Assembly: GCA_022799355.1 (NCBI GenBank)
Contig: JAAWOG010000023.1
Span: 1-48,195 of the forward strand
DNA from: Lachnospiraceae bacterium
GTDB lineage: Bacteria; Bacillota; Clostridia; Lachnospirales; Lachnospiraceae
DNA length: 48,195 nucleotides
Direction of reading: 5' to 3'
Part shown: in pieces, positions 1-48,195 of the stretch
Layout: each line of letters starts with the position of its first letter
Position numbering within the stretch: the stretch's first letter is position 1
Program-made: the position numbers and the translations under genes
The notes under the pieces: generated by a model
Told to the model about the DNA's origin: nothing
What the model saw: the letters and a program-made list of their open reading frames with translations, nothing else
The model's database searches: none

Positions 1-671
1 CTTGTTTCATCTGTTTCACAGAAAGCATAGAACTCATACACCTCTGCGACCTGCTTGTACTCATAATTCTTGGTTGTCACAAACAGAATTTTGGAATCTT
101 CTGTCCGGCGCTCCATCTTATAGGCCACGATAACTCTGTAATAACAGCCATTCTGGAGTTGAACATCCTTTGTTGTATAAAATTCGTCAGTATCAGTATC
201 ATCAGCGAAAATATCAGACATGAGGATATCTTCTGTCCAGGTAACCCCGTCAAGGGAAGTTTGCAAAATCAATGCTCCCGACAGAATATTGGAATCCAAC
301 GTCAGGCCATTTACCTTTTTGGTCTTATCATCGATTAAATGCCACTCGTCCTCTGCATGATTCAATATGCTGGATGAAATCCTGTAGGCAAATGCAGCAT
401 TGCCATCACGGACTTCGTAAGCTGGAAATGAGTTCATCTCATCGGATACTTTCACAACGCCCTTAATGGACAATGTGCCAATGGCCGACGAAGTAGATGG
501 GGATGCTTCGCCGATGACATAGTTACTGTCTTTATCCAGATCATATACATTCGCAGGAACAGACAGACTGGTCTTGTTAGCATATGCTATTGTGTTTCCA
601 AACATACAGCAAAATAGCGTCACGAACGCAATGGTCGTGACAGATATTCTTTTTAGATTTCTTGTAATCAT
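1..671 (-). CDS. Secreted protein of unknown function, 5' part (runs off the left edge)
   Basis: Reading leftward from an ATG at 669-671, the frame stays open for 223 codons to the edge of the window, so the 3' end is missing. The first ~31 residues form a Sec signal peptide: basic start (MITRNLKRIS), a hydrophobic stretch, then an AYA-type cleavage region. The rest is polar, rich in D, E, T and S, and has no Cys pair, repeat or catalytic motif that I recognise. The stretch around residues 150-215 (ending KQVAEVYEFYAFC) looks like a beta-sandwich, but that is an impression only. The upstream ribosome site is weak (AAAGAATGCGGATGG). It lies next to mobile-element debris, so it may be cargo of a former transferable element; this is inference. 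Confidence 0.6.
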   Translation of the reverse strand, partial: MITRNLKRISVTTIAFVTLFCCMFGNTIAYANKTSLSVPANVYDLDKDSNYVIGEASPSTSSAIGTLSIKGVVKVSDEMNSFPAYEVRDGNAAFAYRISSSILNHAEDEWHLIDDKTKKVNGLTLDSNILSGALILQTSLDGVTWTEDILMSDIFADDTDTDEFYTTKDVQLQNGCYYRVIVAYKMERRTEDSKILFVTTKNYEYKQVAEVYEFYAFCETDET

Positions 672-850
672 ATTCCATCCGCATTCTTTCTATAAGACTC
701 TACGTCTTTATATAGTGGTATACATTGTACTCGTCGTCCAAGTCACCTTGTTGTCATCATCGTTGAATTTGTGGTTCAGTTTTATTCTATTCTAGGGCCC
801 TCATTTTTGCAAGAGGAAGTCTATTATCAATACGCTACTTGGCAAGCAGT
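672..850. other. Intergenic stretch between the secreted protein gene and the hairpin array
   Basis: No gene is supported here. It should hold the promoter of the leftward secreted protein gene, but no clear -35/-10 pair was identified. The small open frames crossing it show no family resemblance. Confidence 0.4.
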
Positions 851-1012
851 GTCTTTGTACCCACAAAGACTCGAAACTGCGGCTCCCGGCGTTGCCGGAA
901 ACCGTAGTTTTTGCTTGGTGGGACAGCGCCCCAAACTCTTTGAACAACCCCATGGCCGGGGCTGGCTGCGCGTTCGGTTCCCGAACGCTGTTGTTCCTGC
1001 GGAGCAGGAACA
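851..1012. other. oriT-like array of four hairpins
   Basis: Four stem-loops sit in a row. (1) 851-858 with 863-870, 8 bp, loop ACCC. (2) 874-890 with 894-910, 17-base arms with three G-T type mismatches and a GTT loop. (3) 970-977 with 981-988, GCGTTCGG, perfect. (4) 992-1000 with 1004-1012, TGTTCCTGC, perfect. The stretch is GC-richer than its left neighbour and lies directly beyond the 3' end of a MobC-like remnant. Transfer origins of mobilizable elements characteristically contain inverted repeats next to mobC and relaxase genes. No relaxase is present here and no nick site was identified, so this is a candidate only. Confidence 0.4.
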
Positions 1013-1070
1013 GGCGAGGCCTACGCCCTTTGGAGAGTCGGAGAAACGGCAAACCCGCTCTTTGCCGCCG

Positions 1071-1436
1071 CTATCGAATGGCGGCCAGCCGGGGAAGGGA
1101 CTGTCTGGTTAATTCCCAAATCTCGTTCAGGTGATTTTACGAATTCGTAATCTCTGCCGCATAAACACTCCCGGTTTCGTTCGCTTTCCTGACGTATTGC
1201 TCCAGATTATTGTTGCATCTCTGGAGCAAGATGATAAGCTGGCGCACATCTTTCAAATCCATCCTGACGCAGATACCGTCCAGCGTCATCTTGCGGATAT
1301 AGGCGCTCATGTTCAGAATTCCGGCATCTTCAATCTTGACTTTTATTCGTTCTACCTCTTCCGCAGAAAAGTGAAATTTCAGTTCCTCATTCAGTCTGCT
1401 TATGCCCTTTTGGCTTCTTCCTTTGCAAATGAATTT
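1071..1436 (-). pseudogene. mobC: MobC-like relaxosome accessory protein, degraded
   Basis: The minus-strand translation is typical of MobC: NMSAYIRKMTLDG, then LIILLQRCNNNLEQY and VRKANETGSVYAAEI. An in-frame TAA (1137-1139) follows AEITNS, yet past it the same frame carries LNEIWELTRQSLPRLAAIR, the normal MobC C-terminus, and ends with TAG at 1071-1073. There is also no ATG, GTG or TTG at a suitable place: the frame opens after a TGA at 1437-1439. The gene is therefore broken at both ends. MobC proteins help the relaxase nick oriT during plasmid or ICE mobilization; no relaxase gene follows. Confidence 0.7.
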
Positions 1437-1477
1437 TCAAAAAGCCGGACAGGGGAAGTGAATTTCCCATGTCCGAC
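1437..1477 (-). terminator. Rho-independent terminator-like hairpin, leftward
   Basis: The arms 1444-1457 and 1463-1477 (GCCGGACA..., ...TGTCCGAC) form a long stem with few mismatches. On the minus strand the stem is followed by TTTTTG. It lies immediately before the MobC remnant, so transcription from upstream would stop before it; this fits a junction between unrelated DNA pieces. Confidence 0.5.
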
Positions 1478-1553
1478 ACATATTCTCTTTGTGTCACAGA
1501 CAAAAATACCCCCCTGCTATGCAGGGGGAGGGCAAATCTTTAGATAAAAGAAA

Positions 1554-1607
1554 CTCCTGTGTTACTATAAAAGTAGGTCTGCAAACCACAAAAATACAAC
1601 ACAGGAG
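1554..1607 (+). promoter_or_regulatory. Stem-loop sequestering the tnpA ribosome binding site
   Basis: CTCCTGTGTT (1554-1563) is perfectly complementary to AACACAGGAG (1598-1607), which contains the tnpA Shine-Dalgarno sequence. Translation control of this type, with a hairpin hiding the ribosome site, is established for IS200. Its survival here supports the assignment of the remnant. Confidence 0.6.
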
Positions 1608-1616
1608 GTGCCCAAG

Positions 1617-1682
1617 ATGGACACAACAAATAGTTTAGACCATACAAAATGGGAATGCAAATACCAAATAACAAAAGACTAA
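1617..1682 (+). pseudogene. tnpA: Truncated IS200-type transposase TnpA (first 21 residues)
   Basis: An AGGAGG site at 1603-1608 precedes ATG 1617. The peptide opens MDTTNSLDHTKWECKYQ, matching the conserved IS200 TnpA N-terminus (TNSL.HTKW.CKYHI). It then breaks into ITKD and stops at 1680-1682, where right-end sequence begins. The catalytic HUH motif and the Tyr are absent, so the product cannot be active. The junction lies around 1665-1677. Confidence 0.7.
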
Positions 1683-1760
1683 CCTCATTTGGATTAGTCT
1701 CGATGTTAGATTACTACACCAAAAGGTGTGTTACTTGTTAAATTGATTGAACCATTCCCC

Positions 1761-2054
1761 TTATTTTTGATGTTCCAACCGCTGAAAAATCAGTTCATAA
1801 CCGTCATTGCCATAGTGCAGGGAACGGTTTACCCTGCTGATGGTGGCGGTGGAGGCACCGGTCTTCTCGGCGATCTCGAGATAAGTCTTTTTACTGCGCA
1901 GCATTGCCGCCACGTCAAAACGCTGAGAGAGGGATAAGAGCTCATTCACAGTACAGAGATCTTCAAAAAAATTATAGCATTCCTCCTTGGACTCAAGATG
2001 AAGGATCGCTTCAAAGAGAAAGTCTACGGCATCGTTTTTCAGTTTATTGTTCAT
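1761..2054 (-). CDS. YerC/YecD family TrpR-related DNA-binding protein
   Basis: A 97-residue protein of the TrpR-like superfamily. The N-terminal helices contain the family signature FFEDLCTVNELLSLSQRF. The helix-turn-helix runs YLEIAEKTGASTATISRVNRSL, followed by the typical ending YGNDGYELIF. Family members are small transcription regulators of unknown target in Firmicutes. I chose ATG 2054 (MNNKLKN), which matches family starts; a GTG at 2063 in the same frame would add three residues but has no ribosome site. It is monocistronic and reads leftward toward the IS200 remnant. Confidence 0.85.
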   Translation of the reverse strand: MNNKLKNDAVDFLFEAILHLESKEECYNFFEDLCTVNELLSLSQRFDVAAMLRSKKTYLEIAEKTGASTATISRVNRSLHYGNDGYELIFQRLEHQK

Positions 2055-2173
2055 GATATTCACTTTCGCACGATAAAATTTTAAAGTTCTAAACTGATAC
2101 TATTCTAACACAGGGAAGAAGGGTTCGTAAAGTGGGAAGTGTCAGAAAAATATAAAAATCGTATAAAAATAAC

Positions 2174-2202
2174 TTGTCATCTAGTAATCAAAACTATATA
2201 CT
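2174..2202 (+). promoter_or_regulatory. Predicted sigma-A promoter for the DUF1836 gene
   Basis: TTGTCA at 2174-2179, a 17-base spacer, and TATACT at 2197-2202. It lies about 50 bases before the start codon in an AT-rich stretch. Confidence 0.6.
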
Positions 2203-2254
2203 ATAAGAGAGCGCTGTGATTAAAATCAGGCCGCACAACGGGAGGAAATGATAA

Positions 2255-2902
2255 ATGACAATAGATATGCACGACCTGCTTAACAGTATCATCATGAGTC
2301 TGGACCGGACGGAACACATTAAGCCGGAGGAACTGCCGAATATCGAGTTATATATGGACCAGGTAACGACATTTATGGAGCAGCGGCTGAAAACGGCAAG
2401 CCGTAATCCGGAAGATGACAAGATCATGACAAAGACAATGATCAACAATTATGTGAAAAATCATCTGATGCCGCCGCCGGATAAGAAAAAGTATTCCAGA
2501 GAGCACATGCTTCTTTTGATCTTTATCTATTATTTTAAAGGCTTTATGTCCATCGGAGATATTCAGACGCTGATGGAACCTTTAACCGGGCAGTATTTCG
2601 GAGAGGATAAAAAGTTTAAGCTGGAAGATATTTACAGGGAAGTTTTCAGTATGGAAAAGGAAGAAATTGACATACTGAAAAAGGATGTGATTAAAAAATT
2701 TCGGAAAGCGGAGAGCACGTTTGAGACAGCCCCGGAAGAAGGACAGGAATTTTTGAAGATGTTTTCCTTTATCTGTCTGTTGTGTTTTGACGTGTATCTG
2801 AAAAAGATGATGATAGAAAAAATGATAGATAATATCGCGGAACTGAAAAGTCAGAAGGGGACGGAGAAAGAAGAAAAAGAAAAACGCAGACAAAAAAAAT
2901 AA
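2255..2902 (+). CDS. DUF1836 domain-containing protein
   Basis: A 215-residue protein of the DUF1836 family, which is common in Firmicutes and has no proven function. The N-terminal half contains a MerR-like winged-helix pattern: TKTMINNYVKNHLMPPP followed by KYSREHMLLLIFIYYFKG. The C-terminal ~20 residues are almost all Lys and Glu. The start ATG 2255 has a good GGGAGG site 9 bases upstream. There is no signal peptide or membrane segment, so it is cytosolic and may bind DNA (inference from the helix-turn-helix-like part). Confidence 0.8.
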   Translation: MTIDMHDLLNSIIMSLDRTEHIKPEELPNIELYMDQVTTFMEQRLKTASRNPEDDKIMTKTMINNYVKNHLMPPPDKKKYSREHMLLLIFIYYFKGFMSIGDIQTLMEPLTGQYFGEDKKFKLEDIYREVFSMEKEEIDILKKDVIKKFRKAESTFETAPEEGQEFLKMFSFICLLCFDVYLKKMMIEKMIDNIAELKSQKGTEKEEKEKRRQKK

Positions 2903-2991
2903 TCCTGCAATAGAAAAAGTTTTCCTATTTATCTAATTTTTATTGTTACAGTTTATAAAGTATCCCGAATATACAAACAACAGGAGGTAAA

Positions 2992-3024
2992 GTGAGTGGC
3001 AGCAGAGCTGCAAGGTGTTTGTAA
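2992..3024 (+). CDS. Possible ten-codon leader ORF upstream of the response regulator
   Basis: A textbook AGGAGG (2982-2987) is followed four bases later by GTG and ten codons (VSGSRAARCL) ending in TAA at 3022-3024. The real gene downstream starts at 3055 with only a weak site (AAGTGG). A strong ribosome site on a very short ORF before a weakly initiated gene suggests a translated leader or coupling, but no codon run pointing to attenuation is visible. Confidence 0.3.
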   Translation: MSGSRAARCL

Positions 3025-3054
3025 AAAATAAGGGTGGAAGATTGATAAAAGTGG

Positions 3055-3843
3055 ATGAAGACAATATTAGTGGAAAAGGAACCACTAATGAGGCAAAAAC
3101 TGGAAGAAGGGATAAAGGGTGCCAGGGAAGTTGAGCTTGTAAAGAGTTTTGATGACTCGCAAAAAGCATTGGAATATGCAAAGGAAAATACGGTAGAGTT
3201 TGCGGTGATAGATACGGAGATGCCAGTTATGGACGGATTTTCGCTGGGAAGAAGGCTGAAAGAAATCTGCCCTGGCATTGTGCTTATTTATACAACGGAA
3301 AACCGGGAACTGGTTGCGGATGCCATAAAGATGAAAGCGGATTACTGCATTTTAAAGCCTTTTGATATCAGCGATATTGAAGATGCCGTAGAGAGGGCAA
3401 AGCTGCTGATCAGGAGACAGAAAAAGAAGCTGACTGCGCAGATGTTCGGAAGATTTGATGTATTTTTAAACGATCAGGTTGTTCATTTTAAAAATGCCAA
3501 ATCCAAAGAACTGCTTGCCTTATGCCTGGACAGATGCGGGGGATGCGTATCCATGGAAGAAGTGATCGATAAACTGTGGCCTGAGAGAGCTTATGATGAA
3601 AGGGTAAAAAGGCTTTACAGGAAAGCGGTTATGAATCTGCAGGAAACATTGAAGGAAAAGGGAATTACCGAATTTTTTCAGACAAAACGGGGAAGTTGTA
3701 ATATCCGCAGAGAAGAAGTGGAATGCGATTACTACACGTATTTGGTGGAACCTGATAAGTATGAGAAGATGTTTCAGGGAGAGTATTTATTTGATTACAG
3801 TTGGGGTGAGGAAACCCTTGCGTATCTGATGAATGCGTATTAA
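3055..3843 (+). CDS. Atypical response regulator with SARP/BTAD-like C-terminal region
   Basis: A 262-residue protein. Residues 1-118 are a receiver domain: phosphoacceptor Asp53 (AVIDTEMPVMDG), Thr80/81 after the fourth strand, and Lys101 (ILKPF). The acidic pair near the N-terminus is altered: VEKEP instead of the usual VDDEP, so metal binding and phosphorylation may be weak. Residues ~125-262 look like a winged helix followed by a helical region (ELLALCLDRCGG..MEEVIDKLWPE, then RLYRKAVMNLQETL), as in SARP/BTAD-type regulators. No sensor kinase gene is adjacent. An in-frame TAA just upstream fixes ATG 3055 as the first possible ATG. Confidence 0.75.
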   Translation: MKTILVEKEPLMRQKLEEGIKGAREVELVKSFDDSQKALEYAKENTVEFAVIDTEMPVMDGFSLGRRLKEICPGIVLIYTTENRELVADAIKMKADYCILKPFDISDIEDAVERAKLLIRRQKKKLTAQMFGRFDVFLNDQVVHFKNAKSKELLALCLDRCGGCVSMEEVIDKLWPERAYDERVKRLYRKAVMNLQETLKEKGITEFFQTKRGSCNIRREEVECDYYTYLVEPDKYEKMFQGEYLFDYSWGEETLAYLMNAY

Positions 3844-3876
3844 ATCATTTGCATAAGAGATGTGATGGCGGTGTGA

Positions 3877-5058
3877 ATGAAGAAAAAAAGAAATTGGTTT
3901 TTGCCGGGGATTTATGCATTAGTGGCTGTTATGAATGTACTGTCATGGTACGGTGAAGGCTTTGGCGACAGAGTACGCCTTAGCATTTTTCAGGTAACAC
4001 AAATGATTCAGGGGCGGATCAGCAGCCTGTTTCCCTTTTCTGTTGGGGAACTTCTGCTGATCCTGGCGGCTTTACTGTTAGCAGGGGCATTGATTCTGGA
4101 GGCCATTATGTTTATAAGATGGCTGGCGGAAAGCCTGAGATGGAGCGCCTGTGGGGCGGATAAAAGAGAGCTGCCTGCGGACAGCAAAAAGGGAAAAAAT
4201 CTGAAAGCTTTTGCGGGAAGATACTGCCACGTCTTATTGTGGCTGGGCGGAATCGTTTCCGTTGTCATGTCGATAAACTGTTTTCTGCTTTATCACTGCA
4301 CTGGCTTTCAGGAGAACTATATGCCCGGGGAGAGGCGGGAATATAAGGTGGGCGAGCTGGCGATTTTAAGGGACTATGTGGTCGGACAGTGTAATGAGCT
4401 GGCGGAGCTTATGGAACGGGATGAAAACGGATATATTGTTTACCGGGAGGATATGGGGCTTCGGGCCGTGGAAGAGATGAGGCGGTTAGGGGATGAGTAT
4501 CCTTTGCTGGACGGGTATTATCCGGCGCCGAAGAGGCTTACTTTTTCCGGCTTTTTCAGTCAGCAGTATATGATGGGGTATTATTTTCCGTTTACCATGG
4601 AGGCGAATTACAATGGGAAGATGTATATTGCCAATGTACCCTCTACCATGTGCCATGAACTTTCCCATGTAAAAGGATTTATTTATGAGGATGATGCAAA
4701 TTTTATCGGGTATCTGGCGTGCATCACATCGGAGGATGCCTTTTTCCGTTACAGCGGGTATCTGAGCGTGCTGGATTATCTGAACAGAGATTTGTATGAA
4801 AGCCTGGGATACTCCATGGAGACCTATGCGACCTATGAGACATTGAGTCCGCTGGTTGAGCGGGATAAGATTTTTCTGACAAAGGAAGCATGGGAGGAGG
4901 TGGAGAGCAGGGCGGTACTCGATACGGAGACCGTGAAAAAGGCATCCCGCGGGTTTCTGGAGACGAATCTGCAGATAAACGGGATAGAAGAGGGTGTTGC
5001 CAGTTACGGCGATGTGGTGGAACAGCTTTTGATATACTATGACGGGGCGTTATATTGA
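3877..5058 (+). CDS. DUF3810 family membrane protein with HExxH metalloprotease motif
   Basis: A 393-residue membrane protein. Hydrophobic segments lie at about residues 7-25, 50-75 and 115-140. The large C-terminal part carries His260-Glu261-Leu-Ser-His264 (CHELSHVKGF), followed by EDDANFIGYLAC, the zinc-metallopeptidase layout seen in the DUF3810 family. The soluble part probably faces outward, since it follows the third hydrophobic segment; this is inference. Activity has not been assigned for the family. It starts 33 bases after the response regulator and may be co-transcribed with it. Confidence 0.75.
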   Translation: MKKKRNWFLPGIYALVAVMNVLSWYGEGFGDRVRLSIFQVTQMIQGRISSLFPFSVGELLLILAALLLAGALILEAIMFIRWLAESLRWSACGADKRELPADSKKGKNLKAFAGRYCHVLLWLGGIVSVVMSINCFLLYHCTGFQENYMPGERREYKVGELAILRDYVVGQCNELAELMERDENGYIVYREDMGLRAVEEMRRLGDEYPLLDGYYPAPKRLTFSGFFSQQYMMGYYFPFTMEANYNGKMYIANVPSTMCHELSHVKGFIYEDDANFIGYLACITSEDAFFRYSGYLSVLDYLNRDLYESLGYSMETYATYETLSPLVERDKIFLTKEAWEEVESRAVLDTETVKKASRGFLETNLQINGIEEGVASYGDVVEQLLIYYDGALY

Positions 5059-5060
5059 GG

Positions 5061-5114
5061 AAATCGCAGGCGGTGATGCTGGAAGGCAAAGCTGCTGTGG
5101 AGAATCTGCGATTT
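5061..5114 (+). terminator. Terminator-like inverted repeat after the DUF3810 gene
   Basis: AAATCGCAG (5061-5069) and CTGCGATTT (5106-5114) are perfectly complementary. The loop is long (36 bases) and the T-run short, so termination would be modest. Confidence 0.3.
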
Positions 5115-5187
5115 TGTGGGAAGATGTGTTTCTTTTCAGATTTTTTTGGTTGACTTATGCTGCAGTGTGAAAGGGGACAGACGTTGC

Positions 5188-6363
5188 ATGGGAAATATAA
5201 CGGATTATGTAAATAACTTTCAGCATACATTTCGGGAGAGTGCATTCAGTGAGGTGGATTCTCTTGTTTTATGTCAACTCAGCTATCTGAAAATGAAACA
5301 TTTGATTCCCGGGTTGGAGGACGGAGCGGATTTTCTTTTGTTTCGGGAGATTGCCGCGAAAGAACATGAGGAGCAGATCTTTGCGGACGAAAGATATCGG
5401 GAAGATAATCAAAAGCTGGTGGAGGCGGTTTTAAGGAGCAGGCGCTTTGCGGAACTTAAACTGAATTATTATATCGATATTCTGGATAAGGAGATGGAGA
5501 TACAGTTTTCAGCCGTTACCTGTTGTGCCGGGGAGGATGCGGACGGAAAGCCCATCTTCTATATTGCCTACCGCGGCACCGATGAAAATCTGGTGGGCTG
5601 GAAAGAGGATTTTACGCTGGCCTTCTCCGAACCGGTGGTGGGACAGCTCTATGCGGCAAGGTATATGCGGAAGGCGGCGGGGCACCTGCCGGGGGATTTT
5701 TATCTGGGAGGGCACTCCAAAGGCGGGAACCTGGCTGTCTTTGCGGCAATGAGCAGCTCCGCGGCGCTGCAGGAGCGGATCAGGGAGGTTTTCAGCCACG
5801 ACGGCCCGGGCTTTAAGCCGCAGGTTCTGGAGCGTTATGAATATGAGAGGATCTCAGAGAAGGTAAATAAGATTCTGCCGGGATCTTCCCTTGTGGGGAT
5901 GCTTCTGGAAAACGGGAGCGCCTATCATGTAGTGGAGAGCAGCTCATTCGGACTCTGGCAGCACAATCCTTATACCTGGGTGGTAGATCCTGAGGAGGGA
6001 TTGTTCCTGCACAGGGAGGATCTGAAAAATGGGGCAAAATTCATGGATACGGCTGTGACGGACTGGATTCTCGGTCTGGATGATGAGCAGGTGGGGCGGT
6101 TTTCCGACGTGCTGTTCAAGGTGCTGGGGGCGTCTGAGGCGGATAATCTGATCGATTTTAAAAATGACTGGAAAAAGAGCCTCTCCGGTATTTTGCAGGA
6201 ACTGAAAGAGTTAGATGAGGAAACGAGAACGGAGATAGAGGATATCCTTAAGGAGCTTTTTGACATTGCCGGACAGATGACAAAAAGGGAGATCCAGAGC
6301 AGGATACAGGAGGGATTTCAGGGGATACAGGAAAAATTTTCTCGAAAAAAAGAAAAAAAGTGA
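5188..6363 (+). CDS. DUF2974 (Mbeg1-like) alpha/beta-hydrolase-type protein
   Basis: A 391-residue protein when started at ATG 5188 (MGNITDYV), which has an AAGGGG-type site upstream; a longer in-frame start at 5116 has no such support. The central region has a lipase-like nucleophile elbow Gly-His-Ser177-Lys-Gly (YLGGHSKGGNLAVFAA), preceded by IAYRGTDENLVGWKEDF as in class 3-type lipases, and followed by SHDGPGF. The last ~70 residues are highly charged and likely coiled. No signal peptide is seen. Family members are presumed hydrolases of unknown substrate. Confidence 0.8.
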   Translation: MGNITDYVNNFQHTFRESAFSEVDSLVLCQLSYLKMKHLIPGLEDGADFLLFREIAAKEHEEQIFADERYREDNQKLVEAVLRSRRFAELKLNYYIDILDKEMEIQFSAVTCCAGEDADGKPIFYIAYRGTDENLVGWKEDFTLAFSEPVVGQLYAARYMRKAAGHLPGDFYLGGHSKGGNLAVFAAMSSSAALQERIREVFSHDGPGFKPQVLERYEYERISEKVNKILPGSSLVGMLLENGSAYHVVESSSFGLWQHNPYTWVVDPEEGLFLHREDLKNGAKFMDTAVTDWILGLDDEQVGRFSDVLFKVLGASEADNLIDFKNDWKKSLSGILQELKELDEETRTEIEDILKELFDIAGQMTKREIQSRIQEGFQGIQEKFSRKKEKK

Positions 6364-6417
6364 AAACAGGTATTGACAATTAAGAGGTGAGTGTGTAAAA
6401 TAATATTTGTTCGGTTC

Positions 6418-6501
6418 GCAGAAGTGGCGGAATTGGCAGACGCGCAGGCTTCAGGTGCCTGTTGTAGCAATACAGTGAGGGTTCAAGTCCCTTCTTCTGC
6501 A
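6418..6501 (+). tRNA. tRNA-Leu (anticodon CAG)
   Basis: The acceptor GCAGAAG (6418-6424) pairs with CTTCTGC (6494-6500), with A as discriminator. The D arm has GGCGGAATTGGCAGACGC, the anticodon stem CAGGC/GCCTG encloses loop TTCAGGT giving CAG, and there is a long variable arm and GGTTCAAGTCC in the T arm. These are class II leucine tRNA features. The 3' CCA is not encoded. Confidence 0.95.
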
Positions 6502-6502
6502 T

Positions 6503-6534
6503 AAAAAAGAATCCTTTCTCAGGATTCTTTTTTT
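6503..6534. terminator. Bidirectional terminator between tRNA-Leu and the DUF4317 gene
   Basis: AAAAAAGAATCCT and AGGATTCTTTTTTT form an 8-bp G/C-containing stem extended by A-T pairs. It can serve the rightward tRNA and the leftward DUF4317 gene. Confidence 0.8.
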
Positions 6535-6538
6535 ATGC

Positions 6539-7813
6539 TTAGAGGATGGTATCCACGCCGTTTACATTCACCTGTTCGTCCTCCTCCACGGGAATGATCA
6601 GGCATTTTTGCCCGTCTATAATCTCGGATTTAATAAGCGGCGCTTTTTCCGGTCTTACCCGGAGCACCACATCGGAAGAGGCGGCAGCGGAAATATCGTC
6701 GGAGGTATCATCGGAAGCCGCTTCTTCTCCGGAAGATAGGAAAGTTTTTTCGGCAAGTTCTTTCTGTAGGTTTTGAACCTGGAGACGGAGCTGTTCTTCT
6801 TCCTTTTTTTTCGCATTTTTTTCCAGCGCTTTTTCGTCGATCAGATTTTGCAGCACGGGAGGCTGTGCGTCAAACTCCCGGGAGATCCCGTCACGGATAT
6901 GCTGTGCGGCCTCCCCCTTTATCTGATGTGCGGCAAGTACCTCATCCACCAGCTCGCCGGTCAGAATAACAGGTTCCGGCTCTTCATAAATTTCATCTTC
7001 TTCGGGACAGGTGATATCCTGAAAACTTTCCTGTAATTGCAGAAGGACTTCTTCACAGTCATCCCTGACGGGTGCCAGCGCCTGTTTTACAATGGAGGAA
7101 AAGATCTGCTGCTCTTCGGTGGCGGTGCGTTTGCTGCCGCAGCCCAGTACATGTTCCACAAAATCCGGGCGGGAGTCTTTGGTATCTTTAATATAATAGA
7201 TCAGAGAGTGGATATCGCTGCTTCTGTCGGAAAAGGCAGGAAAAATAAATCCGGTGTCAGGGGCGCCGACCACCCAGTCGCGGACGCGGGCGCCAATCCT
7301 GTTTTCTTCTTCCCGATACCCCAGCCCGGGTTTCGAGAGGGTGACGGGGCAGATGGCGCAGAGCAGGTAATCAAAAACTTCCTCGGATTCATCCAGTTTT
7401 AAGCCATCGTTAGTTTTGGTGATAACGTCATAGGCGTCTTTAAAGAGCAGGATCAGATAATTTCCCGCAAAATCGTAATGCTCGATCACAAGATCGTAAA
7501 ACCGCTCCAGCAGCTCCTCGTTTTTTAAGCCGCTTTCTTTGATGCCCATCAGAAACTGCTGCCTGCCGCCGGGGGCTTCTTCTTCCGCGGGAAAGTCAAG
7601 CTGCAGAAGGTTATTGCCAACGGTACCGGAGAGACACTTTCTGGAGAGATCCAGATATTTGTAAAATTCTTCGTCGTCCAGGTTCAGGAAGGTTTCCGAG
7701 AACGTCAGGACTTTGTTTTGATTGCCGTCCACATAACAGCCGCAGAGCTTTGTGATGGAACAGTCGGTTTTGTTCAGTCGTTTTTTGAGTTCAAGAATAT
7801 CTTTTTTTGTCAT
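6539..7813 (-). CDS. DUF4317 domain-containing protein
   Basis: A 424-residue cytosolic protein of the DUF4317 family, found in Lachnospiraceae and relatives, function unknown. It has the family-typical N-terminus (MTKKDILELKKRLNK, then CGCYVDGNQNKVLTF, ETFLNLDDEEFYKYL) and a C-terminal Lys/Glu-rich coiled region followed by an acidic Ser/Asp linker. I chose ATG 7813; ATG 7822 (MKIM) is equally possible, as the AAAGGATGG site sits at an awkward distance from both. Much longer upstream extensions run through the promoter and are not credible. The gene reads toward the tRNA and ends 5 bases from their shared terminator. Confidence 0.8.
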   Translation of the reverse strand: MTKKDILELKKRLNKTDCSITKLCGCYVDGNQNKVLTFSETFLNLDDEEFYKYLDLSRKCLSGTVGNNLLQLDFPAEEEAPGGRQQFLMGIKESGLKNEELLERFYDLVIEHYDFAGNYLILLFKDAYDVITKTNDGLKLDESEEVFDYLLCAICPVTLSKPGLGYREEENRIGARVRDWVVGAPDTGFIFPAFSDRSSDIHSLIYYIKDTKDSRPDFVEHVLGCGSKRTATEEQQIFSSIVKQALAPVRDDCEEVLLQLQESFQDITCPEEDEIYEEPEPVILTGELVDEVLAAHQIKGEAAQHIRDGISREFDAQPPVLQNLIDEKALEKNAKKKEEEQLRLQVQNLQKELAEKTFLSSGEEAASDDTSDDISAAASSDVVLRVRPEKAPLIKSEIIDGQKCLIIPVEEDEQVNVNGVDTIL

Positions 7814-7840
7814 AATCTTCATCCATCCTTTCTTTGAAAA

Positions 7841-7849
7841 AGTATAGCA
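7841..7849 (-). promoter_or_regulatory. Extended -10 promoter for the DUF4317 gene
   Basis: On the minus strand the sequence reads TGCTATACT, an extended -10 (TGnTATACT). The upstream -35 position is only T-rich. Confidence 0.45.
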
Positions 7850-7958
7850 TAAAAATTGTCGAAAAAAAATAATAGATTCCTGGCGGAAAAAGTTGTATGA
7901 TGGTAGTGTGACAATCGTAATATGCGTTGCAGCGCAAAAAAAGAAAGGAAACTGAGAT

Positions 7959-9020
7959 ATGAAGAAATGGAAAACAAAATTATGCAGTGCGGTGCTGGCG
8001 TCTGTTATGGCGGCAGGCCTCTTTATGGGCACATCCTTAAGTGCGGAGGCGACAGCGGAGGCTCCGGTGGTGAGAAGCGTTTACACGAATGAGCCGGTGA
8101 CGGCAGCGCAGGCATCTCTTCGCCCGATCGCGGTTATGATGCCTACGGATAAGGTGGCGCAGCCTTCCTACGGGATTGGAAATGCGGAGATCTTATATGA
8201 GATCATGGAAGAGGGGAATATCTCCCGTCAGATGGCAATCATCCCCAACTGGCAGGGACTGCCTCAGATCGGCAACTTAAGAAGCTGCAGGCTCTATTAC
8301 ATCTATGCGGCGAAAGAATGGGATCCGATCCTGATTCATTTCGGCGGCGTGTGCTATATGCAGGGCGTGATCGATGCCCCCGATGTGAATAACCTTTCCG
8401 GTACATACGAGTACGGTACGGGCGGTGCTACGCCGGGTTCCGGTTATTTCTACCGCACTTCAAACCGTAAAGCGCCTCATAACGCCTATATCAGCGCGGA
8501 TGGCATCCAGAAAGCATGTGCGAAACTCGGCTATCAGACAACGGTACGCGAGGGTATCTATAACAGCAAACACTTTACTTTTGCGGAAGGTGTAAACACG
8601 CTCGAACAGTATGGTGCACAGGCGGCAACGGCAAATGTGATCGACCTCTCCAAAGTATTTGAGTATACAAAGAGCTCTCTCCAGTATGATCCGGCTTCCG
8701 GGCTGTATCTGAAAAAACTGCATGGCAAACCGCAGACGGATGGACTGACAGGACAGCAAATTGCTTTCGCAAACGTGATCGTGCAGAATACCACATGGGC
8801 ACCCATCGATGCAAAGGGTTATCTGGCATTCCAGATGATAGACAGCATACAGGATGGCTATTACTTTACAAAGGGGAAAGCGATCCATATCAGATGGGCA
8901 AAGACAAGCGATTATGCACCGACAAAATACTTTGACGACAACGGGAATGAGATTCAACTCAATACCGGAAAGACCTACATCGCCGTTGCACAGGCGGGAA
9001 AACCGGTGGTATTTTACTAA
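7959..9020 (+). CDS. DUF3048 domain-containing secreted protein (YerB-like)
   Basis: A 353-residue exported protein. The signal peptide has a basic start (MKKWKTK), a hydrophobic core, and a probable cleavage after SLSAEA near residue 30. It has no lipobox Cys, unlike B. subtilis YerB. The DUF3048 region starts with LRPIAVMMPTDKVAQPSYGIGNAEILYEIMEEG, contains NLRSCRLYYIYAAKEWDPILIHFGG, and ends with the C-terminal DUF3048 part around YLAFQMID..GYYFTKGKAIHIRWAK. Function is not established. A good AAAGGAAACTGAG site precedes the ATG. The next gene starts 24 bases downstream. Confidence 0.85.
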   Translation: MKKWKTKLCSAVLASVMAAGLFMGTSLSAEATAEAPVVRSVYTNEPVTAAQASLRPIAVMMPTDKVAQPSYGIGNAEILYEIMEEGNISRQMAIIPNWQGLPQIGNLRSCRLYYIYAAKEWDPILIHFGGVCYMQGVIDAPDVNNLSGTYEYGTGGATPGSGYFYRTSNRKAPHNAYISADGIQKACAKLGYQTTVREGIYNSKHFTFAEGVNTLEQYGAQAATANVIDLSKVFEYTKSSLQYDPASGLYLKKLHGKPQTDGLTGQQIAFANVIVQNTTWAPIDAKGYLAFQMIDSIQDGYYFTKGKAIHIRWAKTSDYAPTKYFDDNGNEIQLNTGKTYIAVAQAGKPVVFY

Positions 9021-9044
9021 GGCGGATGAGTCGGGAATAAAAAC

Positions 9045-10028
9045 ATGATTTATAAATGCAAAAACTGCGGTGGAAATACGGTATACCACCCGGATAAGAA
9101 AAAGATGTACTGTCCTCACTGCGAGGGAACGGACAGCGAGGAAGAAGTCAAAGCATCGTCAATAACGGAATGTGCAAACTGCGGGGCGCCCCTGGAGGTG
9201 TCCCGCTATACGTCTGCCTGCAGGTGTGAGCACTGCGGCTGTTATGCGATACTGGAAGAGAGGGTGGAGGGGGAGTATACGCCCCATCTGATTCTGCCCT
9301 TTCAGATATCAAAAGAAAAAGCGGTGGAACTGTTAAGAAAAGAGTTTCAGAGCAGATATTTTACCCCGGCCACGTTCCTTTCGACGGCGACGTTAGAGGG
9401 CATGGAAGGGATTTATGTGCCCTTTTTCCTCTACGATTATGTGGGGACCTTTGATTATGCCGGAACGGGGACAAAGGTGAGAAGCTGGCGCAGAGGCAAT
9501 ACGGAATATGTGGAGACTTCCTGGTTTCGGGTGGAGCGGAATCTGGAGATTGATTTCGACAGGATTCCGGTGGATGCCTCCATCGATATGAATGATGCCA
9601 TGATGGATCTGTTAGAGCCCTATGATCCGGGGGCGCTGGAAAGCTTTCAGAAAAAGTATATGTCCGGCTTCGAGGGAGAAAGATACAGCGAGGGGATGAT
9701 GTCGCTTGAGCGGCGGGCTTTGGAAAAAGCCAGAAGAGATGCGGAGGAGCTGCTGCGTGAGACGCTCTCCGGCTATACCGCGCTCCATGCCGACAGGAAG
9801 CATCTCAATCTGGACAGACAAAAGGCGGAGTATGCGCTGCTTCCGGTGTGGGTGTATTACTATAACTGGCATGGGCAGAAATATGCTTATTATGTGAACG
9901 GGCAGAGCGGGAAAGTGCTGGGAAAGACACCGGTTTCCAAAGGGAAGATGTTAGCTTACGGCGGAACGCTCTGGGGGTTTCTGTTCCTGGCGATGCTGCT
10001 TGCCAAAATGATTTTGGAGGTGCTCTGA
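9045..10028 (+). CDS. Double zinc ribbon membrane-anchored protein
   Basis: A 327-residue protein with two zinc ribbons in the first 70 residues: CKNC with CPHC, then CANC with CEHC. The middle part has a conserved look (LILPFQISKEKAVELLRKEF, GIYVPFFLYDYVGTF) seen in TFIIB-type zinc-ribbon proteins of Clostridia. The last ~25 residues are a hydrophobic anchor. No enzymatic motif is visible. It is followed after one base by the TPM-domain gene, so the two are very likely co-translated and may work together at the membrane (inference). Confidence 0.7.
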   Translation: MIYKCKNCGGNTVYHPDKKKMYCPHCEGTDSEEEVKASSITECANCGAPLEVSRYTSACRCEHCGCYAILEERVEGEYTPHLILPFQISKEKAVELLRKEFQSRYFTPATFLSTATLEGMEGIYVPFFLYDYVGTFDYAGTGTKVRSWRRGNTEYVETSWFRVERNLEIDFDRIPVDASIDMNDAMMDLLEPYDPGALESFQKKYMSGFEGERYSEGMMSLERRALEKARRDAEELLRETLSGYTALHADRKHLNLDRQKAEYALLPVWVYYYNWHGQKYAYYVNGQSGKVLGKTPVSKGKMLAYGGTLWGFLFLAMLLAKMILEVL

Positions 10029-10029
10029 G

Positions 10030-10917
10030 ATGCGGGGATTTTTCAGGAGATTTAAAGTCTGGCTGATCATTCTGGGGATTCTGGCCGGGATCTGGTTTAT
10101 CATATCGGGGCTCCACAGCGCCATCGGAACGCTGAAAAACGGCAGCAGGCAGAATACGGAATGTACGACAAAAGAGAGGGTATTTGATCAGGCGGGGATT
10201 CTGACGGAGAAGGAAGAGGAAAAGCTGCGGAAACTGATTGCAAAGAGGGAGCGGCAGACCGGTTGTGATATTGTGCTGGTGACGCTGAACGAATCTCTGA
10301 AAGAGTATGCCTATGCACAGAAGGAGTATATCACCGAGGATAAATATGTGATGCTCTATGCGGATGATTTTTATGATGAGCATATGTTTGGCTACGATGA
10401 GCCTTACGGGGACGGTGTTCTGCTTCTTGACAATCTCTATCGGGAGGACGACGGCTGGGCCTACAGTTGGCTCTGTACGACAGGAAAGGCGGAGGGAAAA
10501 TACTCCGGACGCATGATTGACCATCTTCTGGAGAAGAGTTATCGCTTTAGTCTGATCAGTCCTTACTATGGTTATAAGGCTTATATCAACCAGTTTTATC
10601 ACGACATGAATGGATTCGGGCTGGTCAATGCCAATTTCTCCGTACCGCTTCTTCTGGTATTATCACTTGCGGCGGCGATCGGGTTTGTGGTAATCAACAG
10701 AGGGGGAAAAGCGGGAGGAAGGACAACGGACGCAAGAACCTATGTGAAGGGGAAAAAGGCAAAAATAAACCACAGGGAAGATCAGTTTATCCGAAAGGCG
10801 GTGGCGCAGCACAGGATTCAGAGCAGCAGCGGAGGAAGCGGCAGCAGCAGAGGCGGCGGAGGTCATCATATATCCGGCGGCGGGAGGTCTCACGGAGGCG
10901 GGGGACACAGACATTGA
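10030..10917 (+). CDS. TPM-domain membrane protein with Gly/His-rich tail
   Basis: A 295-residue protein. A hydrophobic segment at residues ~9-30 is followed by a TPM-type domain beginning VFDQAGILTEKEEEKLRKLI and continuing GCDIVLVTLNES. A second hydrophobic segment lies at about residues 205-222. The tail is low complexity, with runs of Ser, Gly and His and ending GGGGHRH. TPM proteins in other bacteria act at membranes, for example in photosystem repair or as YgcG-like proteins; the role here is unknown. The His-rich tail could bind metal (inference). It overlaps no neighbour and sits one base after the zinc ribbon gene. Confidence 0.75.
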   Translation: MRGFFRRFKVWLIILGILAGIWFIISGLHSAIGTLKNGSRQNTECTTKERVFDQAGILTEKEEEKLRKLIAKRERQTGCDIVLVTLNESLKEYAYAQKEYITEDKYVMLYADDFYDEHMFGYDEPYGDGVLLLDNLYREDDGWAYSWLCTTGKAEGKYSGRMIDHLLEKSYRFSLISPYYGYKAYINQFYHDMNGFGLVNANFSVPLLLVLSLAAAIGFVVINRGGKAGGRTTDARTYVKGKKAKINHREDQFIRKAVAQHRIQSSSGGSGSSRGGGGHHISGGGRSHGGGGHRH

Positions 10918-10937
10918 GAAGAAGAGGCTGGGGATGC

Positions 10938-10989
10938 CATGCGCCCCGTTGGAGTGCGTCATGCGCCCTGTTGGGATACGCCATGCGCC
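10938..10989. repeat. 22-bp tandem repeat, 2.4 copies
   Basis: CATGCGCC recurs at 10938, 10960 and 10982, exactly 22 bases apart. The two full units share CATGCGCCC.GTTGG with a few changes in the second half. It lies between the TPM gene and a hairpin cluster. Confidence 0.6.
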
Positions 10990-11037
10990 ATCCGGAAAAA
11001 TGCTTTGCATTTCTCCGGATGTGTGGCTATCGCCACA
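10990..11037. other. Two hairpins after the tandem repeat
   Basis: Arms 10990-11003 and 11007-11020 (ATCCGGA...TCCGGAT) pair at 13 of 14 positions around a TTT loop. TGTGGC (11022-11027) and GCCACA (11032-11037) form a second stem. Neither is followed by a T-run. Confidence 0.5.
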
Positions 11038-11038
11038 T

Positions 11039-11101
11039 AAAAAAGGCATATACAGATGCTCCTGCGTGTAAACACGCGTCGCTTCTGCATATGCCTTTTT
11101 T
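11039..11101. terminator. Strong bidirectional terminator between the TPM gene and rpsT
   Basis: Arms 11039-11056 and 11084-11101 pair at 17 of 18 positions with A-runs and T-runs on the outside. An inner hairpin GCGTGT-AA-ACACGC (11064-11077) caps it. It can end transcription from both sides. Confidence 0.8.
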
Positions 11102-11114
11102 GCATGGCTCAATG

Positions 11115-11378
11115 CTAGTCCATTTTGTTCACAGCCAGATTTAATCTTGAGATCTTTCTGGACGCATTGTTTTTATGATAGATGCCTTTTGTGGCAGCCT
11201 TATCGATGGTGGATGTGGCAGCAAGCAACGCAGCCTTTGCAGCTTCCTTGTCCTTAGCCTCGATAGCAGCATAAACTTTTTTGATAGCGGTCTTGGTAGC
11301 GGACTTGATGGATTTGTTTCTCGCAGCTTTTGTCCGGTTTACCAGGATACGTTTCTTCGCAGATTTGATGTTAGCCAA
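11115..11378 (-). CDS. rpsT: 30S ribosomal protein S20
   Basis: An 87-residue basic protein with the S20 pattern: ANIKSAKKRILVNRTKAARNKS at the start, KAATKGIYHKNNASRKISRL near the end. The true start is TTG at 11376-11378, because GGAGGT lies 8 bases upstream and the family begins (M)ANIKSAKKR; a GTG or ATG further upstream would add unrelated residues. S20 binds 16S rRNA early in 30S assembly. A non-ATG start is common for S20 and keeps its translation modest. It reads away from gpr. Confidence 0.97.
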   Translation of the reverse strand: MANIKSAKKRILVNRTKAARNKSIKSATKTAIKKVYAAIEAKDKEAAKAALLAATSTIDKAATKGIYHKNNASRKISRLNLAVNKMD

Positions 11379-11471
11379 GATTAATACCTCCAATGATTTC
11401 TACTGTTCGTTCGTATTTTTATGATGTTACTTTAGCGAGACACGGACAACTAAGGTAAACATACGCATATT

Positions 11472-11500
11472 ATTTTAAGGTGAGAAAGCGTTTCTGTCAA
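11472..11500 (-). promoter_or_regulatory. Predicted sigma-A promoter of rpsT
   Basis: On the minus strand TTGACA (11500-11495), a 17-base spacer and TAAAAT (11477-11472). This is close to consensus and leaves a leader of about 85 bases before rpsT. Confidence 0.75.
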
Positions 11501-11590
11501 TACATAATTTCGTATTAATTGCCAAAAATATTACTATTCAGCCCTTTGACTGAATAAAAATGTAAGAGGAAAGATAAGGTAGGGTTACTT

Positions 11591-12484
11591 ATGGGGATTC
11601 AGGTAAGAACAGACCTTGCGTTAGAAGCGAAGGAGACGGTGCAGAAGCCGGACGAGGAGATACGGGGCGTCCGTGTGGAAGAGGAAAAGGATACGGAAAA
11701 TGAGATCTATATCACGAGGGTGATTATAGAGACAAAAAACGGCGCGAAGACCATGGGAAAGCCGATGGGTACCTATATCACATTGGAGGCGCCAAGGATG
11801 GCAACGCCGGATGAGGATTACCACCGGGAGATCTCGGAGAAGGTGGCGGACCAGATTCGGGAACTTCTGCCGGATGAGAAGGAAGAACTCTCGGTTCTTG
11901 TGGTAGGGCTCGGCAACCGGGATGTGACGGCGGATGCGTTAGGTCCCAATGCGGCTGATCAGCTTCATATTACAAGGCATGTGGTCAGGGAGTTCGGGAA
12001 GGCGGCATATAATAAGAATAAAATGCATATGATCAGCGCCATTGTACCCGGCGTTATGGCAAAGACCGGCATGGAGACCTGCGAGATTATCCGCGGAGTG
12101 GTGGAGGAGACGCATCCGGATGTGATCATTGCTATCGATGCGCTGGCGGCGCGAAGCACGAAACGGCTGAACCGGACGATACAGATCACGGATACCGGAG
12201 TACAGCCCGGTTCGGGAGTGGGAAACCACCGTCACGCGCTGACACAGGAGACGCTTGGAGTGCCTGTGATCGGGATCGGCATACCGACGGTTGTGGACGC
12301 GGGGACCATTGTGGGGGACGCGGTGGAACAGGTGGAGCGGGAGGTGCTGTTCTGTTCGGAGGTCCATGCCCTGAAAATGGCGGAACTGCAGAATATGTAT
12401 GTGACGACAAAAGATATCGATGATGTGGTAAACAGATTAAGTTATACGGTATCGGAGGCAATCAATATTGCATTGGAAATATAA
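11591..12484 (+). CDS. gpr: Germination protease GPR
   Basis: A 297-residue A25-family protease that degrades small acid-soluble spore proteins when spores germinate. The N-terminal RTDLALEAKE is the segment removed from the zymogen in relatives. Conserved regions include VVGLGNRDVTADALGPNAAD, ISAIVPGVMAKTGMET, IIAIDALAARST and QPGSGVGNHR. Length matches the clostridial family (about 290-330). An AAGGTAGGG site precedes the ATG. A TGAATA motif about 30 bases further upstream could be a sigma-G -35, but the -10 is not clear. It overlaps spoIIP by 17 bases, so the two are co-transcribed. Confidence 0.95.
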   Translation: MGIQVRTDLALEAKETVQKPDEEIRGVRVEEEKDTENEIYITRVIIETKNGAKTMGKPMGTYITLEAPRMATPDEDYHREISEKVADQIRELLPDEKEELSVLVVGLGNRDVTADALGPNAADQLHITRHVVREFGKAAYNKNKMHMISAIVPGVMAKTGMETCEIIRGVVEETHPDVIIAIDALAARSTKRLNRTIQITDTGVQPGSGVGNHRHALTQETLGVPVIGIGIPTVVDAGTIVGDAVEQVEREVLFCSEVHALKMAELQNMYVTTKDIDDVVNRLSYTVSEAINIALEI

Positions 12485-13868
12485 TGAGAACAGGCAAAAG
12501 GCGACTTTTCTGTTTTCCCTGTCCGCGGCGGTATTTCTGATACTGCTCATCCCGGCGGGGGAACTTGTAAAAAAAGTGTACGGGCAGCTTTTACCGACGG
12601 CTGCCTTTTGCATGGATACCCTTGCCTATGGAGAGCGGAGCATTACGGCGGAGGGGAAAATGATGGATATGATATCACGGGAGATGCCGCTGTACAGCTA
12701 CAGCATTTCCTATTTCGGGGACGGCATGATGAACCAGTATTATAAGGAATATGTGGAGATTCTGATGCAGGAGGCACAGGAGGGAACAGGGGAGGACATG
12801 TCGGGCGGCGGGGAGCTGGCGGCCGGGGGCAAAAGCGAATCCGGACAGGAGCAGGACGGCAGCGGCGGTGAGGGAGGGGCGGGAGAGATGGCAGGCAATG
12901 GGGAAAACGGCGGCGGAAGCGGAGAAGGCGCCGGGATATCCGGAAACGGTGACGGGCAGAGCGGGCTGATCATTGAGGAGATGGAGAATGAGCAGGACGG
13001 GGAGTTCAGGCTGAACGAGGAAGGTTCCCATTTTATGATCACCGACGGCAGTTCAAATGCCGCGGACAAAGAGGCGTACAGGGCTTTGATACATACGGAG
13101 AAGGCACAGAATATTTCCCTGGAGGATTATCAGGAGTTTGAAGAGTTTGTGGGGAAATTTTATACGGTGGATGCCAGCACCTATACGACGGCGGAAGAAC
13201 TGAACGCAAAAAAGCTTTCTTCTGCGGATATGAAGATAGCGAAGCAGGGAGCAGGTCCTCAGATCCTGATCTATCACACCCATTCTCATGAGGGATATGC
13301 GGATTCCGTGGCAGGGGATGCCTCCACGACGATTGTCGGCGTCGGGGAACATCTTTCGCAGATCCTGCAGCAGGAGTACGGTTATCAGGTGCTTCATCAT
13401 ACGGGCGTGTATGATGAGGACAGGGATTACGCCTATTCTAATGCGCTGCCGGCACTTGAGCAGGTACTGATTGAAAATCCCACCATAGAAGTGGTTATTG
13501 ATCTGCACCGGGATTCGGTGGCGGCGGATACAAGGCTTGTGACCGAGATCGAAGGGCAGCAGACGGCGCGGTTCATGTTCTTTAACGGTTTGTCAAGGGT
13601 GCGGGAGATCGGAGAGATCAGCTATCTTCCGAATGAAAACCTGCAGGGCAATCTTGCCTTTTCGTTTCAGATGCAGAAGGCGTGCGAGGAATACTATCCG
13701 GGACTGACACGGAAAGTTTACTTAAAAGGGTACCGTTACAATATGCATGTAAAGCCGAGGACATTGCTGGTAGAGTTAGGAGCTCAGAATAATACGCTGC
13801 AGGAGGCGATGAATGCCTGCGGACCTTTAGCGAGGGTGCTGGATATGGTGCTTAGCGGGGGAGGGTGA
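12468..13868 (+). CDS. spoIIP: Stage II sporulation protein P (peptidoglycan amidase/endopeptidase)
   Basis: A 466-residue protein with one N-terminal membrane segment (residues ~12-32). A disordered linker of about 60 residues, almost all Gly, Ser, Glu and Asp (roughly 105-165), precedes the SpoIIP domain: ILIYHTHSHEGY, VVIDLHRDSV and LLVELGAQNNT, with the His and Glu zinc ligands. SpoIIP, with SpoIID and SpoIIM, thins septal wall to start engulfment. The start is TTG 12468, inside the end of gpr, with GGAGG 9 bases upstream. The long Gly-rich linker is unusual in composition. Confidence 0.92.
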   Translation: MHWKYNENRQKATFLFSLSAAVFLILLIPAGELVKKVYGQLLPTAAFCMDTLAYGERSITAEGKMMDMISREMPLYSYSISYFGDGMMNQYYKEYVEILMQEAQEGTGEDMSGGGELAAGGKSESGQEQDGSGGEGGAGEMAGNGENGGGSGEGAGISGNGDGQSGLIIEEMENEQDGEFRLNEEGSHFMITDGSSNAADKEAYRALIHTEKAQNISLEDYQEFEEFVGKFYTVDASTYTTAEELNAKKLSSADMKIAKQGAGPQILIYHTHSHEGYADSVAGDASTTIVGVGEHLSQILQQEYGYQVLHHTGVYDEDRDYAYSNALPALEQVLIENPTIEVVIDLHRDSVAADTRLVTEIEGQQTARFMFFNGLSRVREIGEISYLPNENLQGNLAFSFQMQKACEEYYPGLTRKVYLKGYRYNMHVKPRTLLVELGAQNNTLQEAMNACGPLARVLDMVLSGGG

Positions 13869-13870
13869 GT

Positions 13871-14188
13871 CTATGTAAGAATATTTTTCCAGTTTCTTTT
13901 TTGATAACCGATTCTCAAGATGATAATTGTTTTGGTATTTTCGATGATTTTATAGAAAATGTAGTAATTTTTGTAGGGCATACAACGAATATCCTGTTTT
14001 TGTAAAATAGTATCCTGAACGAGTGGAAATTTATAAGGAAAAAGCTTTAACTGTGAGATAGAAGTTTTAAGACCTTTGATGAAATCTCTTGAAATGTCAG
14101 GTTTTGATAATGAGAAATGGATATAATCGCCAATTTCGGTGATATCGTCTGCTGCCCGCTTAGTAAGGGTTGTACGATATTCACTCAT
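13871..14188 (-). CDS. RelE/ParE family toxin
   Basis: A 105-residue basic protein of the RelE/ParE fold: an N-terminal helix pair (TKRAADDITEIGDYIHFSL), LKLFPYKFP, then IRCMPYKNYYIFYKI and the closing strand IIILRIGYQKRNW. In this superfamily toxins either cleave mRNA at the ribosome or poison gyrase; which applies is not clear from sequence. The start overlaps the end of the upstream antitoxin gene by 8 bases, the usual arrangement. It ends 3 bases after spoIIP on the opposite strand, with no obvious terminator between them. Confidence 0.8.
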   Translation of the reverse strand: MSEYRTTLTKRAADDITEIGDYIHFSLSKPDISRDFIKGLKTSISQLKLFPYKFPLVQDTILQKQDIRCMPYKNYYIFYKIIENTKTIIILRIGYQKRNWKNILT

Positions 14189-14336
14189 TGGTATGGTACC
14201 TTTCTTCTAATTGATTAAAAACCGTGTCGGAATCAAGCAGCCTGTTATAATAGATATCCTGTAAACCTTCCCTGATAAAACTGCAAAGTTCCATTTGAGT
14301 GGCTTCTTCTTTTAAATAATTGACAGTTGCTTCCAT
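14181..14336 (-). CDS. Antitoxin partner of the RelE/ParE toxin
   Basis: A 51-residue acidic protein (MEATVNYLKEEATQMELC ... FNQLEERYHTNE) with a perfect AAAGGAGG site before ATG 14336. Identified mainly by position: small, acidic, upstream of and overlapping the toxin. No clear DNA-binding domain fits in this length, so it may be a short antitoxin of the type II class lacking a standard fold. A longer in-frame start at 14381 reads through the ribosome site and is less likely. Confidence 0.65.
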   Translation of the reverse strand: MEATVNYLKEEATQMELCSFIREGLQDIYYNRLLDSDTVFNQLEERYHTNE

Positions 14337-14409
14337 AGGGGAAACCTCCTTTCGTGTTAACGGTGGATTGATATGGAACATACGTTAAAACTGCTACGTA
14401 TTAAAATTC

Positions 14410-14438
14410 AATGTATCATATTCAAAATGGTTTTGCAA
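14410..14438 (-). promoter_or_regulatory. Predicted promoter of the toxin-antitoxin pair
   Basis: On the minus strand TTGCAA (14438-14433), a 17-base spacer and TACATT (14415-14410). ATTCAA occurs twice on the plus strand here, 14 bases apart, which could be an operator for self-repression. Confidence 0.5.
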
Positions 14439-14469
14439 TGGGGAATTTGAGGGAATTGAGAAAAAAAGT

Positions 14470-14498
14470 TTGCCGATTCCGCAAAAGATTGATATACT
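14470..14498 (+). promoter_or_regulatory. Predicted sigma-A promoter of lepA
   Basis: TTGCCG (14470-14475), a 17-base spacer and TATACT (14493-14498), about 43 bases before the lepA start. It shares the intergenic space with the divergent toxin-antitoxin promoter. Confidence 0.6.
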
Positions 14499-14540
14499 AG
14501 TGCGTGAACACTTTTGCTTGGGAAATTCAGGAGGTATCAG

Positions 14541-16358
14541 ATGTCTCAGACAGATCAGAGCAGGATCAGAAACTTTTGTATCATCGCGCACATCGATCAC
14601 GGCAAATCCACGCTGGCGGATCGGATCATCGAAAAGACCGGGCTTTTGACCAGCAGGGAGATGCAGGACCAGGTGCTTGACAATATGGACTTGGAGCGGG
14701 AGAGGGGCATAACGATCAAGGCCCAGACCGTGCGGCTTATCTATCAGGGGAAGGACGGGAACGAATATATCTTCAACCTGATCGACACGCCGGGACATGT
14801 GGATTTTAACTATGAGGTGAGCCGGGCGCTGGCGGCATGCGACGGGGCTATCCTTGTGGTGGACGCGGCACAGGGCATCGAGGCGCAGACGCTGGCGAAT
14901 GTATATCTGGCGCTGGACCATGATCTGGATGTATTTCCGGTGATCAATAAGATCGATCTGCCCAGCGCAGATCCGGAACATGTGATAGAGGAAATTGAGG
15001 ATGTCATCGGGCTTGAGGCCCAGGATGCGCCGCTTATTTCCGCAAAGAACGGCATCGGTATCGAGGACGTGCTGGAACAGGTGGTGGAGAAAGTGCCGGC
15101 GCCTGCGGGAAGCGTGGATGCACCGTTAAAGGCGCTGATCTTTGATTCCGTCTATGATTCCTATAAAGGTGTGATCGTTTTTTGCCGTATTCGGGAAGGC
15201 GGGGTGAAAAAGGGCACCCGCATTAAGATGATGGCCACGGGCGCCACGGCGGAAGTGGTGGAAGTGGGCTATTTCGGTGCGGGACAGTTTATTCCCTGTG
15301 AGGAACTGCAGGCCGGGATGGTGGGTTATCTGACCGCTTCCATTAAAAACGTGAAGGATACCCGGGTGGGCGATACGGTGACGGATCTGGACAACCCCTG
15401 CGCGGAACCGCTGCCCGGTTATAAAAAAGTAAACCCCATGGTATATTGCGGCATCTATCCGGCAGATACCAGTAAATATCCTGATCTGCGGGACGCGCTG
15501 GAAAAACTGCAGTTGAATGATGCGGCGCTGTTCTATGAGCCGGAGACGTCCCTGGCGCTGGGCTTTGGTTTTCGATGCGGGTTCCTGGGGCTGCTGCATC
15601 TGGATATTATTCAGGAGCGGCTGGAGCGGGAGTACAATCTGGATCTGGTGACTACGGCGCCGGGCGTTATCTATAAAGTATATAAGACAAGCGGAGAGAT
15701 GATTGAGTTGACCAATCCCTCCAATCTGCCTGATCCTTCGGAGATTGATTATATGGAGGAGCCTATTGTCAGCGCGGAGATTATGGTGACAACGGAGTTT
15801 ATCGGCCCGATCATGCAGCTTTGTCAGGAGAGGCGGGGGCGCTATATCAGCACCGAATATATCGAGACTACAAGGGCGCTTTTGAAATATGAACTGCCTT
15901 TAAACGAAATCATATACGACTTTTTTGACGCGCTGAAATCCCGTTCCAGGGGTTATGCGTCCTTTGATTATGATCTGAAAGGCTATGAGACATCGAAACT
16001 GGTGAAGCTGGATATCCTGATCAATAAGGAGGAGGTGGATGCCCTTTCCTTTATCGTCCATGCGGACAGTGCCTATGAGAGAGGACGGAAGATGTGTGAG
16101 AAGCTGAAGGAGGAGATTCCAAGGCACTTGTTCGAGATTCCGATTCAGGCGGCGGTGGGCGGCAAGGTGATTGCCCGAGAGACCGTCAAGGCAATGCGGA
16201 AGGACGTACTGGCAAAGTGCTACGGCGGCGATATCACGAGAAAGAAAAAGCTTCTGGAGAAACAGAAAGAGGGCAAGAAGCGGATGCGCCAGGTGGGAAA
16301 TGTGGAGATCCCGCAGAGCGCGTTTATGAGCGTGCTGAAACTGGATACGAGAGATTAG
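14541..16358 (+). CDS. lepA: Elongation factor 4 (LepA), back-translocating GTPase
   Basis: A 605-residue translational GTPase, the usual LepA length. G-domain motifs: AHIDHGKST (G1), RGITIK (G2), DTPGH (G3), NKIDLP (G4) and SAKNGIGI (G5 region). The C-terminus ([24 protein letters not shown]) is the LepA-specific domain. The start is ATG 14541 with AGGAGG 9 bases upstream; a TTG at 14514 is ignored. LepA acts on ribosomes with mis-set tRNAs and in 30S maturation. In relatives hemW usually follows directly; here two sugar-metabolism genes lie between. Confidence 0.97.
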
Positions 16359-16439
16359 GGGGGCCATGAGGCGATATACCCATCCGGTCAGGATTGGTAT
16401 GTGATGAACCTTCTTATGGGGGTGGAATAATACGGTCAT

Positions 16440-17570
16440 ATGAAGAAGAAAAAAGTAATAGCGGCAGGTCATATCTGTCTTGATATTACGCCTGTTTTTC
16501 CGGGTACCGGGGCGGAACATCTTGAGGATGTTCTGTCACCGGGAAAACTGGTGGAAGTAAAGGAAGCGGACGTGCATACCGGCGGCTCCGTTGCCAATAC
16601 GGGACTGGCAATGAAAATACTGGGCGCGGACGTTACGTTGATGGGAAAGATCGGCAAAGACGCATTCGGGGATATGATCCTCACCGTATTGAAGAAGTAC
16701 GACGCCGCGTCGGGAATGCTGCTTTCCGACGATTTTTCCACATCCTATTCCGTAGTAGTTGCGGTGCCGGGGATTGACAGGATCTTTCTGCATAATCCCG
16801 GCGCCAATAATGCATTTCGGGCGGATGACATTCCGGAGGATATTCTGAAAGGTGTATCACTGTTTCATTTCGGATATCCGCCGATCATGAAAGTCATGTA
16901 TGAACATGACGGAGCGGAACTTGTGAAGCTGATGCAGCGGATGAAGGCTGCGGGAATTGCCACGTCCATGGATATGGCGGCGGTTGATGCGGTATCTGAG
17001 GCAGGGAAGGCTGACTGGGAGAAGATACTGAGAAAAGTGCTTCCTTCTGTGGACTTTTTTGTGCCGAGCGTGGAAGAGTTGTGCTTTATGCTGGACCGCG
17101 GGCGTTTTGATGAATGGCAGCAAAGGGCAGGCGGCGGGGATATCACCCGGTTTCTTGATATTGATTCGGATATAAAGCCGCTGGCGGATAAGTGCATGGA
17201 GTTCGGCGCGAAGGTGCTGCTGATCAAATGCGGAGCACCGGGGATTTATTACCGCACGGCAGGCAGAGAGGCGCTTTGCCGGATCGGCGGAGATCTTATG
17301 CCAGAGCCGGAAAAATGGGCGGATCTGGAAGGTTTTGAGAGAAGTTATGTCCCGGAGAGAATCGCATCTGGGACGGGCGCCGGGGACACCAGCATAGCAG
17401 CATTTCTGACGGCGGTGCTGGAGGGCTGTACGCCGGATGAGTGCCTGCGCCTTTCGGTGGCAACGGGAGCTTCGTGTGTTGCCTCCTATGATGCGCTGAG
17501 CGGGTTAAAGACTTTTGACGAACTGCGGGAAAAAATAGGACAGGGATGGAAAAAACAGATTCTGATTTGA
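16440..17570 (+). CDS. PfkB-family carbohydrate kinase
   Basis: A 376-residue ribokinase-family kinase. The N-terminal signature is GGSVANTGLAMKILGADVTLMGKIGKDAFG, and the C-terminal signature with the catalytic Asp is ASGTGAGDTSIAAF. It should phosphorylate a sugar or sugar derivative with ATP in the cytosol. It is somewhat longer than typical PfkB kinases (300-340), with an insert around residues 215-245. The aldolase gene follows after 13 bases, which suggests a kinase plus aldolase route from a phosphorylated ketose to trioses (as in tagatose or inositol breakdown), but the substrate cannot be named from sequence. Confidence 0.85.
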   Translation: MKKKKVIAAGHICLDITPVFPGTGAEHLEDVLSPGKLVEVKEADVHTGGSVANTGLAMKILGADVTLMGKIGKDAFGDMILTVLKKYDAASGMLLSDDFSTSYSVVVAVPGIDRIFLHNPGANNAFRADDIPEDILKGVSLFHFGYPPIMKVMYEHDGAELVKLMQRMKAAGIATSMDMAAVDAVSEAGKADWEKILRKVLPSVDFFVPSVEELCFMLDRGRFDEWQQRAGGGDITRFLDIDSDIKPLADKCMEFGAKVLLIKCGAPGIYYRTAGREALCRIGGDLMPEPEKWADLEGFERSYVPERIASGTGAGDTSIAAFLTAVLEGCTPDECLRLSVATGASCVASYDALSGLKTFDELREKIGQGWKKQILI

Positions 17571-17583
17571 TAAGGGTGATGAG

Positions 17584-18429
17584 ATGTTAGTAAATATGAA
17601 TGATATGCTGCTTCCGGCTAAGGAAGGCGGTTATGGCATTGGATTTTTTAATGCGGTGAATGTGGAGATGGCGCGTGCCGTGATAGAGACGGCGGAAGAA
17701 CTCCATGCTCCGGTGATGGTGGGGACGGCGGAGGTGCTTTTGCCGGTGACAAGACTGGAGAGGGTGGCAGAATATCTGATTCCGATGGCAAAAAAGGCGA
17801 GTGTGCCCGTGTGTGTTCACTATGATCACGGTCTGACCTTTGAGAGATGTATGGAGGCTTTGAAGCTTGGTTTTACATCCGTTATGTATGACTGCTCCAC
17901 CGCTTCTTATGAGGAGAATGTGGGAAAGGTTGCGGAGATGGTGAAGATCTGTCATGCTATGGGCGTGACGGTGGAGGGAGAACTTGGTCATGTAGGCGAT
18001 AATGCGGGAGCGGGTAAGCTGGAAAATCCGGACGATTATTTCACGGATCCCGATACTGCCGCAGATTTTGTCGAAAAAACAGGGGTGGATGCCTTGGCTG
18101 TCGCGGTGGGCAATGCCCATGGGGATTATGCCTTTCCGCCTAAGCTGGATTTTGAGCGGATTCGGGTGATCTCTGAAAAAACAGGTCTTCCGCTGGTGCT
18201 TCACGGCGGCTCCGGCCTTTCGGATCATGACTTCCGGGAGGCGGTAAAACTTGGAGTGTCAAAAGTGAATATCTTCACGGATATCGATAAAGCCGGCAAA
18301 CGGGGAATAGAAGCCGGCATCGCGGCGGGAGAGAAGTCCATGACGGGGCTGATCCCACATGAGATCGCGGAGATGAAGAAGGTTGTAAAAGAAAAGATTC
18401 TGCTGTTCGGATCTGCGGACAGAGTGTAG
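17584..18429 (+). CDS. Class II (zinc) ketose-bisphosphate aldolase
   Basis: A 281-residue class II aldolase of the FbaA/GatY/KbaY type. Zinc ligands and neighbours are visible: CVHYDHGLTFE (catalytic Asp, His), TVEGELGHVG (Glu), VGNAHGDY (His) and LVLHGGSGLSD (His). The C-terminal VSKVNIFTDI binds the substrate phosphate in relatives. It cleaves a ketose 1,6-bisphosphate or similar to dihydroxyacetone phosphate and an aldehyde. It forms a two-gene unit with the PfkB kinase, so it probably acts on that kinase's product (inference). Confidence 0.88.
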   Translation: MLVNMNDMLLPAKEGGYGIGFFNAVNVEMARAVIETAEELHAPVMVGTAEVLLPVTRLERVAEYLIPMAKKASVPVCVHYDHGLTFERCMEALKLGFTSVMYDCSTASYEENVGKVAEMVKICHAMGVTVEGELGHVGDNAGAGKLENPDDYFTDPDTAADFVEKTGVDALAVAVGNAHGDYAFPPKLDFERIRVISEKTGLPLVLHGGSGLSDHDFREAVKLGVSKVNIFTDIDKAGKRGIEAGIAAGEKSMTGLIPHEIAEMKKVVKEKILLFGSADRV

Positions 18430-18459
18430 AAATGAAATATGGAAAAAGTAATCATCCTG

Positions 18460-18468
18460 TGGTAGAAT
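18460..18468 (+). promoter_or_regulatory. Possible extended -10 promoter for hemW
   Basis: TGGTAGAAT reads as TGn followed by TAGAAT. If used, transcription starts near 18475, which rules out the ATG at 18467 as the hemW start. Confidence 0.35.
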
Positions 18469-18496
18469 GGCATTGTTGAGTTTGAAGAATGGAGCA

Positions 18497-19786
18497 ATGA
18501 CGGATATGGACCATATGGGACTGGAAAGGAGCCATCCTGACAGGAGGGCGGAAAAAGAATATTCTGATCGAACAGATAAGGATATGAACGGAGGAAGCGG
18601 TGCGGATAAAAAGCCGCTTTCTTTATATGTCCATATTCCGTTTTGCGTCAGGAAGTGTGATTATTGCGATTTTCTTTCGGCGCCGGCTTCGGAAGAGGTG
18701 AGAGAGAATTATGTCAATCTTCTTTGCAGGGAGATGGAGAGGGAGGCTGCTCTTTATCCGGATTATCGGGTGGAGACAGTCTTTTTTGGCGGCGGTACGC
18801 CGACGGTTTTAAAGCCGGAGCAGCTTGAAAAACTGCTGTGCAAATTAAAGGAATGCTTTTTCATCCGGGAGGATGCGGCCAAAATGCCGGGATCAGAGAT
18901 CACGCTGGAATGCAATCCGGGTACGGTGGGCGGTGAGGAACTGAAAAAATTGCGGGAGGCAGGTTTTAACAGGCTCAGCATCGGTGCGCAGTCCATGCGG
19001 AATGAGGAACTTGAAAGGCTCGGACGGATACATACCCGGGAGGATTTTCAGGAGACATTCCGCCTGGCCAGGGAAGCCGGGTTTCGGAATCTGAACGTGG
19101 ATCTGATGTCGGCTTTGCCCGGGCAGAGTGTGGAGAGTTATGTAAACTCACTGCGGGAGGTGGTATCTCTCCATCCGGAGCATATTTCGGCCTACAGCCT
19201 GATTGTGGAGGAGGGGACGCCTTTTTATGAGCGGTACGGCGAAGCGGATGCCGGAAGGCGGCGCGACGGGGAGGATAAAGATCATTTGCTGCCTTCCGAG
19301 GAGGAAGAGAGGCGGATGTATGAAGTAACCCGGGAGATACTTGAGGGAAGCGGGTATCACCGCTATGAAATTTCCAATTATGCCCTGCCCGGTTGTGAAT
19401 GCCGCCATAATATCACTTACTGGAGAAGAGGAGATTATCTGGGGCTTGGGCTGGGAGCGGCGTCTTTGATGGGGGAGCGCCGTTTTACTAAGAGCAGGGA
19501 TTTGAGAGAATATGAGAAAATGCCGGAAGAAAAGGAAAACATGCAGCATTTGACCACCCGGGAACAGATGGAAGAGTTTATGTTTTTGGGGCTTCGGCTT
19601 ATGAGCGGGGTATCCCGCAGAGAATTTTTTGATTATTTTCATGTCCCGATAGAGAAGATATACGGGGAGGTTCTGAAAAAGCTGGAGCAGCAAAAACTCC
19701 TTGCCCGGCAGGGCGATGGGATTTACCTGACGAAACGGGGGATTGACGTCAGCAATGTGGTGCTGGCGGAGTTTTTGCTGTCATAG
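18497..19786 (+). CDS. hemW: Radical SAM heme chaperone HemW
   Basis: A 429-residue protein. The radical SAM cluster motif is Cys50-x3-Cys54-x2-Cys57 (IPFCVRKCDYCDF), followed by FFGGGTPT and LSIGAQS; the HemW C-terminal domain ends the protein. HemW inserts heme into respiratory or other hemoproteins; such proteins were long labelled oxygen-independent coproporphyrinogen oxidase. The start is uncertain: ATG 18467, ATG 18497 or ATG 18584 (MNGGSG) are all in frame. With either of the first two it has a charged extension of about 40 or more residues before the usual start KPLSLYVHIPFC. Confidence 0.9.
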   Translation: MTDMDHMGLERSHPDRRAEKEYSDRTDKDMNGGSGADKKPLSLYVHIPFCVRKCDYCDFLSAPASEEVRENYVNLLCREMEREAALYPDYRVETVFFGGGTPTVLKPEQLEKLLCKLKECFFIREDAAKMPGSEITLECNPGTVGGEELKKLREAGFNRLSIGAQSMRNEELERLGRIHTREDFQETFRLAREAGFRNLNVDLMSALPGQSVESYVNSLREVVSLHPEHISAYSLIVEEGTPFYERYGEADAGRRRDGEDKDHLLPSEEEERRMYEVTREILEGSGYHRYEISNYALPGCECRHNITYWRRGDYLGLGLGAASLMGERRFTKSRDLREYEKMPEEKENMQHLTTREQMEEFMFLGLRLMSGVSRREFFDYFHVPIEKIYGEVLKKLEQQKLLARQGDGIYLTKRGIDVSNVVLAEFLLS

Positions 19787-19805
19787 CCGATTTCCCGATT
19801 ATTTT

Positions 19806-20711
19806 TCAGGAGTAATATAAATTGACAATAATATCCTGTGCATGATTCCCGAATCCGTTTCCGAACAGCGTAACGCCGCCTTTATTCGGCGTATTTTCCG
19901 CTACCTGAATTCTGAAATCAATAAACTGACAATTTTCTATATGCAAATCCGATAAGGAGACTCCGGAGAGGGGCTCTCCGTCTATCGTACAGTTTTTTCC
20001 CGAAATACGCAGATGTTTTAACAGACCATATTGGCTCAGATCATCGCTCCACCAGTCCGGCGTATAAAAACCGCGAACGTCCGAAAAATTGCCGGGACAG
20101 GTCCATGTTCCGACGGGGATGTGGTTGAGCAGAAAGGTGATATCGCTGGGCCAGACATTGTTGGAGTATGGAAATTCCGAGGCAATTTCCATACTGATCT
20201 CGATCATTTGAAGTTTTTGTTCTTCGGAAAGAGAATTGGGAATCTTATATTCTATGAATCCGTCGGAAAACCATAAAAGGGACGCATTGACGCGGTCCGG
20301 CTGAACAAAGGAAAGAGGATCATCCAGTTTCCCGACAATCCCGGTGCCGGTAGCCAGGCCGCAGGTCGGTATCACTTCAAAGTTTGTGTAATGTCCCAGC
20401 GGAATCTGGGCAGTATATTTAGAGAGGGAACGATAAATTTTCGCAGGGAAGGTAATGGCTATCGTATCTACGGCCAGATGCGGAATTTTCTGCACACCTG
20501 ACTTGCCGGGGCGTTTTTTGCAGTGGATAAGCCTGGTTTCCTCCAGTTTCTGGATATGTTTCGTGATAATGGCTTTACTCAGCCCCAGGGCTTCGGATAA
20601 CTCAGTGATATTGTAATCCCGCTCGGATATCAGCTGCAGGATCCGGAGTCTTACATTGCTTGCGAGCGCTTCGTAAACGGGTAATGAATTTTGGGTGATG
20701 TCGAGCTGCAT
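19806..20711 (-). CDS. ArsR-like winged-helix regulator, probable repressor of the GH116 operon
   Basis: A 301-residue protein. Residues 8-75 are an ArsR-type winged helix (VYEALASNVRLRILQLI, then NITELSEALGLSKAIITKHIQKLEE). The remaining ~220 residues are a beta-rich region (SLLWFSDGFIEYKIP, VGTWTCPGNFSDVRGFYTPDWW) with no Cys metal site. Such C-terminal parts may sense a small ligand such as a sugar (inference). A GGGAGG site precedes ATG 20711. It is divergent from the ABC/GH operon, and the space between them is packed with AGTTAA repeats, pointing to local control. Confidence 0.8.
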   Translation of the reverse strand: MQLDITQNSLPVYEALASNVRLRILQLISERDYNITELSEALGLSKAIITKHIQKLEETRLIHCKKRPGKSGVQKIPHLAVDTIAITFPAKIYRSLSKYTAQIPLGHYTNFEVIPTCGLATGTGIVGKLDDPLSFVQPDRVNASLLWFSDGFIEYKIPNSLSEEQKLQMIEISMEIASEFPYSNNVWPSDITFLLNHIPVGTWTCPGNFSDVRGFYTPDWWSDDLSQYGLLKHLRISGKNCTIDGEPLSGVSLSDLHIENCQFIDFRIQVAENTPNKGGVTLFGNGFGNHAQDIIVNLYYS

Positions 20712-20756
20712 GAAAAACCTCCCTGTAAAGTAACTGCATTAAGTATAACATAAAGA

Positions 20757-20937
20757 AGTTAATTGTAAAGTGAATTGTACAAAAAACAGCATGGTGAAGA
20801 ATTGGAAAAAATCACCTGATTTTATGTATTATGTGATAAGAATACGATGAAATAAACAAACTGTGCTTTTGTCACTAAATAGTTAATTTAAAAGTTAATC
20901 GTTTATAAAAAAGTTAAAATTAATGTTGACAAGTTAA
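20757..20937. repeat. Array of AGTTAA boxes between regulator and transporter genes
   Basis: AGTTAA occurs at 20757, 20881, 20893, 20912 and 20932, and once more within the palindrome at 21041-21066. The copy at 20932-20937 lies inside the spacer of the predicted operon promoter, which suits repression by a bound regulator. Confidence 0.6.
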
Positions 20938-20952
20938 AAAGGCTGTTATAAT
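20926..20952 (+). promoter_or_regulatory. Predicted promoter of the ABC/GH116 operon
   Basis: A perfect TTGACA (20926-20931) and a perfect TATAAT (20947-20952) with a 15-base spacer, shorter than the ideal 17. TAATAT at 20949-20954 would give 17. The leader to the first gene is about 130 bases. Confidence 0.65.
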
Positions 20953-20968
20953 ATAAAAATATCAAAAG

Positions 20969-21015
20969 AATTTGCACAAAAAAGAAAAAATAGAAATAAA
21001 TATTTTGTGCAAATT
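20969..21015 (+). promoter_or_regulatory. 13-bp inverted repeat in the operon leader
   Basis: AATTTGCACAAAA (20969-20981) is perfectly complementary to TTTTGTGCAAATT (21003-21015). The 21-base interval is A-rich, and T residues follow the second arm. It begins about 10 bases after the likely transcription start. It could be an RNA hairpin with attenuator character or a second protein-binding site. Confidence 0.5.
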
Positions 21016-21040
21016 TTTATGAGTGAAATTCAAAGGACGA

Positions 21041-21066
21041 TTTGATTAACTAAAAAGTTAATCAAA
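21041..21066 (+). promoter_or_regulatory. Perfect palindromic operator-like site before the binding-protein gene
   Basis: TTTGATTAACT (21041-21051) and AGTTAATCAAA (21056-21066) are exact inverted repeats around AAAA. Each arm contains the AGTTAA box found across this region. It ends 21 bases before the first start codon. Confidence 0.65.
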
Positions 21067-21087
21067 CACTCAAAGGAGGATGAAACC

Positions 21088-22440
21088 ATGATGAGAAAGA
21101 ATGTAGGAAAAGCAGGATTATCGTTATGTATGGCGGCAATGCTGGCGGCGGGAGCGCTGACAGGCTGCGGCGGAAATGATGGCGCGGCCGGGGAAGGGCA
21201 GACAACTGAAAATGCTGCGGCGGAAAGTACGGCGGATAGTGCGGGCGATGCGGCAGAAGAGAACGCAGAGGCGGCTTCCGGGGAAGAAATCGAATTCTGG
21301 AACTTTTTTACCGGGCCGGACGGAGATAATATGAAGGTTATAGTGGACGGATTTAATGCGACAAATCCGGCATATCGTATTAAAAATGTGACGATGGCGT
21401 CGGGAGATCTGTATACAAAAATCCCAACGGTTGTAAATTCGGGGGAAGGAATCCCGGATCTGACGATCGTGGATGTGGCAAGGATTCCGATGTTCTATGA
21501 CCAGGGGCTGCTTGAATCCATGGCGTCGGTTATGGAAAATGCGCCGGAAGTTAAAAAAGAGAATTATAATGCGCTGGTATGGGATACCGGTACTTTCGAT
21601 GGCGAGCAGTACGCGGTGCCCCTGGATATGGGCGTGATCGGCGTGGCATACAACAAGGACCTGGTAGAGCAGTATGCGCCGGGCGTTCTGGATGATAATC
21701 TGATTACGATCGATGAGATCAAGGAGATCATTCCGAAGGCATCGGCGGACGGTATTGTGACGATACCCGTATCTTTCTTCGGATATGAGCAGGCACTGGC
21801 GTTGGCAAAACAGGAGGGCGGAGACCTCTTTACGGATGAAAATACGCCGAATATCAACAGCCCTGAATTTACAAAGGCGGTACGGACCTTGAAGGACATC
21901 GTTGACCTCGGCGGGTGCAGCGAAGAGGGAGAAGAAAACCTGCAGTTGTTTATGGCAGGTGAAGCGATCTTCTGCCCGGACGGTGTGTGGGACGCCAATG
22001 CGCTGAACGCAATTGAAGGGCTGAACTGGGGGATTACAAACTCCATCTGTTACAGCACGGATACGTTCTATAATTTCTCCAACTCCAATCAGTTTGTTAT
22101 GCTGAAAAATGACAAAAGGAGTGATGAGAAGGAGAAAGTGATCGCTGACTTTTTGGAGTATGTACGTGTAAACGCTCTGGAGTGGGCGCGTTCGGGACAG
22201 GTACCTGCCAGCAGCGCGGCGGATGATGAGGCGGAATATGTGGCTATGAACCAGCATTTCTTTGTTTCCGCACCGGAGATGGAGGAGTCCATTCGGTTTA
22301 ATAATGATAAGTATTCCGGTTATGCGAACGACGCGATCGGCAAGGTGTTCGGAGATATCCTGTTTGGCCATATTGAACTGGAAGAAGGGCTTGCGCAGGC
22401 GCAGAAACAGGCTGAGGACAATATCGCGCAGAATAATTAA
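21088..22440 (+). CDS. Sugar ABC transporter substrate-binding lipoprotein
   Basis: A 450-residue extracellular binding protein. The lipobox is Leu-Thr-Gly-Cys27 (AAGALTGCGGND), followed by a ~40-residue Ala/Glu-rich linker and a family 1 sugar-binding fold: IEFWNFFTGPDGDNMKVIVDGFNATNP, VPLDMGVIGVAYNKDL, GEAIFCPDGVWDAN. It captures the substrate outside and hands it to the two permeases encoded next. AAAGGAGG precedes the start; the ATG at 21091 is also possible (MM start). It is the first gene of the operon. Confidence 0.93.
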   Translation: MMRKNVGKAGLSLCMAAMLAAGALTGCGGNDGAAGEGQTTENAAAESTADSAGDAAEENAEAASGEEIEFWNFFTGPDGDNMKVIVDGFNATNPAYRIKNVTMASGDLYTKIPTVVNSGEGIPDLTIVDVARIPMFYDQGLLESMASVMENAPEVKKENYNALVWDTGTFDGEQYAVPLDMGVIGVAYNKDLVEQYAPGVLDDNLITIDEIKEIIPKASADGIVTIPVSFFGYEQALALAKQEGGDLFTDENTPNINSPEFTKAVRTLKDIVDLGGCSEEGEENLQLFMAGEAIFCPDGVWDANALNAIEGLNWGITNSICYSTDTFYNFSNSNQFVMLKNDKRSDEKEKVIADFLEYVRVNALEWARSGQVPASSAADDEAEYVAMNQHFFVSAPEMEESIRFNNDKYSGYANDAIGKVFGDILFGHIELEEGLAQAQKQAEDNIAQNN

Positions 22441-22500
22441 GTTTTATATGTCCGCCGGGCGGATAAAAGAGCCGGCGTGAAGTAGAACGGAGGTAAAGAT

Positions 22501-23412
22501 ATGGGCGCTGACAACAAAAAGTTGAACAGGCGGCCGGGGAAGACCAGGGGTAAGCTGTTACCCTTGGCCTTCATTGGTCCCCATCTGATTCTGTTTGCCG
22601 TGTTTGTATTGTTTCCTATATTATATGGGCTGGCAATTTCCTTTACAAAATGGGATCTGATCGGAACGCCTGAATGGGTAGGCCTTGGCAACTATAAAGA
22701 GATATTATGCAATGCGGATTCCACGTATCACAAAGATTTTATGGCAGGGCTGAAAAATACCGTGATGTTTGTGGTGTTGAATGTGCCGGTCAGTATTCTG
22801 GTACCCCTGGGATTTGCCCTTCTTCTGCATGTGAAAGCAAAGGGGAGTAAGGTGTTTCAGCCAATCTATTACCTTCCGACGCTGTTTTCCATTTCGGCGG
22901 TGGGCATTATGTGGATGCAGATGCTGAACAAACGTTTCGGTCTGGTCAGCATGTTCGGGGTAAAAAAGGCACTGACCATTACCAATCCCTGGATGTGGAT
23001 TATGCTGATCGTCATGTCTGTCTGGTGGACCATGGGAACCAATATGGTGATCTATCAGGCGGCGCTCGGCGGCGTCTCAAAGGATCTGTATGAGTCGGCG
23101 GCGCTGGACGGGGCGAACGGATTTCAGAGGATATGGTATATCGCACTTCCTTCGATACGCTTTCAGCTCTTATATACGCTGGTTATCACCGTGGCGGGAA
23201 GTTTTAATGTATATGGACAGCCCTTGATGCTGACACAGCAGGGAACCGGAGGAGCGCCCAAGATCACGGTGCTGATTATGACCATCACCAATCTGGCATT
23301 CGGTTCGGGACAGTCCATTGCGGGGATGGCATCGGCGATGGCTGTTATTTTGGGAGCCTTTATTTTAGTGGTATCCCTGCTCCAGTTCAGGCTTACGACA
23401 AAAGAAGACTAG
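22501..23412 (+). CDS. Sugar ABC transporter permease (MalF/UgpA type)
   Basis: A 303-residue inner-membrane permease with about six transmembrane helices. The N-terminal LAFIGPHLILFAVFVLFPILYGLAIS is typical, and the ATPase-coupling EAA loop reads ESAALDGANGFQRIWYIALPSI. It pairs with the next permease to form the channel. An ACGGAGG site lies before the ATG. The operon encodes no ATP-binding subunit. Confidence 0.93.
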   Translation: MGADNKKLNRRPGKTRGKLLPLAFIGPHLILFAVFVLFPILYGLAISFTKWDLIGTPEWVGLGNYKEILCNADSTYHKDFMAGLKNTVMFVVLNVPVSILVPLGFALLLHVKAKGSKVFQPIYYLPTLFSISAVGIMWMQMLNKRFGLVSMFGVKKALTITNPWMWIMLIVMSVWWTMGTNMVIYQAALGGVSKDLYESAALDGANGFQRIWYIALPSIRFQLLYTLVITVAGSFNVYGQPLMLTQQGTGGAPKITVLIMTITNLAFGSGQSIAGMASAMAVILGAFILVVSLLQFRLTTKED

Positions 23413-23423
23413 GAGGATGCGTG

Positions 23424-24266
23424 ATGAGACGAAAGGAAAAGGCGGCGAAAGCAATTGTTTTTCTTGTGACGGGTGTGACGGCTCTTTTATGGATCATACC
23501 GATCGTCTGGGCGTTTTTTACCTCTTTTAAGACGGAGACGGAGATCAAGACGAAGGGGTTTGGATTTTTGCCGAAAGAATGGACGTTTGAAAATTATATC
23601 AATATTTTCGGGAATACGGATAATGCGCCTATTATCAGATGGTTTGGAAACTCCATGATCATTGCCGTCACCGTGGCGGTCTTGTCGGTGGCGCTCGTAT
23701 CGGTCACGGCTTACGGCTATTCCAGGCTGAACTTTAAATACCGGGATACTTTGTTTTATATGCTGATGGGGATTTCCCTGTTTCCGAATATTATCAATAT
23801 CATCCCGCTGTATCAGATGATGACATGGCTGAAGTGGGTGAATACCAATATGGCAATGATCGTGCCGGGGCTGGGAGCCGTGACAAATATTTTTCTGGTG
23901 CGGCAGTTTTCCCTGGGCATACCAAAGGAATTTGACGAGGCGGCGAAGATCGACGGGGCCAGGGAGTTTGCGGTTTTCGCGCGGGTTATCCTGCCGATGT
24001 TAAAGCCGGTTTTGACGGTGGTGGCGCTGTTTTCCTTTACCGGTTCCTGGAATGATTTCCTCTGGCCTACGATTGTGTTTAACGATGTGGAGAAGATGCC
24101 GCTGACGGCGGGGCTTAAGCTTTTAAACGGGGCGTATGGAGGCTTTCAGCTTGGTCCCATTCTGGCGGCGGCCTGTATAGCGATCTTCCCGACTTTTGTA
24201 TTGTATTTATTTGCTCAGAAATATTTTCTGCAGTCCATGTCTTTGAGTTCCGGCGTAAAGGGATAA
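23424..24266 (+). CDS. Sugar ABC transporter permease (MalG/UgpE type)
   Basis: A 280-residue permease with six predicted membrane helices. It shows the family's FFTSFKTETEI after helix 1 and the EAA loop DEAAKIDGAREFAVFARVILPMLKP. The start is ATG 23424, with AGGAGG 7 bases upstream overlapping the end of the previous gene; a GTG three bases earlier is less well placed. The C-terminus (LFAQKYFLQSMSLSSGVKG) is typical of MalG-type sugar importers. Confidence 0.93.
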   Translation: MRRKEKAAKAIVFLVTGVTALLWIIPIVWAFFTSFKTETEIKTKGFGFLPKEWTFENYINIFGNTDNAPIIRWFGNSMIIAVTVAVLSVALVSVTAYGYSRLNFKYRDTLFYMLMGISLFPNIINIIPLYQMMTWLKWVNTNMAMIVPGLGAVTNIFLVRQFSLGIPKEFDEAAKIDGAREFAVFARVILPMLKPVLTVVALFSFTGSWNDFLWPTIVFNDVEKMPLTAGLKLLNGAYGGFQLGPILAAACIAIFPTFVLYLFAQKYFLQSMSLSSGVKG

Positions 24267-24323
24267 GGGTAGATTTATTCTGGGGCCGGATGATTATGGG
24301 CAGGAAAGAAAAGGAGAAAAACA

Positions 24324-26939
24324 ATGGCTCTTTATAAAGAGGAAAAAAGCAGGCTGATTTCCTTTCCCCTGGGCGGGATCGGCAGCGGCAGCGTGGGACT
24401 TTCGGGCAACGGGGCATTTGTGGACTGGGAGATCTTTAACCGTCCCTTTAAGGGTTCCCGCAACGGCTTCACACATCTGCTGGTGAAAGCGGAGGACGCC
24501 CGGGGGGTGCGGGATGTCAGGGTACTGCAGGGAGATTTTCAGGGCAGTGCGGAGGGCGGAGAGACCGTCAATATCAAACGGGGCAACGGTGGTTTTGGTT
24601 ATGGTTTCGGAAGCTACCGGGGAACCATGGCGGGAGTGCCCCATTTTGAGGAATGTGTTTTTGAGGGTGAATTTCCTTTTGCGAGGCTTTATTTTGCGGA
24701 CGGAAATTTTCCCGGGAAAGTGGAACTTTTGGCGTTTAATCCGTTTATTCCGCTGAATGATAAGGATTCTTCGATGCCTGCGGCATTTTATGAAGTTGCT
24801 TTTGAAAATACAACGGAGGAACGTCTGACATATCGGGCATATTTTTCCCTGAATAATCTGCTTCCCTACGGCAGTACGGAGAACAGGTATTTTTCGGAAG
24901 AGGGGGTTCGCGGGCTTGTTATGTCCTCGGGACGCCTGAAAGAGGGGGATCTTCTGTATGGAGGCTTTTGTGTGGCGACGGATGCCTCTGAAGGGGATTA
25001 CCAGGAATACTGGTACCGGGCGGACTGGTTTGATCCGCTGCAGACTTTCTGGAATGAGATAAATGAGCCGGGAGATCTGAAAAACCGGGTTTATACAGAG
25101 GATACAAGAAAGGAAAATCCTGTGGATCTGGACGGGGAAGATATGGGAAGCCTCGGGGCGAAGCTCGATCTGAAACCGGGGGAGAGAAAGACGCTGCGGT
25201 TTATGTTAAGCTGGTACTTTCCAAACTGCGAAAATTACTGGAATCCGGAAAAGGATAAAAAGGAGCAGAAGAGGTGGAAGAATTATTATGCGTCCCTGTT
25301 TGAGGATGCGAAAGCCTGTGCATTATACGGTTTGAAAGAGTGGAAGAGGCTGTATGCGGAGACTAAGCTTTTTAAGGAGGCGCTGTATCAGACCAGCCTT
25401 CCGCCGAAAGCGCTGGAAGCGGTGTCTGCGAATCTGTCCATTCTGAAGTCGGCTGCCTGCCTCAGGCTGGAGGACGGATCGTTTTATGGGTTTGAGGGCT
25501 GCGCACCGACGGAAGGCTGTTGTGAGGGTTCCTGTACCCATGTGTGGAACTATGCCTATGCGCTGCCCTATCTGTTCCCGGCGCTGGAGCGTTCCATGCG
25601 GGATCTGGAGTATCGCTTCAGCCAGAGAGAGGACGGTTCCATGGCGTTCCGTCTGATGCTGCCTCCGGGAAGGGAGCGCTACGGCTTCAGAGCCTGTGTG
25701 GACGGACATATGGGAGGCGTGATCAAGACATATCGGGAATTTCTGCTCTCCGGCGATATGGCATGGCTGGAGGAAAAATGGGAAGGCGTAAAAAAGGCAA
25801 TTGAGTTCGCCTGGGCAGAGACAAATGAGGATAAATGGGATGCGGATAAAGACGGCGTACTGGAAGGGCGGCAGCATCATACGCTGGATATGGAACTCTT
25901 TGGACCGAGCTCCTGGCTGAACGGGTTTTATCAGGCGGCGCTGAAGGCGGGGGCCAGGATGGCTCTGATCCTGGGGCATGAGAAGGAGGCGGAGGAATAC
26001 CGGGAGCTGTTTGAAAAAGGGAAGGCCTGGGTGGATGAGCATCTCTTTAACGGCAGCTATTATCAGCAGGAGGTGGATCTTTGCGATAAAGGGCTTTTGG
26101 AGAAGTATCGTGCAGGGGAGACGTTGGACGGTGCGGATACGGTAGAGGCTTACTGGAATGAGGAGGCGGGGGAGATCAAATATCAGATCGGAAACGGCTC
26201 TTCCATAGACCAGGTGATCGGCCAGTGGCACGCCAATCTGATCGGACTTGGGGATATATTTGACAGGGAAAAGGTGAAAAAGGCGCTGTGTTCCATTTAT
26301 CTGTATAATTTTAAAGAGCCCATCAGAAACTGCTTTAATGCCGCGAGGATCTATTGTATGAACGGGGAGAGCGGTACGGTGATATGCGCCTGGCCGAAGG
26401 GGGCGGTGATGCCGAAGATCCCGGTCACATATGCCAATGAAGTGTTCTGCGGCATGGAATACCAGGCTGCATCCCATATGATACAGGAGGACATGGCGGA
26501 GGAGGGATTCAGGCTTATCGAAGCGGTGAGGGAGCGGTTCGACGGCAGCAGGAGAAACCCCTTTAATGAGTTTGAATGCGGCAGCAATTATGCCAGGTCG
26601 CTGGCAAGCTATGCGCTGATCCCGAGTGTCAGCGGTTACACCTGCGATTTATACAAAAAGATTCTGCGGTTTGCGCCGAAAGTTTGTCGTGATCATTTCA
26701 CCGGGTTTTTCAGCAATGCGCTGGGCTGGGGATTATACCGGCAAAATACGGAAGGATATTCTATAGAAGTTCTCTATGGGGAACAGCGGATCAGGGCGGT
26801 TTATCTGGCGGATTTTCAGAAGCAGCAGGTAAAAGCGGCAAAGAACGGGGAAGCGCTGAGAGCGAAGAAGAGGGAGGAGGGAATCTTTTTTGAGACGGAA
26901 GTGATATTGAAAGCAGGAGATGTCTTATTTCTGACATGA
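24324..26939 (+). CDS. GH116-like glycoside hydrolase (GBA2/DUF608 type), cytosolic
   Basis: An 871-residue protein with no signal peptide. The N-terminal domain begins ISFPLGGIGSGSVGLSGNGAFVDWEIFNRP, the mark of GH116. The (alpha/alpha)6 C-terminal part follows from about residue 350. By alignment in my head to GBA2 and bacterial GH116 beta-glucosidase, the nucleophile region is near Glu391 (GFEG) and the acid/base is likely Asp522 (HHTLDME). Cys-rich EGCAPTEGCCEGSCTHVWNY lies between. GH116 enzymes are retaining beta-glucosidases, xylosidases or N-acetylglucosaminidases. With the importer upstream, it likely cleaves an imported glycoside; the substrate is not known. Confidence 0.82.
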   Translation: MALYKEEKSRLISFPLGGIGSGSVGLSGNGAFVDWEIFNRPFKGSRNGFTHLLVKAEDARGVRDVRVLQGDFQGSAEGGETVNIKRGNGGFGYGFGSYRGTMAGVPHFEECVFEGEFPFARLYFADGNFPGKVELLAFNPFIPLNDKDSSMPAAFYEVAFENTTEERLTYRAYFSLNNLLPYGSTENRYFSEEGVRGLVMSSGRLKEGDLLYGGFCVATDASEGDYQEYWYRADWFDPLQTFWNEINEPGDLKNRVYTEDTRKENPVDLDGEDMGSLGAKLDLKPGERKTLRFMLSWYFPNCENYWNPEKDKKEQKRWKNYYASLFEDAKACALYGLKEWKRLYAETKLFKEALYQTSLPPKALEAVSANLSILKSAACLRLEDGSFYGFEGCAPTEGCCEGSCTHVWNYAYALPYLFPALERSMRDLEYRFSQREDGSMAFRLMLPPGRERYGFRACVDGHMGGVIKTYREFLLSGDMAWLEEKWEGVKKAIEFAWAETNEDKWDADKDGVLEGRQHHTLDMELFGPSSWLNGFYQAALKAGARMALILGHEKEAEEYRELFEKGKAWVDEHLFNGSYYQQEVDLCDKGLLEKYRAGETLDGADTVEAYWNEEAGEIKYQIGNGSSIDQVIGQWHANLIGLGDIFDREKVKKALCSIYLYNFKEPIRNCFNAARIYCMNGESGTVICAWPKGAVMPKIPVTYANEVFCGMEYQAASHMIQEDMAEEGFRLIEAVRERFDGSRRNPFNEFECGSNYARSLASYALIPSVSGYTCDLYKKILRFAPKVCRDHFTGFFSNALGWGLYRQNTEGYSIEVLYGEQRIRAVYLADFQKQQVKAAKNGEALRAKKREEGIFFETEVILKAGDVLFLT

Positions 26940-27005
26940 TTTAAAAATAAAGGAAACGAGGAGAAAAGGTTGAATAAATTCTCTGATGAGTAATTTAGTT
27001 CAACA

Positions 27006-27085
27006 AACTGAACAAGTTCAGTTAGAATTTGTGCCGAAGCGTCACAAATTCCATTGATCGCAGAGCAGAATTTGATATTCTGCTC
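27006..27085. other. Three consecutive perfect hairpins in the 184-base gap between glycosidase genes
   Basis: AACTGAAC/GTTCAGTT (27006-27013, 27016-27023), GAATTTGTG/CACAAATTC (27025-27033, 27043-27051) and GAGCAGAAT/ATTCTGCTC (27063-27071, 27077-27085) are all perfect. None has a T-run, so simple termination is unlikely. RNA processing, mRNA stability or a partial read-through signal are possible. The rest of the gap 26940-27123 has no gene. Confidence 0.6.
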
Positions 27086-27123
27086 GCGGTCTCAGCACAA
27101 AGCGCTTCAGAATGGAGGAAATA

Positions 27124-29121
27124 ATGAAAAATGAAAGAGTGCCAAGTGTCCCATTGATTACCTGTGATCCTTATTTTTCGGTGTGGTCGCCGGCGGATAC
27201 GCTTTTTGGAGCGGATACCTGCAGTTGGACGGGTGAGAGAAAAGCAATGGACGGTATTGTGGTGATAGACGGAGAAAGCTACCGGTTTATGGGGCTTTCG
27301 GGAGGAGAGAGAAATATGGAGCAGGCAGGGCTCCATATTACGCCAACCAGCTCGTCCTATCTGTTCCGGGGCGGAAATATCAGGCTGAGGATAACCTTTT
27401 TAACGCCTCTTTTGCTGACGGAACCTGAACTGATATCAAGGCCCTGCAGTTACATAGCGTATGATATTTCTTCGGAGGACGGAGAGGAACATCAGGTGTG
27501 CATGGAGCTGTCCATGGATGAAGGACACTGCTATGACGGGATAAAGCAGAAGGGGATGATCGGCGGCGTTCACCGGATGAAGGGGTATGCGGCGGCATGG
27601 ATGGGACAGGAGAAGCAGGCGCCCCTTTCCCACAGCGGTGATGATATAACGATTGACTGGGGATATCTCTATCTGGCTGCCTCCGATCAGGAGGGAGTGG
27701 AACTGAAGTTTGAAAAAAAAGAAGGACGTTACCGTGTGATGGGTAAGATATCCCTTCTGGCGGCGGCAGAGGTAAAATCGGGCTGTCTGGTGGCGGCTTA
27801 TGACGATGTGGCGTCCATTATGTATTTCGGAGATATTCGGAAAGGATACTGGGCGAAAGACGGAAAGCATATTCCGGAAGCCATCGGGGAGGCACTTTCG
27901 CAGAAAGAGGAACTCTTTGAGAGGTGCAAAAGGTTTGATGAAGAACTGACGGAGCGGACGGAGCGCGTGGGGGGAGAAGAGTACGCCCGGATCTGTGCGC
28001 TGGCGTATCGGCAGACGGTGGCTGCCCATAAACTTATCGAGGATAAGGAAGGAAACCTTGTCTTTTTATCGAAGGAGTGCCTTTCTAACGGCTGTATCGG
28101 CACGGTTGATATCAGTTATCCCTCCATGCCTCTCTATCTTTTATATAATGCCGAACTGGTAAAGGGAATGCTGCGCCCCGTGCTTGCATTTTCCCGGATG
28201 CCGGTGTGGCACTATGATTTTGCGCCCCATGATGTGGGGAGATATCCCTATGTGACAGGACAGGTCTACGGCGTGAAGGAAGAATATGGTTTTCGGGAGC
28301 CTCATAAGGGAAAAGTATTTCCGATGTATTATATCTATCCGGAAGGCTCCGACATATATTGTTTGGAGCAGCAGATGCCGGTGGAAGAGAGCGGCAATAT
28401 GCTGATCATGGCGGCGGCGCTCTCAAAGACGGAGGGAAATGCCGATTTTGTGAAGGAGGCGATGCCGCTTTTCAAAAAGTGGACGGATTATCTTATGGAA
28501 TACGGGGAAGATCCGGGGAATCAGCTCTGTACGGATGATTTCGCAGGACATCTGGCTCATAATGCGAATCTTGCGGTGAAGGCGATCATGGGAATCTGGT
28601 CTTACGGGTTTCTGCTTGAGATGAACGGGGAAAAAGAGAAGGCGGCGTGCTATAAAAAGAAGGCGGCCCAGCTTGCGAAGGAATGGGAGAAAAAAGCGGA
28701 TGCGGGGGAATATACGGTGCTTGCCTTCGGAAATAAGGAGAGCTGGAGCCTGAAATATAATCTGATCTGGGATATCCTGTTTGAGAGTCGTCTGTTTTCG
28801 GCAGAGTTATTTGAAAAAGAACTGGAATGGTATCTGAAAAAGCAGAACAGATACGGGGTGCCGCTGAGCAGCCGTGAGACCTATACGAAGTCGGACTGGA
28901 TACTCTGGGTGGCTTCCTTTGCGGAGACGAAAGAGAAAATGCGGAAGCTGATAGCGCCGCTTATAACATATCTGGAGGAGACGCCGAGCCGTGTTCCCTT
29001 TTCGGACTGGTATGACAGTTGTTCGGCGAAGGAGATGTCCTTCCAGAACAGGACGGTGCAGGGCGGGCTGTTTATGCCGCTTTTAAAGGAGAAGTTTCTT
29101 AAGAAGGAAGAAGCCGTATGA
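27124..29121 (+). CDS. DUF4965/DUF5127 (glutaminase-A-like) protein, cytosolic
   Basis: A 665-residue protein of the family labelled glutaminase A after a fungal enzyme. The N-terminal VPSVPLITCDPYFSVWSPADTLFGADTCSWTG is diagnostic. The C-terminal half is an (alpha/alpha)6-type barrel with PYVTGQVYGVKEEYGF, LCTDDFAGHLAHNANLAVKAI and NRYGVPLSSRETYTKSDWILW. No signal peptide. The start is ATG 27124 with GGAGG just upstream; an in-frame ATG at 27112 precedes the ribosome site. The barrel resembles glycosidases, so a sugar-directed role fits this operon better than glutamine hydrolysis (inference). Confidence 0.8.
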   Translation: MKNERVPSVPLITCDPYFSVWSPADTLFGADTCSWTGERKAMDGIVVIDGESYRFMGLSGGERNMEQAGLHITPTSSSYLFRGGNIRLRITFLTPLLLTEPELISRPCSYIAYDISSEDGEEHQVCMELSMDEGHCYDGIKQKGMIGGVHRMKGYAAAWMGQEKQAPLSHSGDDITIDWGYLYLAASDQEGVELKFEKKEGRYRVMGKISLLAAAEVKSGCLVAAYDDVASIMYFGDIRKGYWAKDGKHIPEAIGEALSQKEELFERCKRFDEELTERTERVGGEEYARICALAYRQTVAAHKLIEDKEGNLVFLSKECLSNGCIGTVDISYPSMPLYLLYNAELVKGMLRPVLAFSRMPVWHYDFAPHDVGRYPYVTGQVYGVKEEYGFREPHKGKVFPMYYIYPEGSDIYCLEQQMPVEESGNMLIMAAALSKTEGNADFVKEAMPLFKKWTDYLMEYGEDPGNQLCTDDFAGHLAHNANLAVKAIMGIWSYGFLLEMNGEKEKAACYKKKAAQLAKEWEKKADAGEYTVLAFGNKESWSLKYNLIWDILFESRLFSAELFEKELEWYLKKQNRYGVPLSSRETYTKSDWILWVASFAETKEKMRKLIAPLITYLEETPSRVPFSDWYDSCSAKEMSFQNRTVQGGLFMPLLKEKFLKKEEAV

Positions 29122-31562
29122 GAGAAGGAAAGGAAAAAAACAGGCAGAAAATATATACCGGAAAACATGCTGCGCTGCGGGCGCTTTTAGGGGGGATCGG
29201 CACCGGAAATATTTCCCTGGATGCCTGCGGCAGTTTCCGGGATTTCGAGATATTTAACCATCCCGATAAAGGGCTGAAGCTTCCCTGTTACTTTTTTGCG
29301 CTCCGGACGAAACAGGAAGGCAGAGATGCGGATGCCAGAATTTTGGAGGCGGTCCCGGACAAAGCCAATCGGAAACCAATGTACCATGCGGGGGAGCTGA
29401 TGGGGCTGCCCCGGTTTTCGGAAAGCCGGTTTCAGTGCAGATATCCGTTTTATGAGATCGAGCTTTTAGAGAAGGATTTTCCCTTTCGGGTAAAATGCAG
29501 GGCATACACGCCGTTTATTCCGCTGGATGCGGACAGTTCGGGAATGCCTTATTATGAGATGCGTTATGAGATCACGAACTGCTCCGATGAGGAGGCGGAG
29601 GTTTCCGTGGCGGGGAGCGTATTGAACGCGGCAGGATTTATGGAATATGACGGATTTGACAGGCTGGAGGAAAAGGGGAGACGGATCAATGAGAGAAGAA
29701 GGGCGGATGGACTGAGCGGTGTATTTCTGCACGGCGAAGGAATAGAGAACTCGGATATCACCTTTGGCAGTATGGCGCTGGCAGCGCCCGGGGAGGTATC
29801 CTGTAAGACTCACTGGCAGTACGGTGGCTGGTGGGACGGGGCGGAAGAGTTCTGGCGGGATTTTCTGGAGGATGGCGTGCTGGAAGAGGCGGGAGAAGAA
29901 AAAGAGCAGACCAGGCAGGAGAGATGTGTGGCTTCTTTGGCGGTAAAGCAGCGTATAGCGCCCGGTGAAACAGGAGTCTTTACATTTTACACGGCATGGC
30001 ATTTTCCCAACAGATATGGCTGGCACCCGGACGGGCATGTGACAAAGGAGGAAGAGGGGGAAAAGGAGAAGAGGGTTTTTCGGAATTACTATGCGGTTTT
30101 ATGGAAGGATGCCTGGGAAGTAATTCTTGACGCTCATAAAAGAGGGGAATATCTGGAGGAGAAGAGCAAAGCTTTTTCGGAGGCGCTTTACGGCTCAACG
30201 GTGGGGGAAGATGTGCTGGAGGCGCTTGTTTCCTCCATCACAGTGCTTCGCTCCTGTACCTGTTTCCGAATAGAGGACGGTACATTTTTTGGCTGGGAGG
30301 GCTGTTTTGAAAAGAGCGGAAGCTGCGCGGGAAATTGTACCCATGTATGGAATTATGCTCAGACGGCAGCGTTTCTCTTTCCTGAACTGGAGCGGGATAT
30401 GCGGCGGACGGAGTTTTTGACGGAGACGGACAGGGAGGGGCGTATGGCCTTTCGGGCGAAGCGGAAACTGGAAGGAAGTCCTTTTGAGATGTACCCGGCG
30501 GCGGACGGGCAGCTTGGCTGCGTGATGCGGGTATACCGGGAGTGGAAGCTGTCAGGAAAGGATGATTTTTTAAAGGAACTCTGGCAGAAAGTGAAGAAGG
30601 TTATGGAGTATGCCTGCCGGATCTGGGACCAGGACGGGGACGGTGTGATGGAAGCCATGCAGCACAATACCTACGACATAGAGTTTTACGGGAATACATC
30701 CATGACAAATTCCGTATTTTACGGCGCGCTGCGTGCCGCGGCAAAGATGGCGGAGTATCTGGGAGAGATGGAGACGGCAAAGGGCTGGCTGCTCAGAGCC
30801 GAAAAGGGCAGTGAAAAGATGGAGAGGCTTTTGTGGAACGGAGAATACTACAGGCAGAGGATCAGCAGGGAGGAGATGGAGGCGTATGACTACCAGTATG
30901 GCGACGGATGTCTTTCCGACCAGTTGTTCGGACAGCAGCTTGCTCATCTTTACGGACTGGGATATCTTTTTGACAAAGAGCATGTAAAAAAGGCAATGTC
31001 CTCCATCTATCGTTATAATTTTAAGAGATCGCTGAAGGGGCAAAGAAGCGTGCAGCGCTGTTATGCCATGGCGGAGGAGGCGGGGCTTGTGCTTTGTTCC
31101 TGGCCGCGGGGAGGCAGGCCGAAGCAGCCTTTTGTCTATGCGGATGAGGTGTGGACGGGGATCGAGGCGCAGGTGGCGGTCCATCTGATCTACGAGGGGA
31201 TGGTACAGGAAGCCCTGGAACTGGTAAAGGCGGTGCGGGAACGTTATGACGGGATTGTCCGCAGTCCTTTTGATGAGGTGGAATGCGGGTATCACTATGT
31301 GCGGTCCATGGCGTCCTGGGGACTTTTGATCGCTCTGAGCGGGTATCGCTGTGATATGGTAAAAAGGGAAATCTCCTTTTCTCCTGCGGTTTCACAGGAT
31401 GAGTTCCGGTGCTTTTATTCCAATGGGGAGAGCTGGGGCACTTATCATCAATGGAGGGAGAACGGCGGGATCAGGTGGGAAGTTACGCCCTGTTTCGGCA
31501 ATTTGGAGGGCGTCAGGGTGAACGGAAAGCCTCTTCCGGTAAACTTGGACTTACGGGAATAG
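29118..31562 (+). CDS. Second GH116-like glycoside hydrolase, cytosolic
   Basis: An 814-residue paralogue of the first GH116 gene. The N-terminal domain starts ALLGGIGTGNISLDACGSFRDFEIFNHPDKG. Glu394 (GWEG) and Asp520 (HNTYDIEFYG) sit where the nucleophile and acid/base of GH116 are expected, and the Cys motif EGCFEKSGSCAGNCTHVWNY is kept. No signal peptide. The ATG overlaps the stop of the previous gene (ATGA), so translation is coupled. Divergence from the first copy suggests a different linkage or chain position on the same imported glycoside. Confidence 0.82.
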   Translation: MREGKEKNRQKIYTGKHAALRALLGGIGTGNISLDACGSFRDFEIFNHPDKGLKLPCYFFALRTKQEGRDADARILEAVPDKANRKPMYHAGELMGLPRFSESRFQCRYPFYEIELLEKDFPFRVKCRAYTPFIPLDADSSGMPYYEMRYEITNCSDEEAEVSVAGSVLNAAGFMEYDGFDRLEEKGRRINERRRADGLSGVFLHGEGIENSDITFGSMALAAPGEVSCKTHWQYGGWWDGAEEFWRDFLEDGVLEEAGEEKEQTRQERCVASLAVKQRIAPGETGVFTFYTAWHFPNRYGWHPDGHVTKEEEGEKEKRVFRNYYAVLWKDAWEVILDAHKRGEYLEEKSKAFSEALYGSTVGEDVLEALVSSITVLRSCTCFRIEDGTFFGWEGCFEKSGSCAGNCTHVWNYAQTAAFLFPELERDMRRTEFLTETDREGRMAFRAKRKLEGSPFEMYPAADGQLGCVMRVYREWKLSGKDDFLKELWQKVKKVMEYACRIWDQDGDGVMEAMQHNTYDIEFYGNTSMTNSVFYGALRAAAKMAEYLGEMETAKGWLLRAEKGSEKMERLLWNGEYYRQRISREEMEAYDYQYGDGCLSDQLFGQQLAHLYGLGYLFDKEHVKKAMSSIYRYNFKRSLKGQRSVQRCYAMAEEAGLVLCSWPRGGRPKQPFVYADEVWTGIEAQVAVHLIYEGMVQEALELVKAVRERYDGIVRSPFDEVECGYHYVRSMASWGLLIALSGYRCDMVKREISFSPAVSQDEFRCFYSNGESWGTYHQWRENGGIRWEVTPCFGNLEGVRVNGKPLPVNLDLRE

Positions 31563-31632
31563 ACAGCTATGATGTCTTCCTTTTTCCGCATTTCAGATTC
31601 TCCTTATCCTGATATTAAATCATCCACATTAT

Positions 31633-32928
31633 TTATTTTTCAGGAATCTGCGGTGCAAGAAGGAAATCATAAATATTTACGGTCAGGATACCATAATCAT
31701 CATAACAGGGCGGTACAATATCTTTTGTGATAACAATCTTTTTAAAAGAATCATCAATCTTTCTGAATGGTCTGATTTCCTGCGTGCGTTTCGCTTCATC
31801 AGGCAATGAATACGCCGACTGGATATAATATCTGGAAGAACCAAGATTGCATACGAAATCTACTTCCAATTGTTTTCGGCTCACCTTACCGTCCTGATCC
31901 TTCCCGGCAATGGTCACAACACCGACATCCACGTTGTAGCCACGCATACGCAATTCGTTGTAGATGACATTCTCCATAGAATGCGTCTGTTCAAACTGGC
32001 GGAAGTTAATTCTGGCATTACGAAGTCCAAGATCAGAGAAATAATATTTCTTTGGCGTTTCAATATATGCTTTTCCCCTGATGTCATATCTCTGTGCCGA
32101 TTCGATTAAGAAAGAATCCTCAAAACAGTCCAGATATTTTTTAATTGTCTTGGATGTTATTTTAGACCTCTTTACGGTTCTAAAAGTGTTTTTTAACTTT
32201 TCAGGATTTGTCAGAGAGCCAATGGCAGAGGAAAGGATATTCAGCAGATCTTCCAGTTCTCCAATATTCCTGATGCGGTTACGTCTGAAAATATCCCGAA
32301 TATATATTTCACTAAACAAATTCTGCAATGCCGCAGCTTTATCGCCCGCACTTTCCCGAAGAACAACCGGCGGAATCCCACCATAAAGCATATATTCGGA
32401 CAGTCCCATATATTTATCGCCTTTATAGACAGACATAAATTCCGCAAAACTCAGCGGATACATATGAACTTCATCGCCACGTCCGGCGAACTCCGTCACA
32501 ATATCTTTAGATAAGAATTTAGCATTGCTTCCGGTTACGAAAACATCCATATTGTCTTTACGCAGATAACCGTTCAGCACAGATTCAAAGCAGTCCATCA
32601 GCTGCACTTCATCCAGAAGCAAATAGTACATACCATCCCCGGTAATCTCAGAATGGATATATGCCATGAATTTCTCCGGATCAACTCCACGTTTTTCTTT
32701 TTCCATTTTGATCAGGCTTTCACCGATCAAATACAAGTCATCTGCCGAGTCGAACGCAAAACGAATAATGTGGTCAGCCTCAACACCGGATTCCAGCAAA
32801 TGATTATAGAATATTTTATTCAGCAGATAGGACTTTCCGCACCTGCGAATACCGGTAATCACTTTAATCAGTCCATTGTTTTTTCTTTTAACCAATTTAT
32901 CCAGGTAAAAATCTCTGCGAATCTCCAT
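31633..32928 (-). CDS. AAA_14/DUF4143 family ATPase
   Basis: A 431-residue P-loop ATPase. Walker A is GIRRCGKSYLL, Walker B YLLLDEVQLMD, then the sensor motif VFVTGSNAKFLS; the C-terminal DUF4143 part ends with a PD-(D/E)xK-like strand region (QLEVDFVCNLGSSRYYIQSAYS). Such proteins are widespread in bacteria, often in variable regions, with unknown roles. An AAGGAGA site precedes the ATG. It is convergent with the second GH116 gene, with no clear terminator in the 70 bases between. Codon use is more AT-rich than the operon beside it, which fits separate acquisition. Confidence 0.85.
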   Translation of the reverse strand: MEIRRDFYLDKLVKRKNNGLIKVITGIRRCGKSYLLNKIFYNHLLESGVEADHIIRFAFDSADDLYLIGESLIKMEKEKRGVDPEKFMAYIHSEITGDGMYYLLLDEVQLMDCFESVLNGYLRKDNMDVFVTGSNAKFLSKDIVTEFAGRGDEVHMYPLSFAEFMSVYKGDKYMGLSEYMLYGGIPPVVLRESAGDKAAALQNLFSEIYIRDIFRRNRIRNIGELEDLLNILSSAIGSLTNPEKLKNTFRTVKRSKITSKTIKKYLDCFEDSFLIESAQRYDIRGKAYIETPKKYYFSDLGLRNARINFRQFEQTHSMENVIYNELRMRGYNVDVGVVTIAGKDQDGKVSRKQLEVDFVCNLGSSRYYIQSAYSLPDEAKRTQEIRPFRKIDDSFKKIVITKDIVPPCYDDYGILTVNIYDFLLAPQIPEK

Positions 32929-32942
32929 AACGCATTCTCCTT

Positions 32943-32960
32943 AGGGAAGATTTTTGCAAC
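32943..32960. repeat. Direct repeat copy 1, leader of the DUF4143 ATPase gene
   Basis: AGGGAAGATTTTTGCAAC, with CACTTTTC six bases beyond. It lies between the predicted -10 and the start codon of the leftward gene. Confidence 0.7.
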
Positions 32961-32980
32961 TTCAAGCACTTTTCTGTTCT

Positions 32981-33009
32981 ATATTAACATATTAACGCTT
33001 TCCAATCAA
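32981..33009 (-). promoter_or_regulatory. Predicted promoter of the DUF4143 ATPase gene
   Basis: On the minus strand TTGATT (33009-33004), a 17-base spacer and TAATAT (32986-32981). The two copies of the 18-bp repeat flank it. Confidence 0.6.
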
Positions 33010-33026
33010 TATGCATAAGTAATTTC

Positions 33027-33044
33027 AGGGAAGATTTTTGCAAC
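33027..33044. repeat. Direct repeat copy 2, upstream of the ATPase promoter
   Basis: The same 18 bases as at 32943-32960, in the same orientation and 84 bases away, again followed by CACTTTTC at the same distance. The space 33045-33234 beyond it holds no gene. Confidence 0.7.
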
Positions 33045-33182
33045 CTGATACACTTTTCCATCCCACAATTATATTATATGCTCCAATAGTCAGTATTAGT
33101 CTTTTGTCGGCTTGCTTCTTACCGCAGAAATGACGACAAGGTCCCGGAAAAAGAACCATAAGCTTTCGGTGGAACAGGCACT

Positions 33183-33210
33183 TTGGAAAAGCATGGAATC
33201 ATAAGATAAT
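33183..33210 (+). promoter_or_regulatory. Possible promoter of the SigK-like gene
   Basis: TTGGAA (33183-33188), a 16-base spacer and GATAAT (33205-33210). A sigK gene would be expected to have a sigma-E or sigma-K promoter, and ATCATAAG here might be part of one; this is not settled. Confidence 0.3.
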
Positions 33211-33234
33211 AGAAAGCGGTTCCGGAGGCTTTTC

Positions 33235-33885
33235 ATGAAGACATTCAGCAAACCACTGACACCAGAAGAAGAGGCATATTATTTGGAGGAGTATCGTTCC
33301 GGTGACGAAAAAGCGGTGCAGGAGGCAAGGGATGTTCTGATCGAACGGAATCTGCGGCTGGTTGCCTATGTGCTGAAAAAATATGCGGGGGCGCCCCAGG
33401 ATATGGAAGATATGATTTCCTGCGGTACGATCGGGCTGATCAAGGCGGTGAATACCTATGTGCCGGGAAAGGGCACAAGGCTTGCTACTTATGCGGCGAG
33501 GTGTATTGAAAATGAGATTCTGATGATGCTGCGGGGGCATAAGAAGCTGTCCAGAGAAGTCTCTCTCTATGAACCCATGGGGACGGATAAGGAAGGCAAT
33601 GAGGTAAGCCTTCTTGATATCATAGAATATGAGCAGCCGGATACACTGGAACAGTTGGAAAACCAGGAAAATATCGAGCGGCTCAGGGGAGTCCTGGGGA
33701 AAGCGCTGAGCGGACGGGAGCGGGAGATCATAGCTTACCGCTACGGGCTGAAAACAGGAGATGAGGTGACGCAGCGGGAAGTGGGAGAGATGATGGGCAT
33801 TTCGAGAAGCTATGTAAGCCGTATTGAAAAACGAGCCCTGCATAAATTGCGCAGAGCGCTGGAGGAGAAGGCGGAGCCGGGTTAA
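33235..33885 (+). CDS. sigK: SigK-like sporulation sigma factor
   Basis: A 216-residue sigma-70 family factor. It matches B. subtilis sigma-K closely in region 2 (ARDVLIERNLRLVAYVLKKYA, ISCGTIGLIKAVNTY, GKGTRLATYAARCIENEILM) and region 4.2 (GISRSYVSRIEKRALHKLRRAL). The protein begins MKTFSKPLTPEEE, which in B. subtilis corresponds to the point after the membrane pro-sequence, so no pro-sequence is present. CGGAGG precedes the ATG. It should direct late mother-cell genes during sporulation. Confidence 0.88.
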   Translation: MKTFSKPLTPEEEAYYLEEYRSGDEKAVQEARDVLIERNLRLVAYVLKKYAGAPQDMEDMISCGTIGLIKAVNTYVPGKGTRLATYAARCIENEILMMLRGHKKLSREVSLYEPMGTDKEGNEVSLLDIIEYEQPDTLEQLENQENIERLRGVLGKALSGREREIIAYRYGLKTGDEVTQREVGEMMGISRSYVSRIEKRALHKLRRALEEKAEPG

Positions 33886-33916
33886 ATTATACAAATTTAA
33901 TAATTTCATCACAACC

Positions 33917-33944
33917 TGGACATATTTTGGGTGTATGATATACA
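33917..33944 (+). promoter_or_regulatory. Possible promoter of the alarmone synthetase gene
   Basis: TGGACA (33917-33922), a 16-base spacer and TATACA (33939-33944) with TG just before it. Confidence 0.4.
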
Positions 33945-34014
33945 AAGCAGGTTTTTGTGGAAGAAATTGACAAAAAAACCTGTGCAGTAAAGCAGGAAAC
34001 AGGATGAAATACTT

Positions 34015-34602
34015 ATGAATGATACGGAATACTATAAGCTGGTCCGTCCCTATGAGGATGCGATGAATATGCTTTTAATCAGGATCAGAGTGCTTGGACA
34101 TTCTTTATACAATAAGGAGGAGGAGCAACTTTACCATACGATCCAGAACCGGATCAAAGGAAAAGACAGTATAGAAAATAAATTGCTGAAGAAGGAATTG
34201 GAGCCTTCCGTTAAAAATGCGAAAGATTATCTGCGGGATATTGCCGGAATCCGGGTGATATGCCTGTTTCTGGATGATATTTATACATTGGTGGAGCTTT
34301 TGACCAGGCAGTCGGAGCTGGTATTTATTAAGGAGAAAGACTATATTAAATCGCCGAAGAAAAACGGTTACAGAAGCTATCACCTGATTATCGGGGTGCC
34401 GGTTTACTGCGCCGATACGATGGAGATCTTTCCGGTGGAGGTGCAGTTTCGGACGATGGAGATGGATCTGTGGGCGAGTATGGAGCACCGTATCCTGTAT
34501 AAAGGGACGACGAAGATGGAGAGTGAGAAGGTAAAACGGGAGCTGATGCACTACAGTGAGAGGCTCTGTGAGGTGGAACAGTATTTTGAGATGTTCCGCT
34601 GA
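34015..34602 (+). CDS. Small alarmone synthetase (RelP/RelQ type)
   Basis: A 195-residue protein with only the RelA/SpoT synthetase domain. Motifs: IAGIRVICLFLDDIYTL, KSPKKNGYRSYHLII (ATP/GTP pocket), VEVQFRTMEMDLWASMEHR. It makes (p)ppGpp from GTP or GDP and ATP, without the hydrolase or C-terminal regulatory domains of long Rel. Length matches RelQ or RelP (about 200). The two cannot be separated by eye. It stands alone, between sigK and a broken nuclease gene. Confidence 0.88.
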   Translation: MNDTEYYKLVRPYEDAMNMLLIRIRVLGHSLYNKEEEQLYHTIQNRIKGKDSIENKLLKKELEPSVKNAKDYLRDIAGIRVICLFLDDIYTLVELLTRQSELVFIKEKDYIKSPKKNGYRSYHLIIGVPVYCADTMEIFPVEVQFRTMEMDLWASMEHRILYKGTTKMESEKVKRELMHYSERLCEVEQYFEMFR

Positions 34603-34668
34603 GGGGGGCTCTTTGTGTGCTGAATTGTTGCGGTATAGCGAAAAGTATAGCGAAAAAAATAAAAATAC

Positions 34669-34697
34669 TTTACAAATTATAGTTAGCCATGTTATCA
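34669..34697 (+). promoter_or_regulatory. Predicted promoter before the broken Rpn-type gene
   Basis: TTTACA (34669-34674), a 17-base spacer, TTATCA (34692-34697). Two direct copies of TATAGCGAAAA (34634-34644, 34646-34656) lie just upstream. Confidence 0.45.
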
Positions 34698-34770
34698 TTG
34701 TTTCAGCATATCTGGGAATCTGAAGTTCTGATATCACTTCTGTGACAAATCATTTGTTTCTTATAAGAGT

Positions 34771-34797
34771 CCCTTATATGAAAAAATCGAATAAGGG
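34771..34797 (+). promoter_or_regulatory. Hairpin overlapping the ribosome site of the Rpn-type gene
   Basis: CCCTTAT (34771-34777) pairs with ATAAGGG (34791-34797); the second arm includes the first G residues of the AAGGGAGG ribosome site. Translation may depend on unfolding. Confidence 0.4.
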
Positions 34798-34807
34798 AGG
34801 AAAGTAG

Positions 34808-35508
34808 ATGGGAAAATCAGATGTATATCAGTTTGATTATCTGGATGACAATGAGCGGTTTGCCGATCAGGTGAACGGGGCGCTTTTTCAGGGCAGACAG
34901 GTGGTAAAGCCGGACGAGCTGGAGCCTGTGGATATGCAGTCAGTGTACCTGGGAAAGGAAGCAGGCGGCCGTAGAGAGTTTCAGGCGGTGGTGGACAAGG
35001 CGCGGATGTGGCGCAGGAGGCTCCTGCATATCTTGGCGGTGGAAAACCAAATGTATGTGGATTACCATATGGTGCTGCGAAATATGTTGTCGGAGAGCCT
35101 CAGTTATCAGAAGCAGTGGAAGCAGAAGAAGCGTGCCCATGAAAAGGAGAAAGATTTAAAGTCGGGGACGGACGCGTTTTTGTCGGGGATGGAGAAGGAT
35201 GAGAAGTGGCAAAAGTCAGGATCGGGGAGGAGTATAAAATTATGGAGAAAGAGGAGAGGAAATACGATATGTGTAAGGCGTTTATGGATATGAAGCTGGA
35301 AGGGATAGAGGAAGGCATGGAAAAAGGGAAAACCATCCAATTAATCGAGTATGTATGCAAAAAACTACTGAAGAACAAGCCTGCGGAAGTTATCGCGGAT
35401 GAATTGGAGGAAGAGTTGTCGGTTGTGGAACATATTGTGAAGATCCAGCGCCGGACAGGGAACTACGACGCAAATGAAATTTTTGAGATGCTGCAGGAGA
35501 ATGCATAA
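34808..35508 (+). pseudogene. Rpn/YhgA-type PD-(D/E)xK nuclease, internally deleted and frameshifted
   Basis: Frame 1 (34808-35293) starts like Lachnospiraceae Rpn-type nucleases: a short N-terminal region, RREFQAVVDKARMW, HILAVENQMYVDYHMVLRNMLSESLSYQKQW, KEKDLKSGTDAFLSGMEKDEKW. At the point where the family continues with PVVTLVLYFG it becomes unrelated. A second frame (35206-35508) resumes with the family's C-terminus: YDMCKAFMDMKLEGIEEGMEKGKTIQLIEYV. Roughly 100-150 residues are missing between, including much of the nuclease core, and the join is out of frame. These nucleases (also called PD-(D/E)xK transposase-like) promote recombination in E. coli. Confidence 0.65.
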
Positions 35509-35787
35509 AAAAGCGGCAGGGGGGCGTTTGCGGAAAAATATGAGTTCGGTGAAACGTTTATCTGTCGGTAATTTCGATGTTTTAATGTCTTAATATTCTT
35601 ATCTCGATGCGGGCGAAGGGCAAAACCGCCGTGAGGATCGGTATTTTTTCAGAAGATCATTTAAAAAATCCACAGAGCATTATATAAATAAAGTATATGC
35701 ATGGCGGGAAGGGACCGGCATCTGCGCTGCGTTCACGGTTTTTTCCGGCATATATGGGCACGGAAAGCAGCGCGGAAAAGAGGGAAG
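35509..35787 (+). promoter_or_regulatory. Gap before comM with a weak promoter candidate
   Basis: TTTAAA (35660-35665), 17 bases, TATAAA (35683-35688). Otherwise no gene or strong hairpin was seen in this 279-base gap; the open frame leading into comM from 35701 has no ribosome site. Confidence 0.35.
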
Positions 35788-37332
35788 ATGTACAGTACGG
35801 TAATTTCCGGAGGGCTCCGGGGAATCTACAGCTATCTGGTGCAGGTGGAGGTGGATATATCCCAGGGACTGCCGGGTTTTGAGATGGTGGGATATCTCGG
35901 GAGCGAGGTGAAGGAGGCGAAGGAGCGGGTGAAGGTGGCGCTGAAAAATGCGGGATTTGTGATGCCCGCGGGGAAAGTCACCGTGAATATTTCTCCGGCG
36001 GATATTCCGAAGGAGGGGACTGCCTATGACCTGCCGGTGGCAGCGGCGGTTTTGTGTTCCATGGGCGTGGTACCGAAGGAAAGCCTGAGAGGTCTTCTGA
36101 TGACGGGGGAACTGGGGCTGAACGGAGAACTGCGGGCGGTGAGAGGGGTATTGCCCGTGGTGAGGAAGGCGAAGGCGGCCGGTTTTAAACGCTGCATTGT
36201 GCCGAAAGACAATGAGAAGGAAGGGGCGGTGGTGGAGGGCATCGCCGTATATGGGCTTAGCTCTCTGCAGGAGGTAGCGGCATTTTTGCAACAGTATAAG
36301 GAACCGTCCGTTCAGCCTGCCCATGTGGATATTCAGGAACTGTTTGGGCAAAAGGAAGGGGGAGCGCCTGATTTCTCGGAGGTTCAGGGGCAGGAGGAAA
36401 TCAGGCGGGCGGCGGAGATCGCGGCGGCGGGATTTCACCACTTTTTGATGATCGGACCGCCGGGCAGCGGGAAGACCATGATAGCAAAGCGGATTCCTTC
36501 TATTCTGCCGCCCATGAGTCTGGAAGAGAGTCTGGAGGTTTCCACGATCTACTCTGTGGCAGGGTTGTTGAAAGAAAAGCAGTCTCTGATCTGTAAGAGA
36601 CCGTTCTTAAGTCCCCATCATACGATTTCGGAACATGCGCTGGCGGGGGGCGGCAAAGTGCCCCGCCCCGGAGTTCTCAGCCTCTCCCACAGAGGCGTCC
36701 TGTTTTTGGACGAGCTGACGGAGTTTAAGAAAGCCACGCTGGAGATTCTGCGCCAACCGATGGAAGACAGGGAGGTGCAGATTGCCAGAAGCAGCGGCAC
36801 CTTTATCTATCCTGCGTCCTGCCTGATTGTGGGGGCGATGAATCCCTGTCCCTGCGGTTATTATCCCGACAGAAACCATTGCAGTTGTTCCCCCTGGGAG
36901 ATAGACCGGTATCTGCATAAGATATCCGGTCCCATCCTGGACCGGATGGATCTTGTGGCGGAGGCAAAAAAGGTGGATATCACAAAGCTCAGCGATGCCA
37001 GATGCGGAGAAAGCAGTGCGGATATGATGAACAGGATTATGAGGGCGAGGAAAATGCAGGAGAAGCGCTTTTTGGGAACGGGGCTTTCCTTTAATGCGGA
37101 TATGGGACCGGCACAGGTGCGGAAATACTGCTCCCTGGGAGAGCAGGAGCAGCAGATGATGCAGCAGCTTTTTTCTTCCATGAATCTCAGCGCCAGAGCG
37201 TATCATAAGATTATCAAGGTGGCAAGGACCATTGCGGATTTGGAGGAGAGCGCAGAGATTAAGCGGCGCCATCTGGCGGAAGCCGCCTGTTACCGCAGGA
37301 CGGACAGCAGATTCTGGGGGAGGCACAGATGA
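35788..37332 (+). CDS. comM: ComM/YifB family AAA+ ATPase (Mg-chelatase-like)
   Basis: A 514-residue protein. The N-terminal domain (YSTVISGGLRGIYSYLVQVE, FEMVGYLGSEVKEAKERVK) is typical of YifB/ComM. The AAA+ part has Walker A GPPGSGKTMIAK and Walker B GVLFLDELTEF, with a zinc-like CPCGYYPD..HCSC segment. In naturally competent bacteria ComM is a helicase that drives branch migration during DNA integration. ATG 35788 gives the family's standard start; the in-frame ATG at 35701 adds an unrelated basic stretch. It overlaps dprA by 4 bases. Confidence 0.93.
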   Translation: MYSTVISGGLRGIYSYLVQVEVDISQGLPGFEMVGYLGSEVKEAKERVKVALKNAGFVMPAGKVTVNISPADIPKEGTAYDLPVAAAVLCSMGVVPKESLRGLLMTGELGLNGELRAVRGVLPVVRKAKAAGFKRCIVPKDNEKEGAVVEGIAVYGLSSLQEVAAFLQQYKEPSVQPAHVDIQELFGQKEGGAPDFSEVQGQEEIRRAAEIAAAGFHHFLMIGPPGSGKTMIAKRIPSILPPMSLEESLEVSTIYSVAGLLKEKQSLICKRPFLSPHHTISEHALAGGGKVPRPGVLSLSHRGVLFLDELTEFKKATLEILRQPMEDREVQIARSSGTFIYPASCLIVGAMNPCPCGYYPDRNHCSCSPWEIDRYLHKISGPILDRMDLVAEAKKVDITKLSDARCGESSADMMNRIMRARKMQEKRFLGTGLSFNADMGPAQVRKYCSLGEQEQQMMQQLFSSMNLSARAYHKIIKVARTIADLEESAEIKRRHLAEAACYRRTDSRFWGRHR

Positions 37333-38498
37333 GAGTGGAACAGGACAAACCTTATCAGTACTGGCTGATGAACATTAGGGGGATAGGCAAAAAGAAAAAG
37401 ATCCGTCTTTTGCAGAAGTTAGGGACGGCACGGGAAGTGTACGGCGCTGCGGAAAAGGAGCTGGGGGCTCTTTTGGGGGAGAAGGCGGCGGAGAAGATCA
37501 GAGAGTCAAAAAATGACTGGAAAATTTTGCCGGAATATGAAAAGCTTTGCAGGCAGAAAATAGAATTTACCTGTTATGGGGATCCGGATTACCCGCAGCG
37601 GCTTTCCGAAATTTCCGATGCGCCTTTTTCCCTGTATTATCAGGGGCATCTTCCTTCCGACAGGGTGCCGGCGGTGGCGCTGATCGGTGCCAGGGCATGT
37701 TCGGAGTACGGTGTTTATGTGGCAAAGGAATTTGGTTCTAAACTGGCCGGAAGCGGCATACAGATTATCAGTGGACTGGCTATGGGGATCGACGGGATCT
37801 CCCAGGAGGCGGCGCTGCTTTCCGGCGGAGAAAGTTTCGGCGTTCTGGGCTGCGGTGTGGATATCTGTTATCCGAAAAGCAATCGTCGGCTCTATGAAAA
37901 ATGCAAAAGGCAGGGCGGCATTCTCTCGGAATATCCGCCCGGTACGGAGCCAAGGGGCTGTCTTTTTCCGCCGAGAAACCGGATTATCAGCGGACTTTCG
38001 GATATCGTGGTGGTGGTGGAGGCGAGGGAGAAGAGCGGGACACTGATCACGGTGGATATGGCGCTGGACCAGGGCAGGGAAGTATATGCGGTGCCGGGCA
38101 GAATCACCGATTCTCTGAGCAGAGGATGCAATCAGTTATTTCATCAGGGGGCGGGGGTGGCGGTAAGTCCCGGAGATATTGTAAAGGCATTGAGTGAAAT
38201 CCGTCATTTGGACAAAAGATGTCCCGACAGTACAGATAATATAGAAGAAATCCTGCATAAAAACAAGACGGACATGCGGACGGATGCGGGAGTTCTTTCG
38301 GAATATATGCTGTCGGCAGGGGAAAGACAGGTATATGAATGTCTGGAGATCCTGCCGAAGGGGGCTGAGGATATCTACCGGCAGATAGGTGGAGCAATGA
38401 CGATACAGGAGATTATAAGTACTCTCGTGGAACTTTGCATAAAGGGACTGGTACGGCAGGGGGCGGAGGGATATTGTCGAAAAGCCCTTGCAACATAA
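37329..38498 (+). CDS. dprA: DNA processing protein DprA
   Basis: A 389-residue protein with N-terminal helix-hairpin-helix-like part, the Rossmann-type DprA core (VALIGARACSEYG, QIISGLAMGIDGISQEAAL, FGVLGCGVDICYP, FPPRNRIISGLSD) and a C-terminal winged helix (VYECLEILPKGAEDIYRQIG). DprA loads RecA on incoming single strands during transformation and protects them. ATG overlaps the comM stop (ATGA), showing translational coupling. Confidence 0.95.
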   Translation: MRVEQDKPYQYWLMNIRGIGKKKKIRLLQKLGTAREVYGAAEKELGALLGEKAAEKIRESKNDWKILPEYEKLCRQKIEFTCYGDPDYPQRLSEISDAPFSLYYQGHLPSDRVPAVALIGARACSEYGVYVAKEFGSKLAGSGIQIISGLAMGIDGISQEAALLSGGESFGVLGCGVDICYPKSNRRLYEKCKRQGGILSEYPPGTEPRGCLFPPRNRIISGLSDIVVVVEAREKSGTLITVDMALDQGREVYAVPGRITDSLSRGCNQLFHQGAGVAVSPGDIVKALSEIRHLDKRCPDSTDNIEEILHKNKTDMRTDAGVLSEYMLSAGERQVYECLEILPKGAEDIYRQIGGAMTIQEIISTLVELCIKGLVRQGAEGYCRKALAT

Positions 38499-38599
38499 AA
38501 TAAAAAGGTGTATAGTGGTTGACGATTGATGTATAAACATACAAAAAAATCAGCGGACGCCTCCGGGCGGCCGCAAAACAGGAACAGGAGTCTTGCGTC

Positions 38600-40681
38600 A
38601 TGGCAAAATATCTGGTAATTGTGGAATCTCCCGCAAAGGTGAAAACGATCAAAAAATTTTTGGGGGCAAACTATGAGGTGATGGCGAGCAACGGACATGT
38701 TCGTGATCTGCCAAAGAGTCAGCTTGGCTTTTCGCCGGAAAATGATTTTGAACTGAAATATATTACGATCCGGGGAAAGGGCGATATTCTCGCCGCTCTC
38801 AGAAAAGAAGTAAAAAAAGCCGAGAAGATCTATCTGGCAACGGATCCGGACCGGGAGGGCGAAGCGATCTCCTGGCATCTGTATTACGCGCTGAAGCTGG
38901 AGGGGAAGAAGGTATACCGCATCACCTTTAATGAGATTACAAAGAGCGCGGTGAAAGAGGCGCTGAAAAATCCCCGAGAGATTGATATGAATCTGGTGGA
39001 CGCCCAGCAGGTGAGAAGGGTGCTGGATCGGATGGTGGGCTACCGTATTTCGCCGGTGCTCTGGGCAAAAGTAAAACGGGGGCTCTCTGCGGGGAGAGTA
39101 CAGTCTGCCGCCCTTCGGATTATCTGCGAGCGGGAAGAGGAGATCAATGCTTTTGTGCCGGAAGAATACTGGACACTGGATGCGGTGCTGCAGGTGGAGG
39201 GAGAGAAAAAGCCGCTGACTGCCAGGTATCACGGACATGGCGATAAAAAGGCAACTATCAGAAATCAGCAGGAATTGCAGGAGATTCTGAAAAAATGCGA
39301 AGGCGCGGACTGGCGGATCACGGATAAAAAATCGGGAGAGCGCACAAAGAAGGCGCCTGTGCCCTTTACCACATCGACGCTCCAGCAGGAGGCGAGCAAG
39401 GTGCTGAATTTCTCTACCCAGAAGACCATGCGCATTGCCCAGCAGCTCTATGAAGGCGTAGATATCAAAGGCAACGGCACGGTGGGTATTATCACCTACC
39501 TGCGTACCGATTCCACCAGAATATCGGAGGAAGCAGGAAAGGCGGCGGCGACATATATTGAGGCAAAATACGGCGGCGCCTATGTGGCGGAGCAGGTGCC
39601 GGAAAAAAAGAGCGGGCGTAAGATACAGGATGCCCACGAGGCAATCCGTCCCACGGATATCGAAAGAACACCGGCTGATCTGAAGGATTCCCTGAGCAGG
39701 GACCAGTTTCGGCTGTATCAGCTTATCTGGAAACGTTTTACGGCAAGCCGTATGACGCCGGCGCTGTATGAGACAACCTCCGTAAAGATTGACGCGGCGG
39801 GAGAGCGTTTTACGGTTTCCGCCAGCAGGTTAAAGTTTGACGGTTTTCTGAGCGTGTATGTGCAGGAGGACGACAAGGAAGAGACATCGGTTATTTCCCG
39901 GAATTTAAGTAAGGATACGGTGCTTTCTCTTTCGGAACTGCAGCATAAACAGCACTTTACGCAGCCACCTGCGCATTATACGGAGGCTTCCATCGTCAGG
40001 GCGTTAGAGGAGGAGGGGATCGGCAGGCCCAGTACCTATGCTCCCACTTTGACAACCCTCCTTGCCAGAAGATATATTGTGAAGGAAAATAAGAATATTT
40101 ATGTCACCGAAATCGGTGAAGTGGTGGATAAGATGATGCGGGACGCCTTTCCGACGATCGTGGATGTCAGCTTTACCGCCAATATGGAGACGCTTCTGGA
40201 CGGCGTGGAGTTAGGGGATGTGGAATGGAAAACCATTATCAGAAATTTCTATCCGGATCTTGACGAAGCGGTGAAGGAGGCGGAGAGAAAGCTAGAGGAA
40301 GTGGAGATAAAGGATGAACTGTCGGAGGAGTACTGCGATGTGTGCGGCAGGCAGATGGTTATCAAATACGGTCCCCACGGCAGATTTCTTGCCTGTCCCG
40401 GCTTTCCGGACTGTAAAAATACAAAGCCTTATTTTGAAAAGATCGGCATAAGCTGCCCGAAGTGCGGTAAGGATATTGTGATGAAAAAGACAAGGAAGGG
40501 GCGCAGATACTACGGCTGTATCGATAATCCGGACTGTGATTTCATGGTGTGGCAGAAGCCGTCCGGTGTGCTCTGTGAAAAATGCGGCAGCATGATGGTG
40601 GAAAAGGGAAATAAACTGGTCTGCTCCGGCGAGGGCTGCGGGCATGTGAAAGATAAAAAGGCTGAGACTGTGGCGCAATAA
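38600..40681 (+). CDS. topA: DNA topoisomerase I (type IA)
   Basis: A 693-residue protein. TOPRIM motifs: YLVIVESPAKVKTIKKFLG at the start and ATDPDREGEAISWHL with the metal-binding acids. The catalytic Tyr is in VGIITYLRTDSTRIS. Two C-terminal zinc fingers (CDVC...CPGFPDC, CPKC...CIDNPDC) and a third Cys set (CEKC...CSGEGC) follow. It relaxes negative supercoils. AACAGGAG lies upstream of the ATG. Confidence 0.97.
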   Translation: MAKYLVIVESPAKVKTIKKFLGANYEVMASNGHVRDLPKSQLGFSPENDFELKYITIRGKGDILAALRKEVKKAEKIYLATDPDREGEAISWHLYYALKLEGKKVYRITFNEITKSAVKEALKNPREIDMNLVDAQQVRRVLDRMVGYRISPVLWAKVKRGLSAGRVQSAALRIICEREEEINAFVPEEYWTLDAVLQVEGEKKPLTARYHGHGDKKATIRNQQELQEILKKCEGADWRITDKKSGERTKKAPVPFTTSTLQQEASKVLNFSTQKTMRIAQQLYEGVDIKGNGTVGIITYLRTDSTRISEEAGKAAATYIEAKYGGAYVAEQVPEKKSGRKIQDAHEAIRPTDIERTPADLKDSLSRDQFRLYQLIWKRFTASRMTPALYETTSVKIDAAGERFTVSASRLKFDGFLSVYVQEDDKEETSVISRNLSKDTVLSLSELQHKQHFTQPPAHYTEASIVRALEEEGIGRPSTYAPTLTTLLARRYIVKENKNIYVTEIGEVVDKMMRDAFPTIVDVSFTANMETLLDGVELGDVEWKTIIRNFYPDLDEAVKEAERKLEEVEIKDELSEEYCDVCGRQMVIKYGPHGRFLACPGFPDCKNTKPYFEKIGISCPKCGKDIVMKKTRKGRRYYGCIDNPDCDFMVWQKPSGVLCEKCGSMMVEKGNKLVCSGEGCGHVKDKKAETVAQ

Positions 40682-40698
40682 AGTATAAAATATTATAT

Positions 40699-40727
40699 TT
40701 GCAATTTGGTTTATCCTATGGTAAAAT
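40699..40727 (+). promoter_or_regulatory. Predicted sigma-A promoter of codY
   Basis: TTGCAA (40699-40704), 17-base spacer, TAAAAT (40722-40727), between topA and codY. Confidence 0.65.
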
Positions 40728-40780
40728 GGATTATCTTTTGTTTTTATTGAAACGGGAACCGGTACAGATAGGGGGCTTTT

Positions 40781-41572
40781 GTGAGCAGCAGCATACAGTT
40801 ATTGGATAAAACAAGAAAAATAGGAAAGTTATTGCATAATAACAGTTCCAGCAAGGTTGTTTTCAGCGATATCTGCAAAGTGATGAAAGACATCTTAAAT
40901 TCTAATGTTCTCGTAATCAGCAGAAAGGGAAAAGTGCTGGGCGTGGGCGAGCTTGGAGGGATCAGGCCGCTTGATGTTCTGCTTTCGGATGATGTGGGAA
41001 AGTTTGTGGATTCCCTGCTGAACGAAAGGCTTCTCGGCGTACTTTCCACGAAGGAAAATGTCAATCTGGAAACCCTCGGCTTTGAAGAACAGACAGCCAG
41101 AAAATATGAGGCGCTGATTTCGCCGATTGAGATAGCCGGTGAAAGGCTCGGTACGCTCTTTATCTATAAACAGGATGAAACTTATGATATCGATGATATT
41201 ATTCTGTGCGAATACGGAAGTACCGTGGTAGGACTCGAGATGCTGCGCGCGGTCAGTGAGGAGACGGCGGCGGAGAGCCGGAAGGTGGCTGTTGTAAAGT
41301 CCGCCATCAGTACCTTATCCTACTCCGAGATGGAGGCTATCATCTGTATTTTCGATGAATTAAGCGGCAGGGAGGGTATTCTGGTAGCCAGTAAGATTGC
41401 CGACAGAGTGGGGATTACCCGCTCCGTGATCGTAAACGCCCTGCGTAAATTCGAGAGTGCCGGCGTGATTGAATCCCGCTCTTCGGGGATGAAGGGTACT
41501 TCCATCAAAGTACTGAACGATGCGGTTTATGAGGAGATTGCATCTTTGAAAGCGGAAATGGATAAAAAATAG
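40781..41572 (+). CDS. codY: GTP- and branched-chain-amino-acid-sensing global regulator CodY
   Basis: A 263-residue protein. The N-terminal GAF-type sensing domain runs to about residue 155. The C-terminal winged helix includes the near-invariant GREGILVASKIADRVGITRSVIVNALRKFESAGVIESRSSGMKGT. CodY represses many nutrient, motility and virulence genes when amino acids and GTP are plentiful. Start codon is GTG with AGGGGG upstream. Placement directly before the flagellar operon is common in Lachnospiraceae. Confidence 0.97.
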   Translation: MSSSIQLLDKTRKIGKLLHNNSSSKVVFSDICKVMKDILNSNVLVISRKGKVLGVGELGGIRPLDVLLSDDVGKFVDSLLNERLLGVLSTKENVNLETLGFEEQTARKYEALISPIEIAGERLGTLFIYKQDETYDIDDIILCEYGSTVVGLEMLRAVSEETAAESRKVAVVKSAISTLSYSEMEAIICIFDELSGREGILVASKIADRVGITRSVIVNALRKFESAGVIESRSSGMKGTSIKVLNDAVYEEIASLKAEMDKK

Positions 41573-41658
41573 ATTTCGCGCAGAGCCGGAGGAAGGCAAA
41601 TGAGCAATTGCAATTTGGCTGGAAACTGAACAGTGAAGTCATGGATCGACGAGAGAAA

Positions 41659-41692
41659 AAAAGGAATTTATTGGGCGCAATAGATTCCTTTT
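41659..41692 (+). terminator. Terminator after codY
   Basis: Arms AAAAGGAATTTATTG and CAATAGATTCCTTTT pair at nearly every position around a short loop, ending in TTTT. It separates codY from the flagellar operon. Confidence 0.7.
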
Positions 41693-41748
41693 GGTATTTC
41701 TGGCATAATATACAGAGAAAAGAGTCAGCACTGTTTGCGAAAAAAAAC

Positions 41749-41776
41749 TTGTTTTTTGAGGATTTTAACGTATAAT
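41749..41776 (+). promoter_or_regulatory. Predicted promoter of the flagellar operon
   Basis: TTGTTT (41749-41754), a 16-base spacer and a perfect TATAAT (41771-41776), 47 bases before flgB. A second possible extended -10, TGGCATAAT, lies near 41701. No CodY box of the AATTTTCWGAAAATT type was seen. Confidence 0.6.
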
Positions 41777-41822
41777 AAAGTGTGAGGCATTATTTCGGAG
41801 AGAAGAAAGGAAGGCAGATACG

Positions 41823-42221
41823 ATGAGCACCCTGTTGAATACAAATATTTACGACTATACGAGAGTACTGGATAAGGCGGCGGATGCGGCATGGATCAGA
41901 AATGACTGCATTTCCAATAATATGGCGAATGTGAATACGCCCGGCTATAAAAGGCAGGATGTGGATTTTAAGGGACAGTTAAAGCAGGCGATGAACCAGT
42001 TCCGTTATATGACCACGGATGAGAAAGTACATAATCTCACAAATGAGGATTTAAAGCCGCTCTCTTTCATAGATTATGCCGGGTATTCTTACCGGAAAGA
42101 TGAAAATAACGTGGATATCGATGTGGAAAATGTGTACGAAGCGGAGAACCAGATTTATTATAACGGGCTGATCACGGCGATCACATCGGATTTCGCGGAT
42201 TTGAAAATTGTAACAAAATAA
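41823..42221 (+). CDS. flgB: Flagellar basal-body rod protein FlgB
   Basis: A 132-residue proximal rod protein. Near the N-terminus ARNDCISNNMANVNTPGYKRQDVDF is the conserved rod/hook signature; the C-terminus (NGLITAITSDFADLKIVTK) is the terminal helix. FlgB joins the MS-ring/FliE to the rod. GAAAGGAAG lies before the ATG. First gene of the operon. Confidence 0.95.
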   Translation: MSTLLNTNIYDYTRVLDKAADAAWIRNDCISNNMANVNTPGYKRQDVDFKGQLKQAMNQFRYMTTDEKVHNLTNEDLKPLSFIDYAGYSYRKDENNVDIDVENVYEAENQIYYNGLITAITSDFADLKIVTK

Positions 42222-42278
42222 ACGACAACATGAAATGGTGGTTTGATCATACCGCCCCGGAAGGATAAGGAGTGTACT

Positions 42279-42746
42279 ATGGGACTTTTTACGGCTTTTG
42301 ATATCAATGCGTCAGGCATGACCGCAGAGCGTTACCGTATGGATATTATTTCGGAAAATCTGGCAAATATGAATACGACAAGGACTGAGGACGGTACGCC
42401 TTACCGCAGAAAGGTTGTTACGTTTCAGGAAAAGGGTGAGAAAACGCCTTTTCACCATATTCTGGATGAGAAGCGTGACAGATATTCCAATAAGACCGGG
42501 AAATATTCAGGCAACGGTGTTAAGGTGACCGGAGTTTATGAAGATACCTGGACGGAGATGAAGATGGTGTATGATCCGGCACATCCCGATGCGGATGAAA
42601 ACGGCTATGTGATGTATCCGAATGTGGATGCCGTGACCGAGTTTGTGAATCTGATCGATGCAAGCCGTGGGTATGAAGCCAACGCAACGGCTTTTGAGGC
42701 CAGCAAGGGTATGGCACAGAGAGGACTGTCCATCGGGCAGGCATAA
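42279..42746 (+). CDS. flgC: Flagellar basal-body rod protein FlgC
   Basis: A 155-residue rod protein beginning MGLFTAFDINASGMTAERYRMDIISENLANMNTTRT, the expected N-terminus, with the typical C-terminus TEFVNLIDASRGYEANATAFEASKGM. The ATG at 42279 has ATAAGGAG upstream; an in-frame ATT-ATA extension upstream is not used. It stacks on FlgB in the rod. Confidence 0.95.
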   Translation: MGLFTAFDINASGMTAERYRMDIISENLANMNTTRTEDGTPYRRKVVTFQEKGEKTPFHHILDEKRDRYSNKTGKYSGNGVKVTGVYEDTWTEMKMVYDPAHPDADENGYVMYPNVDAVTEFVNLIDASRGYEANATAFEASKGMAQRGLSIGQA

Positions 42747-42834
42747 GGGAACCGGCGGGATGTTCCCATATAAGAAAAGCAGTGTTCGTACATAGAATAA
42801 ACGATATGGGCGGGAAAGGAAGTAACGATTTAAA

Positions 42835-43167
42835 ATGGATATTACATCTTTGTTCAGTGTTAATTCACCTGATCTGGTGGAGGTTGCAAATAAAGCTACT
42901 TCGACGATAGAAAATCCGAGAGGGACCAAGGAGGAAGAGACGGGGTTTGGGTATCTTTTGGATACGGCGATCAAGAATTTTAACCTGACCAATTCCTATA
43001 TTTCGGATAAAGAGGATATGGAATTGAAATGGGCGATGGGCGAGGTGGATAATCCCCATGATCTGACCATTGCACTGAGCAAGGCTTCACAGGCTCTGAG
43101 TTACACCACGGCAATCAGGGACAAATTGCTCGAGGCTTACAGAGAAATCATGCAGATGCAGATTTAG
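42835..43167 (+). CDS. fliE: Flagellar hook-basal body complex protein FliE
   Basis: A 110-residue protein with the FliE C-terminal pattern: AMGEVDNPHDLTIALSKASQALSYTTAIRDKLLEAYREIMQMQI. FliE links the MS-ring to the rod. AAAGGAAG precedes the ATG. Confidence 0.93.
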   Translation: MDITSLFSVNSPDLVEVANKATSTIENPRGTKEEETGFGYLLDTAIKNFNLTNSYISDKEDMELKWAMGEVDNPHDLTIALSKASQALSYTTAIRDKLLEAYREIMQMQI

Positions 43168-43237
43168 CACTGCACTTTTTTGCTGTCCAAAATCGGGGCA
43201 GAGGGAGAGATAAAGTACAGGTGGGAGAAATGTCCAG

Positions 43238-44839
43238 ATGCAGGAAAGAGTAAAAGAACTATTAAAAAAGGTTATCGACTGGTGGAAGAGCCTGAAAATA
43301 AAGCAACGCACGATGATTGTATGCATCAGCGCAGGTATCATACTTGCTTTGGTGGTTGTGCTGAGTGTTCTTTCCAGACCAAAGTTTACCCTGTTAAAAG
43401 AGTGTGAATCGGCAAGCGAGGGCGCCCAGGTCAAAGAGATCCTGGACGAAGCAGGGGGCTATACATATCAGATATCGGACGACGGGCTGAGAGTGGAAGT
43501 GTCCACATCCCAGCTTGGGGATGCAAATCTTCTGCTGGCGGCGAACAGCATCATATCCGACCGTTACAGTATTGAAAAGGTGACGGAAGGCGGCCTCGGC
43601 GTTACGGAGGCGGATAAAAAGAAACGTTATAAAAAGCTGCTGCAGGAGGAACTGCAGCATGACTTTATAGGGATGTTCGATTCCATTAAGGAAGCGACGG
43701 TAATCCTGAACATACCTGAGGAAAACGGTACACTGATCGCTACGGAGCAGGAATCTTCCGCTTCTATCGTGCTGAAGATCGACGGGGAATTCACGGGGGA
43801 GAACGCGGCTTTTCTGGCGAGGGCGGTGGCGACGGCGCTCGGCAACGAAAGTACGGACAGAATATCCATTATCGACAATACCGGAAAAATGCTGTACACC
43901 GGTGATGATAACTATTCCGTCACGGATACCGCCAATAACCAGATGTCGGTAAAACAGCAGTCGGAGCAGGTTGTCGGAAATAAGGTGAAAAATGCCCTGA
44001 AAGGGACAAACGGCTTTGATGCCATTGAGGTTGCCGTCAATCTGGATATTGATTTTTCCACGGAGGAGGTAGTAGATCACAACTATTATGCGCCGGAAAA
44101 CTCTACCCAGGGGCTTTTGGCGGAAGCGCATATCTACAATTCGGATTCCACATCGGGACCGGGGGATATTCCGGGGACGGACTCCAATGATGAGCCCACG
44201 ACCTACGTGGTGGATACCGACGGAAACCAGAGTACATCCTCCTCGGAAGAGGATTATAAATATGTGCCCAGTGAGAAGATCACGAAGAAAAACAGTGTCG
44301 GCGTGATCAATTATGCCAATTCTTCGGCAGGTATTACGGCGATAGATTATATTATTGTCCAGGAGAAGGTAGCAAAAGACCAGGGGCTTTTGGACGGCAT
44401 AAGCTGGGAAGAGTACAAGGCGCAAAACAGCGGCAGAACGAAGGTTGAGATCGATGAGGATTACATTAATGTGGTGGCGAAAGCGACCGGTATTCCGAAC
44501 GAAAATATCTCCATTATCGCCTATGAGGAAAACTGGTTCGTGGACAGCGAAGGACTGAATGTGGATGCACCTGATGTAATCGCCTTTGTGCTGATTCTGC
44601 TGATCCTGGGACTGCTCGCTTTCGTCATTCTGCGCAGCATGATGCGGGAGAGAGTACCGGAGGAGCCGGAGGAGCCTCTTGCCGTGGATGAACTTTTACA
44701 GTCCACACCGGAAGAGGTGGAGGATATAGAGGTAGAGCCGAAGTCGGAGACAAGGCTGATACTGGAAAAATTTGTGGAAGAAAATCCCGAGGCGGCGGCA
44801 AATCTGCTGCGTAACTGGCTGAATGAGGATTGGGGGTAA
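43238..44839 (+). CDS. fliF: Flagellar MS-ring protein FliF
   Basis: A 533-residue membrane protein. Membrane segments lie at residues ~24-45 and ~445-468. Between them are the ring-building domains (residues 50-225, with ATVILNIPEENG and ATALGNESTDRISIIDNTG) and an acidic Ser/Asp/Thr-rich stretch near 300-345. The cytoplasmic C-terminus (EKFVEENPEAAANLLRNWLNEDW) is the FliG-binding tail. It builds the base of the motor. Confidence 0.96.
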   Translation: MQERVKELLKKVIDWWKSLKIKQRTMIVCISAGIILALVVVLSVLSRPKFTLLKECESASEGAQVKEILDEAGGYTYQISDDGLRVEVSTSQLGDANLLLAANSIISDRYSIEKVTEGGLGVTEADKKKRYKKLLQEELQHDFIGMFDSIKEATVILNIPEENGTLIATEQESSASIVLKIDGEFTGENAAFLARAVATALGNESTDRISIIDNTGKMLYTGDDNYSVTDTANNQMSVKQQSEQVVGNKVKNALKGTNGFDAIEVAVNLDIDFSTEEVVDHNYYAPENSTQGLLAEAHIYNSDSTSGPGDIPGTDSNDEPTTYVVDTDGNQSTSSSEEDYKYVPSEKITKKNSVGVINYANSSAGITAIDYIIVQEKVAKDQGLLDGISWEEYKAQNSGRTKVEIDEDYINVVAKATGIPNENISIIAYEENWFVDSEGLNVDAPDVIAFVLILLILGLLAFVILRSMMRERVPEEPEEPLAVDELLQSTPEEVEDIEVEPKSETRLILEKFVEENPEAAANLLRNWLNEDWG

Positions 44840-44845
44840 TACGCC

Positions 44846-45865
44846 ATGGCAAAAGAGACATCCATAGGAGATCTGAGCGGCCTGCAGAAGGCAGCGATCC
44901 TTCTGATCGCACTGGGACCGGAGATGTCCTCTCAGATTTTTAAACACTTAAAAGAGGAAGAGATAGAAGAGCTGACACTGGAGATTGCAAATACCAGAAG
45001 TATTACGCCCCAGATGAAAGAGTCGGTTACGAGCGAATTTTATCAGCTCTGCCTTGCTCAGCAGTATATCGCGGAGGGCGGTATCGGCTATGCGAAGGAA
45101 GTGCTGGAAAAAGCGCTGGGCGAAGACAAGGCGGTGGATGTGATCAGCAAACTGACCGCGTCCTTGCAGGTAAAGCCGTTCGAGTTTGTGCGTAAGACAG
45201 ACGCGGCACAGCTTATCAACTTTATCCAGGATGAGCACCCTCAGACCATTGCCCTTATTTTGTCCTATTTATCACCCGGGCAGGCAGCGTTAATCATCTC
45301 ATCGCTCCCTCCTGACCGGCAGGCCGATGTGGCAAAACGTATTGCGGTGATGGACAGAACCAGCCCGGACGTGATCAAGGAGGTGGAGAGCATATTGGAA
45401 TCAAAGCTGGCATCCCTTGTGAATCAGGATTACACGATTATCGGCGGCGTAGACGCGGTGGTGGACATCTTAAATACGGTGGACCGCGGAACGGAAAAAC
45501 ATATCATGGAAACACTGGAAATCGACGAGCCGGAACTGGCGGACGAAATCAGGAAGAAGATGTTCGTATTCGAAGATATCCTGCTTTTGGACGACAGATC
45601 TATCCAGCGTGTGCTCAGAGATGTGGATAACAATGATCTGGCTGTTTCTCTGAAGAGTTCCAACGAGGAAGTGAAGGCGGCTATCTTCAACAACCTCTCA
45701 AAACGTCTTGCGTCCATGATTCAGGAGGATATGGAGTTTATGGGACCGGTGAGAATGAAGGATGTGGAAGAGGCACAGCAGAAGATTGTAAATATTATCA
45801 GAAAATTGGAAGATTCAGGCGAGATTGTTATTTCCAGAGGCGGAGGAGATGAGGTCGTTGTCTAA
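44846..45865 (+). CDS. fliG: Flagellar motor switch protein FliG
   Basis: A 339-residue protein of standard length. Signatures include KAAILLIALGPEMSSQIFKHLKEEEIEELTLEIA, EHPQTIALILSYLSPGQAALIISSLP (middle domain) and MFVFEDILLLDDRSIQRVLRDVDNNDLAVSLK, with the charged residues that touch the stator. It follows fliF after 6 bases and overlaps the fliH start. Confidence 0.97.
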   Translation: MAKETSIGDLSGLQKAAILLIALGPEMSSQIFKHLKEEEIEELTLEIANTRSITPQMKESVTSEFYQLCLAQQYIAEGGIGYAKEVLEKALGEDKAVDVISKLTASLQVKPFEFVRKTDAAQLINFIQDEHPQTIALILSYLSPGQAALIISSLPPDRQADVAKRIAVMDRTSPDVIKEVESILESKLASLVNQDYTIIGGVDAVVDILNTVDRGTEKHIMETLEIDEPELADEIRKKMFVFEDILLLDDRSIQRVLRDVDNNDLAVSLKSSNEEVKAAIFNNLSKRLASMIQEDMEFMGPVRMKDVEEAQQKIVNIIRKLEDSGEIVISRGGGDEVVV

Positions 45866-46712
45866 TATATTAAAGTATGGCTTTGTAAACTTTTGTGAGG
45901 GAGATACAAAAGTCATAGATTCAAACAAGATTGTGGAAAAACGTCTTGGAAGCGATTACAGAAGGACGGATGCGCCGCTTTCGGAGGAGGGCTTTCGGGA
46001 AGCGCAGTTCGAGGAGTTGGACGAAGAGACGAGGAAGGCGCTCTACGGGGATGAGGAAGGGAACATTTATCGGGAAAAGCCGGTATATGACGGTCCCTCT
46101 CCGGAGGAGCTGATCGAAGCCGCAAAGCAGGAAATCGAAGAAATGAGGGCTTTGGCGAGCCAGGAGATAGAAGGGCTCAGAAGTCAGGCGATTGAGGAGG
46201 GCAGAGCGGCGGGCTATAACGAGGGCTTCTCAAAAGGGCATGAGGAAGCGATGGTGGAGGCGGATAAGGCGGAGAAAAAAGCGCAGGAGGCAATCCGGGA
46301 GACGGAAACTCTGCGGGATCAGCTTCGCCGGGAATATGAGGCGAGAGTGCAGGAACTTGAGCCCATGATGATAGATGAACTGACGGATATCTATGATCAT
46401 GTTTTTGCTTCCGGGCTGAAGGAGAAAAGCAGCATTATTTTTCATCTGCTGGATACTACGCTGCATCGGATTGACAGCGGCAGAGAATTTATTGTCCGGA
46501 TTTCTCAGGATGATTATGAATATGTCAATGAAAATAAGGACGAATTGCTGAACGGGATGCCTGGTGTCAGAATGGACCTGGTGGCGGATGTGATGATGCA
46601 TCGCGGAGAGGGGATCATTGAGACCGGCGGCGGTCTTTTTGATTGCAGCATTGATGTGGAACTGAAAGAGTTAAAGAACAGGATACATACGCTGGCTTAT
46701 CAGAGTAAATAG
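45849..46712 (+). CDS. fliH: Flagellar export ATPase regulator FliH
   Basis: A 287-residue acidic protein. A long coiled coil occupies roughly residues 85-180 with AGYNEGFSKGHEEAMVEADKAEKKAQEAI, and the C-terminal FliH/HrpE domain has IIFHLLDTTLHRIDSGREFIVRIS and GGGLFDCSIDVELKELKN. FliH binds FliI and holds it at the export gate. The start is probably ATG 45849 (MRSLSNIL), inside fliG; TTG 45858 is possible. Confidence 0.88.
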   Translation: MRSLSNILKYGFVNFCEGDTKVIDSNKIVEKRLGSDYRRTDAPLSEEGFREAQFEELDEETRKALYGDEEGNIYREKPVYDGPSPEELIEAAKQEIEEMRALASQEIEGLRSQAIEEGRAAGYNEGFSKGHEEAMVEADKAEKKAQEAIRETETLRDQLRREYEARVQELEPMMIDELTDIYDHVFASGLKEKSSIIFHLLDTTLHRIDSGREFIVRISQDDYEYVNENKDELLNGMPGVRMDLVADVMMHRGEGIIETGGGLFDCSIDVELKELKNRIHTLAYQSK

Positions 46713-46726
46713 CAGGAGAACATATT

Positions 46727-48046
46727 TTGGAAGCGGCACTTGTGAATTTAAAAAAATATCATACCTGCGTGGAGGAGCCCCTGTTTAAGAAGCTGGGGAA
46801 GGTAGTAAATGTGATCGGGCTGACGATAGAGTCCGCAGGACCTGATGCAAGGCTGGGGGATATCTGTAAGATTTATCCCGCCGGAGGAGGAGGCAGTTCC
46901 ATTATGGCGGAGGTAGTCGGGTTTAAGGGCGGAATGACGCAGCTTATGCCCTACGAGGTGACCGACGGCATCGGATCGGGCAGTATTGTGGAAAATACGA
47001 ATATGCCTCTGATGGTGGAGATCACGGAAGATATTCTGGGAAGGACTCTGGACGGTCTGGGAAGGCCGGTGGACGGACAAAGCTTTACCGCATCCGCCCG
47101 GTATCCGGTGGAGGCTGCGCCTCCTGATCCTCTTTCAAGGAAGATTATCGATGAGGTATTGCCCCTTGGGGTGAAGGCGGTGGATGGGCTTTTAACAGTG
47201 GGAAAAGGACAGAGGATCGGTATCTTCGCGGGTTCCGGCGTCGGAAAGTCCACACTGATGGGTATGTTTGCGAGGAATACAACGGCGGAAATCAACGTCA
47301 TAGCTTTGATTGGAGAGCGTGGCAGGGAGGTCCGCGAATTTATAGAAAGAGACCTGGGGGCGGAGGGTATGGCACGTTCCGTGGTGGTGGTGTCCACTTC
47401 GGATAAGCCGGCACTTGAGCGGAACAAAGCGGCAAAGACTGCCACGGCGATCGCGGAATATTTCCGGGATCAGGGGAAGGATGTTCTGCTGATGATGGAT
47501 TCTCTGACGCGTTTTTCCATGGCACAGCGTGAGATCGGGCTTGCCAGCGGGGAGCCGCCGGTATCAAGAGGATATCCCCCCAGTGTATATGCGGAGATGC
47601 CGAAGCTCCTTGAGAGAGCGGGACGCTCCGATAAGGGTTCCATCACCGGGCTTTATACGGTGCTGGTGGACGGTGATGATTTTAACGAGCCGATCACGGA
47701 TACGGCGCGAAGCATTTTAGACGGGCATATTATGCTGAACCGAAAGTTAGCCCATAAGAATCACTACCCTGCGATCGATGTATTGCAGAGTATTTCAAGG
47801 TGTATGAGCAGTATTGCCACCAGGGAGCATAAAGCGGTGGCAGGAAAGCTGAAAAATGTGCTTGCCACCTATCAGGAGGCGGAGGATCTGATCAATATCG
47901 GCGCATACAAGGCGGGAAGCAATCCGGATATCGATTATGCGATCTCCAAAATCGGCCAGGTGAATGAATTTTTGCTGCAGGATGTGGATACGAAGACGGG
48001 GTTTGAAGAGACCGTGGCGGCAATGAGCGGGATTTTTGATTCCTAG
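46727..48046 (+). CDS. fliI: Flagellum-specific ATP synthase FliI
   Basis: A 439-residue type III export ATPase related to F1 beta subunits. Walker A: GIFAGSGVGKSTLMG; Walker B: VLLMMDSLTRFSMAQREIGLA; also GERGREVREFIERDLG. The start is TTG 46727 with AGGAGA 7 bases upstream. It powers unfolding and delivery of flagellar export substrates together with FliH. fliJ would be expected next but the window ends. Confidence 0.97.
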   Translation: MEAALVNLKKYHTCVEEPLFKKLGKVVNVIGLTIESAGPDARLGDICKIYPAGGGGSSIMAEVVGFKGGMTQLMPYEVTDGIGSGSIVENTNMPLMVEITEDILGRTLDGLGRPVDGQSFTASARYPVEAAPPDPLSRKIIDEVLPLGVKAVDGLLTVGKGQRIGIFAGSGVGKSTLMGMFARNTTAEINVIALIGERGREVREFIERDLGAEGMARSVVVVSTSDKPALERNKAAKTATAIAEYFRDQGKDVLLMMDSLTRFSMAQREIGLASGEPPVSRGYPPSVYAEMPKLLERAGRSDKGSITGLYTVLVDGDDFNEPITDTARSILDGHIMLNRKLAHKNHYPAIDVLQSISRCMSSIATREHKAVAGKLKNVLATYQEAEDLINIGAYKAGSNPDIDYAISKIGQVNEFLLQDVDTKTGFEETVAAMSGIFDS

Positions 48047-48055
48047 TACTACCTT

Positions 48056-48195
48056 GCGGAAATTTCGGTGAACTCAGCACCCGCTCTTTGTGTCACTGCT
48101 GCGTTGTCATCAGTCAACGATGCCACCGCATCGCCTCCTTCTTCCGCCTTGCCCTGACACAAATATCGGGCACTGATTTTCACCGTTATTTCCGC
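48056..48195. repeat. Long imperfect inverted repeat after fliI (possible small dispersed element)
   Basis: GCGGAAATTTCGGTGA (48056-48071) faces TCACCGTTATTTCCGC (48180-48195), and TTTGTGTCA (48087-48095) faces TGACACAAA (48155-48163). A central hairpin CGATGC/GCATCG (48118-48123, 48128-48133) sits inside. The whole segment folds on itself. It may extend past the right edge. No T-run is present within the window. Confidence 0.6.

Follow-up and report, generated by a model that had tools for sequence, protein, structure and literature searches.

A rare importer cassette with two ExoMA2-related GH116 enzymes and a GtaA-like protein in a Lachnospiraceae bacterium: a candidate route for furanose-containing oligosaccharides

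To our knowledge, ExoMA2, the exo-beta-D-arabinofuranosidase of Microbacterium arabinogalactanolyticum (PDB 8ic6/8ic7), is the only subfamily-4 GH116 enzyme that has been assayed. The available text of its description calls it strictly specific and inactive on pNP-beta-glucose, names E431/D557 as its catalytic pair, and gives as its key difference from TxGH116 that R483 and H446, which recognize O2, replace His507 and Asp452 (PMC10509167). In the same text, the D-arabinan loci of Microbacterium and Dysgonomonas gadei both contain an ExoMA2-type GH116, the D. gadei one being putative, and in the Microbacterium locus cytoplasmic exo-enzymes accompany a putative ABC importer (PMC10509167). GtaA-like proteins are treated in a separate study, the available parts of which list DUF4964, DUF5127, DUF4965 and DUF1793 for Phanerochaete Phchr2|3002168 and Streptomyces WP_074995790 (PMC9668830).

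The cassette described here lies in a window of 48,195 nucleotides, the whole stretch of DNA that was analysed. It shares with ExoMA2 the two GH116 domains, the catalytic and O2-recognition residues, the lack of a signal sequence and an importer in the same locus, and it resembles the Microbacterium locus in pairing that importer with exo-enzymes of predicted cytoplasmic location. It differs from the ExoMA2 locus by holding two GH116 lineages and a GtaA-like protein, by the absence of GH172 and GH183 from the cassette, and by its Clostridia host. Compared with the D-arabinan loci, an endo-D-arabinanase was not found in the genome, and the cassette is without GH172, isomerase or kinase. Because no endo-D-arabinanase was found, we do not class it as a D-arabinan locus. 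The GtaA-like protein has DUF4964, DUF5127 and the GtaA six-hairpin domain in common with the Phanerochaete and Streptomyces proteins, but it carries no secretion signal and is encoded in an importer operon. An initial annotation of this DNA had noted no described pathway with this gene set. No publication with the exact set was found, but for arabino-oligosaccharides in Microbacterium an ABC importer working together with a cytoplasmic GH116 has been proposed, according to the available text (PMC10509167).

The seven genes, placed by the open reading frame list and Pfam at 19806-31562, are a divergent regulator, a lipoprotein, two permeases, two GH116 enzymes and one GtaA/DUF4965 protein (Table 1). 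The gene positions of the initial annotation were reproduced, as was the ATGA overlap between the GtaA stop and the GH116b start, which recurs in the relative L047. Read by eye, the solute-binding protein has the lipobox LTGC, and the N-termini of the three enzymes are free of hydrophobic stretches, in agreement with the earlier statement that none has a signal peptide; on these N-termini, importer and cytoplasmic exo-enzymes appear to be combined. The distant solved relatives of the binding protein are mostly sugar-binding proteins, none of them specific enough to name its ligand. No ATPase gene for the importer was found within the cassette. The two GH116 genes account for all DUF608 matches in the genome. 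A repeated element makes up most of the spacer that separates GH116a from the GtaA gene, so a single unbroken transcript is uncertain; in L047 this spacer is shorter and, by eye, contains no such element. The intervals 20700-21100 and 31500-31700 yielded no terminator-like site, and Rfam returned nothing credible in 19700-31700. Two sets of flanking genes were considered as cassette parts and rejected: a PfkB kinase and class II aldolase (16440-18429) and an AAA_14/DUF4143 ATPase (31633-32928), each missing at this place in both L047 and G184, a genome of the same genus.

Table 1. Features of the cassette and its control region, in window coordinates.
Feature	Positions	Strand	Basis or remark
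REG, divergent regulator	19806..20711	-	Pfam HTH_5
Four AGTTAA direct repeats	20881..20937		at 20881, 20893, 20912, 20932; last inside promoter spacer
Promoter-like TTGACA-17-TAATAT for importer and enzymes	20926..20954	+	10/12 matches
Palindrome TTTGATTAACT-4-AGTTAATCAAA	21041..21066		between promoter and SBP start; 11-bp arms, 100% complementary
SBP, lipoprotein solute-binding protein of sugar-type ABC importer	21088..22440	+	Pfam SBP_bac_8/1
Permease 1	22501..23412	+	Pfam BPD_transp_1; NCBIfam
Permease 2	23421..24266	+	Pfam BPD_transp_1; NCBIfam
GH116a, 871 aa	24324..26939	+	Glyco_hydr_116N + DUF608
Spacer, 172 bp, mostly repeated hairpin element	26940..27111		between GH116a and GtaA genes
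GtaA-like protein, 669 aa, predicted glycosidase	27112..29121	+	DUF4964 + DUF5127 + GtaA_6_Hairpin (429 bits)
GH116b, 814 aa, predicted exo-beta-D-arabinofuranosidase	29118..31562	+	Glyco_hydr_116N + DUF608

In a search against solved structures, the nearest relative of both GH116 proteins was ExoMA2, with E values of 5.2e-195 for GH116b (43% identity) and 1.9e-108 for GH116a (34%); glucosylceramidase chains reached at best 1.7e-29 and 6.7e-22, in the same order. These values bear on the idea that the substrate is a beta-glucoside, a xyloside or a GlcNAc-containing oligosaccharide, with the two enzymes behaving like members of subfamilies 1 to 3. Both proteins do belong to GH116, scoring above the Pfam cut-offs for its two domains, and the clefts of the two kinds of enzyme are evidently close, given that TxGH116, a beta-glucosidase, forms a covalent bond with a beta-D-arabinofuranosyl aziridine in the available account (PMC11375437). 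However, the E values place both proteins many orders of magnitude nearer to ExoMA2 than to any glucosidase, the equivalents of R483 and H446 are both present in GH116a and GH116b where TxGH116 has His507 and Asp452, and ExoMA2 itself left pNP-beta-glucose uncut in the available text (PMC10509167), so that we regard a substrate of this kind as improbable. The activities listed in the initial annotation (beta-glucosides, xylosides, N-acetylglucosaminides) omitted the beta-D-arabinofuranosidase sub-group, described in 2023, which both enzymes resemble. Because one enzyme resembles ExoMA2 so closely, the cell more likely feeds on an unusual bacterial sugar than on an ordinary plant glucoside.

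The residues equivalent to E431, D557, H446 and R483 are identical in GH116a, GH116b and all 32 subfamily-4-like alignment rows, ExoMA2 included (chain numbering was taken as that of the paper plus 4, an inferred offset). Being invariant in every subfamily-4-like relative compared, these four residues cannot tell one furanoside from another. The initial annotation had proposed a phylogeny of the two copies, and they fell into separate clades: GH116b groups with ExoMA2 (support 100/100), itself a long branch, and GH116a belongs to a sister clade of 16 (support 100/99), in a tree with no row of subfamilies 1-3. The two clades differ by fixed changes near the active site; beside the catalytic residues, the GH116a clade has Leu for ExoMA2 Y556 and Asn for H761. 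We conclude from these sequences that the pair is old and that GH116b is a predicted exo-beta-D-arabinofuranosidase. We know of no assayed member of the GH116a clade, and the named residues offer a test of this group.

The GtaA-like protein matched the six-hairpin domain (PF16335) in Pfam, together with DUF4964 and DUF5127. Its sequence matched no solved structure up to E 1, and its family profile gave only weak matches there, all to GH116 (E 0.003 and 0.015). Direct comparison of GtaA and GH116 profiles gave weak matches for small alignments (E 0.0046 and 0.16) and E 2.9e-4 for larger ones, or 4e-6 with the roles swapped, none of these values being calibrated. In 10 of 12 hhalign runs T474-x-D476 aligned with the T-x-D acid/base motif of GH116, the other two not reporting this stretch. 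E322, invariant in 61 rows, lies 2-3 columns off the GH116 nucleophile; E322 and D476 are candidate catalytic residues. Of the 60 aligned relatives, 59 share 42-53% identity with the protein, and that of L047 shares 79%. Could it nevertheless be a true glutaminase or amidase, with the cassette handling an amide-bearing glycoconjugate? The family name suggests so, and fungal glutaminase A has reportedly been described as a glutaminase. Against this stand the T-x-D correspondence, glycosidase neighbors of GtaA genes elsewhere (GH38 in 14 of 80 loci), and, in the available parts of the published study, an HHpred match of a GtaA-like protein to GH116 and GH52 and its enrichment by a glycosidase probe (PMC9668830). 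We therefore consider a genuine glutaminase, which the initial annotation had named as an outcome that would refute its reading, very improbable; sequence and published labelling favor a predicted glycosidase.

GH172 is the family of the matching alpha-D-arabinofuranosidase. Among genomes that are not independent of one another, GH172 was present in 12/12 with the ExoMA2-like clade, 3/7 with the GH116a clade only and 0/30 with neither, G184 among them, and the GH127 control separated the groups far less (11/12 with the ExoMA2-like clade versus 14/30 with neither). The first group comprises all clade rows of the tree except ExoMA2 and L051; the second includes G051 by best match, its incomplete gene lying outside the tree; the third was picked by hand, all from the family of the window. 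The GH116b profile weakly matched one genome of the third group, G099 (E 6e-5). G090, G409 and G443, with divergent GH116, other weak-match genomes and many unlisted genomes were left out of the comparison. Genome size is greater in carriers of the ExoMA2-like clade (median 3.95 versus 3.1 Mb), and the contrast was kept when size was limited (8/8 versus 0/9). The matches in G000, G549 and G133 are short frames (127, 85 and 175 aa). The GH172 loci that were read gave no match to a GH116 or GtaA gene, so GH116 and GH172 are linked by genome only. GH183 (DUF4185) endo-D-arabinanase gave no match in G000, G549, G038 and G184; the search was able to find the family, as it did in one of 49 genomes (G341).

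In the genome of the window, the GH172 match, a 127-aa fragment, lies outside the cassette at the end of a contig. It scores higher against ExoMA1 (75 bits) than against alphaFFase1 (48 bits) and has, by eye, Gly at the Asn of ExoMA1 that is said to exclude fructose. Across 20 GH172 loci, seven have this Asn, eight have Gly, Ser, Cys, Asp or Ala, and five lack the motif; Asn occurs in only three of the 12 genomes with the ExoMA2-like clade (G341, G453, G015), and four of the seven Asn copies are in GH116a-only genomes. One GH172 gene of G015 adjoins two GH32-domain, fructosidase-type genes, and those of G110 and G133 adjoin members of the same similarity cluster that carry no annotation of their own. 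If the specificity of the Clostridia ExoMA2-like clade had shifted, the substrate would be another furanoside (fructofuranosyl, galactofuranosyl or a plant furanoside), as the replaced Asn, the GH32 neighborhoods and the fixed differences between the two GH116 clades could indicate; low beta-galactosidase activity is also given for a Streptomyces GtaA-like protein in the available text (PMC9668830). All four named ExoMA2 residues are, however, kept in GH116b, and ExoMA2 is the enzyme called strictly specific (PMC10509167). On this evidence such a shift seems rather unlikely.

Our preferred reading, on which we are evenly divided, is a substrate-inducible cassette for a small furanose-containing oligosaccharide, most likely capped with beta-D-arabinofuranose. 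The binding protein and two permeases, with an ATPase encoded elsewhere, would import the oligosaccharide intact; GH116b would remove the terminal beta-D-arabinofuranose by a retaining mechanism (nucleophile E394, acid/base D520), GH116a would cut a related but different linkage or sugar, and the GtaA-like protein would act as a third exo-glycosidase on the remainder. Import followed by intracellular cleavage had been proposed in the initial annotation and fits both the anatomy and the Microbacterium model, as far as available (PMC10509167); its substrate guess is corrected here from glucosidase-like to ExoMA2-like. The D-arabinose released could enter metabolism through an L-fucose-isomerase-type enzyme, one of which is present in the genome. 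L-fucose isomerase also acts on D-arabinose. FucI is encoded on another contig, together with an FGGY kinase that resembles rhamnulokinase but scores below its cut-off, and no D-arabinose isomerase or kinase was found in the cassette. We tentatively extend this reading to scavenging by Clostridia of beta-D-arabinofuranose-capped hetero-oligosaccharides, for example fragments that other microbes release from actinobacterial arabinogalactan or lipoarabinomannan, with the GtaA/DUF4965 protein possibly a true exo-glycosidase, of a family not known to have a natural substrate, and GH116a a second furanosidase specificity. If true, this would place D-arabinofuranoside use in anaerobic Clostridia, for which we found no describing paper among the matches listed from an open-licence library, and would connect the family called after glutaminase with the cleavage of sugars, giving it a natural substrate.

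The initial annotation had suggested a search for the set in other Clostridia and had asked whether it occurs only here. The whole set was found in the same order and slot in L047, a second species, at 79-93% identity, with dN/dS of 0.05-0.10 for all seven genes, i.e. under purifying selection. Since the order is kept in a second species at such dN/dS values, the set is more than chance. It is rare, though not unique: GH116 occurs in two of 80 GtaA loci (L047 and L051), with opposite-strand frames between the genes in L051. The cassette is absent from the corresponding slot in G184, which also lacks GH172.

The regulator has an ArsR-type winged helix at about residues 20-62, above the Pfam HTH_5 cut-off, followed by some 190 or more further residues, probably a ligand-binding C-terminal domain, whose motifs are conserved in an alignment of seven members. 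The earlier label of a divergent, ArsR-like regulator holds for its orientation and winged helix; none of the 12 NCBIfam models that it matched, the curated ArsR-type models included, was matched above its cut-off. The AGTTAA repeats and the palindrome are probable operator sites, at which the regulator would repress until its C-terminal domain meets the sugar. Six of the 10 AGTTAA copies on the + strand of the window lie within the 376-bp gap between the regulator and binding-protein genes. L047 keeps the first three of the four repeats but not the promoter-spacer copy, both promoter hexamers, and 10 bases of each palindrome arm. Three promoter-like sites were found, versus 2.3 in shuffles, a count that itself carries little meaning. 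The pattern AGTTAA-4to8-TTAACT had no match in the window; in the real palindrome the half-sites are ordered the other way round. Homologues of the regulator occur in the same fetched locus as a GtaA gene in five of 80 loci, L047 among them.

We read the block at 19806-31562 as an intact, selected, rare and insertable import-and-digest set. An ORF and domain check located all seven genes listed in the initial annotation, at the coordinates given there: a divergent ArsR-type regulator (REG), a lipoprotein solute-binding protein (SBP, lipobox read by eye), two permeases (PERM1, PERM2) and the putative enzymes GH116a, GTA (GtaA-like) and GH116b. The reported ATGA shared by the GTA stop and GH116b start is present, also in the relative L047, and by eye all three enzymes lack a hydrophobic leader, as expected for the claimed absence of signal peptides. 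Since the seven-gene block contains no ABC ATPase gene, we assumed that the ATPase is encoded elsewhere.

Both GH116 proteins contain the N-terminal and catalytic domains; no other protein of the window's genome matched DUF608. Searched against solved structures, both best matched ExoMA2, the GH116 exo-beta-D-arabinofuranosidase of Microbacterium arabinogalactanolyticum (E 5.2e-195 for GH116b, 1.9e-108 for GH116a), while the best glucosylceramidase chains gave 1.7e-29 and 6.7e-22, respectively. The ExoMA2 study assigns E431 as nucleophile and D557 as acid/base, and sees the key sugar-recognition difference from a GH116 glucosidase in R483 and H446 (PMC10509167). All four are identical in 32/32 aligned rows, including ExoMA2, GH116a and GH116b; chain numbering was taken as paper number + 4, an offset inferred because all four then land on fitting residues. 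From sequence, GH116b is most likely an exo-beta-D-arabinofuranosidase, and a general glycosidase function is likely for GH116a and GTA.

The suggested phylogeny of the two copies (32 rows, midpoint root, ExoMA2 on a long branch, composition deviating in some rows) gave separate sister clades, with GH116b and ExoMA2 in one of 14 (support 100/100), GH116a in one of 16 (100/99), and two divergent rows outside both. The two copies thus represent old lineages rather than a recent duplication. At nine positions each clade has its own fixed residue (one exception per clade allowed), among them ExoMA2 Y556, adjoining the acid/base, which becomes L, and H761, between E755 and R764, which becomes N. 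The E755-R764 spacing equals that of E777 and R786 in the beta-glucosidase TxGH116, and we infer that the pairs are equivalent; according to PMC11375437, the TxGH116 pair holds an arabinofuranosyl probe by its C5 hydroxyl. Because fixed differences lie near the acid/base and E755/R764, GH116a may differ in substrate.

An exo-beta-D-arabinofuranosidase role for GH116b predicts that genomes with this gene tend to carry GH172 as well, the family of the alpha-acting counterpart. GH172 matches occurred in 12/12 genomes with the ExoMA2-like clade, 3/7 with the GH116a clade only and 0/30 hand-chosen genomes with neither (Fisher p 9e-11, genomes taken as independent despite kinship); inside the window's family the contrast was 5/5 vs 0/30 (p 3e-6, kinship uncorrected). 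Richness in glycosidases explains part of this contrast but not all, since GH127 on the same genomes gave 11/12 vs 14/30. Against the arabinofuranoside reading, GH172 also includes fructofuranosidases. One GH172 gene of G015 adjoins a pair of GH32-domain genes, and the GH172 genes of G110 and G133 have neighbours from the similarity cluster to which that pair belongs. ExoMA1 (GH172) has an Asn that is said to exclude fructose; of 20 GH172 loci examined, 7 share this Asn, 8 carry a different residue and 5 lack the motif. Only 3/7 Asn copies come from ExoMA2-like-clade genomes (G341, G453, G015); the remaining four come from G051 (two copies), G339 and G362, which have the GH116a clade only. In the window's genome, GH172 is represented by a 127-aa fragment at the edge of a contig; it is closer to ExoMA1 than to the GH172 protein alphaFFase1 and has Gly (by eye) at the Asn position.

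Judged from its genes, the cassette would do the intracellular share of the work of a D-arabinan locus. It does not qualify as such a locus: the endo-D-arabinanase family GH183 had no match in the genome (1/49 genomes searched had one, a different genome), and GH172, isomerase and kinase are missing from the cassette.

GTA comprises DUF4964, DUF5127 and GtaA hairpin domains, with E322, D333, T474, D475 and D476 invariant in 61 aligned rows. Its profile matched the GH116 set at E 2.9e-4 (4e-6 with roles swapped, both uncalibrated), and T474-x-D476 fell on the GH116 T-x-D acid/base motif in 10/12 runs, the stretch being unreported in two. E322 lay 2-3 columns off the GH116 nucleophile, which weakens its assignment as such; it precedes D333 by 11 residues, as E441 does D452 in TxGH116. 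According to PMC9668830, a glycosidase probe enriched a fungal homologue, and a Streptomyces homologue had low beta-galactosidase activity.

Counting the window's genome, GTA was matched in 5/200 genomes of the family and GH116b in 10/200, of which two reached no better than about E 1e-4 and several have a gene closer to GH116a; across the order the GH116b profile matched 32/392, many weakly. The proposed gene-set search in other Clostridia found all seven genes, in unchanged order and at the same site, in L047, a MAG titled [Clostridium] symbiosum (cassette proteins 79-93% identical). L047 is one of the best 80 of at least 576 confirmed GTA stretches in named genomes; in another, L051, a GH116b-like gene lies 2.5 kb from GTA, the two being separated by ORFs on the opposite strand, and the other 78 had no GH116a or GH116b match within at most 10 kb, often less, on each side. 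With single representatives as queries, these 80 held GH38 alpha-mannosidase matches within about 10 kb in 14 (L057, L062, L077 and 11 others), one kind of GH2 in 4, GH3 in 4 (one weak), GH127 in 3, GH92 in 2, GH76 in 2 and a REG homologue in 5. In genome G038, REG-SBP-PERM1-PERM2-GH116a recur in order (34-60% identity), followed by GH2 and RpiB-like and MtnA-like sugar-phosphate isomerase genes, a hint that the product takes a pentose-phosphate route; elsewhere GH116b lies near a second GH116a, and GTA had no match in this genome. Since this block lacks GTA and GTA loci mostly lack GH116, the two look like modules in varying combinations.

In G184, of the window's genus, lepA, hemW and the sigma-factor gene lie side by side without the cassette, which is therefore a variable insert at hemW/sigma; GTA, GH116b and GH172 had no match in that genome. 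The kinase/aldolase pair (Table) is another variable insert in this neighbourhood. Between the window and L047, dN/dS was 0.05-0.10 for all seven genes, approximate given dS of 0.7-1.7.

Features of the window and of related loci
Feature	Position	Remarks
PfkB-type kinase, class II aldolase	16440-18429	lepA-hemW interval; absent from this place in L047, G184
AGTTAA	20881, 20893, 20912	kept in L047
AGTTAA	20757, 21056	GTTAAT kept in L047, first A not
Inverted repeat	20962-21022	SBP leader; 20-nt arms, 90% complementary, 21 nt between; partly kept in L047
Palindrome	21041-21066	REG-SBP gap; 11-bp arms, 10 bases per arm kept in L047
Repeated hairpin element	26960-27105	5 further long copies in genome (81-85% identity), three at contig ends; extra 18-bp piece in this copy; no Rfam match
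Part of hairpin element	26990-27105	much stronger folding than in shuffled sequences, z -5.2
AAA_14/DUF4143 ATPase	31633-32928	between GH116b and sigma-factor gene; missing there in L047, G184
G038 block	L038 6263-9720
L-fucose-isomerase-type gene, FGGY kinase	L115 2327-12010	Paenibacillus thalictri; upstream of REG homologue and GTA; isomerase-type gene 59% to window genome's FucI
GH116a relative followed by LacI-type regulator, glycyl radical enzyme and its activase	L167 8715-15978	last two annotated
GH116a relative, same gene types	L166 3939-11314	assigned by similarity cluster

REG would act as a repressor at the REG-SBP gap, which holds 6/10 of the window's + strand AGTTAA copies and a promoter-like site. 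L047 keeps both promoter hexamers but not the AGTTAA inside their spacer. The inverted repeat in the SBP leader may form a hairpin in the RNA or serve as another operator.
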